The notes below the pieces were generated by a model. That model ran no database searches and was not told the DNA's origin. It was given only the letters and a program-made list of their open reading frames with translations. From contig OX595985.1 in the NCBI GenBank assembly GCA_951394045.1, positions 2,852,001-2,916,000 of the forward strand: a DNA stretch of 64,000 nt. Reading direction: 5' to 3'. Below, in pieces: positions 1 to 64,000 of the stretch (position 1 is its first letter; each line of letters starts with the position of its first letter). Made by a program: the position numbers and the translations under genes. The stretch comes from Nitzschia sp. DOCU1. Taxonomy: Eukaryota; Bacillariophyta; Bacillariophyceae; Bacillariales; Bacillariaceae.

Positions 1-593
1 AACTGGTCATTTCGTATCTTGTCGGCGAATACCACAAAGAATATGACCGCTGATTCCATAGTTGGCGAAGCGTCCTCCAAAAAGCCTTGCAACCGGTAAC
101 CTACATCTTCAACCAGCTTTGAATAGAAATCGCGGCCTTTCGGGTTGATGTCGGGATTGTCCACGAGAAATATCTGCAATGCGCTAGGAGTCTCTAGCGA
201 CCCTTTAGCCCAAGGACACAGCTGAAGAGGCAACACAAAGTGCCGACACCAGGCCCAAGTTTGCTGGACTGCCATGGGCAACGATGATCTAGGTTGTTCT
301 TTTTGTTTTCGCCATTGTTCTAGCCCAGAATCGTATCGCCAAACAACGATTGGAAGTTCAATCTCGTGACCCCCAGAATCATTTTCTGTAAAGCGTAGTT
401 GTTGACGAAAAGGGCGCCGAAGATCTCGCAACATCCCGGTATTTACAACAGGACAAGGATCACTCGATCGCGAGTACCCTGGGATGACTCCATGCGCGAC
501 AAAAGCCGCTCGGAGAGGAATCCACGATAATAGCAAAGGGACCCAGACTGCCAGAAGTCTCCAATGGAGGCGTCGCGAGAAGATGGCCGACAT
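1..593 (-). CDS. DUF1415-family protein, plastid- or secretory-targeted; 3' part beyond window
   Basis: Continuous minus-strand frame from an ATG at 593 to the left edge, so about 197 N-terminal codons are present and the C-terminus is missing. Residues ~12-30 are strongly hydrophobic (LLAVWVPLLLSW...) and are followed by R-A-A-F-V-A, which resembles the Ala-x-Ala-Phe cleavage motif of diatom plastid precursors. Around residues 115-135 the segment TWAWCRHFVLPLQLCPWAKG matches the start of DUF1415, whose signature is an aromatic residue, a V-hydrophobic stretch and then L-C-P-[FW]-A. DUF1415 proteins are small and of unknown biochemical function in bacteria and algae. A shorter start at 434 is possible, but it would drop the hydrophobic leader, so the 593 start is preferred. 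The gene is divergent from the amidohydrolase at 1053. The family call rests on one conserved block; plastid targeting is inference. Confidence 0.62.
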   Translation of the reverse strand, partial: MSAIFSRRLHWRLLAVWVPLLLSWIPLRAAFVAHGVIPGYSRSSDPCPVVNTGMLRDLRRPFRQQLRFTENDSGGHEIELPIVVWRYDSGLEQWRKQKEQPRSSLPMAVQQTWAWCRHFVLPLQLCPWAKGSLETPSALQIFLVDNPDINPKGRDFYSKLVEDVGYRLQGFLEDASPTMESAVIFFVVFADKIRNDQ

Positions 594-1052
594 TTCACAA
601 TTTTGCCATCCACAATCGTCTTCTCGCAATAAGGAGATACCCTTTGGTCTCCGAGAGTGCCCTACACGTACTGTGTCGATAGACACAAAGATCCACTTGG
701 GATCGCCAGCATTTCGCTATCTCGTGATGATCTCCCGAAGAAAATTTCTGTGGCAGGAAATACGGTGTGGACTCATTGGACTGATTTGGTCTGGCGCGCC
801 CGTCCGAAAGCCAATGCGCCGTGCGCCGACAGGCGCGAAAATGTCGTGCAAAATATTGGCGCACCCCCATTTTCGCGCCATATTAAAAAGGGCAATTGAT
901 TTGTTTTCTGGCTGGAAACTTCATCCGACGACGAGCGAAGCAGCAATCGACGCAACGGCCCGATGAGATGCTCGATGATACTGGCACGTTCCATGGTACA
1001 TTTCATTCCACCCTGAGCCGCAAGTTTGAAGCTGTGATCGATTAAAAGAAGC
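594..1052. other. Divergent intergenic region
   Basis: This 459-base region separates the minus-strand DUF1415 gene from the plus-strand amidohydrolase and probably holds both promoters. Open frames here on both strands overlap each other and show no domain, so they are not called. Confidence 0.5.
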
Positions 1053-2873
1053 ATGAAGTTTGGTAGCAATTCTTTGTTGTTGGCCTTATTGAGCAGCCAT
1101 GTGCTGCTCTCAAGCGGATACACACTTCTTGGCAATGGTCAAATTTACACGGTCGACCCTGACAATCCACTCGTTGAGGCGATGGCTATAAACGAAAACA
1201 AGATCCTGAAAGTGGGTACTGTCGCGTCTTTGAGAAGCTCCCTGGGTCGTGAAGAGAAATTCTGGAACCTCGATGGGCGCCTGGTGCTCCCTGGATTCCA
1301 GGACGTACATGTCCATGCCGTCGAAGCAGGGATCAACGCTCAGCTCTGTTACATTCCAGAGGACACGGACATGTACGATATTGCGAAGAAACTCCGAAGC
1401 TGCAAAAACGGTGGAGAATTCGGGGATCAAGGCTGGATCATCGGAATCGGCATCGACGTGGGAGTCCTGCTTGACGCAATGTGGGAATACAACTATGAAT
1501 GGCCCATTGATGTGCTCGACGACGAATTCCCAGATGTTCCCGTGCTTATTCTTGACAACTTGGGACATGCTGCCCTCGTCAACACCGCTGCCTTCGAAAA
1601 CTCTGACATGTTTATTTACTACGATGAGGACCCTGCTGGCGGAATCCTGGATCGTGACGAGAATGGAGATGTGGTGGGCGTAGCTCGCGAGAATGCTCAA
1701 CAGGGATTCCGCAACGCTGCATTCCCCCCAACTGAAAAAAACGAGCAAACCGCATACAATGGATTGTTGAGGTCTATGTCGACTCTCGCGTCCTACGGAA
1801 TTACGACTATCAGTGATGCTGGTGGGTTCTGGAAGCAAGCGCAGACAGAAGCATGGGAGCGTGCGGAAGCGGCAGGAAAGATGCTCGTACGCGCCAGCAA
1901 CGCATTTTACGTTTACCCCGATATCGGAATCGGCGAGCAAATTTTCATTTTTCAGTCTCGCTTCAGCAACAACAAGGAAAAACTGGTACGGTTTAACCAA
2001 GCCAAGATCTATGTTGATGGCATTTTAGAGCTCGGCACGTCGGCTCTATATGAGCCTTACGAAGCGTACATGGAGTTGCCGTCGGAACGACAGCTAGGCT
2101 TCGAATACTTTGAGAGCCAGGCAATCTTGGAGTCTATTGCAGCGCAAATCGTGGCAGCGGGGTACCAACTGCACCTCCATGTGACTGGTGACAGAGCAGC
2201 CAATATTGCACTGAATGTGATTGAAGGATTGTCCGACTCCAGCACTGGCCCCCACCGTCTAACTCACTTGTATCTCGTTGATGAAGCCGATCAAACCCGA
2301 TTTGCGGAGCTTGATGTCGTAGCAGACTTCCAGATGGCTCCCAGCAGCTTGGATCCCTCCTACAGAAGTTTCATTTCACAAGTCATTGGTGCGTCTCGTG
2401 CAAGTGAGTTGCTTCCGATCAACGCTTTGTCCAATGCAGGAGCGTACATAACATTGAGTAGTGACTGGGATGCTGATGAGCTTGATCCTTTGGTGAAGCT
2501 GAAGACAGTTCTGACTATGCCGGGAGGAAAGGGGATTTCTAGTCTGGACAGTGCCATTGCCATGATGACAATCAATGCCGCCAACGCTTTGCAGCATGGC
2601 GATACTACAGGTTCCCTTCAGGCCGGAAAGTTTGCAGATTTCATTATCCTTTCTCGCAACATCTTTAACGAGGCCGCAGAAGACATCGACAAGGCCGAAG
2701 TGTTAGTGACTGTGATGAACGGCGAACGGACCTATGACCCTGATGGTCTGTATGGGTCAAAGATCGGCAGTCGCCCCGGCACTTCTGGCGCGGGATCTAT
2801 TGTTTTTGTTTCCCTATCGTTCGGTCTTGCGGTCGGCCTCACGTTGGTCAGCCTCCTTGATGGTCTGTTCTAG
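1053..2873 (+). CDS. Secreted or membrane-anchored amidohydrolase (YtcJ-like, amidohydrolase family 3)
   Basis: 606 residues, intron-free, starting at an ATG followed by a clear signal peptide (hydrophobic residues 6-22). The body is a metal-dependent amidohydrolase of the YtcJ/family 3 type. The N-terminal beta domain holds LLGNGQIYTVD, and the metal motif H-V-H-A sits at about residue 88 after VLPGFQD. A second metal histidine block LHLHVTGDRA lies near residue 375, a catalytic Asp block SSDWDADELDPL near 470, and the closing family motif TINAANALQHGDTTGSL...GKFADFIIL near 510-535. Such enzymes hydrolyse amides or related bonds; the substrate cannot be deduced. The last ~25 residues are hydrophobic and may be a GPI signal or membrane anchor, giving an extracellular or endomembrane topology. 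Length is typical for YtcJ (~530-600). Family assignment is firm; substrate is unknown. Confidence 0.9.
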   Translation: MKFGSNSLLLALLSSHVLLSSGYTLLGNGQIYTVDPDNPLVEAMAINENKILKVGTVASLRSSLGREEKFWNLDGRLVLPGFQDVHVHAVEAGINAQLCYIPEDTDMYDIAKKLRSCKNGGEFGDQGWIIGIGIDVGVLLDAMWEYNYEWPIDVLDDEFPDVPVLILDNLGHAALVNTAAFENSDMFIYYDEDPAGGILDRDENGDVVGVARENAQQGFRNAAFPPTEKNEQTAYNGLLRSMSTLASYGITTISDAGGFWKQAQTEAWERAEAAGKMLVRASNAFYVYPDIGIGEQIFIFQSRFSNNKEKLVRFNQAKIYVDGILELGTSALYEPYEAYMELPSERQLGFEYFESQAILESIAAQIVAAGYQLHLHVTGDRAANIALNVIEGLSDSSTGPHRLTHLYLVDEADQTRFAELDVVADFQMAPSSLDPSYRSFISQVIGASRASELLPINALSNAGAYITLSSDWDADELDPLVKLKTVLTMPGGKGISSLDSAIAMMTINAANALQHGDTTGSLQAGKFADFIILSRNIFNEAAEDIDKAEVLVTVMNGERTYDPDGLYGSKIGSRPGTSGAGSIVFVSLSFGLAVGLTLVSLLDGLF

Positions 2874-2912
2874 AGAGTCTATGTTTTTTGGTGTTAACAA
2901 ATAGGAGTCACA

Positions 2913-3209
2913 CTATTTGCGATGCTTTAGTTTTGCCTTTGCAGCCAAAATGTCGTTTTGTGCAAAGCCTCCACCTCCTCCAGCAGTCGTAGGGACTTTT
3001 GCCGTCTTTAATTGTTTCGTATGTATCTCAGTCTGCTTGTCCTTTCTCTTTGTGTCGGGATCTTGAACATGGTGGAGACGCTTTTTCTGCTTCACGCAGT
3101 CGGCGCGGTGTTGTTCCAGCCCGGGGTCTTTGAATCCATTCTTCTTCCGCTTTGCATATTCCTGTGCTTCTCGTCGATGCTCTGCGTTCTTGCTACTACT
3201 GCATCCCAT
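2913..3209 (-). CDS. Small N-myristoylated, Lys-rich protein
   Basis: 98 residues beginning M-G-C-S-S-S-K, a textbook N-myristoylation site (Gly2, Ser6) with an adjacent Cys3 for palmitoylation, so the product should sit on the cytoplasmic face of a membrane. The remainder is very basic (Lys, Arg, Gln, His), lacks hydrophobic segments, and has a Gly stretch before a Lys-rich end (AAKAKLKHRK). It converges on the amidohydrolase with only 39 bases between stop codons. No recognised domain. The exact lipidation motif makes a real gene more likely than a chance frame, although no homologue is recognised. Confidence 0.6.
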   Translation of the reverse strand: MGCSSSKNAEHRREAQEYAKRKKNGFKDPGLEQHRADCVKQKKRLHHVQDPDTKRKDKQTEIHTKQLKTAKVPTTAGGGGGFAQNDILAAKAKLKHRK

Positions 3210-4250
3210 AGTTTAGTTGATAGTGTGAGTCCGTTCTCTTGCCGCTGTATTTGATCTGCCTGATAGTTGAAATAGAGAGAAGATCATGACCGGAAGCAGA
3301 AATCTTCACACGAACGACAATATCCGCACAGTGGCGAAAACAGCCGTGCGCCACACACCCCTGCTCCAGGATTCACTCAGACACACACACGATTGCACAC
3401 ACGCAAGACTCCTACCGAACATATCGGAACGACGTTGCAAGCCCTATCATAGCTACTACTAGCAAGAGAGCGCACACAAAAAAGTCGAAGAAAAAAAAAA
3501 CTTTCACCCTTTATTAATTTAAATAGTGCGGAGCGTCCCCTCATCATCGCATCCAATAAAGCAAGGACGCTCCTTTCTAATCGGGGCGCGCGCGTGCGTA
3601 GGTGTTTTGGGCGATGCCCTCCGCAACTTGAGCGGTACCAGTACGGAAACTTTTGTGATTTTTCTTGTGGCGGATTTAAGGGTTTTTTGTCCGCGAAATC
3701 GCGCGCTGTGATTGGTGTAGACGTGTCACAACTTTAATTAAATTTAAATTTCAAGCGTATGTGTGATGATATGTAGTTGTAGATGTGAAACCATTTTTAT
3801 GTGCGCGCTGTCGCGTGTGGAACATAAGACACTATGTAGGACATCGATAATTATCGACGCTGCGAATGCTGGCGTGCGCGTGCCCGTCTGCTTGCGCACT
3901 TTTCGCGCAGTGGTGTTGATGAACCGATGGCGGATGGACGACGACGATGATCATGATCATCGATACACAAGAGAGATGAGGATGATGACCCGACGGTTCG
4001 TTCGTTTTGGACCCGAAGAAACAAAGTAGGAACACCTACTGCACAGTAATCAATCATGCATGTTGCAGATCAATTGACGCCACGCGCTCGATCAGTTCGC
4101 CGACTGACTCTTTGTGGTCGAAGAAGTCGAATTAAAGGCTCATAACCTATTGATAATACAGGCCAACCTCGTCCGTGCGAAACGCATCCCCGAGCAATTC
4201 ACTATCACCCGCAACGAGAAATCAACTAACACTCGTCTCTACCAACTTTT
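3210..4250. other. Intergenic region, AC-rich then AT-rich
   Basis: About 1 kb. It contains CA-rich runs near 3350-3420, an A-run near 3490 and AT-rich stretches near 3735. Short frames near 3760-4055 on both strands lack any domain. I see no gene here; the left end should carry the promoter of the minus-strand lipidated protein. Confidence 0.4.
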
Positions 4251-4691
4251 AGGTGCTGAACCCCCACGAACAATCAACTAACATTAGGGTTTGGTTTGGG
4301 TGGGTTGGAACACGGTTACTATCTAGTAGAATCAATGACAACGAGCATTCAACTAACACACGAAACGAGCAATCAACTATCACACGGAACGAGCAATTTT
4401 TAGGTGCTGAACCCCCACGAACAATCAACTAACATTAGGGTTGGGTTTGGGTGGGTTGGAACACGGTTACTATCTAGTAGAATCAATGAGAACGAGCATT
4501 CAACTAACACACGAAACGAGCAATCAACTATCACACGAAACGAGCAATCAACTATCACACGGAAGGAGCAATGTTTAGGTGCTGAACCCCCACGAACAAT
4601 CAAATAACATTAGGGTTGGGTTTGGGTGGGTTGGAACACGGTTACTATCTAGTAGAATCAATGACAACGAGCATTCAACTAACACACGAAA
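4251..4691 (+). repeat. Minisatellite, 151/175-base unit with nested 24-base repeat
   Basis: Three head-to-tail copies begin with AGGTGCTGAACCCCCACGAA at 4251, 4402 and 4577 (spacing 151 and 175). The 24-base difference is one extra copy of a nested unit (ACGAAACGAGCAATCAACTA...). Each copy includes a G-rich CATTAGGGTTGGGTTTGGG-type segment. The third copy ends about 125 bases upstream of the UBX-gene start codon. Confidence 0.9.
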
Positions 4692-4733
4692 GAATGGCCC
4701 AGCGGCCCGAGCGCCCGCCTTACCGCGCCGGTA

Positions 4734-4777
4734 CGATAGAAAACGGAGCGCCAACCAACCCGCTCCGTTTTCTATCG
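4734..4777. repeat. Perfect 17-base inverted repeat (hairpin)
   Basis: CGATAGAAAACGGAGCG (4734-4750) and its exact reverse complement (4761-4777) flank the 10-base loop CCAACCAACC. The hairpin ends 38 bases before the ATG at 4816, in the likely 5' leader or core promoter of the UBX gene. Confidence 0.9.
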
Positions 4778-4815
4778 CTCCCGCGTTACACTTATATTAA
4801 TATTGTTATTGAATT

Positions 4816-6012
4816 ATGTTTCGACGTCTCGCGGACCGTGTCACCTCCGCCGTTGCTTCGGTGGCTGGTTCCAGTGAAAGCAGTGACCCAGTCAGTAGAT
4901 TGACAAGCATGGGATTTTCGAGTGCCGATGCTCGGCACGCCCTTGCAATTAATGGAGACAACGTGGAACAAGCCGCCGAGTGGCTATTGGCAAATAGAGG
5001 AAGTCACACTCAGCCCATGGAGGATGACCTGCAAAAGGCGATTTCTGCCAGCTTGGAAGATGCAGCTAGAGTCCCGCAACGGTCGGCGGCTTCTAGGCGC
5101 GCTGGCCAAGCGGCCCTCGAACGGTTCGAGGAGGAAAAGACGCCGAAACCTGCAGCGAAGGGGGTAACAACGGCAAAGACAGCCCTCCAAAGCCACCCAA
5201 ACGTCAAAGTTCCAAAGCGCCTGAGTCAGCTCGACAAGGAAGATGTCATTCTGAGATGCGCCCAGCGGGTGGCCCCAAACGCCTTGGCGGTTGATACACT
5301 CCTAAAGTCGCTCAGGCAGTTGCAAAAAGATCCGACAAACCAGAAGTTCCGGACTATCGACATGACCACACCCGGGTTCCAGCGAACATTGAAAGATGTA
5401 CCGGGAGCTATAGATTTTCTGAAAGCCGCTCCCGGATTCCACGAGTCGTACTCCAACAGGAATCTTCTTGAGCTTAGCTTTGTGGACCCTGCTACGCTCT
5501 ACCTCGGAATTTCGGCACTTGAGCAAATACAGCAGAATTCAAACGAGTACAAGGAAAACAAACAACAGATTATATTTGAAAAAGAAATACAGCAAATTCT
5601 CACCCTCGCAGACCAAGACATGGAGGAAGCCATCAAGCGATCACAATTTATTAGCAAACTCCCCTCAGAACCTACCATTGGTGGCGGCCTAATTACTGTT
5701 GAACTTGGATCCTCGTCGAAGATACAGCGGAAGTTCGATGCAGATGACTGCCTTCAGGACGTCTTAAACTGGTTAGGGGCGAATGGATCTGCCATTCCGA
5801 AAAAGCTCGAAGCGAACGAGTGGCACCTTGTCGATCGGAATCATGCGAATTCGACGGCATACAATCTACAAGAACTCAAGGGGAGAACATTGCAATACAT
5901 TGGATGCTGGCCCTCAGGGAGATTAGCTATTGTACCTATTCCTCCCGCTGGTTCAGACCGCACGCCGACTTCGTCTAGAGGGCTCGGCGCCGCGCCCCTG
6001 GATGCTCTTTAG
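4816..6012 (+). CDS. UBA-UIM-PUB-UBX protein, predicted p97/Cdc48 cofactor
   Basis: 398 residues, single exon. Residues ~25-63 form a UBA domain (LTSMGFSSADARHAL...NVEQAAEWLLAN) that binds ubiquitin. Residues ~69-80 (DDLQKAISASLEDA) resemble a ubiquitin-interacting helix. Residues ~140-255 form a PUB domain (segments QKFRTIDMTTPGFQRTL, GAIDFLKAAPGF), which binds the C-terminal tail of the AAA ATPase p97/Cdc48. The C-terminal ~85 residues (ITVELGSSSKIQRKFDADD to RLAIVPIPP) look like a UBX or ubiquitin-like fold. PUB plus UBX in one protein is the architecture of UBXD1/UBXN6, so the likely role is delivering ubiquitinated clients to Cdc48 in the cytosol or at ER-derived membranes. The UBX call is weaker than UBA and PUB because the loop motif FPR is not evident. 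Confidence 0.82.
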   Translation: MFRRLADRVTSAVASVAGSSESSDPVSRLTSMGFSSADARHALAINGDNVEQAAEWLLANRGSHTQPMEDDLQKAISASLEDAARVPQRSAASRRAGQAALERFEEEKTPKPAAKGVTTAKTALQSHPNVKVPKRLSQLDKEDVILRCAQRVAPNALAVDTLLKSLRQLQKDPTNQKFRTIDMTTPGFQRTLKDVPGAIDFLKAAPGFHESYSNRNLLELSFVDPATLYLGISALEQIQQNSNEYKENKQQIIFEKEIQQILTLADQDMEEAIKRSQFISKLPSEPTIGGGLITVELGSSSKIQRKFDADDCLQDVLNWLGANGSAIPKKLEANEWHLVDRNHANSTAYNLQELKGRTLQYIGCWPSGRLAIVPIPPAGSDRTPTSSRGLGAAPLDAL

Positions 6013-6470
6013 TGCAATCACTACTAGCAGTTTGTGCAAAGGGGTATTCAAAATCGGCGGGTGGGGCATGTACCCACGCACCCGAACTTGGCGTGTATGA
6101 GCATTAGCTTTCTGTTACAGATAGGGTGGTCGTTTGGCGACGTAAGAATTAATGTCGGGGTGCGGAGGAATTTATTTGGAAAATGTTGGCACTGAAAATG
6201 CATATTTTCGTCACACCCAGGGCCCCGAAAGAATGGATTGTTTCAACAGCTTCTCACGGATGTCGATTGGACGGGCGACACGGATGGTGAAGGTTTGCAA
6301 GTCGACGGCGACGAAGACGATCAGTCATTGTGCCCTTTCCTCCTGCTGGTTCAGACCGCACGCCGCTGGATGCTCTTTAGCGAAATCACTAGCAGTTTGT
6401 GCAAATGCTATGTTTACTAGTTGTTACTAACAAAAATTACACCCAAGTAGCCTCCCTAGTAGTTGCTCAT
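6013..6470. other. Intergenic region with duplicated 3' gene tail
   Basis: Region between the convergent UBX and HMG-box genes. It contains a second partial copy of the UBX gene 3' end (see 6338-6405). Two short plus-strand frames at 6152-6430 overlap this copy and have no domain of their own, so they are not called. Confidence 0.5.
6338..6405 (+). repeat. Partial duplicate of the UBX-gene 3' end
   Basis: The sequence from CCTCCTGCTGGTTCAGACCG through GGATGCTCTTTAG to AGCAGTTTGTGCAAA nearly repeats 5939-6040, the last codons plus start of the 3' UTR of the UBX gene. About 30 bases of the parent (TTCGTCTAGAGGGCTCGG...) are missing from the copy. The copies are about 400 bases apart in direct orientation. 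Confidence 0.8.
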
Positions 6471-7955
6471 TTACGATGAGACTCCAGGAACTGTCATTGT
6501 TTCCATTTTCGAAGGATCCTTTTCCTTGAGGTCATGAGTGTGGTCCTTGTCAGACTCATCGTCACCAAGCGTCTTCACCTTGTCAGACTGCTTCAAGTAA
6601 TACTCCTCCATCGCCTTCTTTTGACGAATCATATCTTCCTTAGCAAGATCCTGATAGTATTGGCGTTCGTCCACTGGTAGCGCCTTCCAGCGTTGACCAA
6701 CCATCTGGGCTAGCAGCCTGAAGCTAATCTTGCCGTGTGTCTTGCGATGCGGTCTTCGCTTCTTCTCAGAAGGTAGTAGAGGCCGAAGTAATGCCCGTGG
6801 CTTGGTTGAGGGGTCGGAGGACTCCGCGCCGTCCTTGTCGGATTCGTTGGCGTCGTCATCCTTTGTGACATTTTCGTCTTCCTTCTTTTCACTTTCAGAA
6901 TCTTTGTCTTCGGTCTTCTTGCCTTCCTTCTCGTCGATTTCTTTCAAGATGCGCTCTCGTTCCACGGAAAAGAATAGGTTGTATGCGCTGAGAGGCCGTC
7001 TCGGCATATCGGAGGGCTTCTTCTTGTGCTGTCGCTTTTTGGAAGCACCATCTCGGTCGAGCTTTTCCAAATCACCCCCACCAATCTTCAGGTTCTCGCC
7101 GAACCCTCTCTTGTTCCCAATGTCCATGAAGCCAGCCGCTTGCTGCTGCAATGAAAGCAATCGGGAAGAAGAAGGTTCGAGACGCTGTGGATCGCCAGAG
7201 AATCCAGCAAATAGGGAGTCTTGTGGTTGGTGCTGCTGGGTTCGCAAGAGAAAGTCATCAAAACGTCTCCCCCCAGCAAAGGTATTAGTTGCAATATTCG
7301 GCGTTCGCAGTCCAGTGGGTCCCGCCTGATCCTGCATCATGGCGAACGGGTTGGCACCAGGGAAGTTAAGACCAGCTCCCGGAGGGAACATGGTGGTAGG
7401 CAACATGCTTTGTTGCTGTTGCAGCTGCTCTGCGTCTGCACCAAACATAGCAGAGGCACTGCCGGCCTGTCGGAGGCGCGTGAGTTCATCTGCAAAGTTG
7501 CCATGCTGGGCTCGATCAGCCGCAGAGGAATCCTGTCCAAGGTCCTGCTGAAGTTCTTGGCGGCGGCGTCGGGCGAGGAGGAGCTGCAGAAGGAGCTCTT
7601 CTTCGCGGTCGGCCTGCTGGATCATGAAGCGAGGGTCGCCTCCACCGGCACCTTGCCCCATAGTCGCGGAGCCACCAACAAGTTGATTTTGAGACATGGT
7701 GTTTTGCCCGAACATGCCGACCCCACCCATCATGTTTGCACCCGACATGCCAAATGCGTTTCCGTCTTGTTGTCCCATTGGCAGGCCCGCAGCAGCTCTT
7801 GAGGTGGCAATGCGGCGCAGCATGTCTTGGTCCATTAAGGACATGTTGTTCATATCATCCTGATTCTGACCTTCCTGTTGTTCGTTGTTGCCCATCAAAT
7901 TGGCGTTATTGAGGTATCCCTGACCGCTGCGGGTGAAGTCCATATTCGGGTTCAT
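6471..7955 (-). CDS. HMG-box protein with acidic insertion and Gln/Met/Asn-rich N-terminus
   Basis: 494 residues. The first ~250 are rich in Asn, Gln, Met and Gly (low complexity, probable transactivation or condensate-type region), with an Arg-rich coiled segment EEELLLQLLLARRRRQELQQ near residue 115. The C-terminal half holds an HMG box split by an insertion: helix 1 PRRPLSAYNLFFSVERERIL at ~315, then ~75 residues of Lys/Glu/Asp/Ser, then ISFRLLAQMVGQRWKALPVDE and RQYYQDLAKEDMIRQKKAMEEYY (helices 2-3). HMG boxes bind and bend DNA in the nucleus. Such insertions between helices occur in other stramenopile HMG proteins as far as I know, but this one is long. The basic KKRQHKKKP before the box is a likely nuclear localisation signal. 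Transcribed convergently with the UBX gene. Confidence 0.85.
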   Translation of the reverse strand: MNPNMDFTRSGQGYLNNANLMGNNEQQEGQNQDDMNNMSLMDQDMLRRIATSRAAAGLPMGQQDGNAFGMSGANMMGGVGMFGQNTMSQNQLVGGSATMGQGAGGGDPRFMIQQADREEELLLQLLLARRRRQELQQDLGQDSSAADRAQHGNFADELTRLRQAGSASAMFGADAEQLQQQQSMLPTTMFPPGAGLNFPGANPFAMMQDQAGPTGLRTPNIATNTFAGGRRFDDFLLRTQQHQPQDSLFAGFSGDPQRLEPSSSRLLSLQQQAAGFMDIGNKRGFGENLKIGGGDLEKLDRDGASKKRQHKKKPSDMPRRPLSAYNLFFSVERERILKEIDEKEGKKTEDKDSESEKKEDENVTKDDDANESDKDGAESSDPSTKPRALLRPLLPSEKKRRPHRKTHGKISFRLLAQMVGQRWKALPVDERQYYQDLAKEDMIRQKKAMEEYYLKQSDKVKTLGDDESDKDHTHDLKEKDPSKMETMTVPGVSS

Positions 7956-9489
7956 TGAAACTGATCAGCAGGGTAAACTTGGAGCTCGGCAGATTCAGAA
8001 AGATGGAAAGGGTTAAGCTGTGTGGTCGGACGGGGCGCAATAGAGTTTGTGGCGCCGGAAATAAATTGCGAGCTTCGAATTTGTGTGAACATGTGGTGGG
8101 CATCTCGGCCGTTTGCTAGGCCCCGAAAACCCCTTGTGTTCTTCAAAATCGGGACGAAGAACCATTTCCACCGCGAAAAGTGTCGCCCGACGGAATGGGA
8201 AATACAACTTGAAGCAGCTTAAATAAAGTGAAATGTACTACCTCTGAAGGCGCCATTCGTAAATTGGACGAAAATAGCCCAAGTTCTCGGGGACAAAGAG
8301 AAGGCGCAACTGACTGTTACGACCAGCTATGAATTGACATGAGCTTATCCTTCCCTTCGGATATAGGCGAAGAAAAGAGCGATTCTCATGATGGTTCAGA
8401 AACCTGATTTCTATCGCTTCGCAGTATTTCAGGATGAAACTAAAATCTTTTGACTCATTGACACGAAAAATACTATCAAACGTGTATATTTTAAGAACAA
8501 TATTGAGCTGTTATTTCGAAAATGAATCGTTGAAAGATTCAGAAACATTTTATGCCCGGCTTAAAGAACGCCTCCGTATGTATTCGGTCTTGTCTCAATC
8601 CATGCTTCTATTGCCCTGCTCCTACCGAAATCGTAAAATGAATCGTTTCTAAGAATCTTAAATCCTGTTGGGCATTTAAAGTTTTTGCGAATTTGAGTCT
8701 CTGATGATCAAACCTCACATTCTCGTACAGTAGGACCTCTTACATTTCTACTCGTCGAAGTTTGGTGCCGAACGATTTTACTGCAATAGCCCTGAATGAC
8801 ATGATTTCGTGATATCAATTCCGTACATTCGACATCACTTAACGATACGTTGGTGGCAAGATCAAAGGGCAATAAACGCTTTCCGGTTCTCGGTCTTTTT
8901 GATGCGCTGTAACACCACATTACATCGTTTTTTCTCCCTATTCTCGTGACGAATTAACACAAAGGGCTTCTTCTGAAATGACTTAACGACCATCGGAAGG
9001 GCACTATCGTCTTGTTCAGACGGCAACATCTCTTTAGGAATTGAACGCAGAACGTTGCGACGTTTTGATATTGAAGATGGTGGTACAAAAGCGCTCCGCA
9101 ATTGCCCGCTTCTTCCATGCATGAAATCTGACGTGTCTCGCACTCAGACGCTGATTTGCTCTATTTTGTGATCCCGAACAAGTACCAAAAAATGCCTGGT
9201 ACTTGATTATGTACTATTGAAAGATACCCAGGTAACCATAATGCCTGAATCTCCCCCCTTCTTTCTACATTTTAGTCAATCGTCCCTCTTTCAGTAAAAA
9301 GATATGTCAGGTACGTCATTCATCAACTCAGCCATTCAATGAAATTTTTGTTGTTGTGACCACGGTCATCATCATCTCTGGCGCCAGAAGTACCTCATTC
9401 GGCAGCTTCGTTCTGGTATCCGATTCAGGCCTCAATTGTCATCAAAGTTGAGACCGCAACCAATCTTTTCTATCTACTGACAAACAAAA
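7956..9489. other. Long intergenic region
   Basis: 1.5 kb between the divergently transcribed HMG-box and adenylate kinase genes. Both strands contain only short frames (maximum ~93 codons, at 8862-9143 minus) without recognisable motifs. TCATCATCATC microsatellite-like bases occur near 9366. It probably carries both promoters; no gene is supported. Confidence 0.45.
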
Positions 9490-10385
9490 ATGCCGAAGCT
9501 TCTCTCTGTGGCATCCATTCTACTAGCGTTGCCAGTTTTGGCAGTCGCATTCGTCACACCGCTGCAGCCCCGAAATGGGATGACCCAGCAGGTTGTTCTG
9601 CCGTCGAGCCATTGGGGTATGGTACCACGTCGGGCGAATTTTATGTTGTTCGCAGTTAATATCATCATCGCAGGGGCCCCTGCCAGCGGAAAGGGCACCC
9701 AATGCGAAGTTATCAAGGAAAAATTTGGCGTGGTTCACTTGTCGACAGGAGATATGCTACGTGCGGCGGTCGCAGCTGGAACTGAGGTTGGAAAGCTAGC
9801 GAAGGACTTTATGGATAGTGGGAAATTGGTTCCCGATGATGTTATCATTGGGGTGGTACGTTGAAAGAAGGCCGTCTGGTTTTATATTATCATCGCTTTT
9901 GAACTGACGTTCCGTGTTGTCTACTGTCGGTTGAATTGATTTTCGCCCAGGTAAAAGATCGTCTGGATGAGTCTGATTGTAAGGAGAACGGGTGGTTGCT
10001 TGATGGGTTCCCGCGGACGCAGGCGCAAGCCAGTGCTTTGTCGGATGCTGGTGTTACTGCAGACTGTTTTCTGTTTTTGGATGTACCGGACGAAGTTCTC
10101 GTGGAGCGAGTTGTTGGACGCCGTACGGATCCCAAAACTGGCAAGATTTACCATTTGAAGTTTTCGCCTCCTGATGATGATGAAATCCGTGGGCGCCTGG
10201 AGCAACGCAGCGACGACACCGAGGAAAAAGTCAAAGTCCGATTGGAACAATTCCATGCAAACGTAGATGCTGTGAAAGACAGCTATACGGAAATTATGGT
10301 TGTTGTGGATGGAAACAGAGCTCCTGATGTTGTATCAAAAGAAATCATTGAAGCCATTGAATCAAAATCTAAGAAAGCTGCCTAG
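9490..10385 (+). CDS. Adenylate kinase, plastid-targeted; one intron
   Basis: Two exons: 9490-9855 and 9951-10385, joined by a 95-base GT-AG intron (gtacgt...cgcccag) that keeps the frame between V-I-I-G-V and V-K-D-R-L; 266 residues. The leader is a signal peptide followed by A-V-A-F-V-T-P, close to the diatom plastid motif, so a chloroplast isozyme is likely. The mature enzyme has the P-loop [10 protein letters not shown], the AMP-binding [19 protein letters not shown], and a long-type LID with [19 protein letters not shown], then the closing Arg-rich block RLEQFHAN. It converts ATP + AMP to 2 ADP and balances stromal adenylates. All catalytic blocks are intact, and length is normal for a long-form kinase plus presequence. 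Confidence 0.93.
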
Positions 10386-11929
10386 TATCGGACAACATGC
10401 AAGTCTATCCTATGGGCCGTGTCCGTGGTGATTAAAAGATTTGCTTTTGTAGCTTGGGAATAATTGCCCCGCTCCTTGTGATAACCGGGTAGCTCGACTA
10501 CCGTAGTGCCCCTCATGGAGGAACAATCAGCGTCTTAGCTGGAATCATAGTGATGCCCCCCCCGCTGAGGCTGGTCGAAAAATCTGGATCGCTGCTCCAG
10601 CAATGAGCTGTTCCTTTGTAGCTTGGGGACGATTGACCCGATTTGCTTTGATGCACCAACCGAGTAGCTCGGATAATGGTATTATTAGTTTTTGCTTCTT
10701 GTAGATAGCTCCTCAATTCGCTCAAATTTGATCCAGGCTTTCAATTCATTCTTGATCAGGGCCTTGATCTCCTTTAAGCCCCCTGGGTAGTCCTCGGCAT
10801 CTTTGCCGTTGATGGTGTGGATTCGATCACCGGCCTGGATTGGAATATTTCGTCACTTGAACAGCCCACCAACTCGTTTCCACTAAATCAATCTTTCTTT
10901 TCTTCCTGCTTGAGATCTGCTTTTCTCACTTCTGCCTGGACGATATCTCCTACGATACAGAACGAAACGGAATCGTAAACAAGTTGTGTCCGTGCATCGG
11001 CGCGGCTGCAAAACGAAAATCCCACATCATTATGGTAGAAACGTACCAACATGGATCTCCACTGTAGCAATCTTGTTGCCAGGAAATGCCTCTTGTGGTA
11101 CAATGTGAGTGCGGCGGCTTTTCTACCTGCCATCGCTCGACATCAGAGCATTTACTGTATCATACGGTTCTGCATGCGGGCGGTGCTTGGTGGCGACGAC
11201 GCGATGAGGCGAGCAAAGGTGCTTCGGAGACGATCCAGCGCTTGTGTGGCGGAGCTTGGATATCGCCGCCGCCGGCCGATGGCGAATCTTTGATTCATTC
11301 GACCACAACCGTTTGGCATTGGATATCGCCAAGGTCGTCAATACTTATGCCTCATCAAATAATATGCTTAGGGCTTATTTTTGAATCAATTTTGAATAGC
11401 TTCAATGCAACTTGAGGTTGTCACTTCGATGTCTGATCTTGACACCGACATCAAAAATATTCTGTACCCATTCATTAGAATAATAAATGTTCGATCTCAG
11501 CTAATTGCCCCGTTGCGATTCTTTGGTCAGAATGACCGATTTTGGGTTCTTTTTCATTCAGTGAAGTGTACCTGGAAATGCCGTTTGTGCCACGAACGGC
11601 AAAATCGATGGATGGCATAGCCCAAAGGGCCGTTCTCATCTCGGCGGGAAACGCGTGCGAGATGATGACGAAGACGCCTTTTTTGTCCTTCCTCTCGCCA
11701 AAGTAAGGAGAGCTCTCTCTCATGGCTCCACCATCACGTTACTCTCTTGTCTCCTCCCTTGTCTTTCTTTTTTTTTTTGCATTATTCGATTAGAGTACTA
11801 CCTTCTACCACCTTCGCATAAACCATCGCATTCCCTGTTTCTGGTTTTATCGACAAGGTTGCGCGTACGGAACAGAGGTGGCCGGATAGTCTACGACTTA
11901 AAGCGAACGATTTCATCATCACCATCATC
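10386..11929. other. Intergenic region with gene remnant
   Basis: 1.5 kb between adenylate kinase and the 1311-residue gene. Apart from a PDZ-like remnant (10685-10852 minus) and an unassigned minus-strand frame at 10888-11133, nothing coherent is visible. TAGCTTGGGAA/GAT-ATTG-CCC-like words recur near 10449 and 10619, suggesting a small imperfect direct repeat. The last ~250 bases are CT-rich with a T-tract near 11770, consistent with a promoter/5' leader. Confidence 0.45.
10685..10852 (-). pseudogene. PDZ-domain-like fragment
   Basis: A 56-codon minus-strand stretch ending in TAA at 10685. The peptide has IPIQAGDRIHTINGKDAED, then GGLKEIKALIKNE and IKFER, matching the order GDxIxxINGxxx ... 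helix ... V/I-x-F-x-R of the C-terminal half of a PDZ domain. An in-frame stop lies directly upstream and no start codon is present, so it is either a decayed copy or the last exon of a gene (an AG precedes the GDR block). No other part of a PDZ protein is visible nearby. Confidence 0.4.
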
Positions 11930-14900
11930 ATGACGCCGGATGCAGGCTCCGTTCCCAAGCAGCAGCCCCCTGAAATTATCATTGAGGATGACAACACCAA
12001 AAATAAGCCGCCTTCTCTTTCAGACATTTTTTTCAATGGCGCAAGGGGTGCCATTGAACTTAGCATGAGTCGGAGCGACCATCATCCTCGAGCGAGCGCT
12101 CGTCGTTCCAGGGCGGCAGCCGGCGTCGACTCGAGTGCCGTAGGAAGATCCGCAGTGCTGCGTGCTGCAACGGGGAGTGGCGGTGTGGCTCGTCGAAACA
12201 CAGAAGGAAGCAATGGCGGGGGCAACGTCGGGCTCATTGGAAGCAGTGAGCACGGGTCAGAAAATCGATACCGGAGACACCGTTCAGCGACAGCCGCATT
12301 ATCATCGTCTTCCACCAAGCCTTTGGATCCACAGAGACGAAAGGCCGCCGGCGACAGCATCCTAGAACCGAGATCTCCTTCTTCCGAAAAGGAGCCGCCG
12401 ACTCCGGAGGCGCCCTCCAAGCCAACCATTATTGGTTCGGCGAGCCGACGTCGGGCGCCAACAACGTCCACTACTAGTCGAAGGGCCCGAAGCAGCCGCA
12501 CATCCGAAGCGGAGCCACGACGTACAAAGTCGTTTGGGGACCGGGGACGTAGCTCCAGGAACAGCAACAATAAGGGGACGACGAACCAGTCCCCCAAGCA
12601 TCATAACCACTCGTCATCACCATCTCACAAGCAGGAGGCCGCTTTGGAACCCCAAGAGCAGCAGCCTCTCCGATGCGAGTCCATCGAACGAAAGGAAAGT
12701 GATACGATCCAACCACAACCAACTTCCTGCGAGAGCCCAAGGTCCCCCACCAAACAACGCCGTTCGGCTGGTTCTTCCACGGAACGTCGTCGGGCCTCTC
12801 GACACGTGTCATCCAGCAGCGATGGACGACTCCGCACATCGTCGACTAGCACTACAAGCACGGGTAGTAGTACTGGGGGGGCGCCTAGTACACCGGATCG
12901 ACGATCGTCGTCGCGATATTCGAGTCGGGAACAGAGTCGACAAAAGCGACACGATGCATCACCGGCAGCTCGACCTCCTAGTCTGCGTCGCATGAGAAAG
13001 GGAACCAAAAAGCCCGAGGAATCACAGGAAGCACCGCTAGAAGGATCACAACTAGTGGATCCAAAAACTGATTCCCCATCACAACAAAAAGCTGATGATA
13101 ATAATGCTCCATCTCAATCGTCGTCGCCTATGACCGAAAGTCCTCGCAAGAGCCCGATGACTTCTGCCGGGAATAAGAGAGTCATTATGGATGATGTTTT
13201 GCCAGCTATTCCACAACTTCGAGATCAACTGGAGGAAATCATGATGGATGGCGATGTTGACGATTTTGAAATGCCCTTGAAAAAGGAAGATTGTGCTGAA
13301 AGTTATCCGGAGGACAACAAGGCGGAGGGGGGCCAGTATTCCTCTATGAATGACGTTCTCCTCGAGAGTCCCAACAAGAAGAATGACCCGGATTTCGAAA
13401 AGACGACCCCGGGGCGTCGGCCTCGTTCCAAGAGTGAGGATGGTGGGACCATGGGGTTTATCGCCGATGCATTGTTCTTTGAATCTCCTTATCTCGAAAA
13501 GAAGAAGAAAACAGAGCCACCCGCTGCGTCCAACACCATTATTACACCGGTACCCAAAATTGGAGAAGACGAAAATGAATTTGATGCTGCCTTTTTCTCT
13601 TCAAGGAAAACGGCAACATTTAGTCCTGTGGACAACGATAAGCCCGAGGCTACAAAAGTGACTCATACTTTTGATGAATCGATTGCCTTTACTTTGAATT
13701 CTCCAATGGGTGTTGGCGGGAAACCATTTCACCCGCCCTTCAATCTAGCTTCCCAACAAACGAAAAATATATTCGATGATTCAATGGCATTCATGTTGAA
13801 TTCACCAGTTGGCGACGACGGCAAGGAAAAGGCTGAGGCTGCAAAAGCGACTCATACTTTTGATGAATCGATTGCCTTTACTTTGAATTCTCCGATGGGT
13901 GGTGGCGGGAAATCATTTCACCCGCCCTTCAATCTAGCTCCCCAACAAACGAAAAGTATATTCGATGATTCAATGGCATTCATGTTGAATTCACCAGTTG
14001 GCGATGACGGCAAGGCTTCGAAATCTCAAAGCACTCCGACATCACCCACTTTTGGAACTAAGAAAGAAAAGGACAGGGAGAATAGTATCATCCACGGGAA
14101 GGAAAATGTGTTTGATCCGCCCTTTGCAACTGACTTACAGGCTAATGGGGCAAGGGATGAGGCGGCACCACCAGTAACCAAGCCAACGGGCGAAGTCGCC
14201 GACGAGAAGATTGATCAAGTTGAAAATGAGTTCGTCGAGTCTGCCATGTTCCCTCTTAATTCACCTATGGCCACAAAGAGTGATCGTCTTTCGGTGTTCG
14301 ACCCGTCAAGCAAACCTATTACCCCAAATCCAGTGCAGTGGGGAGAGCAAGAAACCAAGGCGGAAGATGACCGGCTTTCCAAAACCGCAACGGACTTGAA
14401 CACCACTAGCCACGGAAAGAAGAAGCGTCTCGGAAAGTTGCTGGGCAAGTTCAAGACTTTCAACAAACTCGACGATGCTGGTTCCGTCTTTTCTGTGGAC
14501 GTAAAAGATCCGAAAGAGGAGCCAACAGAGAAAACGAACGAAAAACCGAAACCTGCGCCTGTATCTTTGGCAAAGACATTGGGCTCACGGAAAATCAAAG
14601 CTTTCGACAAGTTCAACGACTCAGGAATGCTTTCCTTCAGCATGGATCTTGCGGTGCCAGATGCCAAGATCGAAGAGATCGAGCCTTCCCCGCCCACAGT
14701 CGCCCGGAGAGGGCTATTCACCAAGGCAGCGTCGAGTCGTAACTTTGGGGCCGCCACAAAGGGCGTGAAGCAGTTTCAATCCTTTGACGACTCTGGAATG
14801 ATTTCATTCTCCTTAGACGCTGCACTCTCACCAACAAAGCAAGAGACAGAAGAAACCGAGGACACACAGGCCTTGTCAACTGAACCGGACGTCAAGAACG

Positions 14901-15865
14901 ATGAGGACCTGTTCGGGCAAAACACTTTCGGCATTCCTTTTGCCACGGAAGCAGTCAGTAGGAATAGTCATACAGATGTACGATTGGAAACTCTTACAGA
15001 AGAAGGCCTGGAGGGCGGCGAAGGAGACCGAGAGCCAGACGTTGAGGAATTAGGTTTCGGTCGCCTGGATGCGCTGCTCAGCCAAAAGACTCACCAGAAA
15101 ATCTCTAGCCTCCCGGACCCCTCCGTGTGTCCTGATGACTTTGGACAGAAGGGGAGTGGACACAAGAAGAGCGAAGAGATATATATGTTTGGAGGATTTG
15201 GCAAATTGGATACATTGTTGAGTCAGACGACGCATAATAAGCCTTCAAGTTTGCCGGATCCATCGGTTTGCCCATCATTTGATGGATTTGAAGGGGATCA
15301 TACTGGCAAATTGGAAGTCCTTCTTGCTCGACCAGGACTTCATGGAGATTCAGACGTTGCGGAACCGTCTGTGTGTGAAGCCGACAGCGGCACTGGGGAC
15401 ACTGTAGGGAAACTGAGTGTTTTATTATCCAATCCCAGCTGTCGAAAGCATACTTCCCTGGCACTTGCTTCGGTCGCAGAGTCTTGGGAGCTGGACGACG
15501 AAAATGAGCAGGGGGCAGCCGAGAGGAATGACGAGTCTTTGAGCTTGTCTGTTGCCAGCCTTCCGGGAGAATCGGAACTGGACTATCAGCCCACGAAGAC
15601 CAGATCAAGATCATACAGCGACGACAACATCGGACTGACATCGATGAGCCGAACTTCTGCGTCAGATGATGACGTATCGTTGTTTGATCATTCAGTCATG
15701 ACGGCACAGGAGGAGCAGCAATTTCTGCAATTGAATCTGCCGGGGATGGATGGATACAAGTCCTCGTCGTCGTTGGCCGTGGTCGAACATACCTTTTCGG
15801 GGTCCAAAGCCAATAATTTGAGAGGGCTCAGTTCCCTCCAATTCGCGGGGGCTTTCGGGAATTAG
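11930..15865 (+). CDS. Large Ser/Arg/Lys-rich low-complexity protein with internal repeats
   Basis: 1311 residues, intron-free, no known catalytic domain. Residues ~40-390 are Ser/Arg/Thr-rich and basic, resembling disordered phosphoprotein tails. Residues ~400-760 are acidic and include a 63-residue unit repeated twice (see 13661-14016) around the motifs F-D-E-S-I-A-F-T-L-N-S-P and F-D-D-S-M-A-F-M-L-N-S-P; related single copies (SAMFPLNSP, DVLLESP, DALFFESP) are scattered on both sides. Three copies of a motif of type F-[DN]-D-[AS]-G-[SM]-x-S-F-S-[ML]-D lie at ~850-975. Four degenerate ~40-residue repeats with G-K-L-[DE]-x-L-L-S and S-S-L-P-D-P-S-V-C lie at ~1042-1180. Repeated Ser-Pro short motifs suggest a phosphorylation-regulated scaffold; this is inference. 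The next gene starts 35 bases after the stop. Confidence 0.75.
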   Translation: MTPDAGSVPKQQPPEIIIEDDNTKNKPPSLSDIFFNGARGAIELSMSRSDHHPRASARRSRAAAGVDSSAVGRSAVLRAATGSGGVARRNTEGSNGGGNVGLIGSSEHGSENRYRRHRSATAALSSSSTKPLDPQRRKAAGDSILEPRSPSSEKEPPTPEAPSKPTIIGSASRRRAPTTSTTSRRARSSRTSEAEPRRTKSFGDRGRSSRNSNNKGTTNQSPKHHNHSSSPSHKQEAALEPQEQQPLRCESIERKESDTIQPQPTSCESPRSPTKQRRSAGSSTERRRASRHVSSSSDGRLRTSSTSTTSTGSSTGGAPSTPDRRSSSRYSSREQSRQKRHDASPAARPPSLRRMRKGTKKPEESQEAPLEGSQLVDPKTDSPSQQKADDNNAPSQSSSPMTESPRKSPMTSAGNKRVIMDDVLPAIPQLRDQLEEIMMDGDVDDFEMPLKKEDCAESYPEDNKAEGGQYSSMNDVLLESPNKKNDPDFEKTTPGRRPRSKSEDGGTMGFIADALFFESPYLEKKKKTEPPAASNTIITPVPKIGEDENEFDAAFFSSRKTATFSPVDNDKPEATKVTHTFDESIAFTLNSPMGVGGKPFHPPFNLASQQTKNIFDDSMAFMLNSPVGDDGKEKAEAAKATHTFDESIAFTLNSPMGGGGKSFHPPFNLAPQQTKSIFDDSMAFMLNSPVGDDGKASKSQSTPTSPTFGTKKEKDRENSIIHGKENVFDPPFATDLQANGARDEAAPPVTKPTGEVADEKIDQVENEFVESAMFPLNSPMATKSDRLSVFDPSSKPITPNPVQWGEQETKAEDDRLSKTATDLNTTSHGKKKRLGKLLGKFKTFNKLDDAGSVFSVDVKDPKEEPTEKTNEKPKPAPVSLAKTLGSRKIKAFDKFNDSGMLSFSMDLAVPDAKIEEIEPSPPTVARRGLFTKAASSRNFGAATKGVKQFQSFDDSGMISFSLDAALSPTKQETEETEDTQALSTEPDVKNDEDLFGQNTFGIPFATEAVSRNSHTDVRLETLTEEGLEGGEGDREPDVEELGFGRLDALLSQKTHQKISSLPDPSVCPDDFGQKGSGHKKSEEIYMFGGFGKLDTLLSQTTHNKPSSLPDPSVCPSFDGFEGDHTGKLEVLLARPGLHGDSDVAEPSVCEADSGTGDTVGKLSVLLSNPSCRKHTSLALASVAESWELDDENEQGAAERNDESLSLSVASLPGESELDYQPTKTRSRSYSDDNIGLTSMSRTSASDDDVSLFDHSVMTAQEEQQFLQLNLPGMDGYKSSSSLAVVEHTFSGSKANNLRGLSSLQFAGAFGN
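13661..14016 (+). repeat. 189-base in-frame tandem duplication
   Basis: ACTCATACTTTTGATGAATC begins at 13661 and again at 13850, and the two units (63 codons each) differ at only a few positions up to GGCGA[CT]GACGGCAAGG. The duplication is recent enough that synonymous sites remain almost identical. Confidence 0.9.
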
Positions 15866-15899
15866 GGGCCGTGCTATTTTAAATCGATAGCTGTACTGA

Positions 15900-17258
15900 A
15901 TGATACTCTGTGGTCATTTTGTCTTATCCACAAGACGCAAACCTCTGCAGCGCAAACATGGTTTCGCGGTGGTGCTTCAACTTTTTCTCACGAGCACCCT
16001 TCACTCCGAAATTGAATGGGAAGACAATGGACCACGTAGGCTAGAGCTTGCGGAGAAGCAGCAAGAAAGAGTTGTAGTTGTCTACACAGGTCCCACAAAT
16101 ATGTTTACGGGTGCCATGTCAAAGGGCTGGCTGTATCTCAGAAACTTTGAATACTTCTTAAACCATGGTATTGATTGCGTCGCACAAGACACGATTCTTG
16201 TTGTAACACATGAAGTAGCGGAGCACTATGCACCAACGATCAGAGATATCCAGGAGAAATGTGATGCTCGTCGACAGGTTCACGGAGGCTCCAATAGCCA
16301 CAATACATCTGTGAATGGAACGGCGCTTCGAGTTCTCGAGCGAGAGAACAGGTGTTATGACATGGAAGGGTTCCGTATTGTTCTTGAGTGCATCGATCTT
16401 TCCGAATATGATTTCTTGGTCTACTTGAATTGTGGAGTTGTTGGACCAAAGTTGCCGGAACCAAAACACCAAGCTTTTGATGTCGAGTATCCCATCCAAC
16501 CAACGTGGACACAGTGTTACACATCTTTGTTGTCCGAAACAACAAAAATGTCAGGCTTGTCCATCAATTGTCAACGACCATTCCCTCATGTTCAGAGTAT
16601 GGTGTTTGCGGTAGACCGAGTCGGGCTCAACATCATTCACCAATCTGGTGCCGTGCATGATTGTGGCGTGCCAAACGAGGAGCTGACCGATGAACAACGA
16701 CTGGAGCTCATTGAAAAATGTGAGGTGGGAATGAGTCGAGCAATTGTTGAAGCAGGCTATAGTATAAGGTCGACTCATGGGATGCTCGGTCCCATAGAAA
16801 TCGGTCCTAACGATATCGGTGGAGATTTAACCTGGTGCCAGAATGACCCTTGGTACCCCAACGTTCTGCCAGTGACAGAGACTACCAAATGGGAAGACTT
16901 CACATTCTTCAAAGCGTCAAGAATGTTCCTACTACCAGGAATGCTGGAAGAGATTGGATACGGGCATCGTAAAAAATTCGAAATAATCGAACTTCCCGGC
17001 TCGGAGAAGAACGATGAGTCGCCTTTGGAACATTTGTGGGAGGGCGGGGCAAGCAAGAGGAGAAGGATGAATCCCGCTTCTATAACCATATCGGTTGTTT
17101 TAAGTCATTGTCATGGAAGCCTTTTTTGGCTCCGAGAATACCTATCAAGCTACGAATACGAGTCCATCACGGTGGTATCGAAATGCGGTGACACGCCTGG
17201 TCCTGAAGACTTACCCGATGGAACTCGGCTGATCACATTACGGAATGTTGGACGTTAG
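15900..17258 (+). CDS. Glycosyltransferase-like/DUF3431 protein, C-terminally truncated
   Basis: 452 residues starting 35 bases after the preceding stop. Residues 10-35 are moderately hydrophobic and may be a signal anchor. Residues ~60-330 look like an unassigned secretory-pathway domain, with VVVVYTGPTNMFTG, a region F-L-V-Y-L-N-C-G-V-V-G-P and conserved Cys; this could be a nucleotide-sugar transferase fold, uncertain. Residues ~395-452 match the beginning of DUF3431: ISVVLSHCHGSLFWLREYL, ITVVSKCG and ITLRNVGR. In that family the N-x-G-R motif is followed by Glu and a H-T-Y-L block, but here a TAG stop follows Arg directly and the next codons read D-H-T before the resemblance is lost. The DUF3431 part is therefore cut short, so the gene may be decaying or its 3' exon may lie elsewhere. 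Confidence 0.6.
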   Translation: MILCGHFVLSTRRKPLQRKHGFAVVLQLFLTSTLHSEIEWEDNGPRRLELAEKQQERVVVVYTGPTNMFTGAMSKGWLYLRNFEYFLNHGIDCVAQDTILVVTHEVAEHYAPTIRDIQEKCDARRQVHGGSNSHNTSVNGTALRVLERENRCYDMEGFRIVLECIDLSEYDFLVYLNCGVVGPKLPEPKHQAFDVEYPIQPTWTQCYTSLLSETTKMSGLSINCQRPFPHVQSMVFAVDRVGLNIIHQSGAVHDCGVPNEELTDEQRLELIEKCEVGMSRAIVEAGYSIRSTHGMLGPIEIGPNDIGGDLTWCQNDPWYPNVLPVTETTKWEDFTFFKASRMFLLPGMLEEIGYGHRKKFEIIELPGSEKNDESPLEHLWEGGASKRRRMNPASITISVVLSHCHGSLFWLREYLSSYEYESITVVSKCGDTPGPEDLPDGTRLITLRNVGR

Positions 17259-17533
17259 GATCATACCATTGCTTTGAGTACTCAACGCCCTGCTCCAATG
17301 CAAATTTTGCGGGAGCCGAAGTTCACCTGGCTGGAGCCAAGATTTGCCACCCATAGGAGCCAGGCGAACTGCCGATGAACGACTAGTCAAAACCAGTGCA
17401 GCTCGGGAGCTTTGACGAAGGCTAAAGTTAGGGGCGAAGCATGGTCTTTTTGAGTTTTCAATGGAAACAACGTAGGTAACATGCTATTAGAGTACTTTAA
17501 AAATAGGAACTACTAGTACTAGTCCTAACTGCC

Positions 17534-18322
17534 TCAAACAGGATAAACCTGGCTGGCATCCACCGTATTTTGCATGCCCTCATTCTCTTTCATCAAAAAA
17601 CAGACCAAGCCCTCAAGCCTCTTGACTCTAGAGGCTAGAGCATTTATGTCTTGTGTGATGATTTGGGATCCCGATTCTGGAATATTCGCCCCATCAACCA
17701 TAATTCCATCAACATGATCTGGACTATCATCTGGTCCATCTTCCCCTGCCTCGACCCTCCTCTTCTTGGGAGGACTCCTCTTGGCTGGCAAGGAGGTTGC
17801 AGTGCTACTCGCACTCTTGAAACTTCCAACACTGCTGCTGGTGGTGGTGTCAGCATCCCTTCCATCATCGTCAGAGGTATCATCTTCTTCTTCCGTGGAC
17901 TCGCCCTTCCTTGGAAGAACACTTCGCTTTCTAGTCGTGTCCCTGAAAGCTTGCATTACTTTGTCCAAGATGGTGGACTCGTCTGCAACTTCCACCCAAG
18001 CCTTCTTGGCATCGTCTTCCTTGAAAAACTTTCCGCCACTTTCATAAATAGTAGCGACAATTTTGTCTCGAGCAAAACTTCGCTTGTCCTTAGGACCAAG
18101 TGTGCCGTACTCTTCATAATGCTTCACAATGAGCTCCCGGTAAAGGGAGTTCCTGCGAAGTAAATTCCCCAAGCCCCCACGTCCAAGGAAAACATTGTTG
18201 TATTCGTCACAGGGAGGTGCCGTTTTGGTGGCGGTCCTGGTGGTCGTCATCATCATCTCCTTCTTACCCATACCCGAGCCTTTTTTGGATCTGTGTTTCT
18301 TGCTCCTGCTAGTAGGTTTCAT
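17534..18322 (-). CDS. DUF6824-domain nuclear protein
   Basis: About 262 residues from the ATG at 18322; the same frame stays open to an ATG at 18559, but the added 79 residues are unremarkable and that upstream ATG lies inside a TGACGTCA palindrome, so the inner start is preferred. After a Lys/Arg/Ser-rich N-terminus (KPTSRSKKHRSKKG) comes a DUF6824 domain at ~40-130: NNVFLGRGGLGNLLRRNSLY, GGKFFKEDDA..AWVEVADE and KVMQAFRDTTRKR. The family is expanded in diatoms, and its N-D-V-x-x-G-R-G-G motif is believed to mark DNA-associated proteins. The rest is acidic/Ser-rich with KRSPPKKRRV as a nuclear localisation signal, and a short C-terminal coiled coil (INALASRVKRLEGLVCFLMK). Probably a transcription regulator; the target is unknown. 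Confidence 0.82.
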   Translation of the reverse strand: MKPTSRSKKHRSKKGSGMGKKEMMMTTTRTATKTAPPCDEYNNVFLGRGGLGNLLRRNSLYRELIVKHYEEYGTLGPKDKRSFARDKIVATIYESGGKFFKEDDAKKAWVEVADESTILDKVMQAFRDTTRKRSVLPRKGESTEEEDDTSDDDGRDADTTTSSSVGSFKSASSTATSLPAKRSPPKKRRVEAGEDGPDDSPDHVDGIMVDGANIPESGSQIITQDINALASRVKRLEGLVCFLMKENEGMQNTVDASQVYPV

Positions 18323-19566
18323 GGTTGGTTGAGTGTGAGAGGGAAATGACCTCTCGTTGAGAAGCTCTCGGTTGAGAAGCTCTGTCGTTTTCACCAGGAT
18401 GCTCTGCCCAGGAAGATGTCCGATCAGTCCGATCATCCCGCCAGCCGGCCCCCTTGTGGGTCTGGGGGCTATGTGGAATGAGTGGGAATTTTGGAGAGGG
18501 CCGGCGTGCATCCCATCGTTGAAAATGTACCAGCTCTGCGTGAAATGAAATGACGTCATAAATTTGTTCTCTGCACGTGCCTGTACGCGCCAGTGGGCTG
18601 AACGGCTAAATGAATTTATTCAGCTGGTCAACCGCCCCCTCATTCCCAGAGCTTAGTTGAGGCGGCGCGATGGTGCGCGTGTGGGGAGGGTACCCACTTA
18701 GCGCTCGAGAGGCCAAATTTGATAGAGAAGATCTTTACGAAGTGAAATGGGCTCAAAAAACAGGGGAAAAAATCCGAAAGAATTACTTAGGCATTACTTA
18801 GGCAAAATAGTAACGATGATAGAATCGATGTTATCTCGATGTAACAAGCTTGTCTGGGGATCAAATTTTCAGGACAATGTAGCTTTTGGAACGATGGTAA
18901 AGTGAATGTGGATGTCTATGTCAGGCATTGAGTATTCACAAGGTAGTAATTATTTGAAGTTTTGGGTGCCGAAAGTACTCTGAAAATTAGTATGCTAATT
19001 GCTTCGAAGGGGTGTTCGGGAGAGATGAAAATTGAAAAACTCAAGAAAAGTTTGAACTCAAATGCTGACACAGACTGTCAAAGATCACGAAAAACGACAA
19101 TGGCAAATCAGAAGAGCTTCGATTGAAGTAAACAATGATGCTGCCACAGCTTTACTTTAAGGTCTGTGGGAGGATTTATTGATGAGCAAAGTTGAGTTCG
19201 AGCCGGCCGGCTTTGGCCACATGAAATTTCGCGCTGGCGAGGTAAAGAGGTGGTGGGGTTGGACTCAATAGATTGACTAAGGATGAATATGTTATATGGT
19301 ATTGTTGCGCTATTACTTTATCGCCGGCAATTATTCCGTTGTAATGAGCATTATATATCCAGTAGGGATGATGTCGTGGTATGTACGACGCCGAAGGAGC
19401 TGTGCAATATGTATTCAGTAACGTATAGGTTGATAACATATAGATCATTAGGGGCTATATACATGATATTCGCAATGCTCTATTTTTGGTGTTGGCGTCT
19501 TTTTCTCGGGTCTGGAGGTGGATCTTTGTTATCATTGATGCTGTCTACGTTGATGTTGTTGTTGTC
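18323..19566. other. Intergenic region, left flank of the AT-rich element
   Basis: 1.2 kb without a supported gene. A perfect TGACGTCA (cAMP-response-element type) lies at about 18550 in the promoter side of the DUF6824 gene. Base composition turns AT-rich from about 18700 onward, which may mark the left edge of the mobile region, but no terminal motif or target duplication could be identified. Confidence 0.4.
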
Positions 19567-21218
19567 ATGCCTCCAAAGAAGAGACCTGCACTAGCAGGTA
19601 GACCGTTGGGCAAGTCGCCTAAACGGAGCAAGGAAACAGATAGTGTGGTAGCAAAGTCGCCGGGAAGGCCGAGGAGGACAAAAGTGGTGGAAAAGGTCGT
19701 GGAAACAGAGGCAGCAGAGGACGATGAAGATATTGAAGAAATAGTGGCTACCGTGGCTCCCGAGTACATTGTACCACCCGTGATTCTTCGCCCTTCGCAT
19801 AAGCTGTGGCAAAATAAAGCAGCTAGTATCATGACAAAGTATATTCAATTGGACAGCAAGCGTACAGTTGACAATTTGAAACGACAAGCAAAGAAGGGAA
19901 AAGCTGTTGGTGCTGGTGATGGGTCTGAGGTGCCGGGTACTGGAGGTGACGCAGTTGTCGGAGGAGTTGATGCGTCGGAGGTGGCGGGTACAGCAGTTGC
20001 AGAGGCCAACATTGGCGGAAAGGGTGATAAGGATGAAGAGGAGCCAAGGAAGAACAAGAAGGTGTTGAAGCTGGGAGTGATCACTGCCCCCTTGCAGATT
20101 CCAATGAAAAAGAAACCCCCATCTCATCATCAAACTTTTGAGAATATGGAGGAGCATGAAAAGTTAGCCTTGAGAGTGGATACTTTGCCGGTAATTTGTG
20201 GAAAATTGCCGGATCATCTCATTGGAATGTTGTTGCAGAGTATCAAGGATGATTTTCTGCTGGCAACTTTGCCTTTTTCACCGGTCATTGTCAGTCAGAA
20301 AGAAGAAGAGGAGAAAATGAAGAAAACCGCAGTCAATAGTCGAGGGACAGAGTTTACCAAAGCAGGAGAATATTATATGTTCGATACTACTGGGCCTGGA
20401 GGAGAGAGAAATAACAATATGCATTTGCCTACAGCTCTGGTACAGATTTTGGAGCATTTGGAGGTTTTGCTTGCTAGAGAGTTACAGCATTGGCTGAAGG
20501 AAGAAGAGCAACGAACCATTCGTTTTGGATTGGTGCGAACCATTTTTCCTCATCATCAAGAACTTCACGTAGATCTTTCATCATCTATTTATCAAGAGGT
20601 TGGGGATGATGAATATGAATTAGGTAAGTGCATGGCAGACTTGACCATTCCAAAGATCATTATTTGATTCTAATCATTTGTTTTTCAGTGACAAATAAAA
20701 GTGAACTAGGTTACATTTTACATGTGCCACTGGAGGAAGAGGGCATGGCTCTTCGCGTCTTGGAGGTCAAAGATGAGGAATTGGTGGAGGTTGTATATCA
20801 GATTGATCTTGGTGGTTTCATTTTGCTTCGTGGCGATGTCTTTCATTCTGGCCATTATGGTAAAGAAGACAATTTAAGACTGCACGGTATCTTGGAAGTT
20901 CCTGGAAAAACTTACAAGGGCTCGGACGAGCTTTATTTTCTGTCAAAGTTTGCAAAACAATCCTTCTATCCATGGGAGGGTTGGGATCACTCAAAGCTGG
21001 ATGCCGTGCTGGCAGGTAACATGATCGATCAAAGCGATACAAGGTTGTCAGACCGATTGAAGAAGATGATTGTGCAGAACACAGCAAAAAATGTGAGGAA
21101 GATGTTCCAGGGACCTAGCATGGTCAATGCATTGAGAATGAAACCAAAGAAAGTAGGTTTGACAGCCGATGAAACAGCCATTGTGAAAGAGGAAATCAAG
21201 AAGAGGTATGGCTTTTAG
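19567..21218 (+). CDS. AT-hook plus 2OG-Fe(II)-oxygenase-like protein; one intron
   Basis: Exons 19567-20623 and 20689-21218 are joined across a 65-base intron (gtaagt...ttttcag); 528 residues. The start M-P-P-K-K-R is followed by two basic Pro-Arg stretches, including SPGRPRRTK, an AT-hook that binds the minor groove of AT-rich DNA. Then comes a Lys/Gly-rich linker and a C-terminal double-stranded beta-helix-like domain. That domain has HHQELHVDLSSS (H-x-D iron ligands), GYILHVPLEEEGMALRVLE and FILLRGDVFHSGHYGKEDN followed by LRLHG, giving the second His and the 2-oxoglutarate-binding Arg with normal spacing. Such domains oxidise nucleobases, proteins or small molecules; with an AT-hook a nuclear target is plausible. 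It ends 66 bases before the leader of repeat array A, and its AT-rich codon use matches the Rep gene rather than the host genes. Confidence 0.62.
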
Positions 21219-21309
21219 GTGTATTCACATAGTTAGTTATTAGATTGACATGTTTAAGCAGTGCTAGCATAGTTGGGTCACCTATGTTAGATGCACAAAG
21301 GCTCTTACA

Positions 21310-22165
21310 GCAGCAAATGGTGAGGGCATTCACCAAGTCCATGTTTCGAGAGTTCATTGGGAGGTATTCACAACACCAAAAAGTGTATTGACAAAGGGAA
21401 AGGGGGTATTAACGCATGGTTGCATATTAACTGCTGGTTAATTGCTGATGTTTTATTCGGCTTCATAACACGGCGTATCGCGAGGGAATTTTCGTGTTAT
21501 TTCCCGCGTTGATGGTTTGGAGAATTCCTGGAATCGTATTCACAAAGGGAAATGGGGTATTAACGCGTGGTTTTATATTAACTGCTGGTTAATTACTGAT
21601 GTTTTATTCGGCTTCATAACACGGCGTATCGCGAGGGAATTTTCGTGTTATTTCCCGTGTTGATGGTTTGGAGAATTCCTGGAATCGTATTCACAAAGGG
21701 AAAGGGGGTAATAACGCGTGGTGTTATATTAACTGCTGGTTAATTACTGATGTTTTATTCGGCTTCATAACACGGCGTATCGCGAGGGAATTTTCGTGTT
21801 ATTTCCCGCGTTGATGGTTAGGAGAATTCCTGGAATCGTATTCACAAAGGGAAATGGGGTATTAACGCGTGGTTTTATATTAACTGCTGGTTAATTACTG
21901 ATGTTTTATTCGGCTTCATAACACGGCGTATCGCGAGGGAATTTTCGTGTTATTTCCCGCGTTGATGGTTTGGAGAATTCCTGGAATCGTATTCACAAAG
22001 GGAAATGGGGTATTAACGCGTGGTTTTATATTAACTGCTGGTTAATTACTGATGTTTTATTCGGCTTCATAACACGGCGTATCGCGAGGGAATTTTCGTG
22101 TTATTTCCCGCGTTGATGGTTTGGAGAATTCCTGGAATCGTATTTACATAGGGAAAAGGGGTATT
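21310..22165 (+). repeat. Iteron array A: leader plus five 151-base repeats
   Basis: The leader GAGGGCATTCACCAAGTCCA (from ~21322) precedes five copies marked by CGGCTTCATAACACGG at 21458, 21609, 21760, 21911 and 22062, exactly 151 bases apart. Each copy holds ATAACACG (for example 21465-21472) pairing with CGTGTTAT (21493-21500), and a CGCG(A)GGGAA block pairing with TTCCCGCG (21501-21508). Frames through the array are repeat artefacts. Confidence 0.95.
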
Positions 22166-22239
22166 AGCGATTCACTGTGCTTTAATGCGTTGGGCTCAAT
22201 CCTTTTGCCTTCCAGCGTTCTTCTCGTGGTTACACGTGG

Positions 22240-22600
22240 TAGCAAAGATGACGTTGTTAGATGACGTATCTTTGCTGGGTACCATTGTGTCAGGGTACAA
22301 GCACTCGTTGAGATAATACCTATTTATAAGTTTTTGGTCCAATGACATCATTTGATGACGTGGGAAATCGAGATGACATCATATGATGACGTATTTTATG
22401 GGTACCATTGTATTAGGGAAGGTCCTTTTGTTATTATAATACCTATTTGTAACCTTTGTGGTCTTTCTGTCTCCCGATTGCTGTGGAATGCTGACTTGTT
22501 GATGACATCATTTAATGACCATGATGACGTATTGATTTCCGATACCACCATTAAGATCATTCCTACGGACGTCATCGTAATTGGCGAGTGAGATGATAGT
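22240..22600 (+). promoter_or_regulatory. Cluster of TGACGT / TGACATCA motifs
   Basis: TGACGT occurs at about 22249, 22262, 22355, 22387 and 22525, with GACGTCAT at 22568 and several TGACATCA words interleaved. They sit in two to three diverged ~130-base units that also share GGGTACCATTGT and AATACCTATTT. In diatoms TGACGT elements are bound by bZIP factors and mediate CO2/cAMP responses. Here they lie 200-550 bases upstream of the coiled-coil gene at 22783. Regulatory function is inference. Confidence 0.55.
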
Positions 22601-22782
22601 AACAACCGTTGGTTTTCTACTTGATTTTACATGTGGAGGACAAACGTCGTGTTGTTCCTTATACAAATTGGGATTTTGGAGTGTATCCGAAGTTAAATGA
22701 CCCGGATTATTTCAGCAGTATGACCGAAAGATCAAGGAATGTGTTGAAACAGTCATTTTGAAGCAAGCAACGTAAATCTGTT

Positions 22783-23397
22783 ATGACTACTAGAATGAAT
22801 GATGGGGATGAGGATGAGCGAAAGCCGCCTGCTAGGGCAACATCACAGGGCAAGGAAGAATGTCAATTCAACCAGAAGCTCGTAGTTAAAACAAAAGGCG
22901 AGATCAAAGATACCAAAAGAAGCAACAGGGCCAAGAAGATACCAAATTTGGGGGTTGCGGACAAAGACGACGATGTTTTCGTTCAGAAATGGGAGCAATG
23001 GGATCGCAGAAGGGAAGAGAACAAGGTCATTAGAGACCAGGTTATGGAGATGGTGGAACGGAAGAGAGAAATTAAAAGGAAGGCAGATGAGGAGAAAAGG
23101 AAAGCAGATGAGGAGGACTGGTATAAGCTTTGGCACCCCCCCAAGCCCAGGTGGGGTCAGCCTTTGATGTTACTGCCCCCCGCAGCAGTGAGATGGCGTC
23201 ATTATCTACGCGACAAAGAAATAGACAGGCTACGTAGTTTGAATCCTCCAGTTCAAGTGGAAGAAGATTTACAGGAGGGGGAAGATGAGCAAGATAGGAA
23301 AGGTTCTACATCTGGAGACGATGACGACGACGACCACGATGACGAGGACGACCACGTTGACGACGCTGATACTACAAAGAAGGATAATAGTTTTTAG
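22783..23397 (+). CDS. Charged coiled-coil protein of unknown function (element cargo)
   Basis: 204 residues from ATG at 22783. The N-terminal third is Lys-rich and hydrophilic, the middle a highly charged helix (residues ~75-118, repeated K-A-D-E-E-x-R-K units) ending in DWYKLWHPPKPRWG. A Trp/Pro-containing segment (ALRW-like, PPAAVRWRHYLRDKEIDRL) follows, and the tail is a long Asp/His-rich acidic run (DDDDDDHDDEDD). The composition, basic-helical then acidic, is reminiscent of histone chaperones or other chromatin proteins, and the neighbour on the opposite strand is a histone H3. That functional link is inference; no domain is recognised. Located between arrays A and B. Confidence 0.55.
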   Translation: MTTRMNDGDEDERKPPARATSQGKEECQFNQKLVVKTKGEIKDTKRSNRAKKIPNLGVADKDDDVFVQKWEQWDRRREENKVIRDQVMEMVERKREIKRKADEEKRKADEEDWYKLWHPPKPRWGQPLMLLPPAAVRWRHYLRDKEIDRLRSLNPPVQVEEDLQEGEDEQDRKGSTSGDDDDDDHDDEDDHVDDADTTKKDNSF

Positions 23398-23549
23398 TTG
23401 TCATACAATAATCTCTACATATGGAAATATTATCTATGTCAATTCTATAGTGCTCATAGATCAATATAAATTAGATCTACTTTCTTTCTTAGAGATCTTG
23501 TATATTGCATTCATGAATGCATGAGTAAAGTCAACACCTAGTTGTGCGT

Positions 23550-23945
23550 TCAATATCGTTCTCCTCGAATACGACATGCAAGCCGAATGTCTTTCACCAT
23601 GACGGTGATTCGCTTGGCATGAAGGGCGCACAAATTGGCATTTTCAAACATTTCAACAATGTAAGCTTCGGCTGCATGTTGCATTGCAAGAATTGCCAGA
23701 GCTTGCAAACGAATCGGTTTACCAATCAATTGTTCTGCGACTTCTTTAACCAAACGCTGGAAGTTAGATTTGGGTATCAAAAGCTCAGTGGACCGTTGGT
23801 ATTGACGGATTTCACGAAGTGCTATTATGCCTGGTCTAAATCTACGACGTCGGTGCAAAGAGTCCATGCCAGGAGGAAGCTGCCTTGAAAACGCTCTACC
23901 AGAAGAAGAAATGTGTTTCATAGGGATCTGTTTGATCCGAGCCAT
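23550..23945 (-). CDS. Divergent histone H3 variant (CenH3-like features)
   Basis: 131 residues. The histone fold is unmistakable: [20 protein letters not shown], then [42 protein letters not shown], and the end RIRGERY (canonical RIRGERA). The N-terminus A-R-I-K-Q keeps the Lys4 and Lys9 positions, but Lys14, Lys18 and the whole Lys27-Lys36 region are replaced by a shorter, Arg-rich linker ([10 protein letters not shown]). Loop 1 between helices alpha1 and alpha2 (GKPIRLQ) is one residue longer than in canonical H3, and alpha2 has A-L-A-I-L-A-M-Q, closer to CENP-A than to S-A-V-M-A-L-Q. The gene has no intron and lies convergent with the coiled-coil gene, 152 bases from its stop, between two arrays. 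It could be the host centromeric H3, a replacement variant, or captured cargo. Confidence 0.88.
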
Positions 23946-24094
23946 GATGATATCAGCTGTCTGTAAGTGGAGACAGATTGATGCCCATTTGTCAATTAAA
24001 AAAGGCTTTGTCCATTGGAAGTCAACACAGAATAGCAGAAAAGTATTTACGATGATTGATATTTACAAAGCCAACAAAGGTATTGAAGCTTGGT

Positions 24095-25560
24095 TACCTG
24101 TTTATTAACGCCTGGTTTTATATTAACTGCCGGTCAATTACTGATGTTTCGACGAAGCCTCTTTGGCTTCATAACACGGCGTAATTTCCGTGTTATTTCC
24201 CGCGTTGATGGTTTGGAGAATTCCCGGAATCGTATTCACAAAGGGAAAAGGGGTATTGACAAATGGTTTTATATTAACTGCTGGTTAATTACTTATGTTT
24301 TATTCGGCTTCATAACACGGCGTATCGCGAGAGAATTTTCGTGTTATTTCCCGCGTTGATGGTTTGGAGAATCCCTGGAATCGTATTCACAAAGGGAAAA
24401 GGGGTATTGACATATGGTTTTATATTAATTGCTGGTTAATTACTGATGTTTTATTCGGCTTCATAACACGGCGTATCGCGAGAGAATTTTCGTGTTATTT
24501 CCCGCGTTGATGGTTTGGAGAATTCCTGGAATCGTATTCACAAAGGGAAAAGGGGTATTGACACATGGTTGGAGACAAACTGCTGGTTAATTACTGATGT
24601 TTTATTTGGCTTCATAACACGGCGTATCGCGAGGGAATTTTCGTGTTATTTCCCGTGTTGATGGTTTGGAGAATTCCTGGAATCGTATTCACAAAGGGAA
24701 AGGGGGTAATAACGCGTGGTGTTATATTAACTGCTGGTCAATTACGGATGTTTTATTCGGCTTCATAACACGGCGTATCACGAGAGAATTTTCGTGTTAT
24801 TTCCCGCGTTGATGGTTTGGAGAATTCCTGGAATCGTATTCACAAAGGGAAATGGGGTATTAACGCGTGGTTTTATATTAACTGCTGGTTAATTACTGAT
24901 GTTTTATTCGGCTTCATAACACGGCGTATCGCGAGGGAATTTTCGTGTTCGCGAGGGAATTTTCGTGTTATTTCCCGCGTTGATGGTTTGGAGAATTCCT
25001 GGAATCGTATTTACATAGGGAAGAGGGGTATTAACGTTTGGTTTTATATTAACTGCTGGTCAATTACGGATGTTTTATTCGGCTTCATAACACGGCGTAT
25101 CGCGAGGGAATTTTCGTGTTATTTCCCGCGTTGATGGTTTGGAGAATTCCTGGAATCGTATTTACATAGGGAAAAGGGGTAGTAACGCTTGGTTTTATAC
25201 TAACCATCAGTCAATTACTGATATTTCGACGACGGTCTTTTTCACTCATTCGGCTTCATGACACGGCGTATCGCAGAGGAAGTCTCATGTTATTTCCCGC
25301 GTTGATGGTTTGGGGAATTGGTGGAATCGTATTTACTAAGGGAAATAGGGAATTAACGCATGGTTTGGTTCCAACTTACAAAGGGAAAGAGGGTATTAAC
25401 ACGTGCTTTTACACTAACTACCGGTCAATTACTGATGTTTGGGGGACGGTCTTTTTTGCACGGCATATCGCTGGGGGATTCTCATGTTATTTCCCGCGTT
25501 GATGCTTTGGGGGTTCGTATTTACAAAGGGAAGTAGGGTATTGACGCGTGGTTCCATCTC
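24095..25560 (+). repeat. Iteron array B: about nine 151-base-type repeats
   Basis: Copies of the array-A unit with TCGGCTTCATAACACGG (or TTGGCTTC) near 24164, 24305, 24456, 24608, 24758, 24909, 25080 and 25251, then increasingly degenerate copies to ~25560. One copy contains a 20-base duplication of GCGAGGGAATTTTCGTGTTC (24931-24970). The array begins 150 bases upstream of the H3 start and ends ~320 bases before the Rep-helicase start. Frames within it are repeat artefacts. Confidence 0.93.
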
Positions 25561-25876
25561 AATAGTGTGTTAGTTTGTTGATATATGGTAACAATGCGTT
25601 GTTCCCTTTGAATATGGTGGATTACCAGGAGATTTACATTTGTTTAGAATACATTTTTATATCTGTAATTGGATACAGTTGAATGAGGGATGGTTTGTTT
25701 GTAACGTCTTTTGCATTCTCATGTAATACGTTTGACTTCGTGGCAATAGTGTGATTTTCCCTGACCTATTTTCAAATCTCATTTTAAAACTTTCAAATTC
25801 TAGCTGGAAGGAGCTACCAGATTTCAGATTAATTGTTGCAATATTCTATCTTTAGTGGCAGAGACCAAAGGAAAGG

Positions 25877-28800
25877 ATGGAGTACATTGACTGGGAAGCC
25901 ACTTGTGATGATGATGATGATGATGATGATGATGACAATGAAGATGATGATGATGATGACAGTGAAGATTTTTACGGGTCAGAGGTGGAACACCAGATAC
26001 CAAATGAAACTGTACTTTATACTGCTTCTGTTGGAGATCAAGACACGAGACATGCTCATAGTGACACATTGAGTTGCATGTTATGCAAAAGGTCAACAGT
26101 GATAGTCGGGAATTCTTTTTTCCAAGTATATTTGGAGACACATAATCGAGAACAGATGTCTATGAGGAGGAAATGGTGCTACTTAGGTGCTGACGTTGTG
26201 GGGTCACAATTTGATCTTTGTCAAGTTTGTTGGCAATACCTGAACAAAGACAACAGAAAGTATGCCTTATGGAAAACTTCATGGGCCCCATACATGTACT
26301 ACATGCTGAAGAATCTCTCCTCAGCTTCTAGAAGGAAATTGTGGATACTTTTGCCAAGGGAATGGCAAATGCAATGGCATCTGATTTTTCGCCTAGATGT
26401 TGGAAGTGTTTGTAGAGAAATCACGAAGCAGAAAATGGAAGCAGCTGGCAAATTACAGAACACAAATCCGAGGCAAGCCCTTGGCCCAATGTCAGAACAA
26501 GTTTTTGATAATCCAGTTGTTTTGTGTCCATGGGGATGCACGGAGTATGTGCATAAAGTGGGGAGAATTGATATCCATGCTATTTTCCAAAGGCAGTTGA
26601 AAACTGAGGAAGTGATTCCCTTTGCAGCCAGTCGGTATCAAAGAGCATTATATTCAAGGATGGACTACTGTCGGGCCAGTGTGGAAGAGTACAATGCTTG
26701 GCTTATGAATAATGAGTGGAAGTGTCTACCAGCCATTGCTTTATTCTCCGATGGACCATATTTTTGCACCTGCCAGCATCACAATAATGGCACTTCCAAG
26801 ATCTACTTCCATGCACCCAGATCATTTGTTCCTTCTCTTCCTTCTCCTATATCTGATCAGTTGAGTTTTGGTATCTTAAAATCCCGGGTACTCAATGCAA
26901 TGAGAAGAGGCCGTTTTAATACCGTTTACCCCACATTAGAACTGAAAGCACGTTATGGAGGTATTGACAGTTGTTCTGTTGGGGTTGTAGGAGACTTCAG
27001 CAGGAAGTCTGCATTGAATTTGCGAAATGCTGCAGTATCTGTGGCAGGGAGGCCTGATCTGAAAGCATATCTCGACTATTTGAGTGCCACTGGACGGATT
27101 GATGTATCATCAGCTAAAGCCATTGCAGAGGTTGCAGGAAATTTGGATGAAACCGTGTTAGATACATCAGGTTCCACCTACATGACACTGCATGACAGTC
27201 TCAAACTCCAACAAAGCCACACTATCTCGAAAAGTTTTACTTTTAGAGGTAATGATTGCCAGCCTCAGTGGCCAGTGAAAAGGACCTTCGTTCATGACAG
27301 CCAGTGTAGGTATGGTGGGACAATAGGTATTTTACCACAGCTGAAAGATGAAAATTCCCAAGTTGACAAAAAGATCCTATGGATTATGCTGGGAGTTATA
27401 GTCTTGGTTCCATCTGTGTGGGAGAATCTGGCAGAATCAATTTCTGATGATAGCTGGAAGGTTCAGCTGCTGTTATATTGCACCAGGCATTGTCTACCTT
27501 TTCCGTTTAGGAGTTCCCCAGCTAAGTTGAAATTGAAGATTGCCAGTGTCGACAAATTGACTATGAGTCTGGCAGGACAACAAGGCAGCCTCCAGTATGT
27601 TTATCACGAGGGTGATTTGTTCACTAGGTTGGGCCATCTACCTGGTGTTCAGGTGTCCTACATACAAGACATATTAGGGACTATATCTGGTGTTGATCCA
27701 AACATCAACACCATTGTGTATATGTGTGAAGAAGGGGTCTCTACAATGCCTGTTTTCACAATGGAAGACAGCCGGGAAAAATGGCACTTGGTTTGCATCC
27801 TGGAAACTAATGATTATCAGTTAAGGTTTTCAGACATATTCTATTACAGGCATCAAGGGTTTGATGGCTGGTGGAAACAATCACGAGAGGCAATGTTGCC
27901 CTTGTGTTGTGAACAGACTCTATCAACAGAGGTGAACTTATCTCAAGTGAAACTTCTGATCTACACCAGGGAGTTGACACAAGTCCGTCAACAATGTCTA
28001 CGAGAATATTTGTCATATGTGGGCTGTAAAGCAAACATTCGGTGTGCTCACCATAACATGCCCCTTACTGTCTTGCCGAAGTTGAAAGGGATTCCAAATT
28101 ACGTTCATTGCTATCAAGCAGTGGAAAACTCCAATGAAGAATGGTGTGGAAGAGCAGTTACATACCGATGTCCAACCAAAAATTGTTCTAGCTGGTTGTG
28201 TCAACAATGTTACAAAAAAGTGGACAACAACAAAGAACTGTTGGTTCAGCCTAGTGAAGTTGATTTTGAAATTGATCACAGGTACTATACTTCAGTATAC
28301 AACGAAGATGCTACAGAACCTCTCCAGCGGGACATTTCACAGGAACTGACCCAACTTCAAGATACAACAAATGTCAATGTCCCCCAAGTTCTTCAAGAGA
28401 GTGGAACTTTAAATGCTTGGTCTATTCCTACCAATGATGCTGGTAACCATCCTCATGAATCCATTGAATCAATCAACAGAAGGAAAGGATTCTCTGACCC
28501 TTTACGAGTGCCAGGACATGTTATCTTCAATCAATGTGGAACATTGTTGATAAGAGAGGGATCCGTGTTACACGGCAACCGCATATCCAACTCCATCATT
28601 CAAGAAATTGCATCCACTGTTCCTGGGCATTCTATCCCCACACTGTATTTGGAAGGCATGTTGTTCCCGTCTATTTTCTGGAAATGCTTGGATTCTGGGT
28701 CAGTAGTTGGGGCTATTCCTTCACCATTACTAGCTCAACAATCTGATGTCACAAGACAGGGGTTTGCTTCATTGGAAGACCATTCTAATTGCAGAGTGAC

Positions 28801-31800
28801 TTCTGTTGATTGTCTTAGTGGAACTGACATTCGATACAAGTGTTTTCTTTTTGACCTATTGGCCAATGTCCACCTGAATGGCAAGGATTCAAGGAAAATC
28901 ATGAATAGGGGTTTCCAAAGCAACTACAATCACTGTCCTAACAGTCGATTTTTGCAAGCAGCTATCAATTCCAAAAAGATTGTCAGGGAACTTACTGCAT
29001 CAGAAAAAGAAGAAGAAAGTACAATTTTTTTGTCAGTAACTTGCAATCAATCCAAACACCCCGGGGTGTCAATTTTACGTCACCACATCAACCATATTGA
29101 CCTGCATGGTTGCCAAGAGACGTTGAAAAAATTTGATATCAATGTGTTTGGAGGCTGCAGTTTGGCTGAGTACAGAAGCCAGCTTGATAGTGGTGCTGCA
29201 GGGCTTCTCTTACGAAATTGGTTGGAGAAAGCTATACAATTCCTTACCTACTTGGAATCCAACTCATCAAATTTCTTTGGGAGTGTTCTTCGGGTATTTG
29301 CAAGATTTGAATACCAAGATGGTGAGGGGAATTTACCTCACTTGCATATGTTGATTTGTACCAGAGAGAAACCAATGACACAAGAAGGCAGGGCTACACT
29401 TGAAGCAATGGTCTCTGGGTGTGTTGGTAACATTGTTCAAGATTGGGAAATTCCTGAGTTTATAGCCCGTGGTTTGCTTCAAGATGCTAACGAATACTAT
29501 GAGGTGAAAGAAAGTGGAGGGATTGTTTTGAATCATTTTTGTTCAGAAAGGTGCCTGAAATGGGTTGGACCTGGCTCAAATGATTACATCTGCAAAGTTG
29601 TCAACAACCATTTGGCTAATTGCAACCCAGCCACCCATACGTACGAGGTGGTTAACATGGCCTGGCACCCTGAGGTAGAAGAAATCTACAAAAGACTGCA
29701 GCTGATTGACGTTAATGGGAAGCCAAATGATCTTCTTCTCTGTATTAGGCATTTCCCAGCCTCCTTGTCTTCTGCAGCCAAATTTTCTCCATGTCACAAG
29801 ATCTTGTTCATCGTTTTCCAAGGCAACCAGAACATCCAGATAGTCTTCAAGTATCAGAACAAGACTTGTCTCACCAAGTACGTGACCAAGCTTGAAGAAA
29901 CCAATAAAGTGTTTTTGGTTGCATTGAATGGTGAAAGTACAAAATTTGGTCTTGAGATGGATTTCATTGCAAGATGTGATCAGAAAAAACATGAATCCAA
30001 AAAAGTCTATGGTACCAGTCGTACTTACATGGAAATTGAACATACGTTACTGGGCTATGCGATGTCTCGAAATACCGCTACCTACATTCATATCTCAACC
30101 AAACCTTTAGAAGAAAGACCTGGGATAAAAGTCAAACAACAGATCAAGACAGTGAACCAACAAAGGAGGAGGAATGGGTTACCAGAAGCTACCAACCCAT
30201 CGGACTTGGCAAGCAGTGACTTACCCTGTGGCGATACAAGAAACGGATACCCAGCATGGAGACAGTTTACCCCCAAGCAAACAATCATGGTGAAGGATCT
30301 GTATTTCAACCCGATATCTACAGATAAAGTTACCTTATTCTCCTTGAGACCTCCAGAGGTGAGAATTATAGTAAAGCAATTGGAAAAGTATTTTCAATGG
30401 TTTCATATTGGGGACATTGTGGAATCTTGTTGGATTGCCGAACATTTATCTTCCAATTTAAGGAAATCATGTTGGATTGATGCATGCGGACATCTGGTAC
30501 AGATAAGAGAAGAAGCTATCCCAGAACTGAAGACACATGTTCAAACAGTTTCCCAGGATCCCTTTTATGCTAGCCAAGAAGGATTTTCTACTATGTGCAG
30601 GTGGATTGAAAAGATCTGTCATTTGTTCCAGACACATGGTCAGGAAACAGGAGAAAGCAATGAAGAATGGGACTTTGTTTGTACTCAGATCATATGTCGA
30701 AATGGACCTGAGAGATTGTTACCCACGATAGTGTTTCCCGAGGTCTTTCCAACCAATCGCACAAAGTTCATGCTTCATTTGCTGTTGTCTTTGGGTCATT
30801 TTGATACAGAACTTGATTTGTTGGGTTGCAGTTACAGGTCTGTTTGTGCAAATGTCAATCTGATTCCTGCAACAAATATTTCTAGTTCCCAGGCCGTGGA
30901 TGGTATTTTGAAGAAGTATCTCACAGAACAGCTTTTGCACTACCCAATAAATTCGGAAAGAGTTGGCAAAGTCACCTTGGAGGCACATAACCTTTTGAAC
31001 AGTGCCTTGATGGAAAATTCATCAGAGATTATTGAGTCTACGGCTCTTATTCCTCCTTGTATCTACACAAAACTTCAAGATAGCAGAAAGGAAAGATTTG
31101 CAGCTTTCATGCTACAAACCAAAACAAACATGGCTAGAGCAATCAAGAATGAACTGAAAGATCTCTGTCCAAGTCCGGAACAGCTGGTTGCTAGCACAGT
31201 TTCTGAGAATTGTCCCTTTCCTCACGACTTACCAGCTACTGCCACACAAACTTCTCAAAGCTACGAAGAGCACAGAAAATATGCCAAGATCCTAAGAGAA
31301 ACTGTGGATGCTTATGCAACACCCAGCCATTTCAGACCTAAGTCAACACTTTTGAATGGTCCTCCTGGAGTGGGTAAAACGTTTCTCAGCATGTATGGTG
31401 CAGGTTATGCAATGTCCATTGGGTTGTTTGTACTGTCTACAGCTTTACTCTCTGCAAGAGCCGCAGAACTTGGTGGGATTCACCTTCATCAATTATTTTG
31501 CATTAAGCCTGGAGTTTCCAATCCAGATGATATCTGCGAACAAGCTGTAAGAACCTTGATGCATTACCCTGAACTGGTATGGTTGATTACCCATGCTGAT
31601 GTCTTGGTATTAGATGAAATTGGACAGAACTCGGCTCAGTTTTTTTCTGGGGTGGAAATGATATCCAGAACTGTCAGACAGAGATCAGATTTTATGGGGG
31701 GGTTACTGGTACTTGCTACGTACGATGAAAGCCAGTTGAAACCCATCGAAGGATTACCTTTCCTGACAAGTCCACATGTTATATCTTCTTTCCGACTATT

Positions 31801-33040
31801 GTCATTAGAACATTGTGTCAGGGCAGAAGAAGAAACTCTCAGGATGGCTTGCACTATTGTTCGGAAACCTTCTACTATGTTTATGCAACATCCAGAGCTG
31901 GTAGAGCAATTCCTGGGTCTTATTAAAGACAATGCAACGTTTGCTCCATCATGGGACTCTACTATCATCCCTCACAATACTGTTCGTGTCTTTGGGAAGA
32001 AACAACCAGCAAAGAGAGAAAGACAAAGATTCATGTCCGATATGGTTAACAGATTGGAAAGGACTGGCACTGACTACATCTTACATAAAGCTACGGATCA
32101 GCAGATTCCAAGACAATCTCATGGAAAATGGGTTCCAGCTACAGAGACTGTAAGCCGGAGATTGGACCAAATCTGCAGGGAACCAGACACCCTACACTTT
32201 TTTGAAGGTGCTGTGTTCGAATGTTCTGAAAATACCAAAGAGGCAGCAGTCAGTTACACTCAACTTCTCCTGTTGGTTCAATTACCCACTCAGGACCAAT
32301 TGAATCAGAAGCAACCAATCACTTTCTTATGTGCTCCCCACGGCACTAAGGTTGTACCAGATGTTCCAATACCGGAACTGCTACTCTTCGGATGGCAGTG
32401 GGTTAGGATAGGTATGAATTCTTCCCGGCCATTGAAAATTCCTGGAACTCAATTGAGGGGCAGAAGATCTCAATATCGACTCAGACCAAGAACGACAGCA
32501 ACCATTCATCAGATTATGGGTAGCACACTTGGAACAGTTGCTTGTCAAATCAGTTCAACGCAGAGTGAGTTTGCTCTTTGGGAGAAAGGGCAGTTAGTGG
32601 TTCTCATATCAAGAACAAGCAAATTCCGTAACTTGATATTTGTTGGGGACAAGAAAAACATCCTGGACTCAATTTCATCCATCTTAGTTCGACGTTCCCT
32701 TTTTGATGAATACATTTGCCATGTGCTGGAGGTACTGAGAGGTAACGAGACTGGACAATTCCAGCCACTACAGATGTCAACCTTCCCTTTTCGAATTTGC
32801 GATACCTTGCAACACCAGAATGATTCAGGAGCATGCTATTTGCTTTGTAGTGTCAGATCTCCACAAACGACATACATTGGGCAGACAAGCAGAAGTATTG
32901 CTACAAGACTTTCGGAACACAACAGGGGCATTGGAGCTGTTCAAACTGCACCGCATCATTTGCGACCATGGACTCCTGTGGCTTATGTTTGTGGGTTCCC
33001 GAAAGATCTTTCTTCTCTTTTAAATTTTAAGTTTCAATGA
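25877..33040 (+). CDS. Helitron-type Rep-Pif1 helicase with C-terminal GIY-YIG-like domain
   Basis: 2387 residues, one exon. Residues 10-35 are an Asp run encoded by GAT repeats. Two Cys-x2-Cys pairs near residues 67-120 and a Cys-rich block near 770-785 (CPTKNCSSWLCQQCYKK) suggest zinc binding. The Rep nuclease shows FARFEYQDGEGNLPHLHMLI with the HUH motif H-L-H at ~1155, and KYVTK with the candidate catalytic Tyr at ~1334. The helicase has Walker A NGPPGVGKT (~1827), Walker B VLVLDEIGQ (~1910), LATYDESQLKPIEG, HQIMGSTLG and LVVLISRTSKFRNL, all of Pif1 type. Residues ~2315-2360 contain CYLLCS...TTYIGQTSRSIATRLSEHNRG, which matches GIY-YIG nuclease (Y-x-x, Y-I-G, catalytic Arg, H-N). It should nick, unwind and mobilise the element by rolling-circle replication. 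Helitrons with a fused AP-type endonuclease are known; this fusion I do not recall. The GIY-YIG part is short and lacks an obvious downstream metal-binding Glu. Confidence 0.88.
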   Translation: MEYIDWEATCDDDDDDDDDDNEDDDDDDSEDFYGSEVEHQIPNETVLYTASVGDQDTRHAHSDTLSCMLCKRSTVIVGNSFFQVYLETHNREQMSMRRKWCYLGADVVGSQFDLCQVCWQYLNKDNRKYALWKTSWAPYMYYMLKNLSSASRRKLWILLPREWQMQWHLIFRLDVGSVCREITKQKMEAAGKLQNTNPRQALGPMSEQVFDNPVVLCPWGCTEYVHKVGRIDIHAIFQRQLKTEEVIPFAASRYQRALYSRMDYCRASVEEYNAWLMNNEWKCLPAIALFSDGPYFCTCQHHNNGTSKIYFHAPRSFVPSLPSPISDQLSFGILKSRVLNAMRRGRFNTVYPTLELKARYGGIDSCSVGVVGDFSRKSALNLRNAAVSVAGRPDLKAYLDYLSATGRIDVSSAKAIAEVAGNLDETVLDTSGSTYMTLHDSLKLQQSHTISKSFTFRGNDCQPQWPVKRTFVHDSQCRYGGTIGILPQLKDENSQVDKKILWIMLGVIVLVPSVWENLAESISDDSWKVQLLLYCTRHCLPFPFRSSPAKLKLKIASVDKLTMSLAGQQGSLQYVYHEGDLFTRLGHLPGVQVSYIQDILGTISGVDPNINTIVYMCEEGVSTMPVFTMEDSREKWHLVCILETNDYQLRFSDIFYYRHQGFDGWWKQSREAMLPLCCEQTLSTEVNLSQVKLLIYTRELTQVRQQCLREYLSYVGCKANIRCAHHNMPLTVLPKLKGIPNYVHCYQAVENSNEEWCGRAVTYRCPTKNCSSWLCQQCYKKVDNNKELLVQPSEVDFEIDHRYYTSVYNEDATEPLQRDISQELTQLQDTTNVNVPQVLQESGTLNAWSIPTNDAGNHPHESIESINRRKGFSDPLRVPGHVIFNQCGTLLIREGSVLHGNRISNSIIQEIASTVPGHSIPTLYLEGMLFPSIFWKCLDSGSVVGAIPSPLLAQQSDVTRQGFASLEDHSNCRVTSVDCLSGTDIRYKCFLFDLLANVHLNGKDSRKIMNRGFQSNYNHCPNSRFLQAAINSKKIVRELTASEKEEESTIFLSVTCNQSKHPGVSILRHHINHIDLHGCQETLKKFDINVFGGCSLAEYRSQLDSGAAGLLLRNWLEKAIQFLTYLESNSSNFFGSVLRVFARFEYQDGEGNLPHLHMLICTREKPMTQEGRATLEAMVSGCVGNIVQDWEIPEFIARGLLQDANEYYEVKESGGIVLNHFCSERCLKWVGPGSNDYICKVVNNHLANCNPATHTYEVVNMAWHPEVEEIYKRLQLIDVNGKPNDLLLCIRHFPASLSSAAKFSPCHKILFIVFQGNQNIQIVFKYQNKTCLTKYVTKLEETNKVFLVALNGESTKFGLEMDFIARCDQKKHESKKVYGTSRTYMEIEHTLLGYAMSRNTATYIHISTKPLEERPGIKVKQQIKTVNQQRRRNGLPEATNPSDLASSDLPCGDTRNGYPAWRQFTPKQTIMVKDLYFNPISTDKVTLFSLRPPEVRIIVKQLEKYFQWFHIGDIVESCWIAEHLSSNLRKSCWIDACGHLVQIREEAIPELKTHVQTVSQDPFYASQEGFSTMCRWIEKICHLFQTHGQETGESNEEWDFVCTQIICRNGPERLLPTIVFPEVFPTNRTKFMLHLLLSLGHFDTELDLLGCSYRSVCANVNLIPATNISSSQAVDGILKKYLTEQLLHYPINSERVGKVTLEAHNLLNSALMENSSEIIESTALIPPCIYTKLQDSRKERFAAFMLQTKTNMARAIKNELKDLCPSPEQLVASTVSENCPFPHDLPATATQTSQSYEEHRKYAKILRETVDAYATPSHFRPKSTLLNGPPGVGKTFLSMYGAGYAMSIGLFVLSTALLSARAAELGGIHLHQLFCIKPGVSNPDDICEQAVRTLMHYPELVWLITHADVLVLDEIGQNSAQFFSGVEMISRTVRQRSDFMGGLLVLATYDESQLKPIEGLPFLTSPHVISSFRLLSLEHCVRAEEETLRMACTIVRKPSTMFMQHPELVEQFLGLIKDNATFAPSWDSTIIPHNTVRVFGKKQPAKRERQRFMSDMVNRLERTGTDYILHKATDQQIPRQSHGKWVPATETVSRRLDQICREPDTLHFFEGAVFECSENTKEAAVSYTQLLLLVQLPTQDQLNQKQPITFLCAPHGTKVVPDVPIPELLLFGWQWVRIGMNSSRPLKIPGTQLRGRRSQYRLRPRTTATIHQIMGSTLGTVACQISSTQSEFALWEKGQLVVLISRTSKFRNLIFVGDKKNILDSISSILVRRSLFDEYICHVLEVLRGNETGQFQPLQMSTFPFRICDTLQHQNDSGACYLLCSVRSPQTTYIGQTSRSIATRLSEHNRGIGAVQTAPHHLRPWTPVAYVCGFPKDLSSLLNFKFQ

Positions 33041-33204
33041 GAACAAGCCAGAAATCACCGAATAACTATGGGCATTGACTATACAGTACTGGACATTGCA
33101 AACCTTGCTTTCCCAATAATTACAGAACGAGATGACTTCCAACACATGGGTCTAAGGTTGGTGATAATGGTAAAAAATGCTTAAAGATTGAGAGTGCTGT
33201 ACAT

Positions 33205-34090
33205 TTGATGAGGGCGTTCACCATGTCCATGTTTTCAAAGTTCATTAGGCTGTATTTACAACACCCAAAACCTTATTAGCTAATGGTTTTGTAAGAAAAT
33301 GGGGTATTGACTCATGGTTGGAGACGAACTGCTGGTTAATTACTGATGTTTTATTCGGCTTCATAACACGGTGTATCTCGAGGGAATTTTCGTGTTATTT
33401 CCCGCGTTGATGGTTTTGAGAAATTTTGGAATCGTATTTACAAAGGGAAATGGGGTAGTGACGCATGGTTGGGTACAAACTGCTGGTTAATTACTGATGT
33501 TTTATTCGGCTTCATAACACGGCGTATCGCGGGGGAATTTTCGTGTTATTTCCCGCGTTGATGGTTTCGAGAACTGGTGGAATCATATTTACAAAGGGAA
33601 ATGGGGTATTGACTCATGGTTGGAGACAAACTGCTGGTTAATTACTGATGTTTTATTCGGCTTCATAACACGGCGTATCGCGCGGGAATTTTCGTGTTAT
33701 TTCCCGCGTTGATGGTTTGGAGAACTCGTGGAATCGTATTTCCAACGGGAAATGGGGTATTGGCGCGTGGTTTCATATAAACTGTTGGTTAATCACTGAT
33801 TTTTTATTCGGCTTCATAACACGGCGTATCGCGCGGGAATTTTCGTGTTATTTCCCGCGTTGATGGTTTGGAGAACTCGTGGAATCGTATTTCCAACGGG
33901 AAATGGGGTATTGGCGCGTGGTTTCATATAAACTGTTGGTTAATCACTGATTTTTTATTCGGCTTCATAACACGGCGTATCGCGAGGGAACTTTCGTGTT
34001 ATTTCCCACGTTGATGCTTTGGACAATTGGTGGAATCGTATTTACAAGGGAAAATCGGGTATTGAAGCATCAGTTTATACTAACTGTTGG
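33205..34090 (+). repeat. Iteron array C: leader plus five 151-base-type repeats
   Basis: Starts ~165 bases after the Rep-helicase stop with GAGGGCGTTCACCATGTCCA, almost the same leader as array A. CGGCTTCATAACACGG follows at about 33356, 33507, 33658, 33809 and 33960. In the third and fourth copies the second stem is perfect: CGCGGGAA (33681-33688) pairs with TTCCCGCG (33701-33708). Confidence 0.93.
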
Positions 34091-34140
34091 TCAATTCTTT
34101 TTTATCACATTTTATTTTCTTACTTCACTGAGGTACATAG

Positions 34141-35232
34141 TTAGTTGGTGCTCAGATTAATAGCTTCTTCACTTGCTTGAAAAAGGGAAAGATCAGCTGG
34201 GTTCACTGGGTAGACGGAAATTGGATGGTATTGTACCATTTCAGACATGTTAGTACCTTCAGCATCTCCAGTTCCATCTTTGACCTCGCTCAGTCTATAC
34301 CACCCAACAACACCCCATCCACTCCTGTCGTTGATGAAATTTACCATGTCATTAAAGCCATCCCGAATTGAACGTATGTTTACTCTGATATCTCTAGGTT
34401 TGATTGCTGCCACCATGGTACCATTTCTGAATGGCATCTGTGTGAAATCCCAAGAACAGAAATCAGCCCTGATTACACCACCACTAGCTGGCAAAGTCAG
34501 AGTGACTCTGATAACACACGAGCCCCCAACAGCTGACTGCGAATAGCAACCACAACGGTCTGCAGATGGCTTTTGCCGGTCACAGAATGTCCCTCCGCAA
34601 CAGTTCTCTATTACTGCTGCCCGGCTGACTCCAAGAGCTTGTGTTTGGATGAAAAAAGATTGATGATGATTGACAGACCGGGGGGGATCGAACTCAAACG
34701 TTAAAGCAGGACGGTTAATCGGAATGAGAGGCCATACTGTATCGATCTTCTGTACGTTTCCCTTGCAAGTATGGGTGATTGGATCTGGCTCACATAGGGC
34801 AAACCAATCTCCGACCTTTAGCTCCGACCGAAATGAAAGGCAATCTTGCCACAATAACTTCTCGCTTACTCCGCTGCTGTTGCTTTCAAACACAGCACAA
34901 CAGAGATTTGGGCAGGTTGGATCTGCAAAAGTCAACATACGCTGATAATTAACTGCAGCTTTGTTCCTCTTGGTGTAATTTCCTACACCTGGTCGCACAG
35001 AGATAGCCATATCTGGTCTTGATTGGCCATGCTTCACGGATAACAGCACCAGACATAACATCTTTTCGGAGGAGGCACCAATGTCGTTACTATACAACAA
35101 GTCCTCCAAACTCACATGGGTAAATTGAGACAGAGCATCACCATTACGTGTAGGGTACTTTGCCTGAGGAATGAAGATTCCATTATTGTCCAGCACTAAG
35201 GCTCTTCGACAATTTGGTTGCTGATGGGCCAT
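34141..35232 (-). CDS. Cys-rich protein, possibly OB-fold; element cargo
   Basis: 363 residues from the ATG at 35232 (a GTG lies just before it). The middle contains a Cys cluster at residues ~205-235: ENCCGGTFCDRQKPSADRCG then CYSQSAVGGSC, likely a structural zinc site. Before it, LCCAVFES...LKVGDWFALCEPDP is reminiscent of the beta-strand pattern of OB folds such as RPA subunits. Some Helitrons carry RPA-like single-strand DNA-binding proteins, so this role is attractive, but the resemblance is weak. No signal peptide or membrane segment. The gene faces the Rep-helicase gene and is separated from it by array C. Function unassigned. Confidence 0.6.
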   Translation of the reverse strand: MAHQQPNCRRALVLDNNGIFIPQAKYPTRNGDALSQFTHVSLEDLLYSNDIGASSEKMLCLVLLSVKHGQSRPDMAISVRPGVGNYTKRNKAAVNYQRMLTFADPTCPNLCCAVFESNSSGVSEKLLWQDCLSFRSELKVGDWFALCEPDPITHTCKGNVQKIDTVWPLIPINRPALTFEFDPPRSVNHHQSFFIQTQALGVSRAAVIENCCGGTFCDRQKPSADRCGCYSQSAVGGSCVIRVTLTLPASGGVIRADFCSWDFTQMPFRNGTMVAAIKPRDIRVNIRSIRDGFNDMVNFINDRSGWGVVGWYRLSEVKDGTGDAEGTNMSEMVQYHPISVYPVNPADLSLFQASEEAINLSTN

Positions 35233-35617
35233 CACTTAACAATTTCCTTGAAAAATGAAACTAAGGTCTCAAACCAACTCTGTTTCAGCGAGGTTACCAT
35301 TGTATTTCCCCCCCCCCTCTAGTAGGGTTATTTACAAGATTAGTATCCATATAATATTGTCCATGCTTGTATGTATTTTAAACTCAATCTACATATTGGG
35401 TAGGGATTATGTACCCTTTACATAAAAACTTCATGGGTACAAATGAAAAAATACCTGTTTGCGATAAATAACGGATATGATTGGCGTATGATTGGCGATC
35501 TACTCTAGCTAGCTAGTAACATTCTACAACTACTAGTACTAGCTCTTGGCGAGGTTTGCAAATGTACATTTCCTAACAGCCAGATACGAGGGGACAGAGG
35601 GAGTCACTATAAAGAGA

Positions 35618-36433
35618 ATGGTTCAAAGATCTTCTTCAAAACTACCGTTCTCTCCATTAACAATCATCATGACATCCGTAACCCACCGCAGCATCTCCCA
35701 TGCCCAAACAGCTAGCAGAATTGTGGAACAGTCTCCACAACCTACTAAGAAGCCAAAGTATGCCATAGCTACTGACCACCTTGTGCCAGAGAATCTGATG
35801 TACAATCAGACCAGCATCTATATGATGCCCCTAAGAGGAGGTCTGGACATCATCTATTTTGAAAATGCAAACGCTGAAGGTTTTGTTCAACCCTTGGTGA
35901 GCATTCTATTCAAAAATCCTGACAATATGGAAGATAAGGTAAAGCAAAACGACTTGCGAAAGATTACCAACATCGTCTATGTCATTCCGAAACGACTCGC
36001 CCCAAGAGTGAACGAGCCCAAGTGGAAGATAAAGACGCCTAACGAGAAGTACAAAGAACACTACTTTGTTCGTGTTTGCCCTCCAGAAGATAATACCCCC
36101 CAATCCCGCCACAATTGTTTGGAAGCCCTTGCCCAATTTCTCAACGAGCATCAAATACAAGAAGATATGAAGAAAGGACGGCAAGGATCAAAAGCCCAAT
36201 ACAAAGTTGCACCTGATCAACCTGATTACACAATGGACGATGAGAGGAAAGAACCATGGAATCATCGTTTCGTTGACAGTGATGTTGGCAGGCTCATGGC
36301 TAAGTTGATCAGGCCAATGCCAACAACCACTTTTTTCCATGAAGCTGACCAACGCTTTACCCAAACATTCTTTGCTGAACCCTACCCGTCTTATGCTCAG
36401 GAGAATTTTGGTTATGTCAACACTAACTGGTGA
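35618..36433 (+). CDS. Orphan protein, element cargo
   Basis: 271 residues from ATG at 35618 (MVQRSSSK); the frame is open further upstream to 35546 but without an ATG. No recognised domain. Visible features: a hydrophilic Ser/Thr-rich start, LIPxx-type strand regions (LRKITNIVYVIPKRLAP, YFVRVCPPED), a basic helix (NEHQIQEDMKKGRQGSK) and an aromatic C-terminus (TFFAEPYPSYAQENFGYVNTNW). The promoter region is divergent with the Cys-rich gene (385 bases apart) and includes a C-run at ~35308 and an AT-rich stretch. The mixed alpha/beta composition and intact length suggest a functional gene, unlike the decayed frames nearby. Confidence 0.55.
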   Translation: MVQRSSSKLPFSPLTIIMTSVTHRSISHAQTASRIVEQSPQPTKKPKYAIATDHLVPENLMYNQTSIYMMPLRGGLDIIYFENANAEGFVQPLVSILFKNPDNMEDKVKQNDLRKITNIVYVIPKRLAPRVNEPKWKIKTPNEKYKEHYFVRVCPPEDNTPQSRHNCLEALAQFLNEHQIQEDMKKGRQGSKAQYKVAPDQPDYTMDDERKEPWNHRFVDSDVGRLMAKLIRPMPTTTFFHEADQRFTQTFFAEPYPSYAQENFGYVNTNW

Positions 36434-36605
36434 GAACTAGTAATGCCTGGGCACTTCTACATAGTAACATTCTTCTATCTTGGTCAGATTTTGCCTAGCT
36501 GCTGGCACTGCCTGCAGGAGGCTTTGCCGAACTGTCAGGCAGTGCCTCCTATTTATAAACTCTGTACTCCAACACTCCACATCTCATCATGATTTTGTTG
36601 CATAT

Positions 36606-37721
36606 CTACAAGTGGATAGGTCTAGAAAAACTTTCCATAAGCTCATGGACCTTCCTTCGTTGTTGTGTGTCGTTGTGAATGGGTAATAAGGATGCATGTC
36701 CACCTTCGAACTTCTCCAGAAACTTGTTCTCCAACTCTACTTCCATAGCTTTTGATTTTGGAGTATAGCCAAAGTGACATAGTTCCTCCTGGGTAGAAAT
36801 AACCCCCTTTATGCACAAATTCCTGCTTCTTGTCTCTGGTAGCCAACTCAAACAGACATTTGCAGTGTAAATAAAGATCTCCCCCGTTCTCACAACCACC
36901 TGTTTAGTTGTGGGTTTACCACCTTTTGAATTCCAGACTTGGGCGAACTGTAAACTCCTATTCCCTTCCAGTGGAAAATAAAAGAACAAAGGAAAGCTTT
37001 CCAACGAGTTCTTTCCATTCTTCAGATCTTCTAACATAGTAGGAGAGATGCTGTAGCTAGGAACATACTCCGAATGAGATTCTTGATTAGGGTCAGCTGA
37101 AAACTCCAATCTGACTTTCATGAACTTCATCTCTGGAAAAAGCTCAGAAACAAGGCACTTTAAAAAGAACTCGCATCGATGCAGGCTTTTGACACTTTGG
37201 CCTTCCTCATGGTTTGCAAGTTTAGTGGAATAAAGAGGGATGCAAAACATTTCTCCCATGGTTCCTGGTATCTCATCCAACTGCATCTTGATGATAGGAT
37301 GCCAAACCAAACTCCAATCTAGAGTAACCTTACCAGAGAAGTCGATTCCTAACGGCAACTCCTCGACACTGCTCCTTCCGAGCTGCAAAAGGAGCCTGGC
37401 AAGAATTCTCTCTGATTCCCTTCCAAAAAGATAGTCAAACAATTCCGAGGAAAAACAGCTCCTTCCCAAGAAACTTTTCTTACTGTATAACGTGTTCTTA
37501 AACGCTTCACCTCGAAAAATATTCGTTATATACAAAGCTGCATCCATCAAGATATTCTTGCCCAGCCCAAGTTCTTCCTCATCAAGACGGACCAGGGGTT
37601 TCCAAAATACCTTAGCTCCGACAAACATCTGAAACGTCACTCTTTCTTTCTCTATCTTAGCCAGCTTTTTGGAACAAACTGCCTGTTTCTTCTTCCATTT
37701 ATCTCTGAATGTGCTGACCAT
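36606..37721 (-). CDS. Orphan protein, element cargo
   Basis: 371 residues from ATG at 37721. N-terminus is a basic helix (FRDKWKKKQAVCSKKLAKIEKERVTF), the rest mixed with no membrane segment. Landmarks are VLRLDEEELGLGKNI-type acidic turn at ~45, FGRESERILARLLLQLGRS at ~115, WSLVWHPIIKMQLDEIPG at ~145 and FPLFFYFPLEGNRSLQF at ~255. I recognise no family. The codon usage is AT-biased like the Rep-helicase gene. It converges with the 35618 gene (173 bases between stops) and is divergent from the 38144 gene. Confidence 0.58.
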   Translation of the reverse strand: MVSTFRDKWKKKQAVCSKKLAKIEKERVTFQMFVGAKVFWKPLVRLDEEELGLGKNILMDAALYITNIFRGEAFKNTLYSKKSFLGRSCFSSELFDYLFGRESERILARLLLQLGRSSVEELPLGIDFSGKVTLDWSLVWHPIIKMQLDEIPGTMGEMFCIPLYSTKLANHEEGQSVKSLHRCEFFLKCLVSELFPEMKFMKVRLEFSADPNQESHSEYVPSYSISPTMLEDLKNGKNSLESFPLFFYFPLEGNRSLQFAQVWNSKGGKPTTKQVVVRTGEIFIYTANVCLSWLPETRSRNLCIKGVISTQEELCHFGYTPKSKAMEVELENKFLEKFEGGHASLLPIHNDTQQRRKVHELMESFSRPIHL

Positions 37722-38143
37722 GGCAGGTTGGAAACAAACCTCTTAAGAAAAGTAACAACTGAAGAAATAACAACCAACCCAATGGGAAATGCTTCCTGAT
37801 GAGAAAAGAAATTTTGCGAGCGCCTGGCCCCCAGCAAGCATGGACTCCTCACCTACAGAACCTATGATACATATACATACCTATATTAATAGACTATTAT
37901 AGTTTATCTGACGTCATATACTCTCCATAATTTTCTTCTAAGTAATTTTAAAAATTTCGAGCATGCCAACTTCACCCATAGTATTTTCCCAAGCATGCCA
38001 TTCCCCCCACCATAGTAACCCGAGCATGCCAATTTTGCCATACTACCTCGAATTTGAGCCACAACCCACAAGACCTGCATCCAAAATTGAAATCCTCCAA
38101 GGTAATACGGCTTTATTGGGGAGGAACAGCACAAAACATCCTC

Positions 38144-39433
38144 ATGGTAGGCCGCACTTTGTGCACTTGTACCCTGATCATGCGGTCTACCCTTCTCCAT
38201 AAAGCTGGGAAAACATGCGGCCTTTCGCCCTCCAAAGCACTTGAATTGCTTAAAGCAGGAGGCTATCTCCCACCGGGACATAATACTCTCAGCCTTGCTT
38301 CTCTCACAAAGAAAGATAGGGACAGAATTATAACAGCTGCAAAATTGAAAAAAATTAATCCGAAGCATACAAAAATGGATCTCCTCCTTCTGCAGCTCAT
38401 CGTAGCAATCGCACCGGGCTTGGAACAGTGGTATGCAAAAAGGATTAAACAGCAGCAGATCCGTCGAGTCCCTCAGCATGGGTCCATCTATTACAAGCAC
38501 ATTTATGTGCAGCACATGAAAAGTCCAACTCACCAATTAACTTTGAAAATGTCTGACAAATTAAACTTCAAAGCTCCCTTGAGTGATGTTGACAACATCC
38601 ACCGTTACCTTTCCTTTGAAGTAACCACGGATTCTCTATTCTATACCTTCAAGGACTTTCACAAACTCCCACATGGAAGCGCACTTAACGAAGAACAGGA
38701 AGCTATATCTGAGGCCTTAACCAAGAGAGGAATCGAACATCTTCATGTCAGTCCTTCAACTTGCCAGAATGGAAAATACCTGGAGGATGAATATATCAAA
38801 GTTTTCTATCCAGTATCTGACGAATTAACAACCCTCAATGCTAATTTAGCTGGGGTAAATTGGTTTGCCTTCTTGGACTATGTCCTTCAACATGGGGAAG
38901 ATGCCTCCCCCAGAGATGAAACCAACAAAGGCTTGGGGGCCTTTGCCAAGAGAGCTACCTTTGGCTTCGGCCAAATCCAAAAATACAGTGCCAAATACCT
39001 GGGAAAGCCCATGCCCTTTCCCCTTCTAAAACATTTGAAGAAAGGAAGAACTCAGCTGCCAGAAGTTTTCCAGAAACAGCTTGCTACTGTGCTATCTTAC
39101 TCCCAGCAGCTCCTAGATACATGCTACCCTGAGCCAATCATGGAAAACCGACTGCGAACCCAGCTCTTTGCCAAGAAATTAAACATACTGCTTGGACTCC
39201 AACAATCTGCATCCAGGTTTGAATTTGTAGATATCTTTGTCGAAAGCCAAGCTGGTCTGAACCGACACATGGACTACAAAAACGACGACAGACCAGGCTA
39301 CAACTACGGTGCTTCCTACTCCAAAGTCCTCATGCACCAAATGAAGCTTTTCCGCATCAATTTTGTCATGACCTCTCGACGAAACTGCGGTGCAGCCTAC
39401 GATACTATCAGAGAGACTGAGCAACGATCATAA
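38144..39433 (+). CDS. Orphan protein with C-terminal H-x-D motif; element cargo
   Basis: About 429 residues from the first ATG (38144); the frame is open upstream to ~38054 without ATG, and an upstream exon is possible (CAAGGTAAT at ~38097 resembles a donor). Basic N-terminal half (KKDRDRIITAAKLKKINPKH) and a long central region without known domain. The C-terminal ~60 residues, FVESQAGLNRHMDYKNDDRP followed by GYNYGASYS, have an H-x-D pair in a context like the first iron ligands of 2OG oxygenases, and parallel the H-V-D of the 19567 gene. The distal His/Arg block is absent because the frame ends ~45 residues later, so an active oxygenase is unlikely. Lies just left of array D. Confidence 0.55.
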   Translation: MVGRTLCTCTLIMRSTLLHKAGKTCGLSPSKALELLKAGGYLPPGHNTLSLASLTKKDRDRIITAAKLKKINPKHTKMDLLLLQLIVAIAPGLEQWYAKRIKQQQIRRVPQHGSIYYKHIYVQHMKSPTHQLTLKMSDKLNFKAPLSDVDNIHRYLSFEVTTDSLFYTFKDFHKLPHGSALNEEQEAISEALTKRGIEHLHVSPSTCQNGKYLEDEYIKVFYPVSDELTTLNANLAGVNWFAFLDYVLQHGEDASPRDETNKGLGAFAKRATFGFGQIQKYSAKYLGKPMPFPLLKHLKKGRTQLPEVFQKQLATVLSYSQQLLDTCYPEPIMENRLRTQLFAKKLNILLGLQQSASRFEFVDIFVESQAGLNRHMDYKNDDRPGYNYGASYSKVLMHQMKLFRINFVMTSRRNCGAAYDTIRETEQRS

Positions 39434-39834
39434 TCTTTTAAAAACGACTAATAAATGCACTTCCTACTCTGCTTCAGCAATAACAAGGAGTTGCACCTTA
39501 ATCACTCTCTGTTAGACAGAAACTAAAATTTTCCTTATGAAATGAAATGTAGTCCCATCCCAACTGCCAGCTACCACCTTCGGATTCACACGTATTGACT
39601 GATTTGGGTTCATGAGTAATGGTGTTTCATAATCATTTAACCACAACCATGAGTCATTGTTTCCGAATTACACTCCAATTGCACCCCAACAGTCGGAAAA
39701 TACCTTCGTTTCCGAATTGCGGCATATTGCGCCAGTATTTACGTCTTCTTTTTTACTATTAAATCATGAATACATAGAAAGCGTCCGGCGTTATGTCAAA
39801 TACAAGGTGTGATTCCATCGCAACTGCAGCCCAC
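39434..39834. other. Intergenic, no gene seen
   Basis: About 400 AT-rich bases between the orphan gene and array D. No open frame with domain content. It contains CGTCAAATACAA-like words (39794, 39993, 40192) that recur between the array-D units. Confidence 0.4.
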
Positions 39835-40540
39835 TCTATTCGGCTTCATAACACGGCATATCGCGGGGGAATTTCCGTGTTATTTCGCGCGTTAATTGTT
39901 TGGAGGATTCATGGAATGGTATTTACACATATAGAAAAACTATTTACACTCTGGTTGAACGTATTAAGTCTCAAATACACATAAAAAAACCCGCAGTTAC
40001 GTCAAATACAATGTGTGATTCCAAACACTCTATTCGGCTTCATAACACGGCATATCGCGGGGGAATTTCCGTGTTATTTCGCGCGTTAATTGTTTGGAGG
40101 ATTCATGGAATGGTATTTACTGATATAGAAAAACTATTTACACTCTGGTGGAATGTATTAAGTTTCAAATACACATAAAAAACGCGCCGTTACGTCAAAT
40201 ACAATGTGTGATTCCAAACACTCTATTCGGCTTCATAACACGGCATACCGCGGGGGAATTTCCGTGTTATTTCGCGCGTTAATTGTTTGGAGGATTCATG
40301 GAATGGTATTTACAGATATAAAAACGGTATTGACGCTTCGTTACCATTCCACTGTCTACCAATTCCTTACCTTACATGTTATTTTGGGAGAAAATCGTTT
40401 CGACATTTCTTAGAATGGTATTGACAAATGTAACGAACGTATTAACGCTTCGTTTATACTCAACTGTCTACCAAATCCATTCGGCTTCATATCCAGGCAT
40501 ATCGCGAACACTTTCACGAGTTATTTCCCGCGTTATTTCA
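39835..40540 (+). repeat. Iteron array D: four ~193-base repeats
   Basis: CGGCTTCATAACACGGCATA or a variant at 39841, 40035, 40228 and 40482, spaced 194, 193 and ~254. The core hairpin ATAACACGG...CGTGTTAT is kept (GGGGGAATTTCCGTGTTAT), but the second stem reads TTTCGCGCG and the remainder differs from arrays A-C (units contain GTTACGTCAAATACAATGTG). It is a diverged subfamily. A weaker copy with a mutated core continues to ~40700. Confidence 0.88.
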
Positions 40541-41324
40541 TTTCAAAATGCTAAGCATGGTATTGAGAAATCAATACCTGAGAATGCAACATGGTTGCCC
40601 CATTATGGTCCTCGAATTCCTTCACCTTCGAATCACGAGATATTATTTCCCGCGCTATTTCTTTTCAAAAATCGTCGCACGGTATTTACGAATCCATTAA
40701 CATGATCAAATACACCAGGTATCATCCCCATAGTACCAGCACTCAAGATCGCAACATGGCGCCGGGATTCCACACAAGTCTTTTTTCCCCCTTCAGTTGA
40801 ATTCAATATTCCCGATGTTGTATCTAAACTTTCGTTCAGGCTAACAACGCGTAGTTCCACTCTTACCTTTGGCCGTTACCACACTACATGTTATTTCAAA
40901 CATGGACTTTTCGAGGCATTGTTACTACATAATAATGGCATTCATCATCGATGATCATAGCAATGCAAACACCACCGCCCCGAACATCATTGGTACATAA
41001 ATAATACTGTCTTAATCTCCCTGCTATTGTTACCCGTGACCACATATCACATCCTTAACTACCTCATACTCGATTAATTACTAAACATCATACATACAGG
41101 TGGTACATTGGCGCCCCCCAGCGCCCCCCCCCCCCCCCCCCGGTTGCCAACCACCCAACACGAGCCCACCGCTCGGCTCTCAACAAGGGCCCCTTGTGAT
41201 AAGTACATTCATCTAAATACGAGTTGAAAACCCCTCGTAGCCTGCCTCCACCTCTCACAATCCACGACTTCCCATTCCATCCCGCAACGACTGCCTTTTT
41301 GTTGCCCTTTCACTTCCCTCTCAC
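40541..41324. other. Intergenic region with poly-C tract
   Basis: About 780 bases at the right edge of the element with repeat-derived remnants to ~40700. An 18-base C-run lies at 41124-41141, preceded by a shorter run. No gene is supported. Confidence 0.45.
41124..41141 (+). repeat. Poly-C homopolymer, 18 bases
   Basis: Uninterrupted run of 18 C following a nearby six-C run. May be polymorphic in length or a sequencing-error hotspot. Confidence 0.9.
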
Positions 41325-41972
41325 TTGAAATACCAAGAGGATGGGAGTATCGTTCTGAGTCCGAATAATCCAAATGATGAATTCAAGTCATCCTTCAAAA
41401 ATATGAGGGAATGGCTAGAGGACATTGGGGTCGAGCTTCTTTCCCCCCTTGGAGTTGTTCCCGTCTGTTATGGAGGTAGCTACGCAGTGCAAACGTCCCG
41501 CGTTTTGGATGTACCAGCAAAGGTCCGCTCGAAGCTAGTCAAGAGTCTTTCCCGCGGTAACAACATCGAAGAAGGTCACTTTGCCGAAAGGAAGTGGGTG
41601 GCCCTTTTTTTGCCCACCATGTCCAAAGATCAAGCAAAATATATTTTGGACAGAGCCAAGTATATTCACATGCATACCGCCCCTGATGGAGGAGGTGAAT
41701 TAGGGGCCTTGGTGGAAGTGGATGTCCCTGGTCATTTCCGACCCCTCCTTGGAGCGGACCACAATGTCGAAAAAGTGAAATGGGATGTCGAAAAAGTGGA
41801 ATGGAACCATATACAGGGTCGATGGCGATGGCCAGAAATGTATCGTGCCCGTGTTGTGGACTCTGCCAATGTGTGCAAGAGGCCGATTGTAGAACCCGAT
41901 ATTCCGAGAGCCACCCCAACAGTGAAACGACCTCTCACCATTGCAATGTGTACCGCTACATTATATGGGTAA
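41325..41972 (+). CDS. Hypothetical protein, start uncertain
   Basis: Frame of up to 215 residues; no ATG lies at its beginning (the frame opens with TTG), so the true N-terminus is probably in an upstream exon or at Met28 (MREWLEDIGVELL). Features include VVPVCYGGSYAVQTSRVLDV, KWVALFLPTMSKDQAKYI (helical) and a near-duplicated KVKWDVEKVEWN. No family recognised. GC content and codon use are closer to the host genes than to the element, so this may be the first host gene on the right or a partial gene. Confidence 0.42.
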   Translation: MKYQEDGSIVLSPNNPNDEFKSSFKNMREWLEDIGVELLSPLGVVPVCYGGSYAVQTSRVLDVPAKVRSKLVKSLSRGNNIEEGHFAERKWVALFLPTMSKDQAKYILDRAKYIHMHTAPDGGGELGALVEVDVPGHFRPLLGADHNVEKVKWDVEKVEWNHIQGRWRWPEMYRARVVDSANVCKRPIVEPDIPRATPTVKRPLTIAMCTATLYG

Positions 41973-42439
41973 AATGAGACCGGGATCGTATTTTCTGGTA
42001 GCCCAGCCACGCAGTCTACGTCATCATACCCCATCCAAAATTGGAGTATTTGACCCATAGGATAAGGCGAGCGGGAGTATGAAAATGCAACGAGGGTCTC
42101 ATTTGCAGTCGTATAAATATTGATGGAAATGAGACCCTACCACGAGAAAAAAGCGCTACACTCCTAAAAATGAGACCCAGTAGCTAAAAGAAGAGTTGTG
42201 ACTATGCGTTAGCTCGGCATCCTTCGTTCTCAACCCCGAACCTTAGCAAAGTAAAATACTACCATATTTAGCGTCGTCATTCATTGAATTCATGGACGAC
42301 CATTTTATAGTATCATAGCTGCCTATTAGACTACTAAGCCGGATCTAACGATGGCTATGGAGTTGCTCTACTACTAGAGCACAGAAAGGAAGAAGAAGCA
42401 ATCATGATATATTCCCTGACCATTTCTCTAGTTCTACAT
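41973..42439. other. Intergenic, no gene seen
   Basis: About 470 bases. The word ATGAGACC appears three times (41974, 42129, 42170), with AATGAGACC flanked by different bases, a minor dispersed motif. No gene. Confidence 0.4.
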
Positions 42440-42750
42440 TGCGCGGGCGTCCCGGTCTTGAGGCATCCCAAGGCAAAATTGTGCTTGGCTAGCGTTTGGG
42501 CCAGTCCGACGGAAGGTGGTTCGGCTTGTTCGGAATCTCGTAAATGCCTCCCACCGCTGTATCGTTCATGGCCAATCATGAGGACACCTCTCAGAAAGGT
42601 TCCTGTGGTTATAACAACGGCTCGAGCGGATATTTCTTGACTAGACCCATCCGCTTTTTGCACGACAACACCCTGAATCCTTGGGACATTATATAAATGA
42701 TTTTCATTTCGCTTGAATAAAAAGTCCAGAACTATTTTCCCGGTGCCTGC
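42440..42750 (-). pseudogene. MnmG (GidA/MTO1) internal fragment
   Basis: Minus-strand stretch of about 100 codons with no start codon, beginning after an in-frame TGA near 42750. The peptide has [20 protein letters not shown] then [29 protein letters not shown] and [11 protein letters not shown]. These match in order the G-V-x-x-x-[10 protein letters not shown] and G-R-x-x-x-E-x-P-S-x-x-L and L-K-T-G-T-P-P blocks of tRNA uridine-34 modification enzyme MnmG. The usual L-K-T-G-T-P-P-R is altered (P-A-Q-C) and similarity then stops abruptly at ~42440. It is a displaced internal fragment, possibly of an organellar-targeted copy; the parent gene is elsewhere. Confidence 0.65.
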
Positions 42751-42844
42751 TCATGTCCTTGCCGACTCTATCAATTGCTACTAGCGATGCCCCAATAAAC
42801 ATAGAAGTTACCTAGATAGAAACTGATTATTCAGTCCAGGACGA

Positions 42845-45549
42845 TCAATCGTCCTCGTTGTCTATTATCCGGAGAGCCTCATCGACGGCCTCCGTGAAAG
42901 GCAGTGTCGACTCACTATCTGCTTGGGCTGCCTTACCTTTCGGGACAATTTCATCGTATTCTTCACCATCAAGAAACTGTCCGAGCATCTGGAGCAACTC
43001 GTTCTTGGAAGGAGTGTAGCTCGATCGCCGCGAAGTACCAAGCGGCGATGTCCCATAGGGCATGGACGACCCAAATGAAGTTGTCGAGTCTCCAAAAGTT
43101 GTAGTTTCATCGTCTTCCTCGGCGTCAATGCTCGTTTCGTCCGGATCCATGTTTTGAGGCGCCGCTGCGGCACGTGGCGGTGCAGGGGCGGAAGCAGCCG
43201 CTGGTACAGCTGCAGCTGATGCTGCCCTTTTCCTTACCCGCTCATAAATATCTTCTTGAGCAAGTTTCTCTGCAAATTTCTTCATGATTTCCTGGTCGAG
43301 CTTTTTCAATGCTTCCGCGCCTGTCAACGGGTTATTATCCGTCGATGACAACCAATAGGTTGGAATGGGTCCCTTTCCTTTCATGTCCACCATGCCACGA
43401 GAATCGTGCACAAACTCATCATTGCCCCGCTTGAGAAGCTCGATCATCGTGGTCATGGAACAATGGACCTTGCCGGGCTCGCCAGTGCTCTCATGGCGAG
43501 CAGTGGTGTTAACAGTATCACCGAAGACACAGTACCTGGGGGCTGTCACACCGACGATTCCACTCGCACATCTCCCAGAGTTGACTCCAATTCTAAGGTT
43601 TATGGGGGACGCGTCAAGAGGCGAGAGAACACGTCGGCAGCAATGGTTGACTGCTACGGCAAAATTGGCGATGTTCACCGCGTGGTTGACATCGGCATCT
43701 GGAAGCCCGCTTGCAGCAACGTAGGCGTCACCGATGGTTTCAACCTTGAAACAATTAAACTTTTTCGCGCAATAATCCATAATCATGTACAGACGATTAA
43801 GCATTTCAACAACTTCGGTTGGGGGGATTTCCTTGCAAATACACGTGAATCCAACTAGAGTGCACGAGACGAATTCGTCAGGACAAGACACGAAGAGTGA
43901 GAATTTCGAATGTCAATTCTGGACGTACCGATATCGCTGAAAAACATTGTGACGTTGTAGTGAATGCGAGGTTCAACGGTTTGCCCTTTGCGCAGCCCTT
44001 CCGCAGCGTGCTGCGGGAGCAACGATTCCAACAACTCTTTCTCAGTCTGAAGCGTTAGGCTGAGTTTCTCCATCTTCAGAGCGTTGTTGAGCTGCTTGCT
44101 TAAATGCTCTCGAAGAAAAATGACATCACGGTACGCTCCATGCGCAGGAAGATCGCTCATGGTCAGCTGCATGTCTCTGAGTTCTTCGAGGTTGTCGGCT
44201 TGAGGGCAAATAACAAGCATTGCTTCACCGGGGTTGGTTGCTACCAATGTACCCTTGAAAATCACATTTGCTGGGGCGGAATCCAACGTGCACTTCAAAA
44301 TAAATTCTTGATCTTCGAGCTTTCTCATCCAGCTTCGGGTCCACTTTGCAGGCTTGGGTTGTACAAAGGCAAATAGTTCATCAATGTCGTAGCTGCGCAA
44401 TACATTATCGTTCGTCTTGAGTACTTTTGACAAGTTGCAACCAACTTGAACAATGGCGAAATCTTGGTCAATTACGACGTGGTAAGGGAATAGCTTTCGT
44501 GTTGTTGCAGACGACAAACTTCCAGCTTCAAAGCCAACGGAGCCTGCCTCGTCGCCTGAATCTGACGAGGCTTTTGTGTGCCCCGAACCCCTTGAACCCT
44601 TTGAACCCCTAGAATGATTGGAATTCGACAAGGAACCACGTCGTCCCGATAACATTCCGCCAAAGGGGCCACTCTTCTTCCTAGACACCTTAGGTCTTCC
44701 ACTGGTGCTTTCTGCCAACGAGTACTCGGTTACAGACATTGTATCCAGTGTGGCCGTATCAACCGACTCGGGAACGCAGCCGGCGGTGACGACCATTCCA
44801 GTCATTGGACATTTCATCGAAGGATTTCCCTTTTTATTGACAGCATCATACTCCTCTAACGCTGCAGTCGTAAATCGTAACTTTGGCAAATCTTCAGGTT
44901 GTTCAGTTGAGATTATCCAGCTACGGGTCGACAGTACAACACAGACAGTCAGTGTGAACATGTTAAATATTCGCCGTACAACGGAAAGCAAAGTACGGAC
45001 CACATACCTTGTGAACCGGGCACCTTCTTCTCCTTGAGTCGAAACGAGAGTCATAATGATGTCCAGTTCGAACGCCAGTTTTGCTACTTCCGTAACAAGG
45101 CCCTCGGCCAACGGCGCAAGGTAACTTCCCCGTGACGACATGTAAAACAAAGAAAGGGTGCCATCATCGTTTTCTTCGCACCAAAACTCTGGCATAGTCA
45201 TCTTGTTCGGAAAAGTTGTTTGAAGATGACCGTGGATTGCATTGATACCTGCCATCCACTCCTTTAGGGTATGTCCCTGACAAAGAAGTAGATTTTCATA
45301 GCCGTGGCGTGATACGTAGTGAGCAAAGTAGGCACCCATGCCTCGATAAACTTCGGGGATGGACTCCCCTGTTATCTCATAGGTAGCCTCTGCCAACACG
45401 ACAGTACTTTCGTCATGGTAATTCTCCAGCTTCAGGAAGCCACCGTCCTTGACGTCGCATCCGGCATTCTCCTTGATAGCATGCCATGTGTCGACGCCCC
45501 ACTTGTCGATGACATACTTTTCTATACAATCATTGATCCAACCGAGCAT
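42845..45549 (-). CDS. H-NOX-linked guanylate cyclase, single chain; two introns
   Basis: Exons 45549-45008, 44920-43929 and 43854-42845 give 847 residues. The 74-base intron (43855-43928) splits the metal motif FFSDI|VGFT, and an in-frame 87-base intron (44921-45007) would otherwise insert an odd hydrophobic segment. The N-terminal ~180 residues form an H-NOX/HNOB domain: start MLGWINDC, probable proximal His at 106 (AIHGH), and the Y-x-S-x-R motif (YMSSR, 136-140) that holds heme propionates. A PAS-like HNOBA region follows, with a coiled coil ending LLESLLPQHAAEGL. The cyclase domain has both metal Asp (FFSDI, TIGDAY), guanine-selecting Glu in K-V-E-T and Cys in RYCVFGDTVN, and the catalytic Asn/Arg pair (NTTARHES). 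It should make cGMP in response to NO or another heme ligand. All residues are in one polypeptide, so it can act as a homodimer. The C-terminal ~110 residues are low-complexity. Confidence 0.9.
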
Positions 45550-46343
45550 GTTTGCTAATTCGTTGGATTGCTTTCAGATGGAATTGTAGATGCAGGTGTC
45601 TTTTCCGGTTGCCAGAAGCAATTCAATGGTGGCTTTTTCTCCCTTGTCGTTTCGCTTGGAACAAGAAGAAGGAAACTCCGAAGCGCTCTGCGGACAAGCT
45701 TTGAGCTTTCAGCTGTTTTCTTCGTTCGTCGTCGCTGATGACGCGCGCTGATGCGGAAAGAGATTGCATGGTCTCGGCTTTTTCATGATCAGGACCATTC
45801 GAAAGGAGCTTTTCTCTCCGACAATGGTGTCATGTCCAAAGTAATGTTCGGCGATTTCCTTCCCCATTAAGTATTTCCCCATCATTCTTAAATGAAAAGG
45901 GCCCAAAGTTCGATGGAGGGGCACTATTTTCGAAGCCTTTTTGTAGCACAACTGCAGAAAACAGTTATGTGATTCTATCCGAATCCATGTCGTTATCTTT
46001 GATTTATTTAACAAGTAAATGACGTGGTGCGAATACTCTCCCCCCAGACGAAATCACGATTATGGTACTTAACAACTCCAGGGCAATAACCATGTGCCGT
46101 TCGCCTCGTGTCCGGTGTTTCGAGAAGCAAGAAGATGAGCGATGATGACGATGGTCTTCTGTGGTGGTTGGTCGTGTCGACGATTTTCGTGACGAGCCGA
46201 ATGACACTACAAGAGACTAGTCGGTGATACCAGGTACGCTATTTCTAGACCGACTGTCTACCCGAGGGTCATACGAGACCGGTGAAGAGGCGATTGGTAC
46301 GGATACAGACGAGGCGAAGGAAGAAGGCCGGTAGTCATCAAGT
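45550..46343. other. Divergent intergenic region
   Basis: 794 bases between the minus-strand cyclase and the plus-strand YidD gene. Short minus frames (45709-46207, 46258-46545) have no domain. It probably contains both promoters. A G/A-rich stretch near 46290-46325 precedes the YidD start. Confidence 0.4.
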
Positions 46344-46988
46344 ATGGTCCGAAGACAACACTTCGTCTGTTATTTCGTTTTCGTATTGGTGCAGGTTCTG
46401 TCCCGCGCCTTACTCTGCGAGTCAGCATGTCAATCATGTCTGATGCAGACGGCGTTGCTTCCCCGCCGACCACGCTTTGATTCGGTGACTGCATCTGCTG
46501 CGTCGGCAGTGACGCGAAAACCTCAATGGGCTTTAGCAACAGCACTTTCGGGACTTGCTTCCCTGGGAGGAGGGCCGAGAAGTTCGTTCCTACGAAAATC
46601 GGTGGTCGGCACTATTGTGGGAGTTGTCGCTGTCCGAGGAGTCCTAGATATTCAACGAAAAAGGTCGATCTTCCGCAACGACCCCGACGATGAAGCCACC
46701 CAATCAGAAAAAGAAACGCTGAAGGAAGAAGAGACTAAACCGCCTTTAACCTCAGCAATGGTCGCTTCGATCGGCGTGTACAAGAATTTTATCAGCCCGC
46801 TCTTACCACCGGCGTGCCGATTTTTACCAACTTGTTCCCAATATGGAGTACAGGCAATCGAAGAGTTTGGTCCGGCAAAAGGTGCCATATTAACTGCATG
46901 GAGGCTGCTGAGGTGCTCGCCTTTTGGGGGCAAGGGATATGATCCACCGCGATGGCCTCCTGTCGAGTATGCATATGGAAGCTATTGA
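46344..46988 (+). CDS. YidD-like membrane protein insertion factor, plastid- or organelle-targeted
   Basis: 214 residues. The C-terminal ~85 residues are a complete YidD domain: SIGVYKNFISPLLPPACRFL, PTCSQYGVQAIEEFGPAKGA, RLLRCSPFGGKGYDPPRWPP. Three conserved Cys are in the typical places. YidD helps insertion of membrane proteins by YidC/Oxa1/Alb3-type insertases. The N-terminal ~30 residues (hydrophobic FVCYFVFVLVQVL then ALLCESACQ) look like a signal peptide, and a transit-like Ser/Ala/Arg-rich region follows, as expected for a plastid protein in an alga with four membranes. Ends at Y-A-Y-G-S-Y. The mature domain is clear; localisation is inference. Confidence 0.87.
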   Translation: MVRRQHFVCYFVFVLVQVLSRALLCESACQSCLMQTALLPRRPRFDSVTASAASAVTRKPQWALATALSGLASLGGGPRSSFLRKSVVGTIVGVVAVRGVLDIQRKRSIFRNDPDDEATQSEKETLKEEETKPPLTSAMVASIGVYKNFISPLLPPACRFLPTCSQYGVQAIEEFGPAKGAILTAWRLLRCSPFGGKGYDPPRWPPVEYAYGSY

Positions 46989-47353
46989 TGTGTGAATTGT
47001 GTCAAACAAGGAATTATAGGACCTACTTTTTAGTAGAGGGCTACATTCCTTGTCGTCGGTCACTTTCGTGTCGCTGTTGTGACCAGAGTTGCGAAATTCC
47101 GACGGTATGGTGTCGTCCCCACCCGGTGCCTCCCCTATTCTATCTGAGCTTCTACTCTTGAGCGAGAAATAGATTTTCTCCTTCTTCTGCTGCAACAAGT
47201 TGCAGTTGAAATAAAAGCAACATAAAGTATGTAGTGCGCGCAAGGTCAGGAGCAAAATAGTCTCATGACTCTGATTCTGCTTGGTAGACTACGGTAGCCG
47301 TTCATGGTCCCGAGTGCAGTCTAATCTCGGTTCTATGTTATCTCGCCTAGCGC
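46989..47353. other. Intergenic, no gene seen
   Basis: 365 bases between the convergent YidD and golgin genes. Overlapping short frames are not supported. It should hold the 3' ends of both transcripts. Confidence 0.4.
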
Positions 47354-50300
47354 TCAAAATTGTAGCGAAGTTGTCCTCCCACCCCCTCCGGTGGGCTTCG
47401 CCACCGTACTCGATATTGAAATCTCTGCTGAAGCTGGAGGAGCAACGGGAACGCTTCCGTTCGAGCTTGATTGTGCTGGAGTCGCCCCGCCCAAATAGTA
47501 AGCAAGATCGCCCAGAGCGCTGGAAAAGTCTGACGTGTTGGCGCCGGCACCGCCAATCATCTTTGGTTCAACAGTACCCCACCAAGAGAGGTTTTTCTTG
47601 CCTTCCTCTATCATCCTGTAGTCATTAGCATCGAATTGTAGCAATGTGGCCAGAACTGGCAAGAGAGCAGCACGCTCGCTGGTGCCAGGTGGCTTGGAGA
47701 GATACTGAACTACAATGCTCTTAAGGTAGTCCATGTTGACATCTTCCCGCCTTTTCACACGGCCCAACTCCTCCACTTGCGACTCAACATCCTGAATCGC
47801 CTTTTCGGCTGACGCCAGGTCTCCGTCGCGGTCTAGGAGGGCGTGCTTCAGGCGCTCGATAGCCTTGTCCCGAACTTCGATCTCAGTCATTTGTGCGGAC
47901 TCGCGATTACTCTGCAATTCGGCCAACTCAAAGATCTTGCGGTCGCTCAGAGAGCCCTTGTCGACTTCTTGTTGGAGCTTCTTGTTCGTCTCTCTAAGAG
48001 CAGCACATTCCGCCTCGCGTTCTTGAATTAGTTTTTGTGCGGCGGCGCTCTTACGAGCGGTCGACTGTTGGAGTTGTTGGAGCTCTCGCTGCAAACTTTG
48101 GACCAGCATAGTGTTCTTCTTTGCCGCTCCCTTCTGGGTTTGAGCTAGGCTTTCACTGGCTTCCTTGCTTTGCCTCTGCGCGTCAGCAAGCGCAGCTTGG
48201 GTCTCTTTCAGTCGTTCTTCGAGAGAGTTTAGTATTTCATCCTTCTGACTGAGATCATAGAGAGCAGCTTCAAGCTTGGCGTTTGCTTCGGCATTCTTCT
48301 CGTTCACTTCGGCTAGCTGCCCTTCCAACATACCCATCAAAGCAGTTCGTTGACCGTGATTCCGCTCGCTCGCATCCTTCTCGCTCTGAAGTCGATTTGC
48401 TAGCTGGCTGTTCTTAGTCAATTCTAACTTGAGCTTGTTGATCTGTTTTCGCAACTCTGCAACTTCGTTTTCGCTTGAGTCGAGCTTGAGCTTCTGTTTC
48501 TCCGCCTGATAGAGCGCCTCGTCTTTCTTCTTGATATCTTCCGCCATCGAGTTCAAGTTGTTCGTCAAAGCTTCTAGCTTTCCTGTCAGTTCTTCGACCT
48601 TGTTCGCGTTGTTGTTGCGATCCTCTAGGGTTGCTTTCAGCTGCGACGCAAGTTTCTCATTTGTCTCCTTCAACGCTTCCTGCTCTTTGGCGATGGAAGC
48701 AGCCGACTCCTGTTTTGCTTCGTCTAGGAGTTTCTTGAGATTGCCCATTTCCTTCGCCAATTTTTGGCGCTTTCCGACTTCGGTTTTCATCGATTGCTGG
48801 AGATTTACCTTTTCTTCTCTTTCTTTCTTGGCGGCTTCACTGACTGCCTTGAGCTGTGACGCTAGCTTGGCAAGCTGCTCCTCGCGCTTCTTATCCTTCT
48901 TTTCGGCCTCTTCCTGCTCGGTCTTAAACTTCTCCCGTTCAGCGCTGAGCTTCTCCACGAACTGTGCCTTCATTTTGTCAACATGATCGGCCATCATACT
49001 CTTCAGATTCTCGATCTCCTTGGCGTGTTTTTGAGACTCGCGCTCCATTTCCTCTTTCAGACGGCTCTCAGCAGACTCTCCGACGTCCCGCTCTAAGTCA
49101 CCTCTCGACGAGGCGAATTCTTCCTGACGTTTGGTCATTGCAGCTGCATGCTCTTCTTTGAGTTTCTCGATGACGGAGTTCATCTCGTCTTCTTTGTCCT
49201 TCAAGTCTAATTGGGCTTTGGTGCTAACCTCGTTTAGTTTCGTGTCGAACATACCCCTCTCAGTCTCAAGTGATGCAACCTTGTTTCTGAGTTCCGACAG
49301 CTCCACTTCATAGCTATTCTTCGCATCGGAAAGGGTGCTATCTTTCGCCACCAACATTTTCTCAAGCTCTACAATCCTGGCCTCCAATGCAGACGACGAT
49401 GACGCAGATGCAAGCTGTTCCCGAAGCTTGTCGTTCGCATCACGAAAACTCTGAGATTCCAGGTCATGCTCAGCTTTCATAGCGTTCATGGCATTTTCGG
49501 TGGCGAGAAGCTTTTCTTGCAGGGCACCCACTTGTTGGGTTATCTGCACTGCTTCGTCTCCGCTGGCCTTGTTAGCTGCTTCTGCGGATCGTTGTAAATC
49601 GTCGATGCCCTTCTTCAGAGATTCAATCTCAGACTGACTCGCGCCCAAAGAGGCCTCCCGATCTTCCAAGGTTTTCTTCAACTCTTTCTCTACATCTTGC
49701 AGCTTGAGAGCGTTGGTCTGCAGTTCAGTTTTCGAGTGCAGCTCCTGTTGGAGCAATACCTTTGTTTCTTCCAGGGCCTTTTCAAGCTGGGCGATTTGAT
49801 TACTACGCTGAGATGACACGTCTTGGAGCCTCGTTGCTTCTTCACGAGCACTAGACAGCTCGACAATTGATGACTCGAGGCGTTCTACGTGTTCCTCGTG
49901 TCTCTTCTTCTGATCATTCAACATTTGCTCAAACGATGCACGCTGTTTAGCTAGTGACTCTTCCAAGACATTGTTCTTTGACTCTTCGCCGCTTTTCGCA
50001 GCTTGCATGATTGCCTCCTTCTCGTCGTTCAGAGAGGTTAGACGACTTTGTAGTTGCTCGACCTGACCCTTTAGCCCCTGCTCCCTCTCCAACGCTGAGC
50101 GAAGGTCTTCCGACGTCCTTGTTGATGAGCCTTGTAGAGCCGCAAGTTTTTCCTCGTAGGAAGATTTCAAAGACTGGATCTCTTGCAGCGACAAAGCCTT
50201 GGCTTCACTCTGTGCCTTGGAGAGTGCAATAGTAGCTTCTTGCTTGACTTTTTCCAGTTCAGCATTTTTCGCCCTGTCCAATGCGGCAGTTTCCTGAGCT

Positions 50301-52570
50301 ATTCGGTCATCCGTTTCCTTTCGTAAAGAGACCATCACTTCTTTCTGGGCTTCTGAAGCACGGTCTTGCTGCTGCTTCATTTCCTCCGCGAACTTTGCAG
50401 TCAGTTCTTGGAGTCTTGCTTCGTGTGCACTCAGAAGTTGGGCCTTTTCATTCTCAAAGCTCGACGACAACTTGGTCTGATCAGCCTTGAACTGTTCTTC
50501 AATCTCATGTCTCAACTTAGCCAGTTTGCCTTCGTAGGCTGTCTGCTGATCCTTGGAAACCTGCGCCGTAGCAGCCTGTACACGCTCAAGCGCTTGGGTC
50601 TCCAAGTCTTTTTTCAAGGACTCCATCGCCGCGGAATGGTCGGCTTTCATCTGTTCGATGCGCTGTTGAGCCGCTTCCAGCTCCCCGGACGATGCCGTAG
50701 CAGAACTTAATACATCGGATGCTTTCTGCTCGGCTTGCGCGATCTTCTTGGCGTTTTCTTCCACGAACTGTGCCATGGCAGTTGCGTGTTCCTTGAGTTT
50801 TTCCTCCAATAAAGCCTGGTGCTTGGTATTGGCTTCTTCAACAGCCTTTTTCATCGCTTCCTGTGCTTCGCGTTTGGCTTCCTCGACAGCCTTGGCTTGC
50901 TGTTCCATTGCGGATTCTTGAAACTTTTTCGCCTGTGCTGCAAATTTCTCCTTGAGACCCTTGACTTCATCCGACTGCCCCGATTGCGCTTCGCTCTTCA
51001 CCCTGGCAATCTCTGCTTGATGAGTCTGTTCGAGTTGAGAACGCAGTTGAGCCATGCGCGTCTCCATGTCCTGCTGAAAGTATGCCGCCAATTGATCTTT
51101 TTCAGCTTGTGCCTCTGCTTTGACTCGCTCCATCTGTTCCGTCGATGCCTTGGATAATTCAGCACGAAGACGTTCCAACTCAGCCGCTTGATTTTGCTGC
51201 AGCGTTGCTTTCTCCGACTCGAATTGTAAAGTCAATTCGGCCCGAAGCCTTTTGGTTTCCTCTTCCACTTGCAGAGACGATTGCCCTTTGGAAGCTTGTT
51301 GATATTGAGATTTGAGCTTTTCCTCGCTTGCTTTGGCCTTGGCCTCCAAATTCTTTTTCAAGTCTGCTACCTCGGTCTTAAGTTGTTGTTGCAAAGCCTT
51401 GAGTTGATTCTGTGCGGCATCGAGACGGGCGGAGGAATCCACCTCTGCATTCTCCATCTTGCGAATCTTGAGCATGGCTTCTTCCATTTGTTTGGCGGAA
51501 GACTGCCGTATTTGCTCCAGTTCATCCTCGTGTTCTTTCCCTTGATTGTTCATGGTCGTCAAGAGTTTGTTGATTTGGAATTCTGTATCCTTGGCAGCCT
51601 GTTCTGTCAACTCTTGCTTTAAGCGCTGCAATTCCTCTGCATGTTTTTGCTCCAACTCTTGCCGAACCTTGGTCACATCTTCGGCTGATGACGATGACAA
51701 TTGTAGTTCGGCTTGTACTTGAGCACGCGTTTCCTTTTTGACCTTTTCCAATTCCGCGGCACGCGCCGTTGCGACTTTTTTCTTGAAGGTTTGCAGCTGA
51801 GTGGCGGCTGCTTGTTTCAATTTGTTCAATTCTTCCTCGTGACGGGCTTTCAAGGCGTCGATTTCGCTTGAATTGACATCCCCCGCTGGCGTTAAAGGTG
51901 CTGCCGCTGAATGTTGCTGCCCCCTGATTTGGGCAATCTCTCTGGCATGTTCGCTAGTCAACTGTTCTTTCATGGCTGCCATGGCCCGATCATGTTCCTG
52001 TTGAAGCTGTTCTCGAAGTGCCATGGTGTTATCTACTGTAGATGTAGATGGATTGGTTCCCCCATTATTATTATTCGATTGCAACGCTTTCATTTGCTGT
52101 TGCAACGACTCGAGTTGTGCCTTGTGTTGCTGATCCTTGATTTTCCATAACGCCAGTAATTGTTCGGCTTGGGGTTTCTCGGGATCCAACGACGACATAT
52201 CCATTCCCTCTAAAACTTGTGTTTGCAAAATGTCCATTAATTTGTCCCGTTCTTGTTCCGCAGCTTGTGCCTTTTCCGCCAATTGCGTCCGTAACAAACT
52301 CAATGCCTTGACTCGTTTATTCATCTTTTGCAAGACTTCTACTAATTCTTCTCGACTTGCATTGGCGACGGAACTGGCTGGCTTTTCAGGCGTCGCAGCA
52401 GCCACCATGGCAGCCTTGGTATTGGCGGCTTCCAATACCTTGGCATTCATATCATTGACCGACGTGGCGACATTGTTTCCAATCTCCTTGGCTTTGGCTT
52501 GGAGCGTGGCTAAACCCGCGCCAAGTAATCGACCAGCAAAGGGATTTGTGGTAGTTGGAGTCTTAGTCAT
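47354..52570 (-). CDS. GRIP-domain golgin, ~1738-residue coiled coil
   Basis: A very long protein, almost entirely heptad coiled coil (Glu/Lys/Gln/Ala-rich with repeated K-E-E-x-x-A-x-L type units). The preferred start is the ATG at 52570 (MTKTPTTTNPFAGRL), four codons inside a longer frame. The N-terminal ~60 residues include an amphipathic AGLATLQAKAKEIGNNVATS, then the rod. Near residues 1590-1640 sits a GRIP domain (VNMDYLKSIVVQYLSKPPGT then ERAALLPVLATLLQFD) with the invariant Tyr that contacts Arl1-GTP and recruits golgins to the trans-Golgi. A Gly/Ser/Pro-rich tail of ~100 residues follows and is unusual because GRIP domains are normally terminal. Role: vesicle tether at the trans-Golgi network. 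The GRIP call fits the motif order YLK...VV...FL...L-L-P-V-L...L. Confidence 0.88.
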   Translation of the reverse strand: MTKTPTTTNPFAGRLLGAGLATLQAKAKEIGNNVATSVNDMNAKVLEAANTKAAMVAAATPEKPASSVANASREELVEVLQKMNKRVKALSLLRTQLAEKAQAAEQERDKLMDILQTQVLEGMDMSSLDPEKPQAEQLLALWKIKDQQHKAQLESLQQQMKALQSNNNNGGTNPSTSTVDNTMALREQLQQEHDRAMAAMKEQLTSEHAREIAQIRGQQHSAAAPLTPAGDVNSSEIDALKARHEEELNKLKQAAATQLQTFKKKVATARAAELEKVKKETRAQVQAELQLSSSSAEDVTKVRQELEQKHAEELQRLKQELTEQAAKDTEFQINKLLTTMNNQGKEHEDELEQIRQSSAKQMEEAMLKIRKMENAEVDSSARLDAAQNQLKALQQQLKTEVADLKKNLEAKAKASEEKLKSQYQQASKGQSSLQVEEETKRLRAELTLQFESEKATLQQNQAAELERLRAELSKASTEQMERVKAEAQAEKDQLAAYFQQDMETRMAQLRSQLEQTHQAEIARVKSEAQSGQSDEVKGLKEKFAAQAKKFQESAMEQQAKAVEEAKREAQEAMKKAVEEANTKHQALLEEKLKEHATAMAQFVEENAKKIAQAEQKASDVLSSATASSGELEAAQQRIEQMKADHSAAMESLKKDLETQALERVQAATAQVSKDQQTAYEGKLAKLRHEIEEQFKADQTKLSSSFENEKAQLLSAHEARLQELTAKFAEEMKQQQDRASEAQKEVMVSLRKETDDRIAQETAALDRAKNAELEKVKQEATIALSKAQSEAKALSLQEIQSLKSSYEEKLAALQGSSTRTSEDLRSALEREQGLKGQVEQLQSRLTSLNDEKEAIMQAAKSGEESKNNVLEESLAKQRASFEQMLNDQKKRHEEHVERLESSIVELSSAREEATRLQDVSSQRSNQIAQLEKALEETKVLLQQELHSKTELQTNALKLQDVEKELKKTLEDREASLGASQSEIESLKKGIDDLQRSAEAANKASGDEAVQITQQVGALQEKLLATENAMNAMKAEHDLESQSFRDANDKLREQLASASSSSALEARIVELEKMLVAKDSTLSDAKNSYEVELSELRNKVASLETERGMFDTKLNEVSTKAQLDLKDKEDEMNSVIEKLKEEHAAAMTKRQEEFASSRGDLERDVGESAESRLKEEMERESQKHAKEIENLKSMMADHVDKMKAQFVEKLSAEREKFKTEQEEAEKKDKKREEQLAKLASQLKAVSEAAKKEREEKVNLQQSMKTEVGKRQKLAKEMGNLKKLLDEAKQESAASIAKEQEALKETNEKLASQLKATLEDRNNNANKVEELTGKLEALTNNLNSMAEDIKKKDEALYQAEKQKLKLDSSENEVAELRKQINKLKLELTKNSQLANRLQSEKDASERNHGQRTALMGMLEGQLAEVNEKNAEANAKLEAALYDLSQKDEILNSLEERLKETQAALADAQRQSKEASESLAQTQKGAAKKNTMLVQSLQRELQQLQQSTARKSAAAQKLIQEREAECAALRETNKKLQQEVDKGSLSDRKIFELAELQSNRESAQMTEIEVRDKAIERLKHALLDRDGDLASAEKAIQDVESQVEELGRVKRREDVNMDYLKSIVVQYLSKPPGTSERAALLPVLATLLQFDANDYRMIEEGKKNLSWWGTVEPKMIGGAGANTSDFSSALGDLAYYLGGATPAQSSSNGSVPVAPPASAEISISSTVAKPTGGGGRTTSLQF

Positions 52571-53225
52571 AACAAAAAGCAATTCACAAGGGAGAGTCAG
52601 ATCATGCAGTGGTCAAATAACATATTCCTGAGGCCGTCCAGGCCGTGAATCGTGCCAGTCTCACCTCATCCGACATAGTTCAGGAAAGATATTAACAGCA
52701 GTAAGTTAATTTGCTCGTCAAGAACTACAGGAACAGTTGAATCAAGTACTATACTATACGCCCCCTGTACGTTCCACAAGCAGGGTGATTAGCTTCGCTA
52801 CAGCAGTGACTGTCGTGTAAATGACACTTGCGGTAACGGGCGAGAAAATAAAAAAGTGCGGCGCCATCCTCGCCATGGTCATCGGCTTCACCAAACGGCT
52901 ATGATAGCACGATGAATGACGCCGACAAAGCGCAGTGCGAGCCTGCAGAGTGCACGACAGCAGGACAGACGTGGTGTGCATGCGCACAGTATCGTACTGT
53001 GTCGATGTGTACTACTCAATGTACTTTCGAACACTTCGACTGCAAGCTCCTCCATCCGACCACAAAAACTCCGAAGGACGTCAGGACGATGACGGAAATT
53101 AAAACCTTCTGTTTTAAAGCCCATTCGACCCGTCAATCAACGCAACTCTTACAAATTCTGCACGCATCTCAAAGCCCTACCTACCTAGCGGATCTAGGGT
53201 TAGTTATAAATAATCGGTCATTCCA
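52571..53225. other. Divergent intergenic region
   Basis: 655 bases between the golgin and the RRM-like gene, probably a bidirectional promoter. Overlapping frames near 52888-53304 on both strands lack domains. Confidence 0.4.
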
Positions 53226-54356
53226 ATGGCGGCTTTACCATCGTTGCGAACAACGACGATGCGGCTGGGAGTCTCATTCTTCTTTCGACGTTGGCCGGGG
53301 GTAGCGCATCGGCTACGATCTGGAATCGCTTCTTCGGGAACGGCCACGGAATCGTCCATGCAGTCAATTCATCATCATTGCAGGGTCTTTTCGTCGCAAC
53401 CCAGTCATCAACGCCGGCATTCACGTTTTGGTCAAGAACAGAAGCAGCAGCAACATCAGCAGCAGCAGCAACAACAACAACATGAGCGAAAGAATACCCC
53501 ACAGCGCCATGATAAAAAGGCTACTACAAACGATGGAGAAGGAACACGCCCAAGCCAAGACGTGCCCACCTTGTCACTGCAAGATGTACGTTTACCTTGT
53601 GCCCAGCATTTGGACCCTACAGGAAACGTTTTGCCCACGAGCGATTGGATTCACATTAATGGAACACTTCCAGTAGGATCACTTCCACAGATTTTGCAGT
53701 TTGCCAACAAACTATTGCTGGAAGAAGCCCAAAAGGGAATCATTGATTTGGATGCCGAATGGAATCCCATTCAAGATCCACATGTACCACTGGTGTCTCT
53801 GGATGACCTAGCTGCCGAAGGATATGCTGACAACAATGATTCACTGGCGTCACCGTGGATTCAGGCTGCTCATGTGGTGCTGTCTCCCTTTGGTAGACCC
53901 AATGGCTGGCATTTGAAACTTGCCAATCGCTCTTTAGTGTATGCTATCCTTGCCCGATCCGAGCAAGAATATTTACAGGTCAATTGGAAAACGGTTCAAG
54001 TGCAAGAGTATCATTACTCTAAAGAACGTTGGGAGCGTGAGGATCCAGCCTTTTGGCAAGGCTTGATTGTGGATGATTCCATGGTACGCATGGAAAATTG
54101 TCCACCCGACATGAGATCCGACTATGTGCGGTACATTTTGAGTCGTTACGATTTGGCCCATGTGGGCAACACTGTCATCAAGTGGAAGGGCAAGACCAAT
54201 GATGGCTTGGCAGCCCCACTCATGTATGTAGTTCGATTTGCGGATAGTTCTTGGGCACGAGCGGCAGTACGAGAGTTTCAATCCACAGTCATCAATGGCA
54301 AGGAAATTCGACTGGTACAATATCCAAAGCAAATACGATATCAAGGCGACTCCTAA
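53226..54356 (+). CDS. RRM-like protein with organellar presequence and poly-Gln
   Basis: 376 residues. The N-terminus is basic and Ser/Arg-rich with few acids (residues 1-60), as in mitochondrial presequences, followed by a Gln/His run (residues ~72-90). The middle (~140-260) contains alternating strands with motifs SDWIHINGTLPVGS and GRPNGWHLKLANRSLVYAIL. The C-terminal ~100 residues (SDYVRYILSRYDL then MYVVRFADSSWARAAVREFQ and INGKEIRLVQYP) have the beta-alpha-beta pattern and terminal R-L-V-Q-Y-P strand of an RNA-recognition motif, although the RNP aromatic residues are not standard. A role in organellar RNA metabolism is plausible. Repeats of Gln are encoded by CAG/CAA and may vary in length. 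Confidence 0.58.
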   Translation: MAALPSLRTTTMRLGVSFFFRRWPGVAHRLRSGIASSGTATESSMQSIHHHCRVFSSQPSHQRRHSRFGQEQKQQQHQQQQQQQQHERKNTPQRHDKKATTNDGEGTRPSQDVPTLSLQDVRLPCAQHLDPTGNVLPTSDWIHINGTLPVGSLPQILQFANKLLLEEAQKGIIDLDAEWNPIQDPHVPLVSLDDLAAEGYADNNDSLASPWIQAAHVVLSPFGRPNGWHLKLANRSLVYAILARSEQEYLQVNWKTVQVQEYHYSKERWEREDPAFWQGLIVDDSMVRMENCPPDMRSDYVRYILSRYDLAHVGNTVIKWKGKTNDGLAAPLMYVVRFADSSWARAAVREFQSTVINGKEIRLVQYPKQIRYQGDS

Positions 54357-54656
54357 TAATTCACTGTGAGAAACTTCACAACAGCAGTTGCAATCAACTT
54401 CTATTAATAGAGAGCCCTGTTGCTTTCAATAATGTTAATAACTCTTTCTTCAGCTCAATCTGATTATTTTACCACTTGCGAGTGGCGATCAGATGTACGT
54501 GGTCTCTGAACGCCGTCAAGACGTTCACATACACTTGCCAACGAATCTAGACTATATCGGTGCTGTTTGAAACGTTTATAGCTGGTCTATGCTTAAATTA
54601 TTCTATTGGTTGGGTGAGGCAGCACTGCTACTGTATGGTGACTACTCGTACTGTTT
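54357..54656. other. Intergenic, no gene seen
   Basis: 300 bases between convergent genes; AT-rich 3' ends. No feature seen. Confidence 0.4.
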
Positions 54657-55886
54657 CTACTTTTTGAGAATGACGGCGTTTTTAATGCCTATCCGATTCT
54701 CAAACCAGATTCCGTTGCGGGTTGGGCTTGTTTCCAGCCTCTTGACGGTATCAAAGCCAGAAACGATTTTGCCAAAGCAAGGATCACCAACGTGAATTTC
54801 CGTGTTATCTTCCGTGTTGATATAGAAGGAAGGAGTTCCATCGGCGGCAAAGCCTACCGTTAATGGCTTGTGCGGATACTCGTGAGAATACTCCCGAAAG
54901 GCAACGCTCTCCAAACCGCTATCGGTAAAGGCTTGCGCCTTGTCTTGCGCGGGGGAGCCGTCGTATGGTAGAGGTGCGGCTTTGATCACGTGTAGCGCAT
55001 TGAGAATAAAGGAACACCCGTTCAAGAGTCCGGCCGATGCCATCTCCAAGAAGGTATAGACTGAATGGGGCATGACGTCGAGAGGGGCCATTTCTATCAC
55101 GAATTTGGTAGGTCCCGCGAGATGTCCAGGGAATACAAGCTCAATTTCCACTCGATGCGGACCAGGACCATATTTGTCTATTGCGTCCCGTTTGCTGATT
55201 TCGCTGACCTGTTCCTTCAACTTTTGAGCTCGATTGGCGGCCAGCTTGAGCTTACGCTGAATAGCACTGACTTCCTGAACCATCTTTGGATTGGTGAACA
55301 ACGCTGCTTGATCCATAATCTTTTGCTCTTCTTCCAAATCTTCCCTTTTCTGCTCGATAGCGTCCAACGCTGCCAATTCTCGTTCTAAGAGCCGAACGTC
55401 CTTCTGTGCATTTTGCATCTGAGACTGAAGTTTTGCCGAAAAGGCTACTAACCGGTCTCCTTCTTCCAAAGCCATTTTCAATGTAGATCGAGACGATGAA
55501 TAAATGCACAAGCCTAGCAGCGAGAACGCTACAACCGTAAAAGAAAAGGTCGACTTGCGCTTCTTTGCTGTAAAGACCAGTGTGTTCTTTCCGTGACCGA
55601 GATCGTCCGCTAGTCCACTTTGAGGATTCGAGGCCGACGCCGGGGTCCAGCTGGGCAAACTACCGCTGTCGTCGCTGTATTTACTTCCAGTGTTGCTTCC
55701 CGGACTCCAAAAGTTGTTACTGCCGACTCGAGGAAATGTCTTTCTTGCGGGTGTTCGGTGGTGATCTGCAGAGTCATCGTCGTCGGCAAAATCATGGCTC
55801 GCTTGCAGGGGGAGGAGGAACTGATCGTCTTCGTTAGATTGATGATGATCCATGCTTCTATAATTCCAGTTGGATCTTGCCACCAT
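54657..55886 (-). CDS. Membrane-anchored degenerate cyclophilin-like protein
   Basis: 409 residues. The cytoplasmic N-terminus (~120 residues) is hydrophilic, with one transmembrane segment at ~133-150 (STFSFTVVAFSLLGLCIYSS) giving type II topology. Next is a coiled coil of ~100 residues (ALEEGDRLVAFSAKLQSQMQ to RAQKLKEQVSEI). The C-terminal ~165 residues have the cyclophilin framework: RVEIELVFPG, FVIEMAPLDVMPHSVYTFLE, LTVGFAADGTPSFYINTEDN, GDPCFGKIVSGFDTVKRLE. The catalytic Arg-bearing F-H-R-V-I segment is replaced by C-S-F-I-L-N-A-L-H-V-I-K, and the G-x-G-x-x-M-A block is absent, so isomerase activity is unlikely. Such pseudo-cyclophilins are frequent in stramenopiles. Start may alternatively be Met12 (55853). 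Confidence 0.75.
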   Translation of the reverse strand: MVARSNWNYRSMDHHQSNEDDQFLLPLQASHDFADDDDSADHHRTPARKTFPRVGSNNFWSPGSNTGSKYSDDSGSLPSWTPASASNPQSGLADDLGHGKNTLVFTAKKRKSTFSFTVVAFSLLGLCIYSSSRSTLKMALEEGDRLVAFSAKLQSQMQNAQKDVRLLERELAALDAIEQKREDLEEEQKIMDQAALFTNPKMVQEVSAIQRKLKLAANRAQKLKEQVSEISKRDAIDKYGPGPHRVEIELVFPGHLAGPTKFVIEMAPLDVMPHSVYTFLEMASAGLLNGCSFILNALHVIKAAPLPYDGSPAQDKAQAFTDSGLESVAFREYSHEYPHKPLTVGFAADGTPSFYINTEDNTEIHVGDPCFGKIVSGFDTVKRLETSPTRNGIWFENRIGIKNAVILKK

Positions 55887-56683
55887 GCTCGTTTCAAGAC
55901 CACAATGTTATTTTCTGGGTATATCCAAGTCGAGAATCACTCGATTGTCAAAGTCTTTTTTCGCTGTTCTCGTTCCTCCGACAAACTGAAAGAAAATAGA
56001 AATCGGAAGAAAGCGACAAGGTACAGTGCAAAGTCACCGTTCCAAGGATTGCAAAGCGATAAGATATTGAAGTATACTTGCCCTCCCGCTTCTTGGGTGG
56101 TGCTGATGCTGTTGTTGTTGCAGATGAAGGACTCTTCAACTCGAAGGGTCATGGTTCTGTGGTCTTGCCGCTCTCCACCTTCCTCCACACAATACACGAA
56201 AAGGCGCTTGACGACGCATACACCCCGCCCCCGCCACGACCGACTTCACAACGGGTCACAATGAATGCATGAGGTTCAGAAACAATTGCCCTTGTGTTCG
56301 ATGTGACGTTAAAATACATAAGCTAGTCTTCTAATTTATAAGCCCTTGTGACAATAAAATTCTTCCGAAAGTCTCTTGGGACTTGAGAAAAGTAATGGCC
56401 GACAGGCGTACGCTGAAATATGCCCGCTCCTCCCTATTCCTTCCGCGTCTGGCCGCTCATCCGTACCTGGTACTGGTGGCTGAAGAAATCGCGCACAGAA
56501 GAAACGAGCGAAGGATCTACGACCAACATATGTGCCTTTCGATGATCTTCTTGCTCCTACATGGGATGTGAGATTCCCACCATTGTCGACATTGCCTATC
56601 GCCGACATTCACTCCAGCACCCGGAGCCTTGCTTCCACTCCAGCACCCGGAGCCTTGCTTCCACACAATCCTACCTGACCAAG
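55887..56683. other. Divergent intergenic region with 25-base tandem duplication
   Basis: Contains promoter space for the cyclophilin-like and C2 genes. TCCAGCACCCGGAGCCTTGC is duplicated in tandem around 56612-56660 (period ~27). In the C2 gene the frame is open upstream to an ATG at 56561, but that stretch carries this duplication and has no domain, so the start at 56684 is used. Confidence 0.55.
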
Positions 56684-57205
56684 ATGTCAAGCTTGTACCG
56701 TATCAAAGTTCGCGTAAAGGAAGGGCGGGACTTGGTTGCAAAGGACCGCGATCTACTTGGGCGCAAGACGACCTCTGATCCGTACGTCGAGCTCTACTTT
56801 GGCAGCCGCCGCATCGGGAAAACGCCAGTCATTGAAAAGTCGCTCAATCCAGCGTGGGAAGACGCCACCTTTGATTGGGTGGTTGGTTTTGGTACTCTGG
56901 ACAGAAAACGGAGTGTCGAGCTAAGGATTTGGGACAGGGATATACTCACCGCCGACGACCCAATGGGCAATGTATTCATTCCTTTCCCTGACGCTCCGTG
57001 CCGCGTCGAGAAATGGTACCCAGTAAATTGTGGGGTAGGAAGCTACCGGTGCCCGAATGCGACTGGGAAAATGTTGGTGGCAGTTTCCATTACGCCGGCA
57101 CGAATTTCTGAAATTGACGGGCAAACCTGCATGAGTTCCGGATTCTATGCTGCACCTAGCGAAAGTTCGGGATTCCATGCTTCGGATGAGATTTTGAAAT
57201 CTTGA
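56684..57205 (+). CDS. Single C2-domain protein
   Basis: 173 residues. Residues 3-130 form one C2 domain: YRIKVRVKEGRDLVAKDRDL, TTSDPYVELYFGSRRIGKTP, SLNPAWEDATFDWVV, SVELRIWDRDILTADDPMGN. Asp residues in DRDLLGRKTTSDPY and W-D-R-D..TADD supply the usual Ca2+ loops, so Ca2+-dependent phospholipid binding is expected. A short tail (SSGFYAAPSESSGFHASDEI) contains a partial repeat of S-S-G-F-[YH]-A. The upstream in-frame ATG at 56561 adds 41 residues and cannot be excluded. No other domain; stand-alone C2 proteins act in membrane recruitment or signalling. Confidence 0.85.
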   Translation: MSSLYRIKVRVKEGRDLVAKDRDLLGRKTTSDPYVELYFGSRRIGKTPVIEKSLNPAWEDATFDWVVGFGTLDRKRSVELRIWDRDILTADDPMGNVFIPFPDAPCRVEKWYPVNCGVGSYRCPNATGKMLVAVSITPARISEIDGQTCMSSGFYAAPSESSGFHASDEILKS

Positions 57206-58485
57206 CGAAATATTCAGCAAGATGGCTTACAGCCTGCATTTGGAGCTTAAGCGTCAGGTGGCAAAATGGCAAATCCGGAGGAAATACAGGACTGGAAGAC
57301 CTGGTCACCGATGAAGTTAGCCAGAGTCCATTCTTAAGGCGGGCAATACCAGTTTTCGTTGGTTGAGGGAATTTGAGCTATCGCGCACAAGGTCATCATG
57401 ACTACATCAAGGTACGCGTAGTGTTCTCCAAGAATGGTTGCTGCCTCTGTGATCCATGTTCGGATGATGCTCCGCGCGGCGGCAGTCGCGGTCTCTTCTG
57501 GACTGAGATTATGAGGATTAAGTGATCGTCATAGCACCTTATAGATAAGAAAAGTTTGAGGTCGCCTTCTACGGACATTTACGAACATAGGTAGCAGCAG
57601 TGACGTGCTGCTGTCTATTGTTTCTAGAGATTCGAGTTGCCTCGGCCGAGCACACGGCCTCAATAAAACCTCCAGCTTTATACAGGTAGCCCGGCATATC
57701 AATGACTGCATTCGATTGGACGGATAGAATAGACAACTTATTGATTTCGCTTGAAAGGCGAAAATGAGATCCTTGCCCCAGCCCAGCCAGCAGCGTTTGC
57801 ACCTGGCATCCGCAGTTATTATAGCACTCATAGATAGCCTAGTATGCCTTTTTGTTTGCTCTCGACTTCTTCTTCTGATCAATGCTTTCAAGAAACATTC
57901 AATACAGGGTACCTTTGTGCCTCTACAGTCCGCCAGATTCTACTGTTGTGTCTCTAGTAGCTAGTATAGCTACATTCGAATACTATTCAAGGCTTCATGT
58001 TATGCAACCACCATAGTACATACATACCACCATATATATGTATCTTGCTTTGCACGAGCACCACCTAAACTTCCGGCAGCCAACAATACCATATGTCTGC
58101 TGACGTCGATATTCGTTGTCGAAAGATCGGGCACGTCAGAAGTTCGTCATCAAAGAACGGAGTATCGTACCAGGTACGGCTTTCGCCAATCAAAACTGCC
58201 TCGGGCGGAGAGGCTAGCCGTACAGAATTCCCGTACAATTGATGGCCAGAGACACGTGGAAGAGAGAAGTTGGCCTCGACAATGAAAAATCAAGATTCCG
58301 TCGTTGGGGATTGTTGAAGTTCCGTCGGCAAAACCATTGCATTCTTCCACGAGGAAAGCACAACAGAGGGTCCAAAGATACGCACATCGATCGGTTGTTG
58401 AGGTTTCGCTCGAAGAAACATCGTTTTGCCGGATCCTCTCACTTTCAGCAACTTCGACGATTAGCAAAGATCCACCCCATCCAAT
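57206..58485. other. Long intergenic region upstream of geranylgeranyl reductase
   Basis: 1.28 kb without a supported gene. The frames at 57529-57964 are short and domain-free. AT-rich motifs (TATATATG near 58035) and GTCTCTAGTAGCTAGTATAGC precede the promoter of the reductase. Confidence 0.4.
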
Positions 58486-60146
58486 ATGAAGTTCACCATC
58501 ATCGCCGTTGCTGGTTTCGCCACCGTTGCGAATGCCTTCAGTCCTTCTGCCTTCATGGGCAAAACCACCGTCTCCAAGAATGCTGTTAAGTCTTCGTCTT
58601 CCTTGGAAATGAAGTACAAGGTCGCCGTTGTCGGCGGAGGACCTTCGGGTGCTTGCGCCGCCGAGATCTTCGCTCAAGAGAAGGGAATTGACACTGTTCT
58701 CTTCGAGCGCAAGCTTGACAACGCCAAGCCATGCGGAGGAGCCATCCCTCTTTGCATGGTCGGAGAGTTCGACATTCCTGAAGCTGTTGTCGACCGCAAG
58801 GTAAGAATTGTTTGCTTTCTTCCGAAATAATTGGCGGAATTCATACTGGGTTTATGTTGCGTGTGGAACTTGAGATGCCCAGTCGGTTCCAAAGAGTAGA
58901 CCTTCCTTGTGCTTGGGGGCCGCTCCGACCTATGCATCGCGACGCGTTCCCATGCAACAGTGTATAGGTCACCCAGTGATCAGGCACTGCCGTAAAAGCA
59001 GACAATTCGATCATTCTTTCATTTCTTCTCACCGCGCTTAATTTTCCGACACTACAGGTTCGCAAGATGAATCTTATCTCCCCCACCGGTGTCGAGGTCG
59101 ACATTGGCGACACTCTGAAGCCCGACGAATACATTGGTATGTGCCGTCGTGAAATTTTGGACAAGTACCTCCGAGACCGAGCCATTGGATACGGAGCTGA
59201 GATTGTGAACGGTTTGGTCACTGCCATTGATGTTCCGGCCGATCACAAGGTTTCGGAAAGTCCGTACACAATTCACTACCAAGAATTCAAGGAGGGATCC
59301 AGCGCCGGTGTGGCCAAGAGCATGGATGTCGATCTTATTATCGGAGCCGATGGTGCCAACTCTCGAGTTGCCAAGGCGATGGACGCCGGCCTTTATAACT
59401 TTGCCATCGCCTTCCAAGAGCGAATCAAGATCTCGGACGAAAAGATGAAGTTCTACGAAGAAATGGCTGAGATGTACGTTGGCGACGATGTTTCTCCCGA
59501 TTTCTACGGATGGGTGTTCCCCAAGTACGACCACGTCGGTGTTGGAACTGGTACCGTTGTTAACCGCCCGGCCATCAAGCAATACCAAAAGGCCATCCGT
59601 GACCGCGCTGGAGACAAGATTGCCGGAGGAAAGATCATCAAGGTCGAGGCCCACCCCATCCCTGAACACTACCGTCCCCGCCGTGTTCAAGGGCGCATGG
59701 CCCTGGTCGGAGATGCCGCCGGATATGTTACCAAGTGCTCTGGAGAGGGTATCTACTTTGCTGCCAAGTCTGGACGCATGGCGGCCGAGGAAATCGTCAG
59801 GCTCATGGACGGAGGCAAGAGACTTCCAACCCAAGCAGAAATCGAGGATACGTACATCAGGAAGTACGACAAGGCCTACGGACCTACTTACGCCGTCTTG
59901 GATATTCTGCAAAAGGTCTTCTACAGCAACAACGGCGCCCGCGAAGCCTTCGTTGAACTTTGCAACTCCAAGTATGTCCAACAAGTGACCTTCGACTCGT
60001 ACTTGTACAAGAGGGTCCAAGGAAACAACCCTCTCGACGACCTCAAGCTCCTTGGAGAGACCATCGGGTGCCTGATCAAGGGATATTCCATTGCCAAGCC
60101 GGACGCTGTGTTCTCCAACCCCGTTGAGAGCCAGAAGCGACTTTAA
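58486..60146 (+). CDS. chlP: Geranylgeranyl diphosphate/chlorophyll reductase, plastid; one intron
   Basis: Exons 58486-58800 and 59058-60146, joined by a 257-base GT-AG intron after D-R-K; 467 residues. The leader is a signal peptide ending A-N-A-F-S-P, a good A-x-A-F plastid motif. The enzyme has the FAD-binding [36 protein letters not shown] and [20 protein letters not shown]. These identify the CHLP/ggr family, which reduces the geranylgeranyl chain to phytyl for chlorophyll a, phylloquinone and tocopherols. The intron includes CTTTCATTTCTTCTCACCG-type pyrimidine tract. Codon use is strongly GC3 and C-biased like highly expressed host genes. All family motifs are present. Confidence 0.94.
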
Positions 60147-60824
60147 ATTCCCGCTATTCGCCAAACCATAGAAGTTATATTGCTGATGCATGATTCAAGT
60201 CACATCACTGTGATGTGAAGAAAAGCATGTCGTTGCAATATTACCAATGAATTAAATGCACGAAGAACTTGACAACTCCCATGTGGTCAGTCGATCTCGA
60301 ATGTAAAATAGAATCGTTTTGTCCGCCATCCTCGCGTAGCTAGAGTAGTGACCACACACCCGTCGGCCAAACGCGGCAGCATGTGTCCAGCTTCTTGCTG
60401 CTTGGCTTGAGTTGTAAACTACAATATAAATTCCGAAATGATGCATTAGAAAAGCCGGCTGTTGCCGTCAAGCCCTTTTGCATATTCCACGCTTTTCGCG
60501 TCACGACACAGGTGGATCTCTACTCTACTAGGGGGATAACCCCGTGCAGTGAGATAGTCTCTATAAACTGTTTCGCTTGGGAGCGAGGCCACACTCCCGA
60601 GCGAAACAGTTTATGCGTCCAGCAATGTCAGCTCGTCAAATCAGGTCTGTTTGTTCATATGAGTCGAATTCCCGATCAACATCAACATTTTTTGGGCGAG
60701 TCGCGACGAGATTTGAATGGTTTCGCAATTGTCGGATGAGGTACATACACTCTACAATACTACATGTAGTAGATGGACTATCCTATGTTTGCATCTCGTC
60801 CAACTCTCAACCTGAGATGGCAAA
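60147..60824. other. Intergenic region with long hairpin
   Basis: About 680 bases between the reductase stop and the TrhO start. The only clear feature is the 21-base inverted repeat at 60563-60614. No gene supported. Confidence 0.5.
60563..60614. repeat. 21-base inverted repeat (hairpin) with one mismatch
   Basis: ATAAACTGTTTCGCTTGGGAG (60563-60583) faces CTCCCGAGCGAAACAGTTTAT (60594-60614) across a 10-base loop. All but one pair match, and the sequence lies 210 bases upstream of the TrhO start. It may be a short foldback element or a regulatory RNA structure. Confidence 0.88.
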
Positions 60825-61958
60825 ATGAATATGCGCATTAAGTATGTCATGGGTCGGAGATGTGGCCGAATGGTCGGGTGGTTCGATATCATCTGCTTGG
60901 CTGGTTGTTTCTCGGATGATTCTTCCCGCCGCTCAATGTGGAACTCGGGTGCGCGTAGGGGAGAAGCTTCGGCTTTTACTTGGCCCTGTCCTGCCGGGGA
61001 TACATCGAGGATTGGCCATACCCCAAAATTGCCGACGGGGTGGCAACGGTATTATAATGGTAGCCACGAAGCCGAGGGCGAAGCGACACCTACAGCTGGT
61101 CCATCTGCTGTCTTGTCCCAGCGACCACTTGACACCGAATCATCGCATTTACAAATGATCTCCTTCTATCATTTTGAAACGGTGTCGGATCCCTGGTCGA
61201 GTCGAAATGAATTGTTCACTTCGATTCGAACAATTCCAGGTTTGCGAGGAACAATTTACATTGCGGAAGAAGGGATCAATGCCCAAATGGCCGTCCCACC
61301 AGGCGATGCAGTCGACCAGTTGCTACGGGCATGCACTACCAGTTTGCCTTTTGATCCATTTCGAGAGAATCCTCCCAATCTAGGCGATGTTGTTCCTATA
61401 ATAACGCCTACATTTGATCGCCTTGTTGTCCGTGTCAGGGACTTCATATTGCGTGACGGAATTTCTTCCTGCAATGGCACAGCTGCCAGTCTTGATTGGC
61501 GAGAGGCAGGTCAAGAACTCTCTCCTGCTGACTGGCACGCGGCGTTGTCCAGCCCTGAAGTTGGGGACCGCCCCCTACTTTTGGATTGCCGAAATCTCTA
61601 CGAATCAGATCTAGGTACCTTTAAAAGTGCTCTCCCCCTCGAGACGAACACTTTTCAAGAGACGTGGCCGACTCTGGTAGAAATGACGGAGAACGTGCCC
61701 AAAGACACACCCATTCACATTTTTTGTACTGGGGGGATTCGTTGCGTCAAGGTTGGCGCGTATCTAAAACAAAGGCTAGGCTTTCATGATGTGAAGCGGT
61801 TGCAACACGGTATCATTGGATATCAGCAATGGATACAAGAACAGGAAAGTGCAAGAGACGCCGAGATAGGCAGTCTTTGGAAGGGCGAAAATTTTCTCTT
61901 TGACAAGCGCCGTTTTTCTGAAAAGGAGACAGGGGAGGAGGACGACACTATTCAGTGA
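60825..61958 (+). CDS. TrhO-like rhodanese (tRNA uridine-34 hydroxylase family), plastid-targeted
   Basis: 377 residues. Residues ~105-330 match TrhO/YceA (UPF0176): GTIYIAEEGINAQMA in the acylphosphatase-like N-domain, LLDCRNLYESDLGTF, and the rhodanese active loop FCTGGIRCVKVGAYL with the catalytic Cys, then LQHGIIGYQQW. TrhO performs O2-dependent hydroxylation of U34 in tRNA, the first step of 5-methoxyuridine or 5-carboxymethoxyuridine formation. The N-terminus contains G-E-A-S-A-F-T-W, an exact ASAF plastid motif, but the preceding ~45 residues are only moderately hydrophobic (WFDIICLAGCF), so a short first exon could be missing. The presence of A-S-A-F supports a plastid location. Confidence 0.83.
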   Translation: MNMRIKYVMGRRCGRMVGWFDIICLAGCFSDDSSRRSMWNSGARRGEASAFTWPCPAGDTSRIGHTPKLPTGWQRYYNGSHEAEGEATPTAGPSAVLSQRPLDTESSHLQMISFYHFETVSDPWSSRNELFTSIRTIPGLRGTIYIAEEGINAQMAVPPGDAVDQLLRACTTSLPFDPFRENPPNLGDVVPIITPTFDRLVVRVRDFILRDGISSCNGTAASLDWREAGQELSPADWHAALSSPEVGDRPLLLDCRNLYESDLGTFKSALPLETNTFQETWPTLVEMTENVPKDTPIHIFCTGGIRCVKVGAYLKQRLGFHDVKRLQHGIIGYQQWIQEQESARDAEIGSLWKGENFLFDKRRFSEKETGEEDDTIQ

Positions 61959-62522
61959 AATGTTTCCTTTAGAAGAATGGTTGATTATATACTATGAACT
62001 CTAGGTAGAAAGTAGCATTAAAGAGTGGTGACTTTCTAGTAGACATATTTCTATCTCTAGCTAGCAAGCCATGCTTCGTTGTAGGTTCACCTGGAGAACA
62101 AAGCAAAAGCACCTGCCATTGTTGTGCGATCCCGATTTTTCTTTGCTAGTTGGCACTACTATAGCTGTAAAAACATCCTGCTAGCTGTTTCCATGTCTGA
62201 CAAAATGGTCAAATTCTAGCTACAATTTCTTGCAAAAGAGTAGTAGTCATCGATAGCCGTTCCCCTCACATGTAAACCAGCTATGACGCTTTGTGCCCCG
62301 TCATCCCCCTAATGAATCATTCCCCCAAATGAACTCCCGCGCAACAATGACGAGATGGGCAGATTTCATGCGCTATGACCATGGCAGAGGCCAACACAAG
62401 GATAGAACTTGCTTAGGAACAAAGCAGCGCAGAGGCGCTCTTCCCTCAAATCCTTTCATTCACTGCGTCCCAGGCACCCTAATATAAGCTCGTGGATAAG
62501 GTCACCAAGCTGCTATTCTGCA
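61959..62522. other. Intergenic, no gene seen
   Basis: About 560 bases between TrhO and the EXS gene. One short frame (62293-62487) without domain. Likely the promoter of the EXS gene. Confidence 0.4.
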
Positions 62523-64000
62523 ATGACACTTCCACTGTGGAAACGAGCAGCCCTGGTGCCTTTCTTGTTATTTGCCTTGTGGCTGTTGACCGACAATGAC
62601 ACTTCTGGCTCGCAGCGGGACCACCACTTGGCAGTATTCACTGCACTACGGAGACACCCCCCTTGTCTTCGAGTCTATAGATCACTCTTGGAGATCAATC
62701 TTTTATTGTGGGGTACCGTGGTGTCATTGTATTTATGGAATCGGACGATTGGAAGGAAGATGATCGGCTACTTGCTGTTTCAGCCTGCCACTGTGGACGA
62801 ATCATCCATGACGATTTCTACCAATTATCGAGATGCACCAGAGTACTTTCCCGTCGACGAAGACGATTTTGCTCCAGTTCTCACAGAAGATATCTTGATG
62901 TTGGGCAAAACGCCGGTGGTGTCTGATGGAGACAAGAAAGCCACGATCTTTCAGGAGGCATGGGATGCCCACTACGATAGCGACGGCGAGGTGCAAGAGT
63001 CAGCAGCTCCAACTGCGTATGGACCACCGGATATATCCGTGCTGGTAGCAGCCGCTGTGGACTCGCTCGTATTGATTCTTCTATCACTCTTTTTCTTTAC
63101 GCTAAGCAGCGCTGAAGGGGGGAGATACGTAGACGGAATGGCCGATCTTAGCTTCTTTCGCATTGTGGCATTGGTGGCGGCACCCATTTTTCCGCTTGTC
63201 CTCTTTTTAGCGGTGACGTTTGCGGCTTTCATGCCTTGGAGAAAGAACCGCAGTGAATTTTGGAAGATCATATCACTGACGATTGGAGCGCCCATGTATC
63301 ATGTCACATTCCGAGACGGCTTTGTTGGTGACATTTTGACGTCGTCCGTCCGACCCATGAGGGACATTGCCTTTACTTTATTTTACATATTCTCCGGACT
63401 ACAAGGGTGGTGGAGGCAAGCCTATGACTTGGATACAGCCGACTTGCCATTGGAGACAAACTGGCTTCTTCACACGGTTATTTTCCCCATGTGCATGGTT
63501 TCACCGCTGTGGTGGCGTTTTATGCAAAATCTACGACAAACATACGAAAACAAGAAGCGATGGCCTTATCTTGGAAATGCTTTCAAGTACTTTATCGCTG
63601 CCGAAGTGGCCGTGTTCGGCGTATTCAATCCATCCCGGAAACAAACCTTCCTGTGGCTCGCCAGTTTCGTCATTGCCACACTCTACCAGATATGGTGGGA
63701 TGTAGTCATGGACTGGGAACTGTTAGTGGTCGAGGGTAACAGGATTCGGCTTCGAAAAACGCGTATCTACTCGGTGAAATGGATGTATTGGACGATTCTT
63801 TTCGTTAATGTTATACTTCGATTCTGCTGGACGCTGAGCTTTTTGCCGCCACATTATCTAAACCGCGCAGGCGTTCTCAGCGATCAATTTGAAGGCGACA
63901 TCTCGCATATTCTGAATCCGATGATTGCATCGGCTGAAATCATTCGGCGGACACTTTGGGGGTTCCTGAGGGTAGAGCTAGAAGCAATCAAAGTCGGACG
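62523..64000 (+). CDS. EXS-domain membrane protein without SPX (ERD1/XPR1-like), 3' end beyond window
   Basis: Open frame from ATG at 62523 to the right edge (492 codons plus two bases), missing its C-terminus. It starts with an N-terminal hydrophobic helix (residues 9-20, ALVPFLLFALWLL). A second membrane segment follows at ~58-70 (LLLWGTVVSLYLW), then a hydrophilic loop and several more spans. The second half is an EXS domain: DILTSSVRPMRDIAFTLFYI, WWRFMQNLRQTYEN, GNAFKYF, YQIWWDVVMDWELL, RLRKTRIYSVKWMYW and RRTLWGFLRVELEAIKVG. The EXS domain is the export core of the phosphate exporters XPR1, PHO1 and SYG1. The N-terminal SPX domain that senses inositol pyrophosphates is absent: the protein begins directly with membrane segments, as in yeast ERD1, which recycles phosphate from the Golgi lumen. 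A Golgi or vacuolar phosphate exporter is the best inference. Confidence 0.85.
   Translation, partial: MTLPLWKRAALVPFLLFALWLLTDNDTSGSQRDHHLAVFTALRRHPPCLRVYRSLLEINLLLWGTVVSLYLWNRTIGRKMIGYLLFQPATVDESSMTISTNYRDAPEYFPVDEDDFAPVLTEDILMLGKTPVVSDGDKKATIFQEAWDAHYDSDGEVQESAAPTAYGPPDISVLVAAAVDSLVLILLSLFFFTLSSAEGGRYVDGMADLSFFRIVALVAAPIFPLVLFLAVTFAAFMPWRKNRSEFWKIISLTIGAPMYHVTFRDGFVGDILTSSVRPMRDIAFTLFYIFSGLQGWWRQAYDLDTADLPLETNWLLHTVIFPMCMVSPLWWRFMQNLRQTYENKKRWPYLGNAFKYFIAAEVAVFGVFNPSRKQTFLWLASFVIATLYQIWWDVVMDWELLVVEGNRIRLRKTRIYSVKWMYWTILFVNVILRFCWTLSFLPPHYLNRAGVLSDQFEGDISHILNPMIASAEIIRRTLWGFLRVELEAIKVG

Follow-up and report, generated by a model that had tools for sequence, protein, structure and literature searches.

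The 64,000-nt stretch of Nitzschia sp. DOCU1 analysed here (the window) is likely to hold a decayed rolling-circle transposon of the Helitron/Helentron kind, 22–25 kb long, whose transposase joins a Cys-rich N-terminus, an HUH Rep nuclease, a Pif1 helicase and a C-terminal GIY-YIG nuclease of Slx1 type. Helitron- and Helentron-like elements are of a kind already known; what appears to be new is the Slx1-type GIY-YIG end. The preliminary description of this DNA had put the fusion forward as undescribed, and we likewise met no catalogued RepHel protein (HUH Rep motifs I–III and a Pif1-type helicase in one polypeptide) with GIY-YIG in the open literature, Repbase and most subscription journals lying outside the scope of the survey; none was recognised there, including the accessible parts of PMC3627910, PMC6431247, PMC6213432, PMC4067079, PMC5714925, PMC4778049 and PMC7492417.

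The protein had been described as one open frame with zinc-type Cys pairs, an HUH H-L-H, Pif1 helicase motifs and a terminal GIY-YIG core. Under the standard code the frame is indeed uninterrupted (Table 1), and the motifs are in place: C67/C70 and C115/C118, HLH at residues 1155–1157, and GPPGVGKT, DE and ATIH..MGST...VVLISRT of the helicase. Most of these Cys, HLH and Pif1 residues are invariant when four homologs are aligned. The Tyr motif, given earlier as Y-x-x-x-K, was off by one; the actual letters are Y-V-T-K at 1335–1338, and they belong to a two-tyrosine motif that has decayed. Pfam placed PIF1 at residues 1820–1957 (E 1.4e-5; 25.2 bits, slightly below the cut-off of 25.9) and GIY-YIG at residues 2319–2376, profile positions 3–57 of 78 (E 1.1e-4; 22.9 bits, slightly above the cut-off of 22.6).

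The domain order was read from alignments of copies and homologs (14 sequences in one, 21 in another). N-terminal Cys pairs and a second Cys cluster are followed by Rep motif I (F..T..[ST]-C-N and variants), motif II (E-[FY]-Q...H-x-H) and motif III (Y-L-x-K/S-Y), then by Pif1-type helicase motifs and a GIY-YIG end with the signature Y-x-L/I...Y-I-G...R-L..H-N...F-E-x-x-W. Motifs I–III resemble those of Helitron Rep, a likeness tied to the Pfam model through P0010, a homolog from another collection. The full RepHel set was found across the aligned copies; in the window copy the first Tyr of motif III is absent. An AlphaFold2 model of the Rep region had pLDDT 34, too low to judge the HUH fold.

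Table 1. Features of the window element and of its transposase (positions in the window)
Feature	Position	Strand	Basis or remark
Whole window element, ~22.5 kb	18628..41175	+	left end by alignment; right end uncertain
CTGG, inferred host target tetranucleotide at left junction	18624..18627	+	aligned to CTCG of element A
Predicted 5'-terminal hairpin	18633..18667	+	DNA folding
151-bp tandem repeat array 1	21385..22166	+	
Divergent histone H3, 131 aa	23550..23945	-	Pfam Histone 5.5e-34; PDB histone H3 4.8e-36
151-bp tandem repeat array 2	24183..25204	+	
RepHel-GIY-YIG protein frame	25877..33040	+	2387 aa; translation and Pfam
N-terminal Cys pairs C67xxC70 ... C115xxC118	26075..26230	+	invariant in four aligned homologs
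Rep motif I (TIFLSVTCNQ...)	29021..29074	+	alignment; Helitron tie through P0010
HUH motif H-L-H (Rep motif II)	29339..29347	+	alignments
Rep motif III, C-L-T-K-Y	29867..29881	+	alignments; first Tyr lost
Walker A of Pif1-type helicase	31358..31381	+	Pfam and alignment
Walker B D-E	31613..31618	+	alignment
C-terminal helicase motifs TIHQIMGST ... VVLISRT	32501..32617	+	alignment
GIY-YIG domain, Pfam stretch	32831..33004	+	Pfam; structure model and PDB match
K for family catalytic Glu, then TGA at conserved Trp	33029..33040	+	alignments, DNA
Same-frame C-terminus remnant past stop	33041..33184	+	reads EQARNHRITMGIDYTVLDIANLAFPIITERDDFQHMGLRLVIMVKNA
151-bp tandem repeat array 3	33297..34096	+	
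Accessory ORF 1, 364 aa	34141..35235	-	counterpart in element A, opposite orientation
Accessory ORF 2, 271 aa	35618..36433	+	counterpart in element A
194-bp tandem repeat array, core in common with 151-bp unit	39832..40324	+	
Poly-C tract near right end	41122..41141	+	counterpart before right end of element A

A GIY-YIG match barely above its Pfam cut-off could be taken for a chance fusion, or a misassembly, of a RepHel gene with an adjoining GIY-YIG gene, e.g. one from a Penelope element. We hold this to be extremely improbable and rejected it, as the fusion is present in many copies in the genome and in 15 of the 23 proteins (P0010 itself included) found in a search based on P0010. A search of the same genome for GIY-YIG gave 24 places, of which the window is the weakest; as others reach 5e-13, the window match is more than chance. 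The window protein has at least 31 matches in its own genome (20 of the 44 candidates scored), a count in which the window is included and one copy may appear in several pieces, and at least 18 of the 24 GIY-YIG places overlap these matches by coordinates. Stop-free frames of 2406–2569 aa stand in at least eight of the 19 regions examined, some of the other 11 being too short in extent to contain a full frame.

Beyond the genome, a profile search of other collections returned 12 proteins, with GIY-YIG annotated in five. The homolog P0010 carries Helitron_like_N (1.1e-7), PIF1 (8.6e-12) and GIY-YIG (1.4e-9), all above the Pfam cut-offs. Its alignment to the window protein (P0001) starts at residue 656 and covers 1759 columns at 24% identity (E 3e-134). 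All 15 GIY-YIG proteins of the P0010-based search have PIF1 and nine have Helitron_like_N. The Rep/Pif1/GIY-YIG fusion is thus real, recurring in many genome copies and in other data sets, and selectively maintained.

A tree of 36 sequences was rooted on P0037, with P0038 as the other outgroup (both without GIY-YIG); the remaining 34 group apart from these two with support 1.0 and fall into two main subgroups. By this tree the Rep-Pif1-GIY-YIG proteins are one clade, two outgroups being a weak test of its placement among Helitrons. Classical Helitrons are present in the same genome (29 PF14214 places, 26 above cut-off); none of the genome's RepHel-GIY frames was matched by PF14214, even at E 10. 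A family-profile scan of IMG/VR and GTDB species returned no relatives and so gave no hint that the family resides in viruses or prokaryotes. P0015, which is related over a short portion only, is attributed by its source to the diatom Cylindrotheca closterium.

Both profile and fold place the C-terminal domain in the GIY-YIG superfamily. When the PDB was searched with a four-homolog profile, SLX1 chains came first (1.8e-10) and Pif1-type helicases next (Helraiser helicase, 1.2e-6). The structural comparison proposed in the preliminary description was run on a model of the last 133 residues of the window protein (mean pLDDT 65; blocks over residues 61–120 at 71–89). The 11 best PDB matches in Foldseek were all Slx1 or its plant homolog HIGLE, with probability 0.98–1.00 and E-values from 3.4e-3 to 0.1 (none at E <= 0.001). 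Identity to these best matches by fold is 31–40% over 64–72 columns. Cellular Slx1, however, is the partner subunit of Slx4, whereas here the domain ends a transposase.

Six pairs of GIY-YIG domains were compared by codons. The only unsaturated pair has dN/dS 0.06, at a dS of 2.45 that is itself close to saturation; the remaining five are saturated at synonymous sites, with pN 0.15–0.26. Low dN/dS, and low pN against saturated synonymous sites, indicate that the domain is kept by purifying selection. The whole signature, YIG...R...HN...FE..W, is present by strict pattern in 19 of the 36 aligned proteins, in part in six and not at all in 11. Among these 11, P0017–P0020 and P0036 nonetheless carry Pfam GIY-YIG, P0028 has a weak Pfam match (0.0015) and two are the outgroups; for P0027, P0030 and P0031, though clade members, no GIY-YIG is listed, P0027 and P0030 being short and perhaps incomplete. 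The last three proteins, together with the ruined domain of the window copy, would fit a GIY-YIG end that has no part in cutting and serves as a DNA-binding or targeting appendage. Strong purifying selection and the 19 whole signatures argue against such a role, which we find improbable; a nuclease role is preferred.

The window copy itself bears several lesions. Its Rep motif III reads C-L-T-K-Y where relatives have Y-L-x-K/S-Y, with Cys in place of the first Tyr. The catalytic Arg of GIY-YIG is kept and the family's catalytic Glu has become Lys in the alignments, leaving the Arg–Glu pair incomplete, and the frame ends F-K-F-Q-stop where relatives read F-E-x-x-W. The 47 codons past the stop look, by eye and unscored, like the C-terminus of relatives (the ends of P0002/P0003); a longer C-terminus would thus have been lost to a nonsense codon and no 3' exon is needed. 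Because the Rep Tyr, the catalytic Glu and the conserved Trp are lost, the window copy is judged probably inactive. Another copy, C12:1984543, shows Asn in place of the second HUH His in the alignment. Two independent ways of cutting DNA had been suggested for the element; this may hold for intact relatives and probably does not for the window copy, whose catalytic Glu is absent. One could also take the frame, still open over all its codons, for a transposon-derived host gene kept for a cellular role. The loss of catalytic residues and of the C-terminus, the probable element ends that flank the frame, the tandem arrays and the recently mobile look of related elements make this very unlikely.

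Comparison of copies assigns the RepHel-GIY-YIG protein to a mobile element of 22–25 kb. Two copies of one subfamily, on C11 and C1, are 99.960% identical along a stretch of 19,975 bases and 99.918% identical along another of 4,906, and their likeness stops in unrelated flanks; the C11 copy extends over C11:235291-260393 (25.1 kb including the left tetranucleotide). Matches to the 300-base left end were located at 37 places in the genome, and to the right end at seven. All 15 left junctions examined (of the 37) read CTNG followed directly by ATA, the third base being C in 11, T in three and G in one, with no pattern visible upstream of CTNG. Of the seven right-end places, six were examined: five have CTTG and one CTCG. 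Joined together, the flanks of the C11 copy align with C8:147445-147744 along their full 300 bases (91%), and we regard this place as a paralogous empty site of the C11 insertion. It reads CCTCCGCTCG followed by TCTCATCTG; the left side of the insertion reads CCTCCGCTCG followed by ATAATGG, and the right side GCTACTTG followed by TCTCATCTG. By this one empty site, the insertion lies directly after host CTCG. For C1, whose right flank is a repeat, no empty site spanning the joined flanks was found.

Because the near-identical C11 and C1 copies differ in their left tetranucleotides (CTCG and CTGG) and share CTTG on the right, we take the left one to be the host's and the right one the element's; CTTG seems to be the element's own right end. 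Five elements were examined at both ends, which are equal in three (CTTG/CTTG twice, CTCG/CTCG once). Equal ends would fit a 4-base CTYG target duplication, with an element running ATA...GCTA and a right CTTG belonging to the host, a structure at odds with simple rolling-circle joining. Against this stand the young C11/C1 pair and the empty site, which has CTCG where the right side of C11 has CTTG; we consider a duplication quite doubtful. Our preferred reading of the junctions gives both ends and the target a nick site of one form, as would be expected of an HUH rolling-circle enzyme. Folding predicted only weak 3' hairpins near the right end. With regard to the subterminal inverted repeats of Helentrons, the 20 matches listed in a minus-strand self-comparison of element A, a relative of the window element, were all internal, none joining the two ends.

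The left end of the window element was located by alignment with that of element A (score 59; no more than 52 in 200 shuffles), and the CTGG at 18624 is the sole CTNG starting between 18591 and 18660. The right end has two candidates, CTCG at 41172–41175 and CTTG at 41193–41196. GC is about 0.42 within the element versus about 0.49 outside. Hairpins predicted at the left end begin after five unpaired bases in the window and nine in element A. Both accessory ORFs have tblastn matches in element A (ORF 1, E 2e-18, 28% identity; ORF 2, E 8e-11, 20% identity), and neither has a Pfam family (at E 0.1 for ORF 1). RPA was considered for the accessory ORFs: one looks OB-like by eye, and Pfam found no RPA in the ORFs scanned. 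The gene adjoining the element, at 17534–18559, codes for a DUF6824 protein, of a family typical of diatoms.

Since the family and the junctions imply both Rep cutting at CTYG and displacement by the helicase, transposition of an intact copy could proceed as follows. At the 5' end Rep would nick directly behind CTYG (CTYG^ATA), the Pif1 helicase would peel the strand off, a second cut by Rep would follow the terminal CTTG, and the freed strand would be joined after CTNG in a target. The GIY-YIG domain, holding the place taken in Helentrons by an AP-type endonuclease, would by analogy with cellular Slx1 cut the branched or flapped junctions left by single-strand transfer. GIY-YIG enzymes include site-specific homing endonucleases, and both the nicking of the target and the CTNG preference might be due to this domain rather than to Rep; the nearest solved relatives of the domain, however, are Slx1, which is structure-specific, not sequence-specific. 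An AP endonuclease has been proposed to guide target choice in Helentrons (accessible part of PMC4067079). CTTG is also present at the 3' edge of the element, and a single HUH enzyme acting on both places would be a simple explanation; target nicking by GIY-YIG thus appears unlikely to us, and nicking by Rep is retained.

As in Helentrons, a single large RepHel protein of these elements ends in a nuclease domain. Predicted palindromes near the 5' end (folded in the window and in element A) and the target-site behaviour may also be shared: no duplication is reported for Helentrons, and the single empty site found here shows none. An OTU domain is reported for Helentrons in the accessible text of PMC4067079; here an OTU protease was found in the relatives P0016 and P0021 (above cut-off in P0021), and by Pfam none in the window protein. 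Internal tandem repeats, present inside the window element too, are carried by Helentrons according to the accessible text of PMC7492417. Unlike in Helentrons, the C-terminal nuclease is a GIY-YIG of Slx1 type, not of AP type: Pfam found no AP domain (Exo_endo_phos) in P0001, P0002, P0004, P0006-P0008, P0010, P0017, P0021 and P0036, and the outgroup P0038 has a weak match (0.0058, below cut-off). The target also differs, being CTNG rather than T-rich/TT, as does the size of up to 25 kb.

With canonical Helitrons (Helraiser and plant Helitrons) the elements share an HUH Rep plus a Pif1-type helicase, and their CTTG end resembles the CTAG-3' of Helraiser; CTTG-3' is mentioned for Helraiser truncations and maize Helitrons (PMC4778049, in the part accessible). 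Canonical Helitrons insert between A and T and have 5'-TC and CTRR-3' together with a 3' hairpin. The elements here show no A/T insertion and no 5'-TC; ATA follows CTNG on the left, CTTG ends the right, and the 3' hairpins predicted are weak. Their Rep lies, in its own genome, beyond Pfam's Helitron model, and GIY-YIG is an extra domain. IS91-type elements, which are bacterial, likewise insert after a fixed tetranucleotide, CTTG or GTTC; they differ in their size of about 1.8 kb and are not known to have a helicase or GIY-YIG domain. A two-Tyr HUH enzyme is common to the two, and the accessible part of PMC5714925 gives it for the IS91 type along with a lack of direct repeats; in the accessible parts of PMC3214074 and PMC2918590, CTTG occurs only within primer sequences. 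Penelope-like retroelements are also mobile elements that use a GIY-YIG nuclease (accessible part of PMC6431247), but they have a reverse transcriptase and no RepHel protein.

The window element also appears to hold a histone H3 gene (both element ends are inferred, and most other H3 genes are known only as neighbours of such elements). There are 28 H3-like places in the genome, the window gene, presumed host genes and fragments included, and six of them have an internal stop. Seventeen of the 28 (two with an internal stop) have rolling-circle coding sequence no more than 15 kb away: RepHel-GIY in 11 cases and classical Helitrons in six, the latter at a steady 1.5 kb. With 3.2% of the genome that close to such sequence, the expected number of places is 0.9; the binomial value of 6e-19 is overstated, the copies being related. 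The position of H3 relative to the RepHel gene varies among subfamilies, which suggests that H3 was captured repeatedly. Element A has no H3 gene by tblastn at 1e-2.

Two further H3 genes adjoin RepHel-GIY frames, one of them read incompletely; compared with these two, the window H3 has pN 0.37 and pS 0.79–0.85. Ordinary H3 has ARKS motifs around K9 and K27. All three tails in or beside RepHel-GIY copies, and one by a classical Helitron, are without ARKS around both residues; the starts of the two H3 genes by RepHel-GIY frames, and of the one by the classical Helitron (first 33 residues), read ARTK or ARIK. One could speculate, very tentatively, that the elements carry their own replacement H3, captured more than once, and package new copies in chromatin that the host cannot silence. 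On H3 genes in transposons, nothing on point was found among the literature matches listed.

To our knowledge, how eukaryotic rolling-circle integration is completed, and why Helentrons have a second nuclease, is unsettled. That another nuclease, of Slx1 type, stands at this position in a related clade suggests a real need for the second cut, met twice. The family is also a testable system: its target preference spans 4 nt, its ends are defined and it includes copies that are almost identical. If confirmed, the repeated occurrence of H3 near rolling-circle elements of two kinds in one genome would speak for a conflict of a new kind between mobile DNA and chromatin.

Divergent histone H3 genes were seen inside or adjoining rolling-circle elements of two kinds. 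Seventeen of the 28 H3-like places in the genome lie no more than 15 kb from such elements, while about one would be expected; one of the 28 is in the window (Table), the other 27 elsewhere.

Features of the window and of element A, a related RepHel-GIY element of the same genome
Feature	Position	Strand	Remark
Divergent histone H3 gene	window 23550-23945	(-)	H3-like place
RING-finger gene and TPR gene	L012:244-681 and L039:5531-6067 (loci of the same genome)		carried by element A

The window ORFs scanned gave no RING-finger or TPR Pfam match. Left ends of subfamily A, the subfamily of element A, outnumber right ends in the genome (37 versus 7); the left end may also occur in further subfamilies, in copies that have been truncated or in non-autonomous derivatives.

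In the alignment of copies and homologs, the full-length frame of locus L014 (C12:1984543-1991541) has HIN, not HIH, as its HUH motif. Residues 1-60 of P0010, a RepHel-GIY-YIG homolog from another sequence collection, include GGVEPNPGP near the protein start, a putative 2A-like sequence.

The 151-bp and 194-bp tandem arrays of the window (21.2-25.5, 33.2-34.1 and 39.8-40.7 kb) have a core unit in common. They resemble the internal satellite-like repeats reported in oyster Helentrons (PMC7492417).

For six classical Helitrons (PF14214 places in the genome), the H3 gene and the Rep domain match are separated by a constant distance of 1509-1522 bp; the association of H3 with classical Helitrons is a case apart from the GIY-YIG elements.
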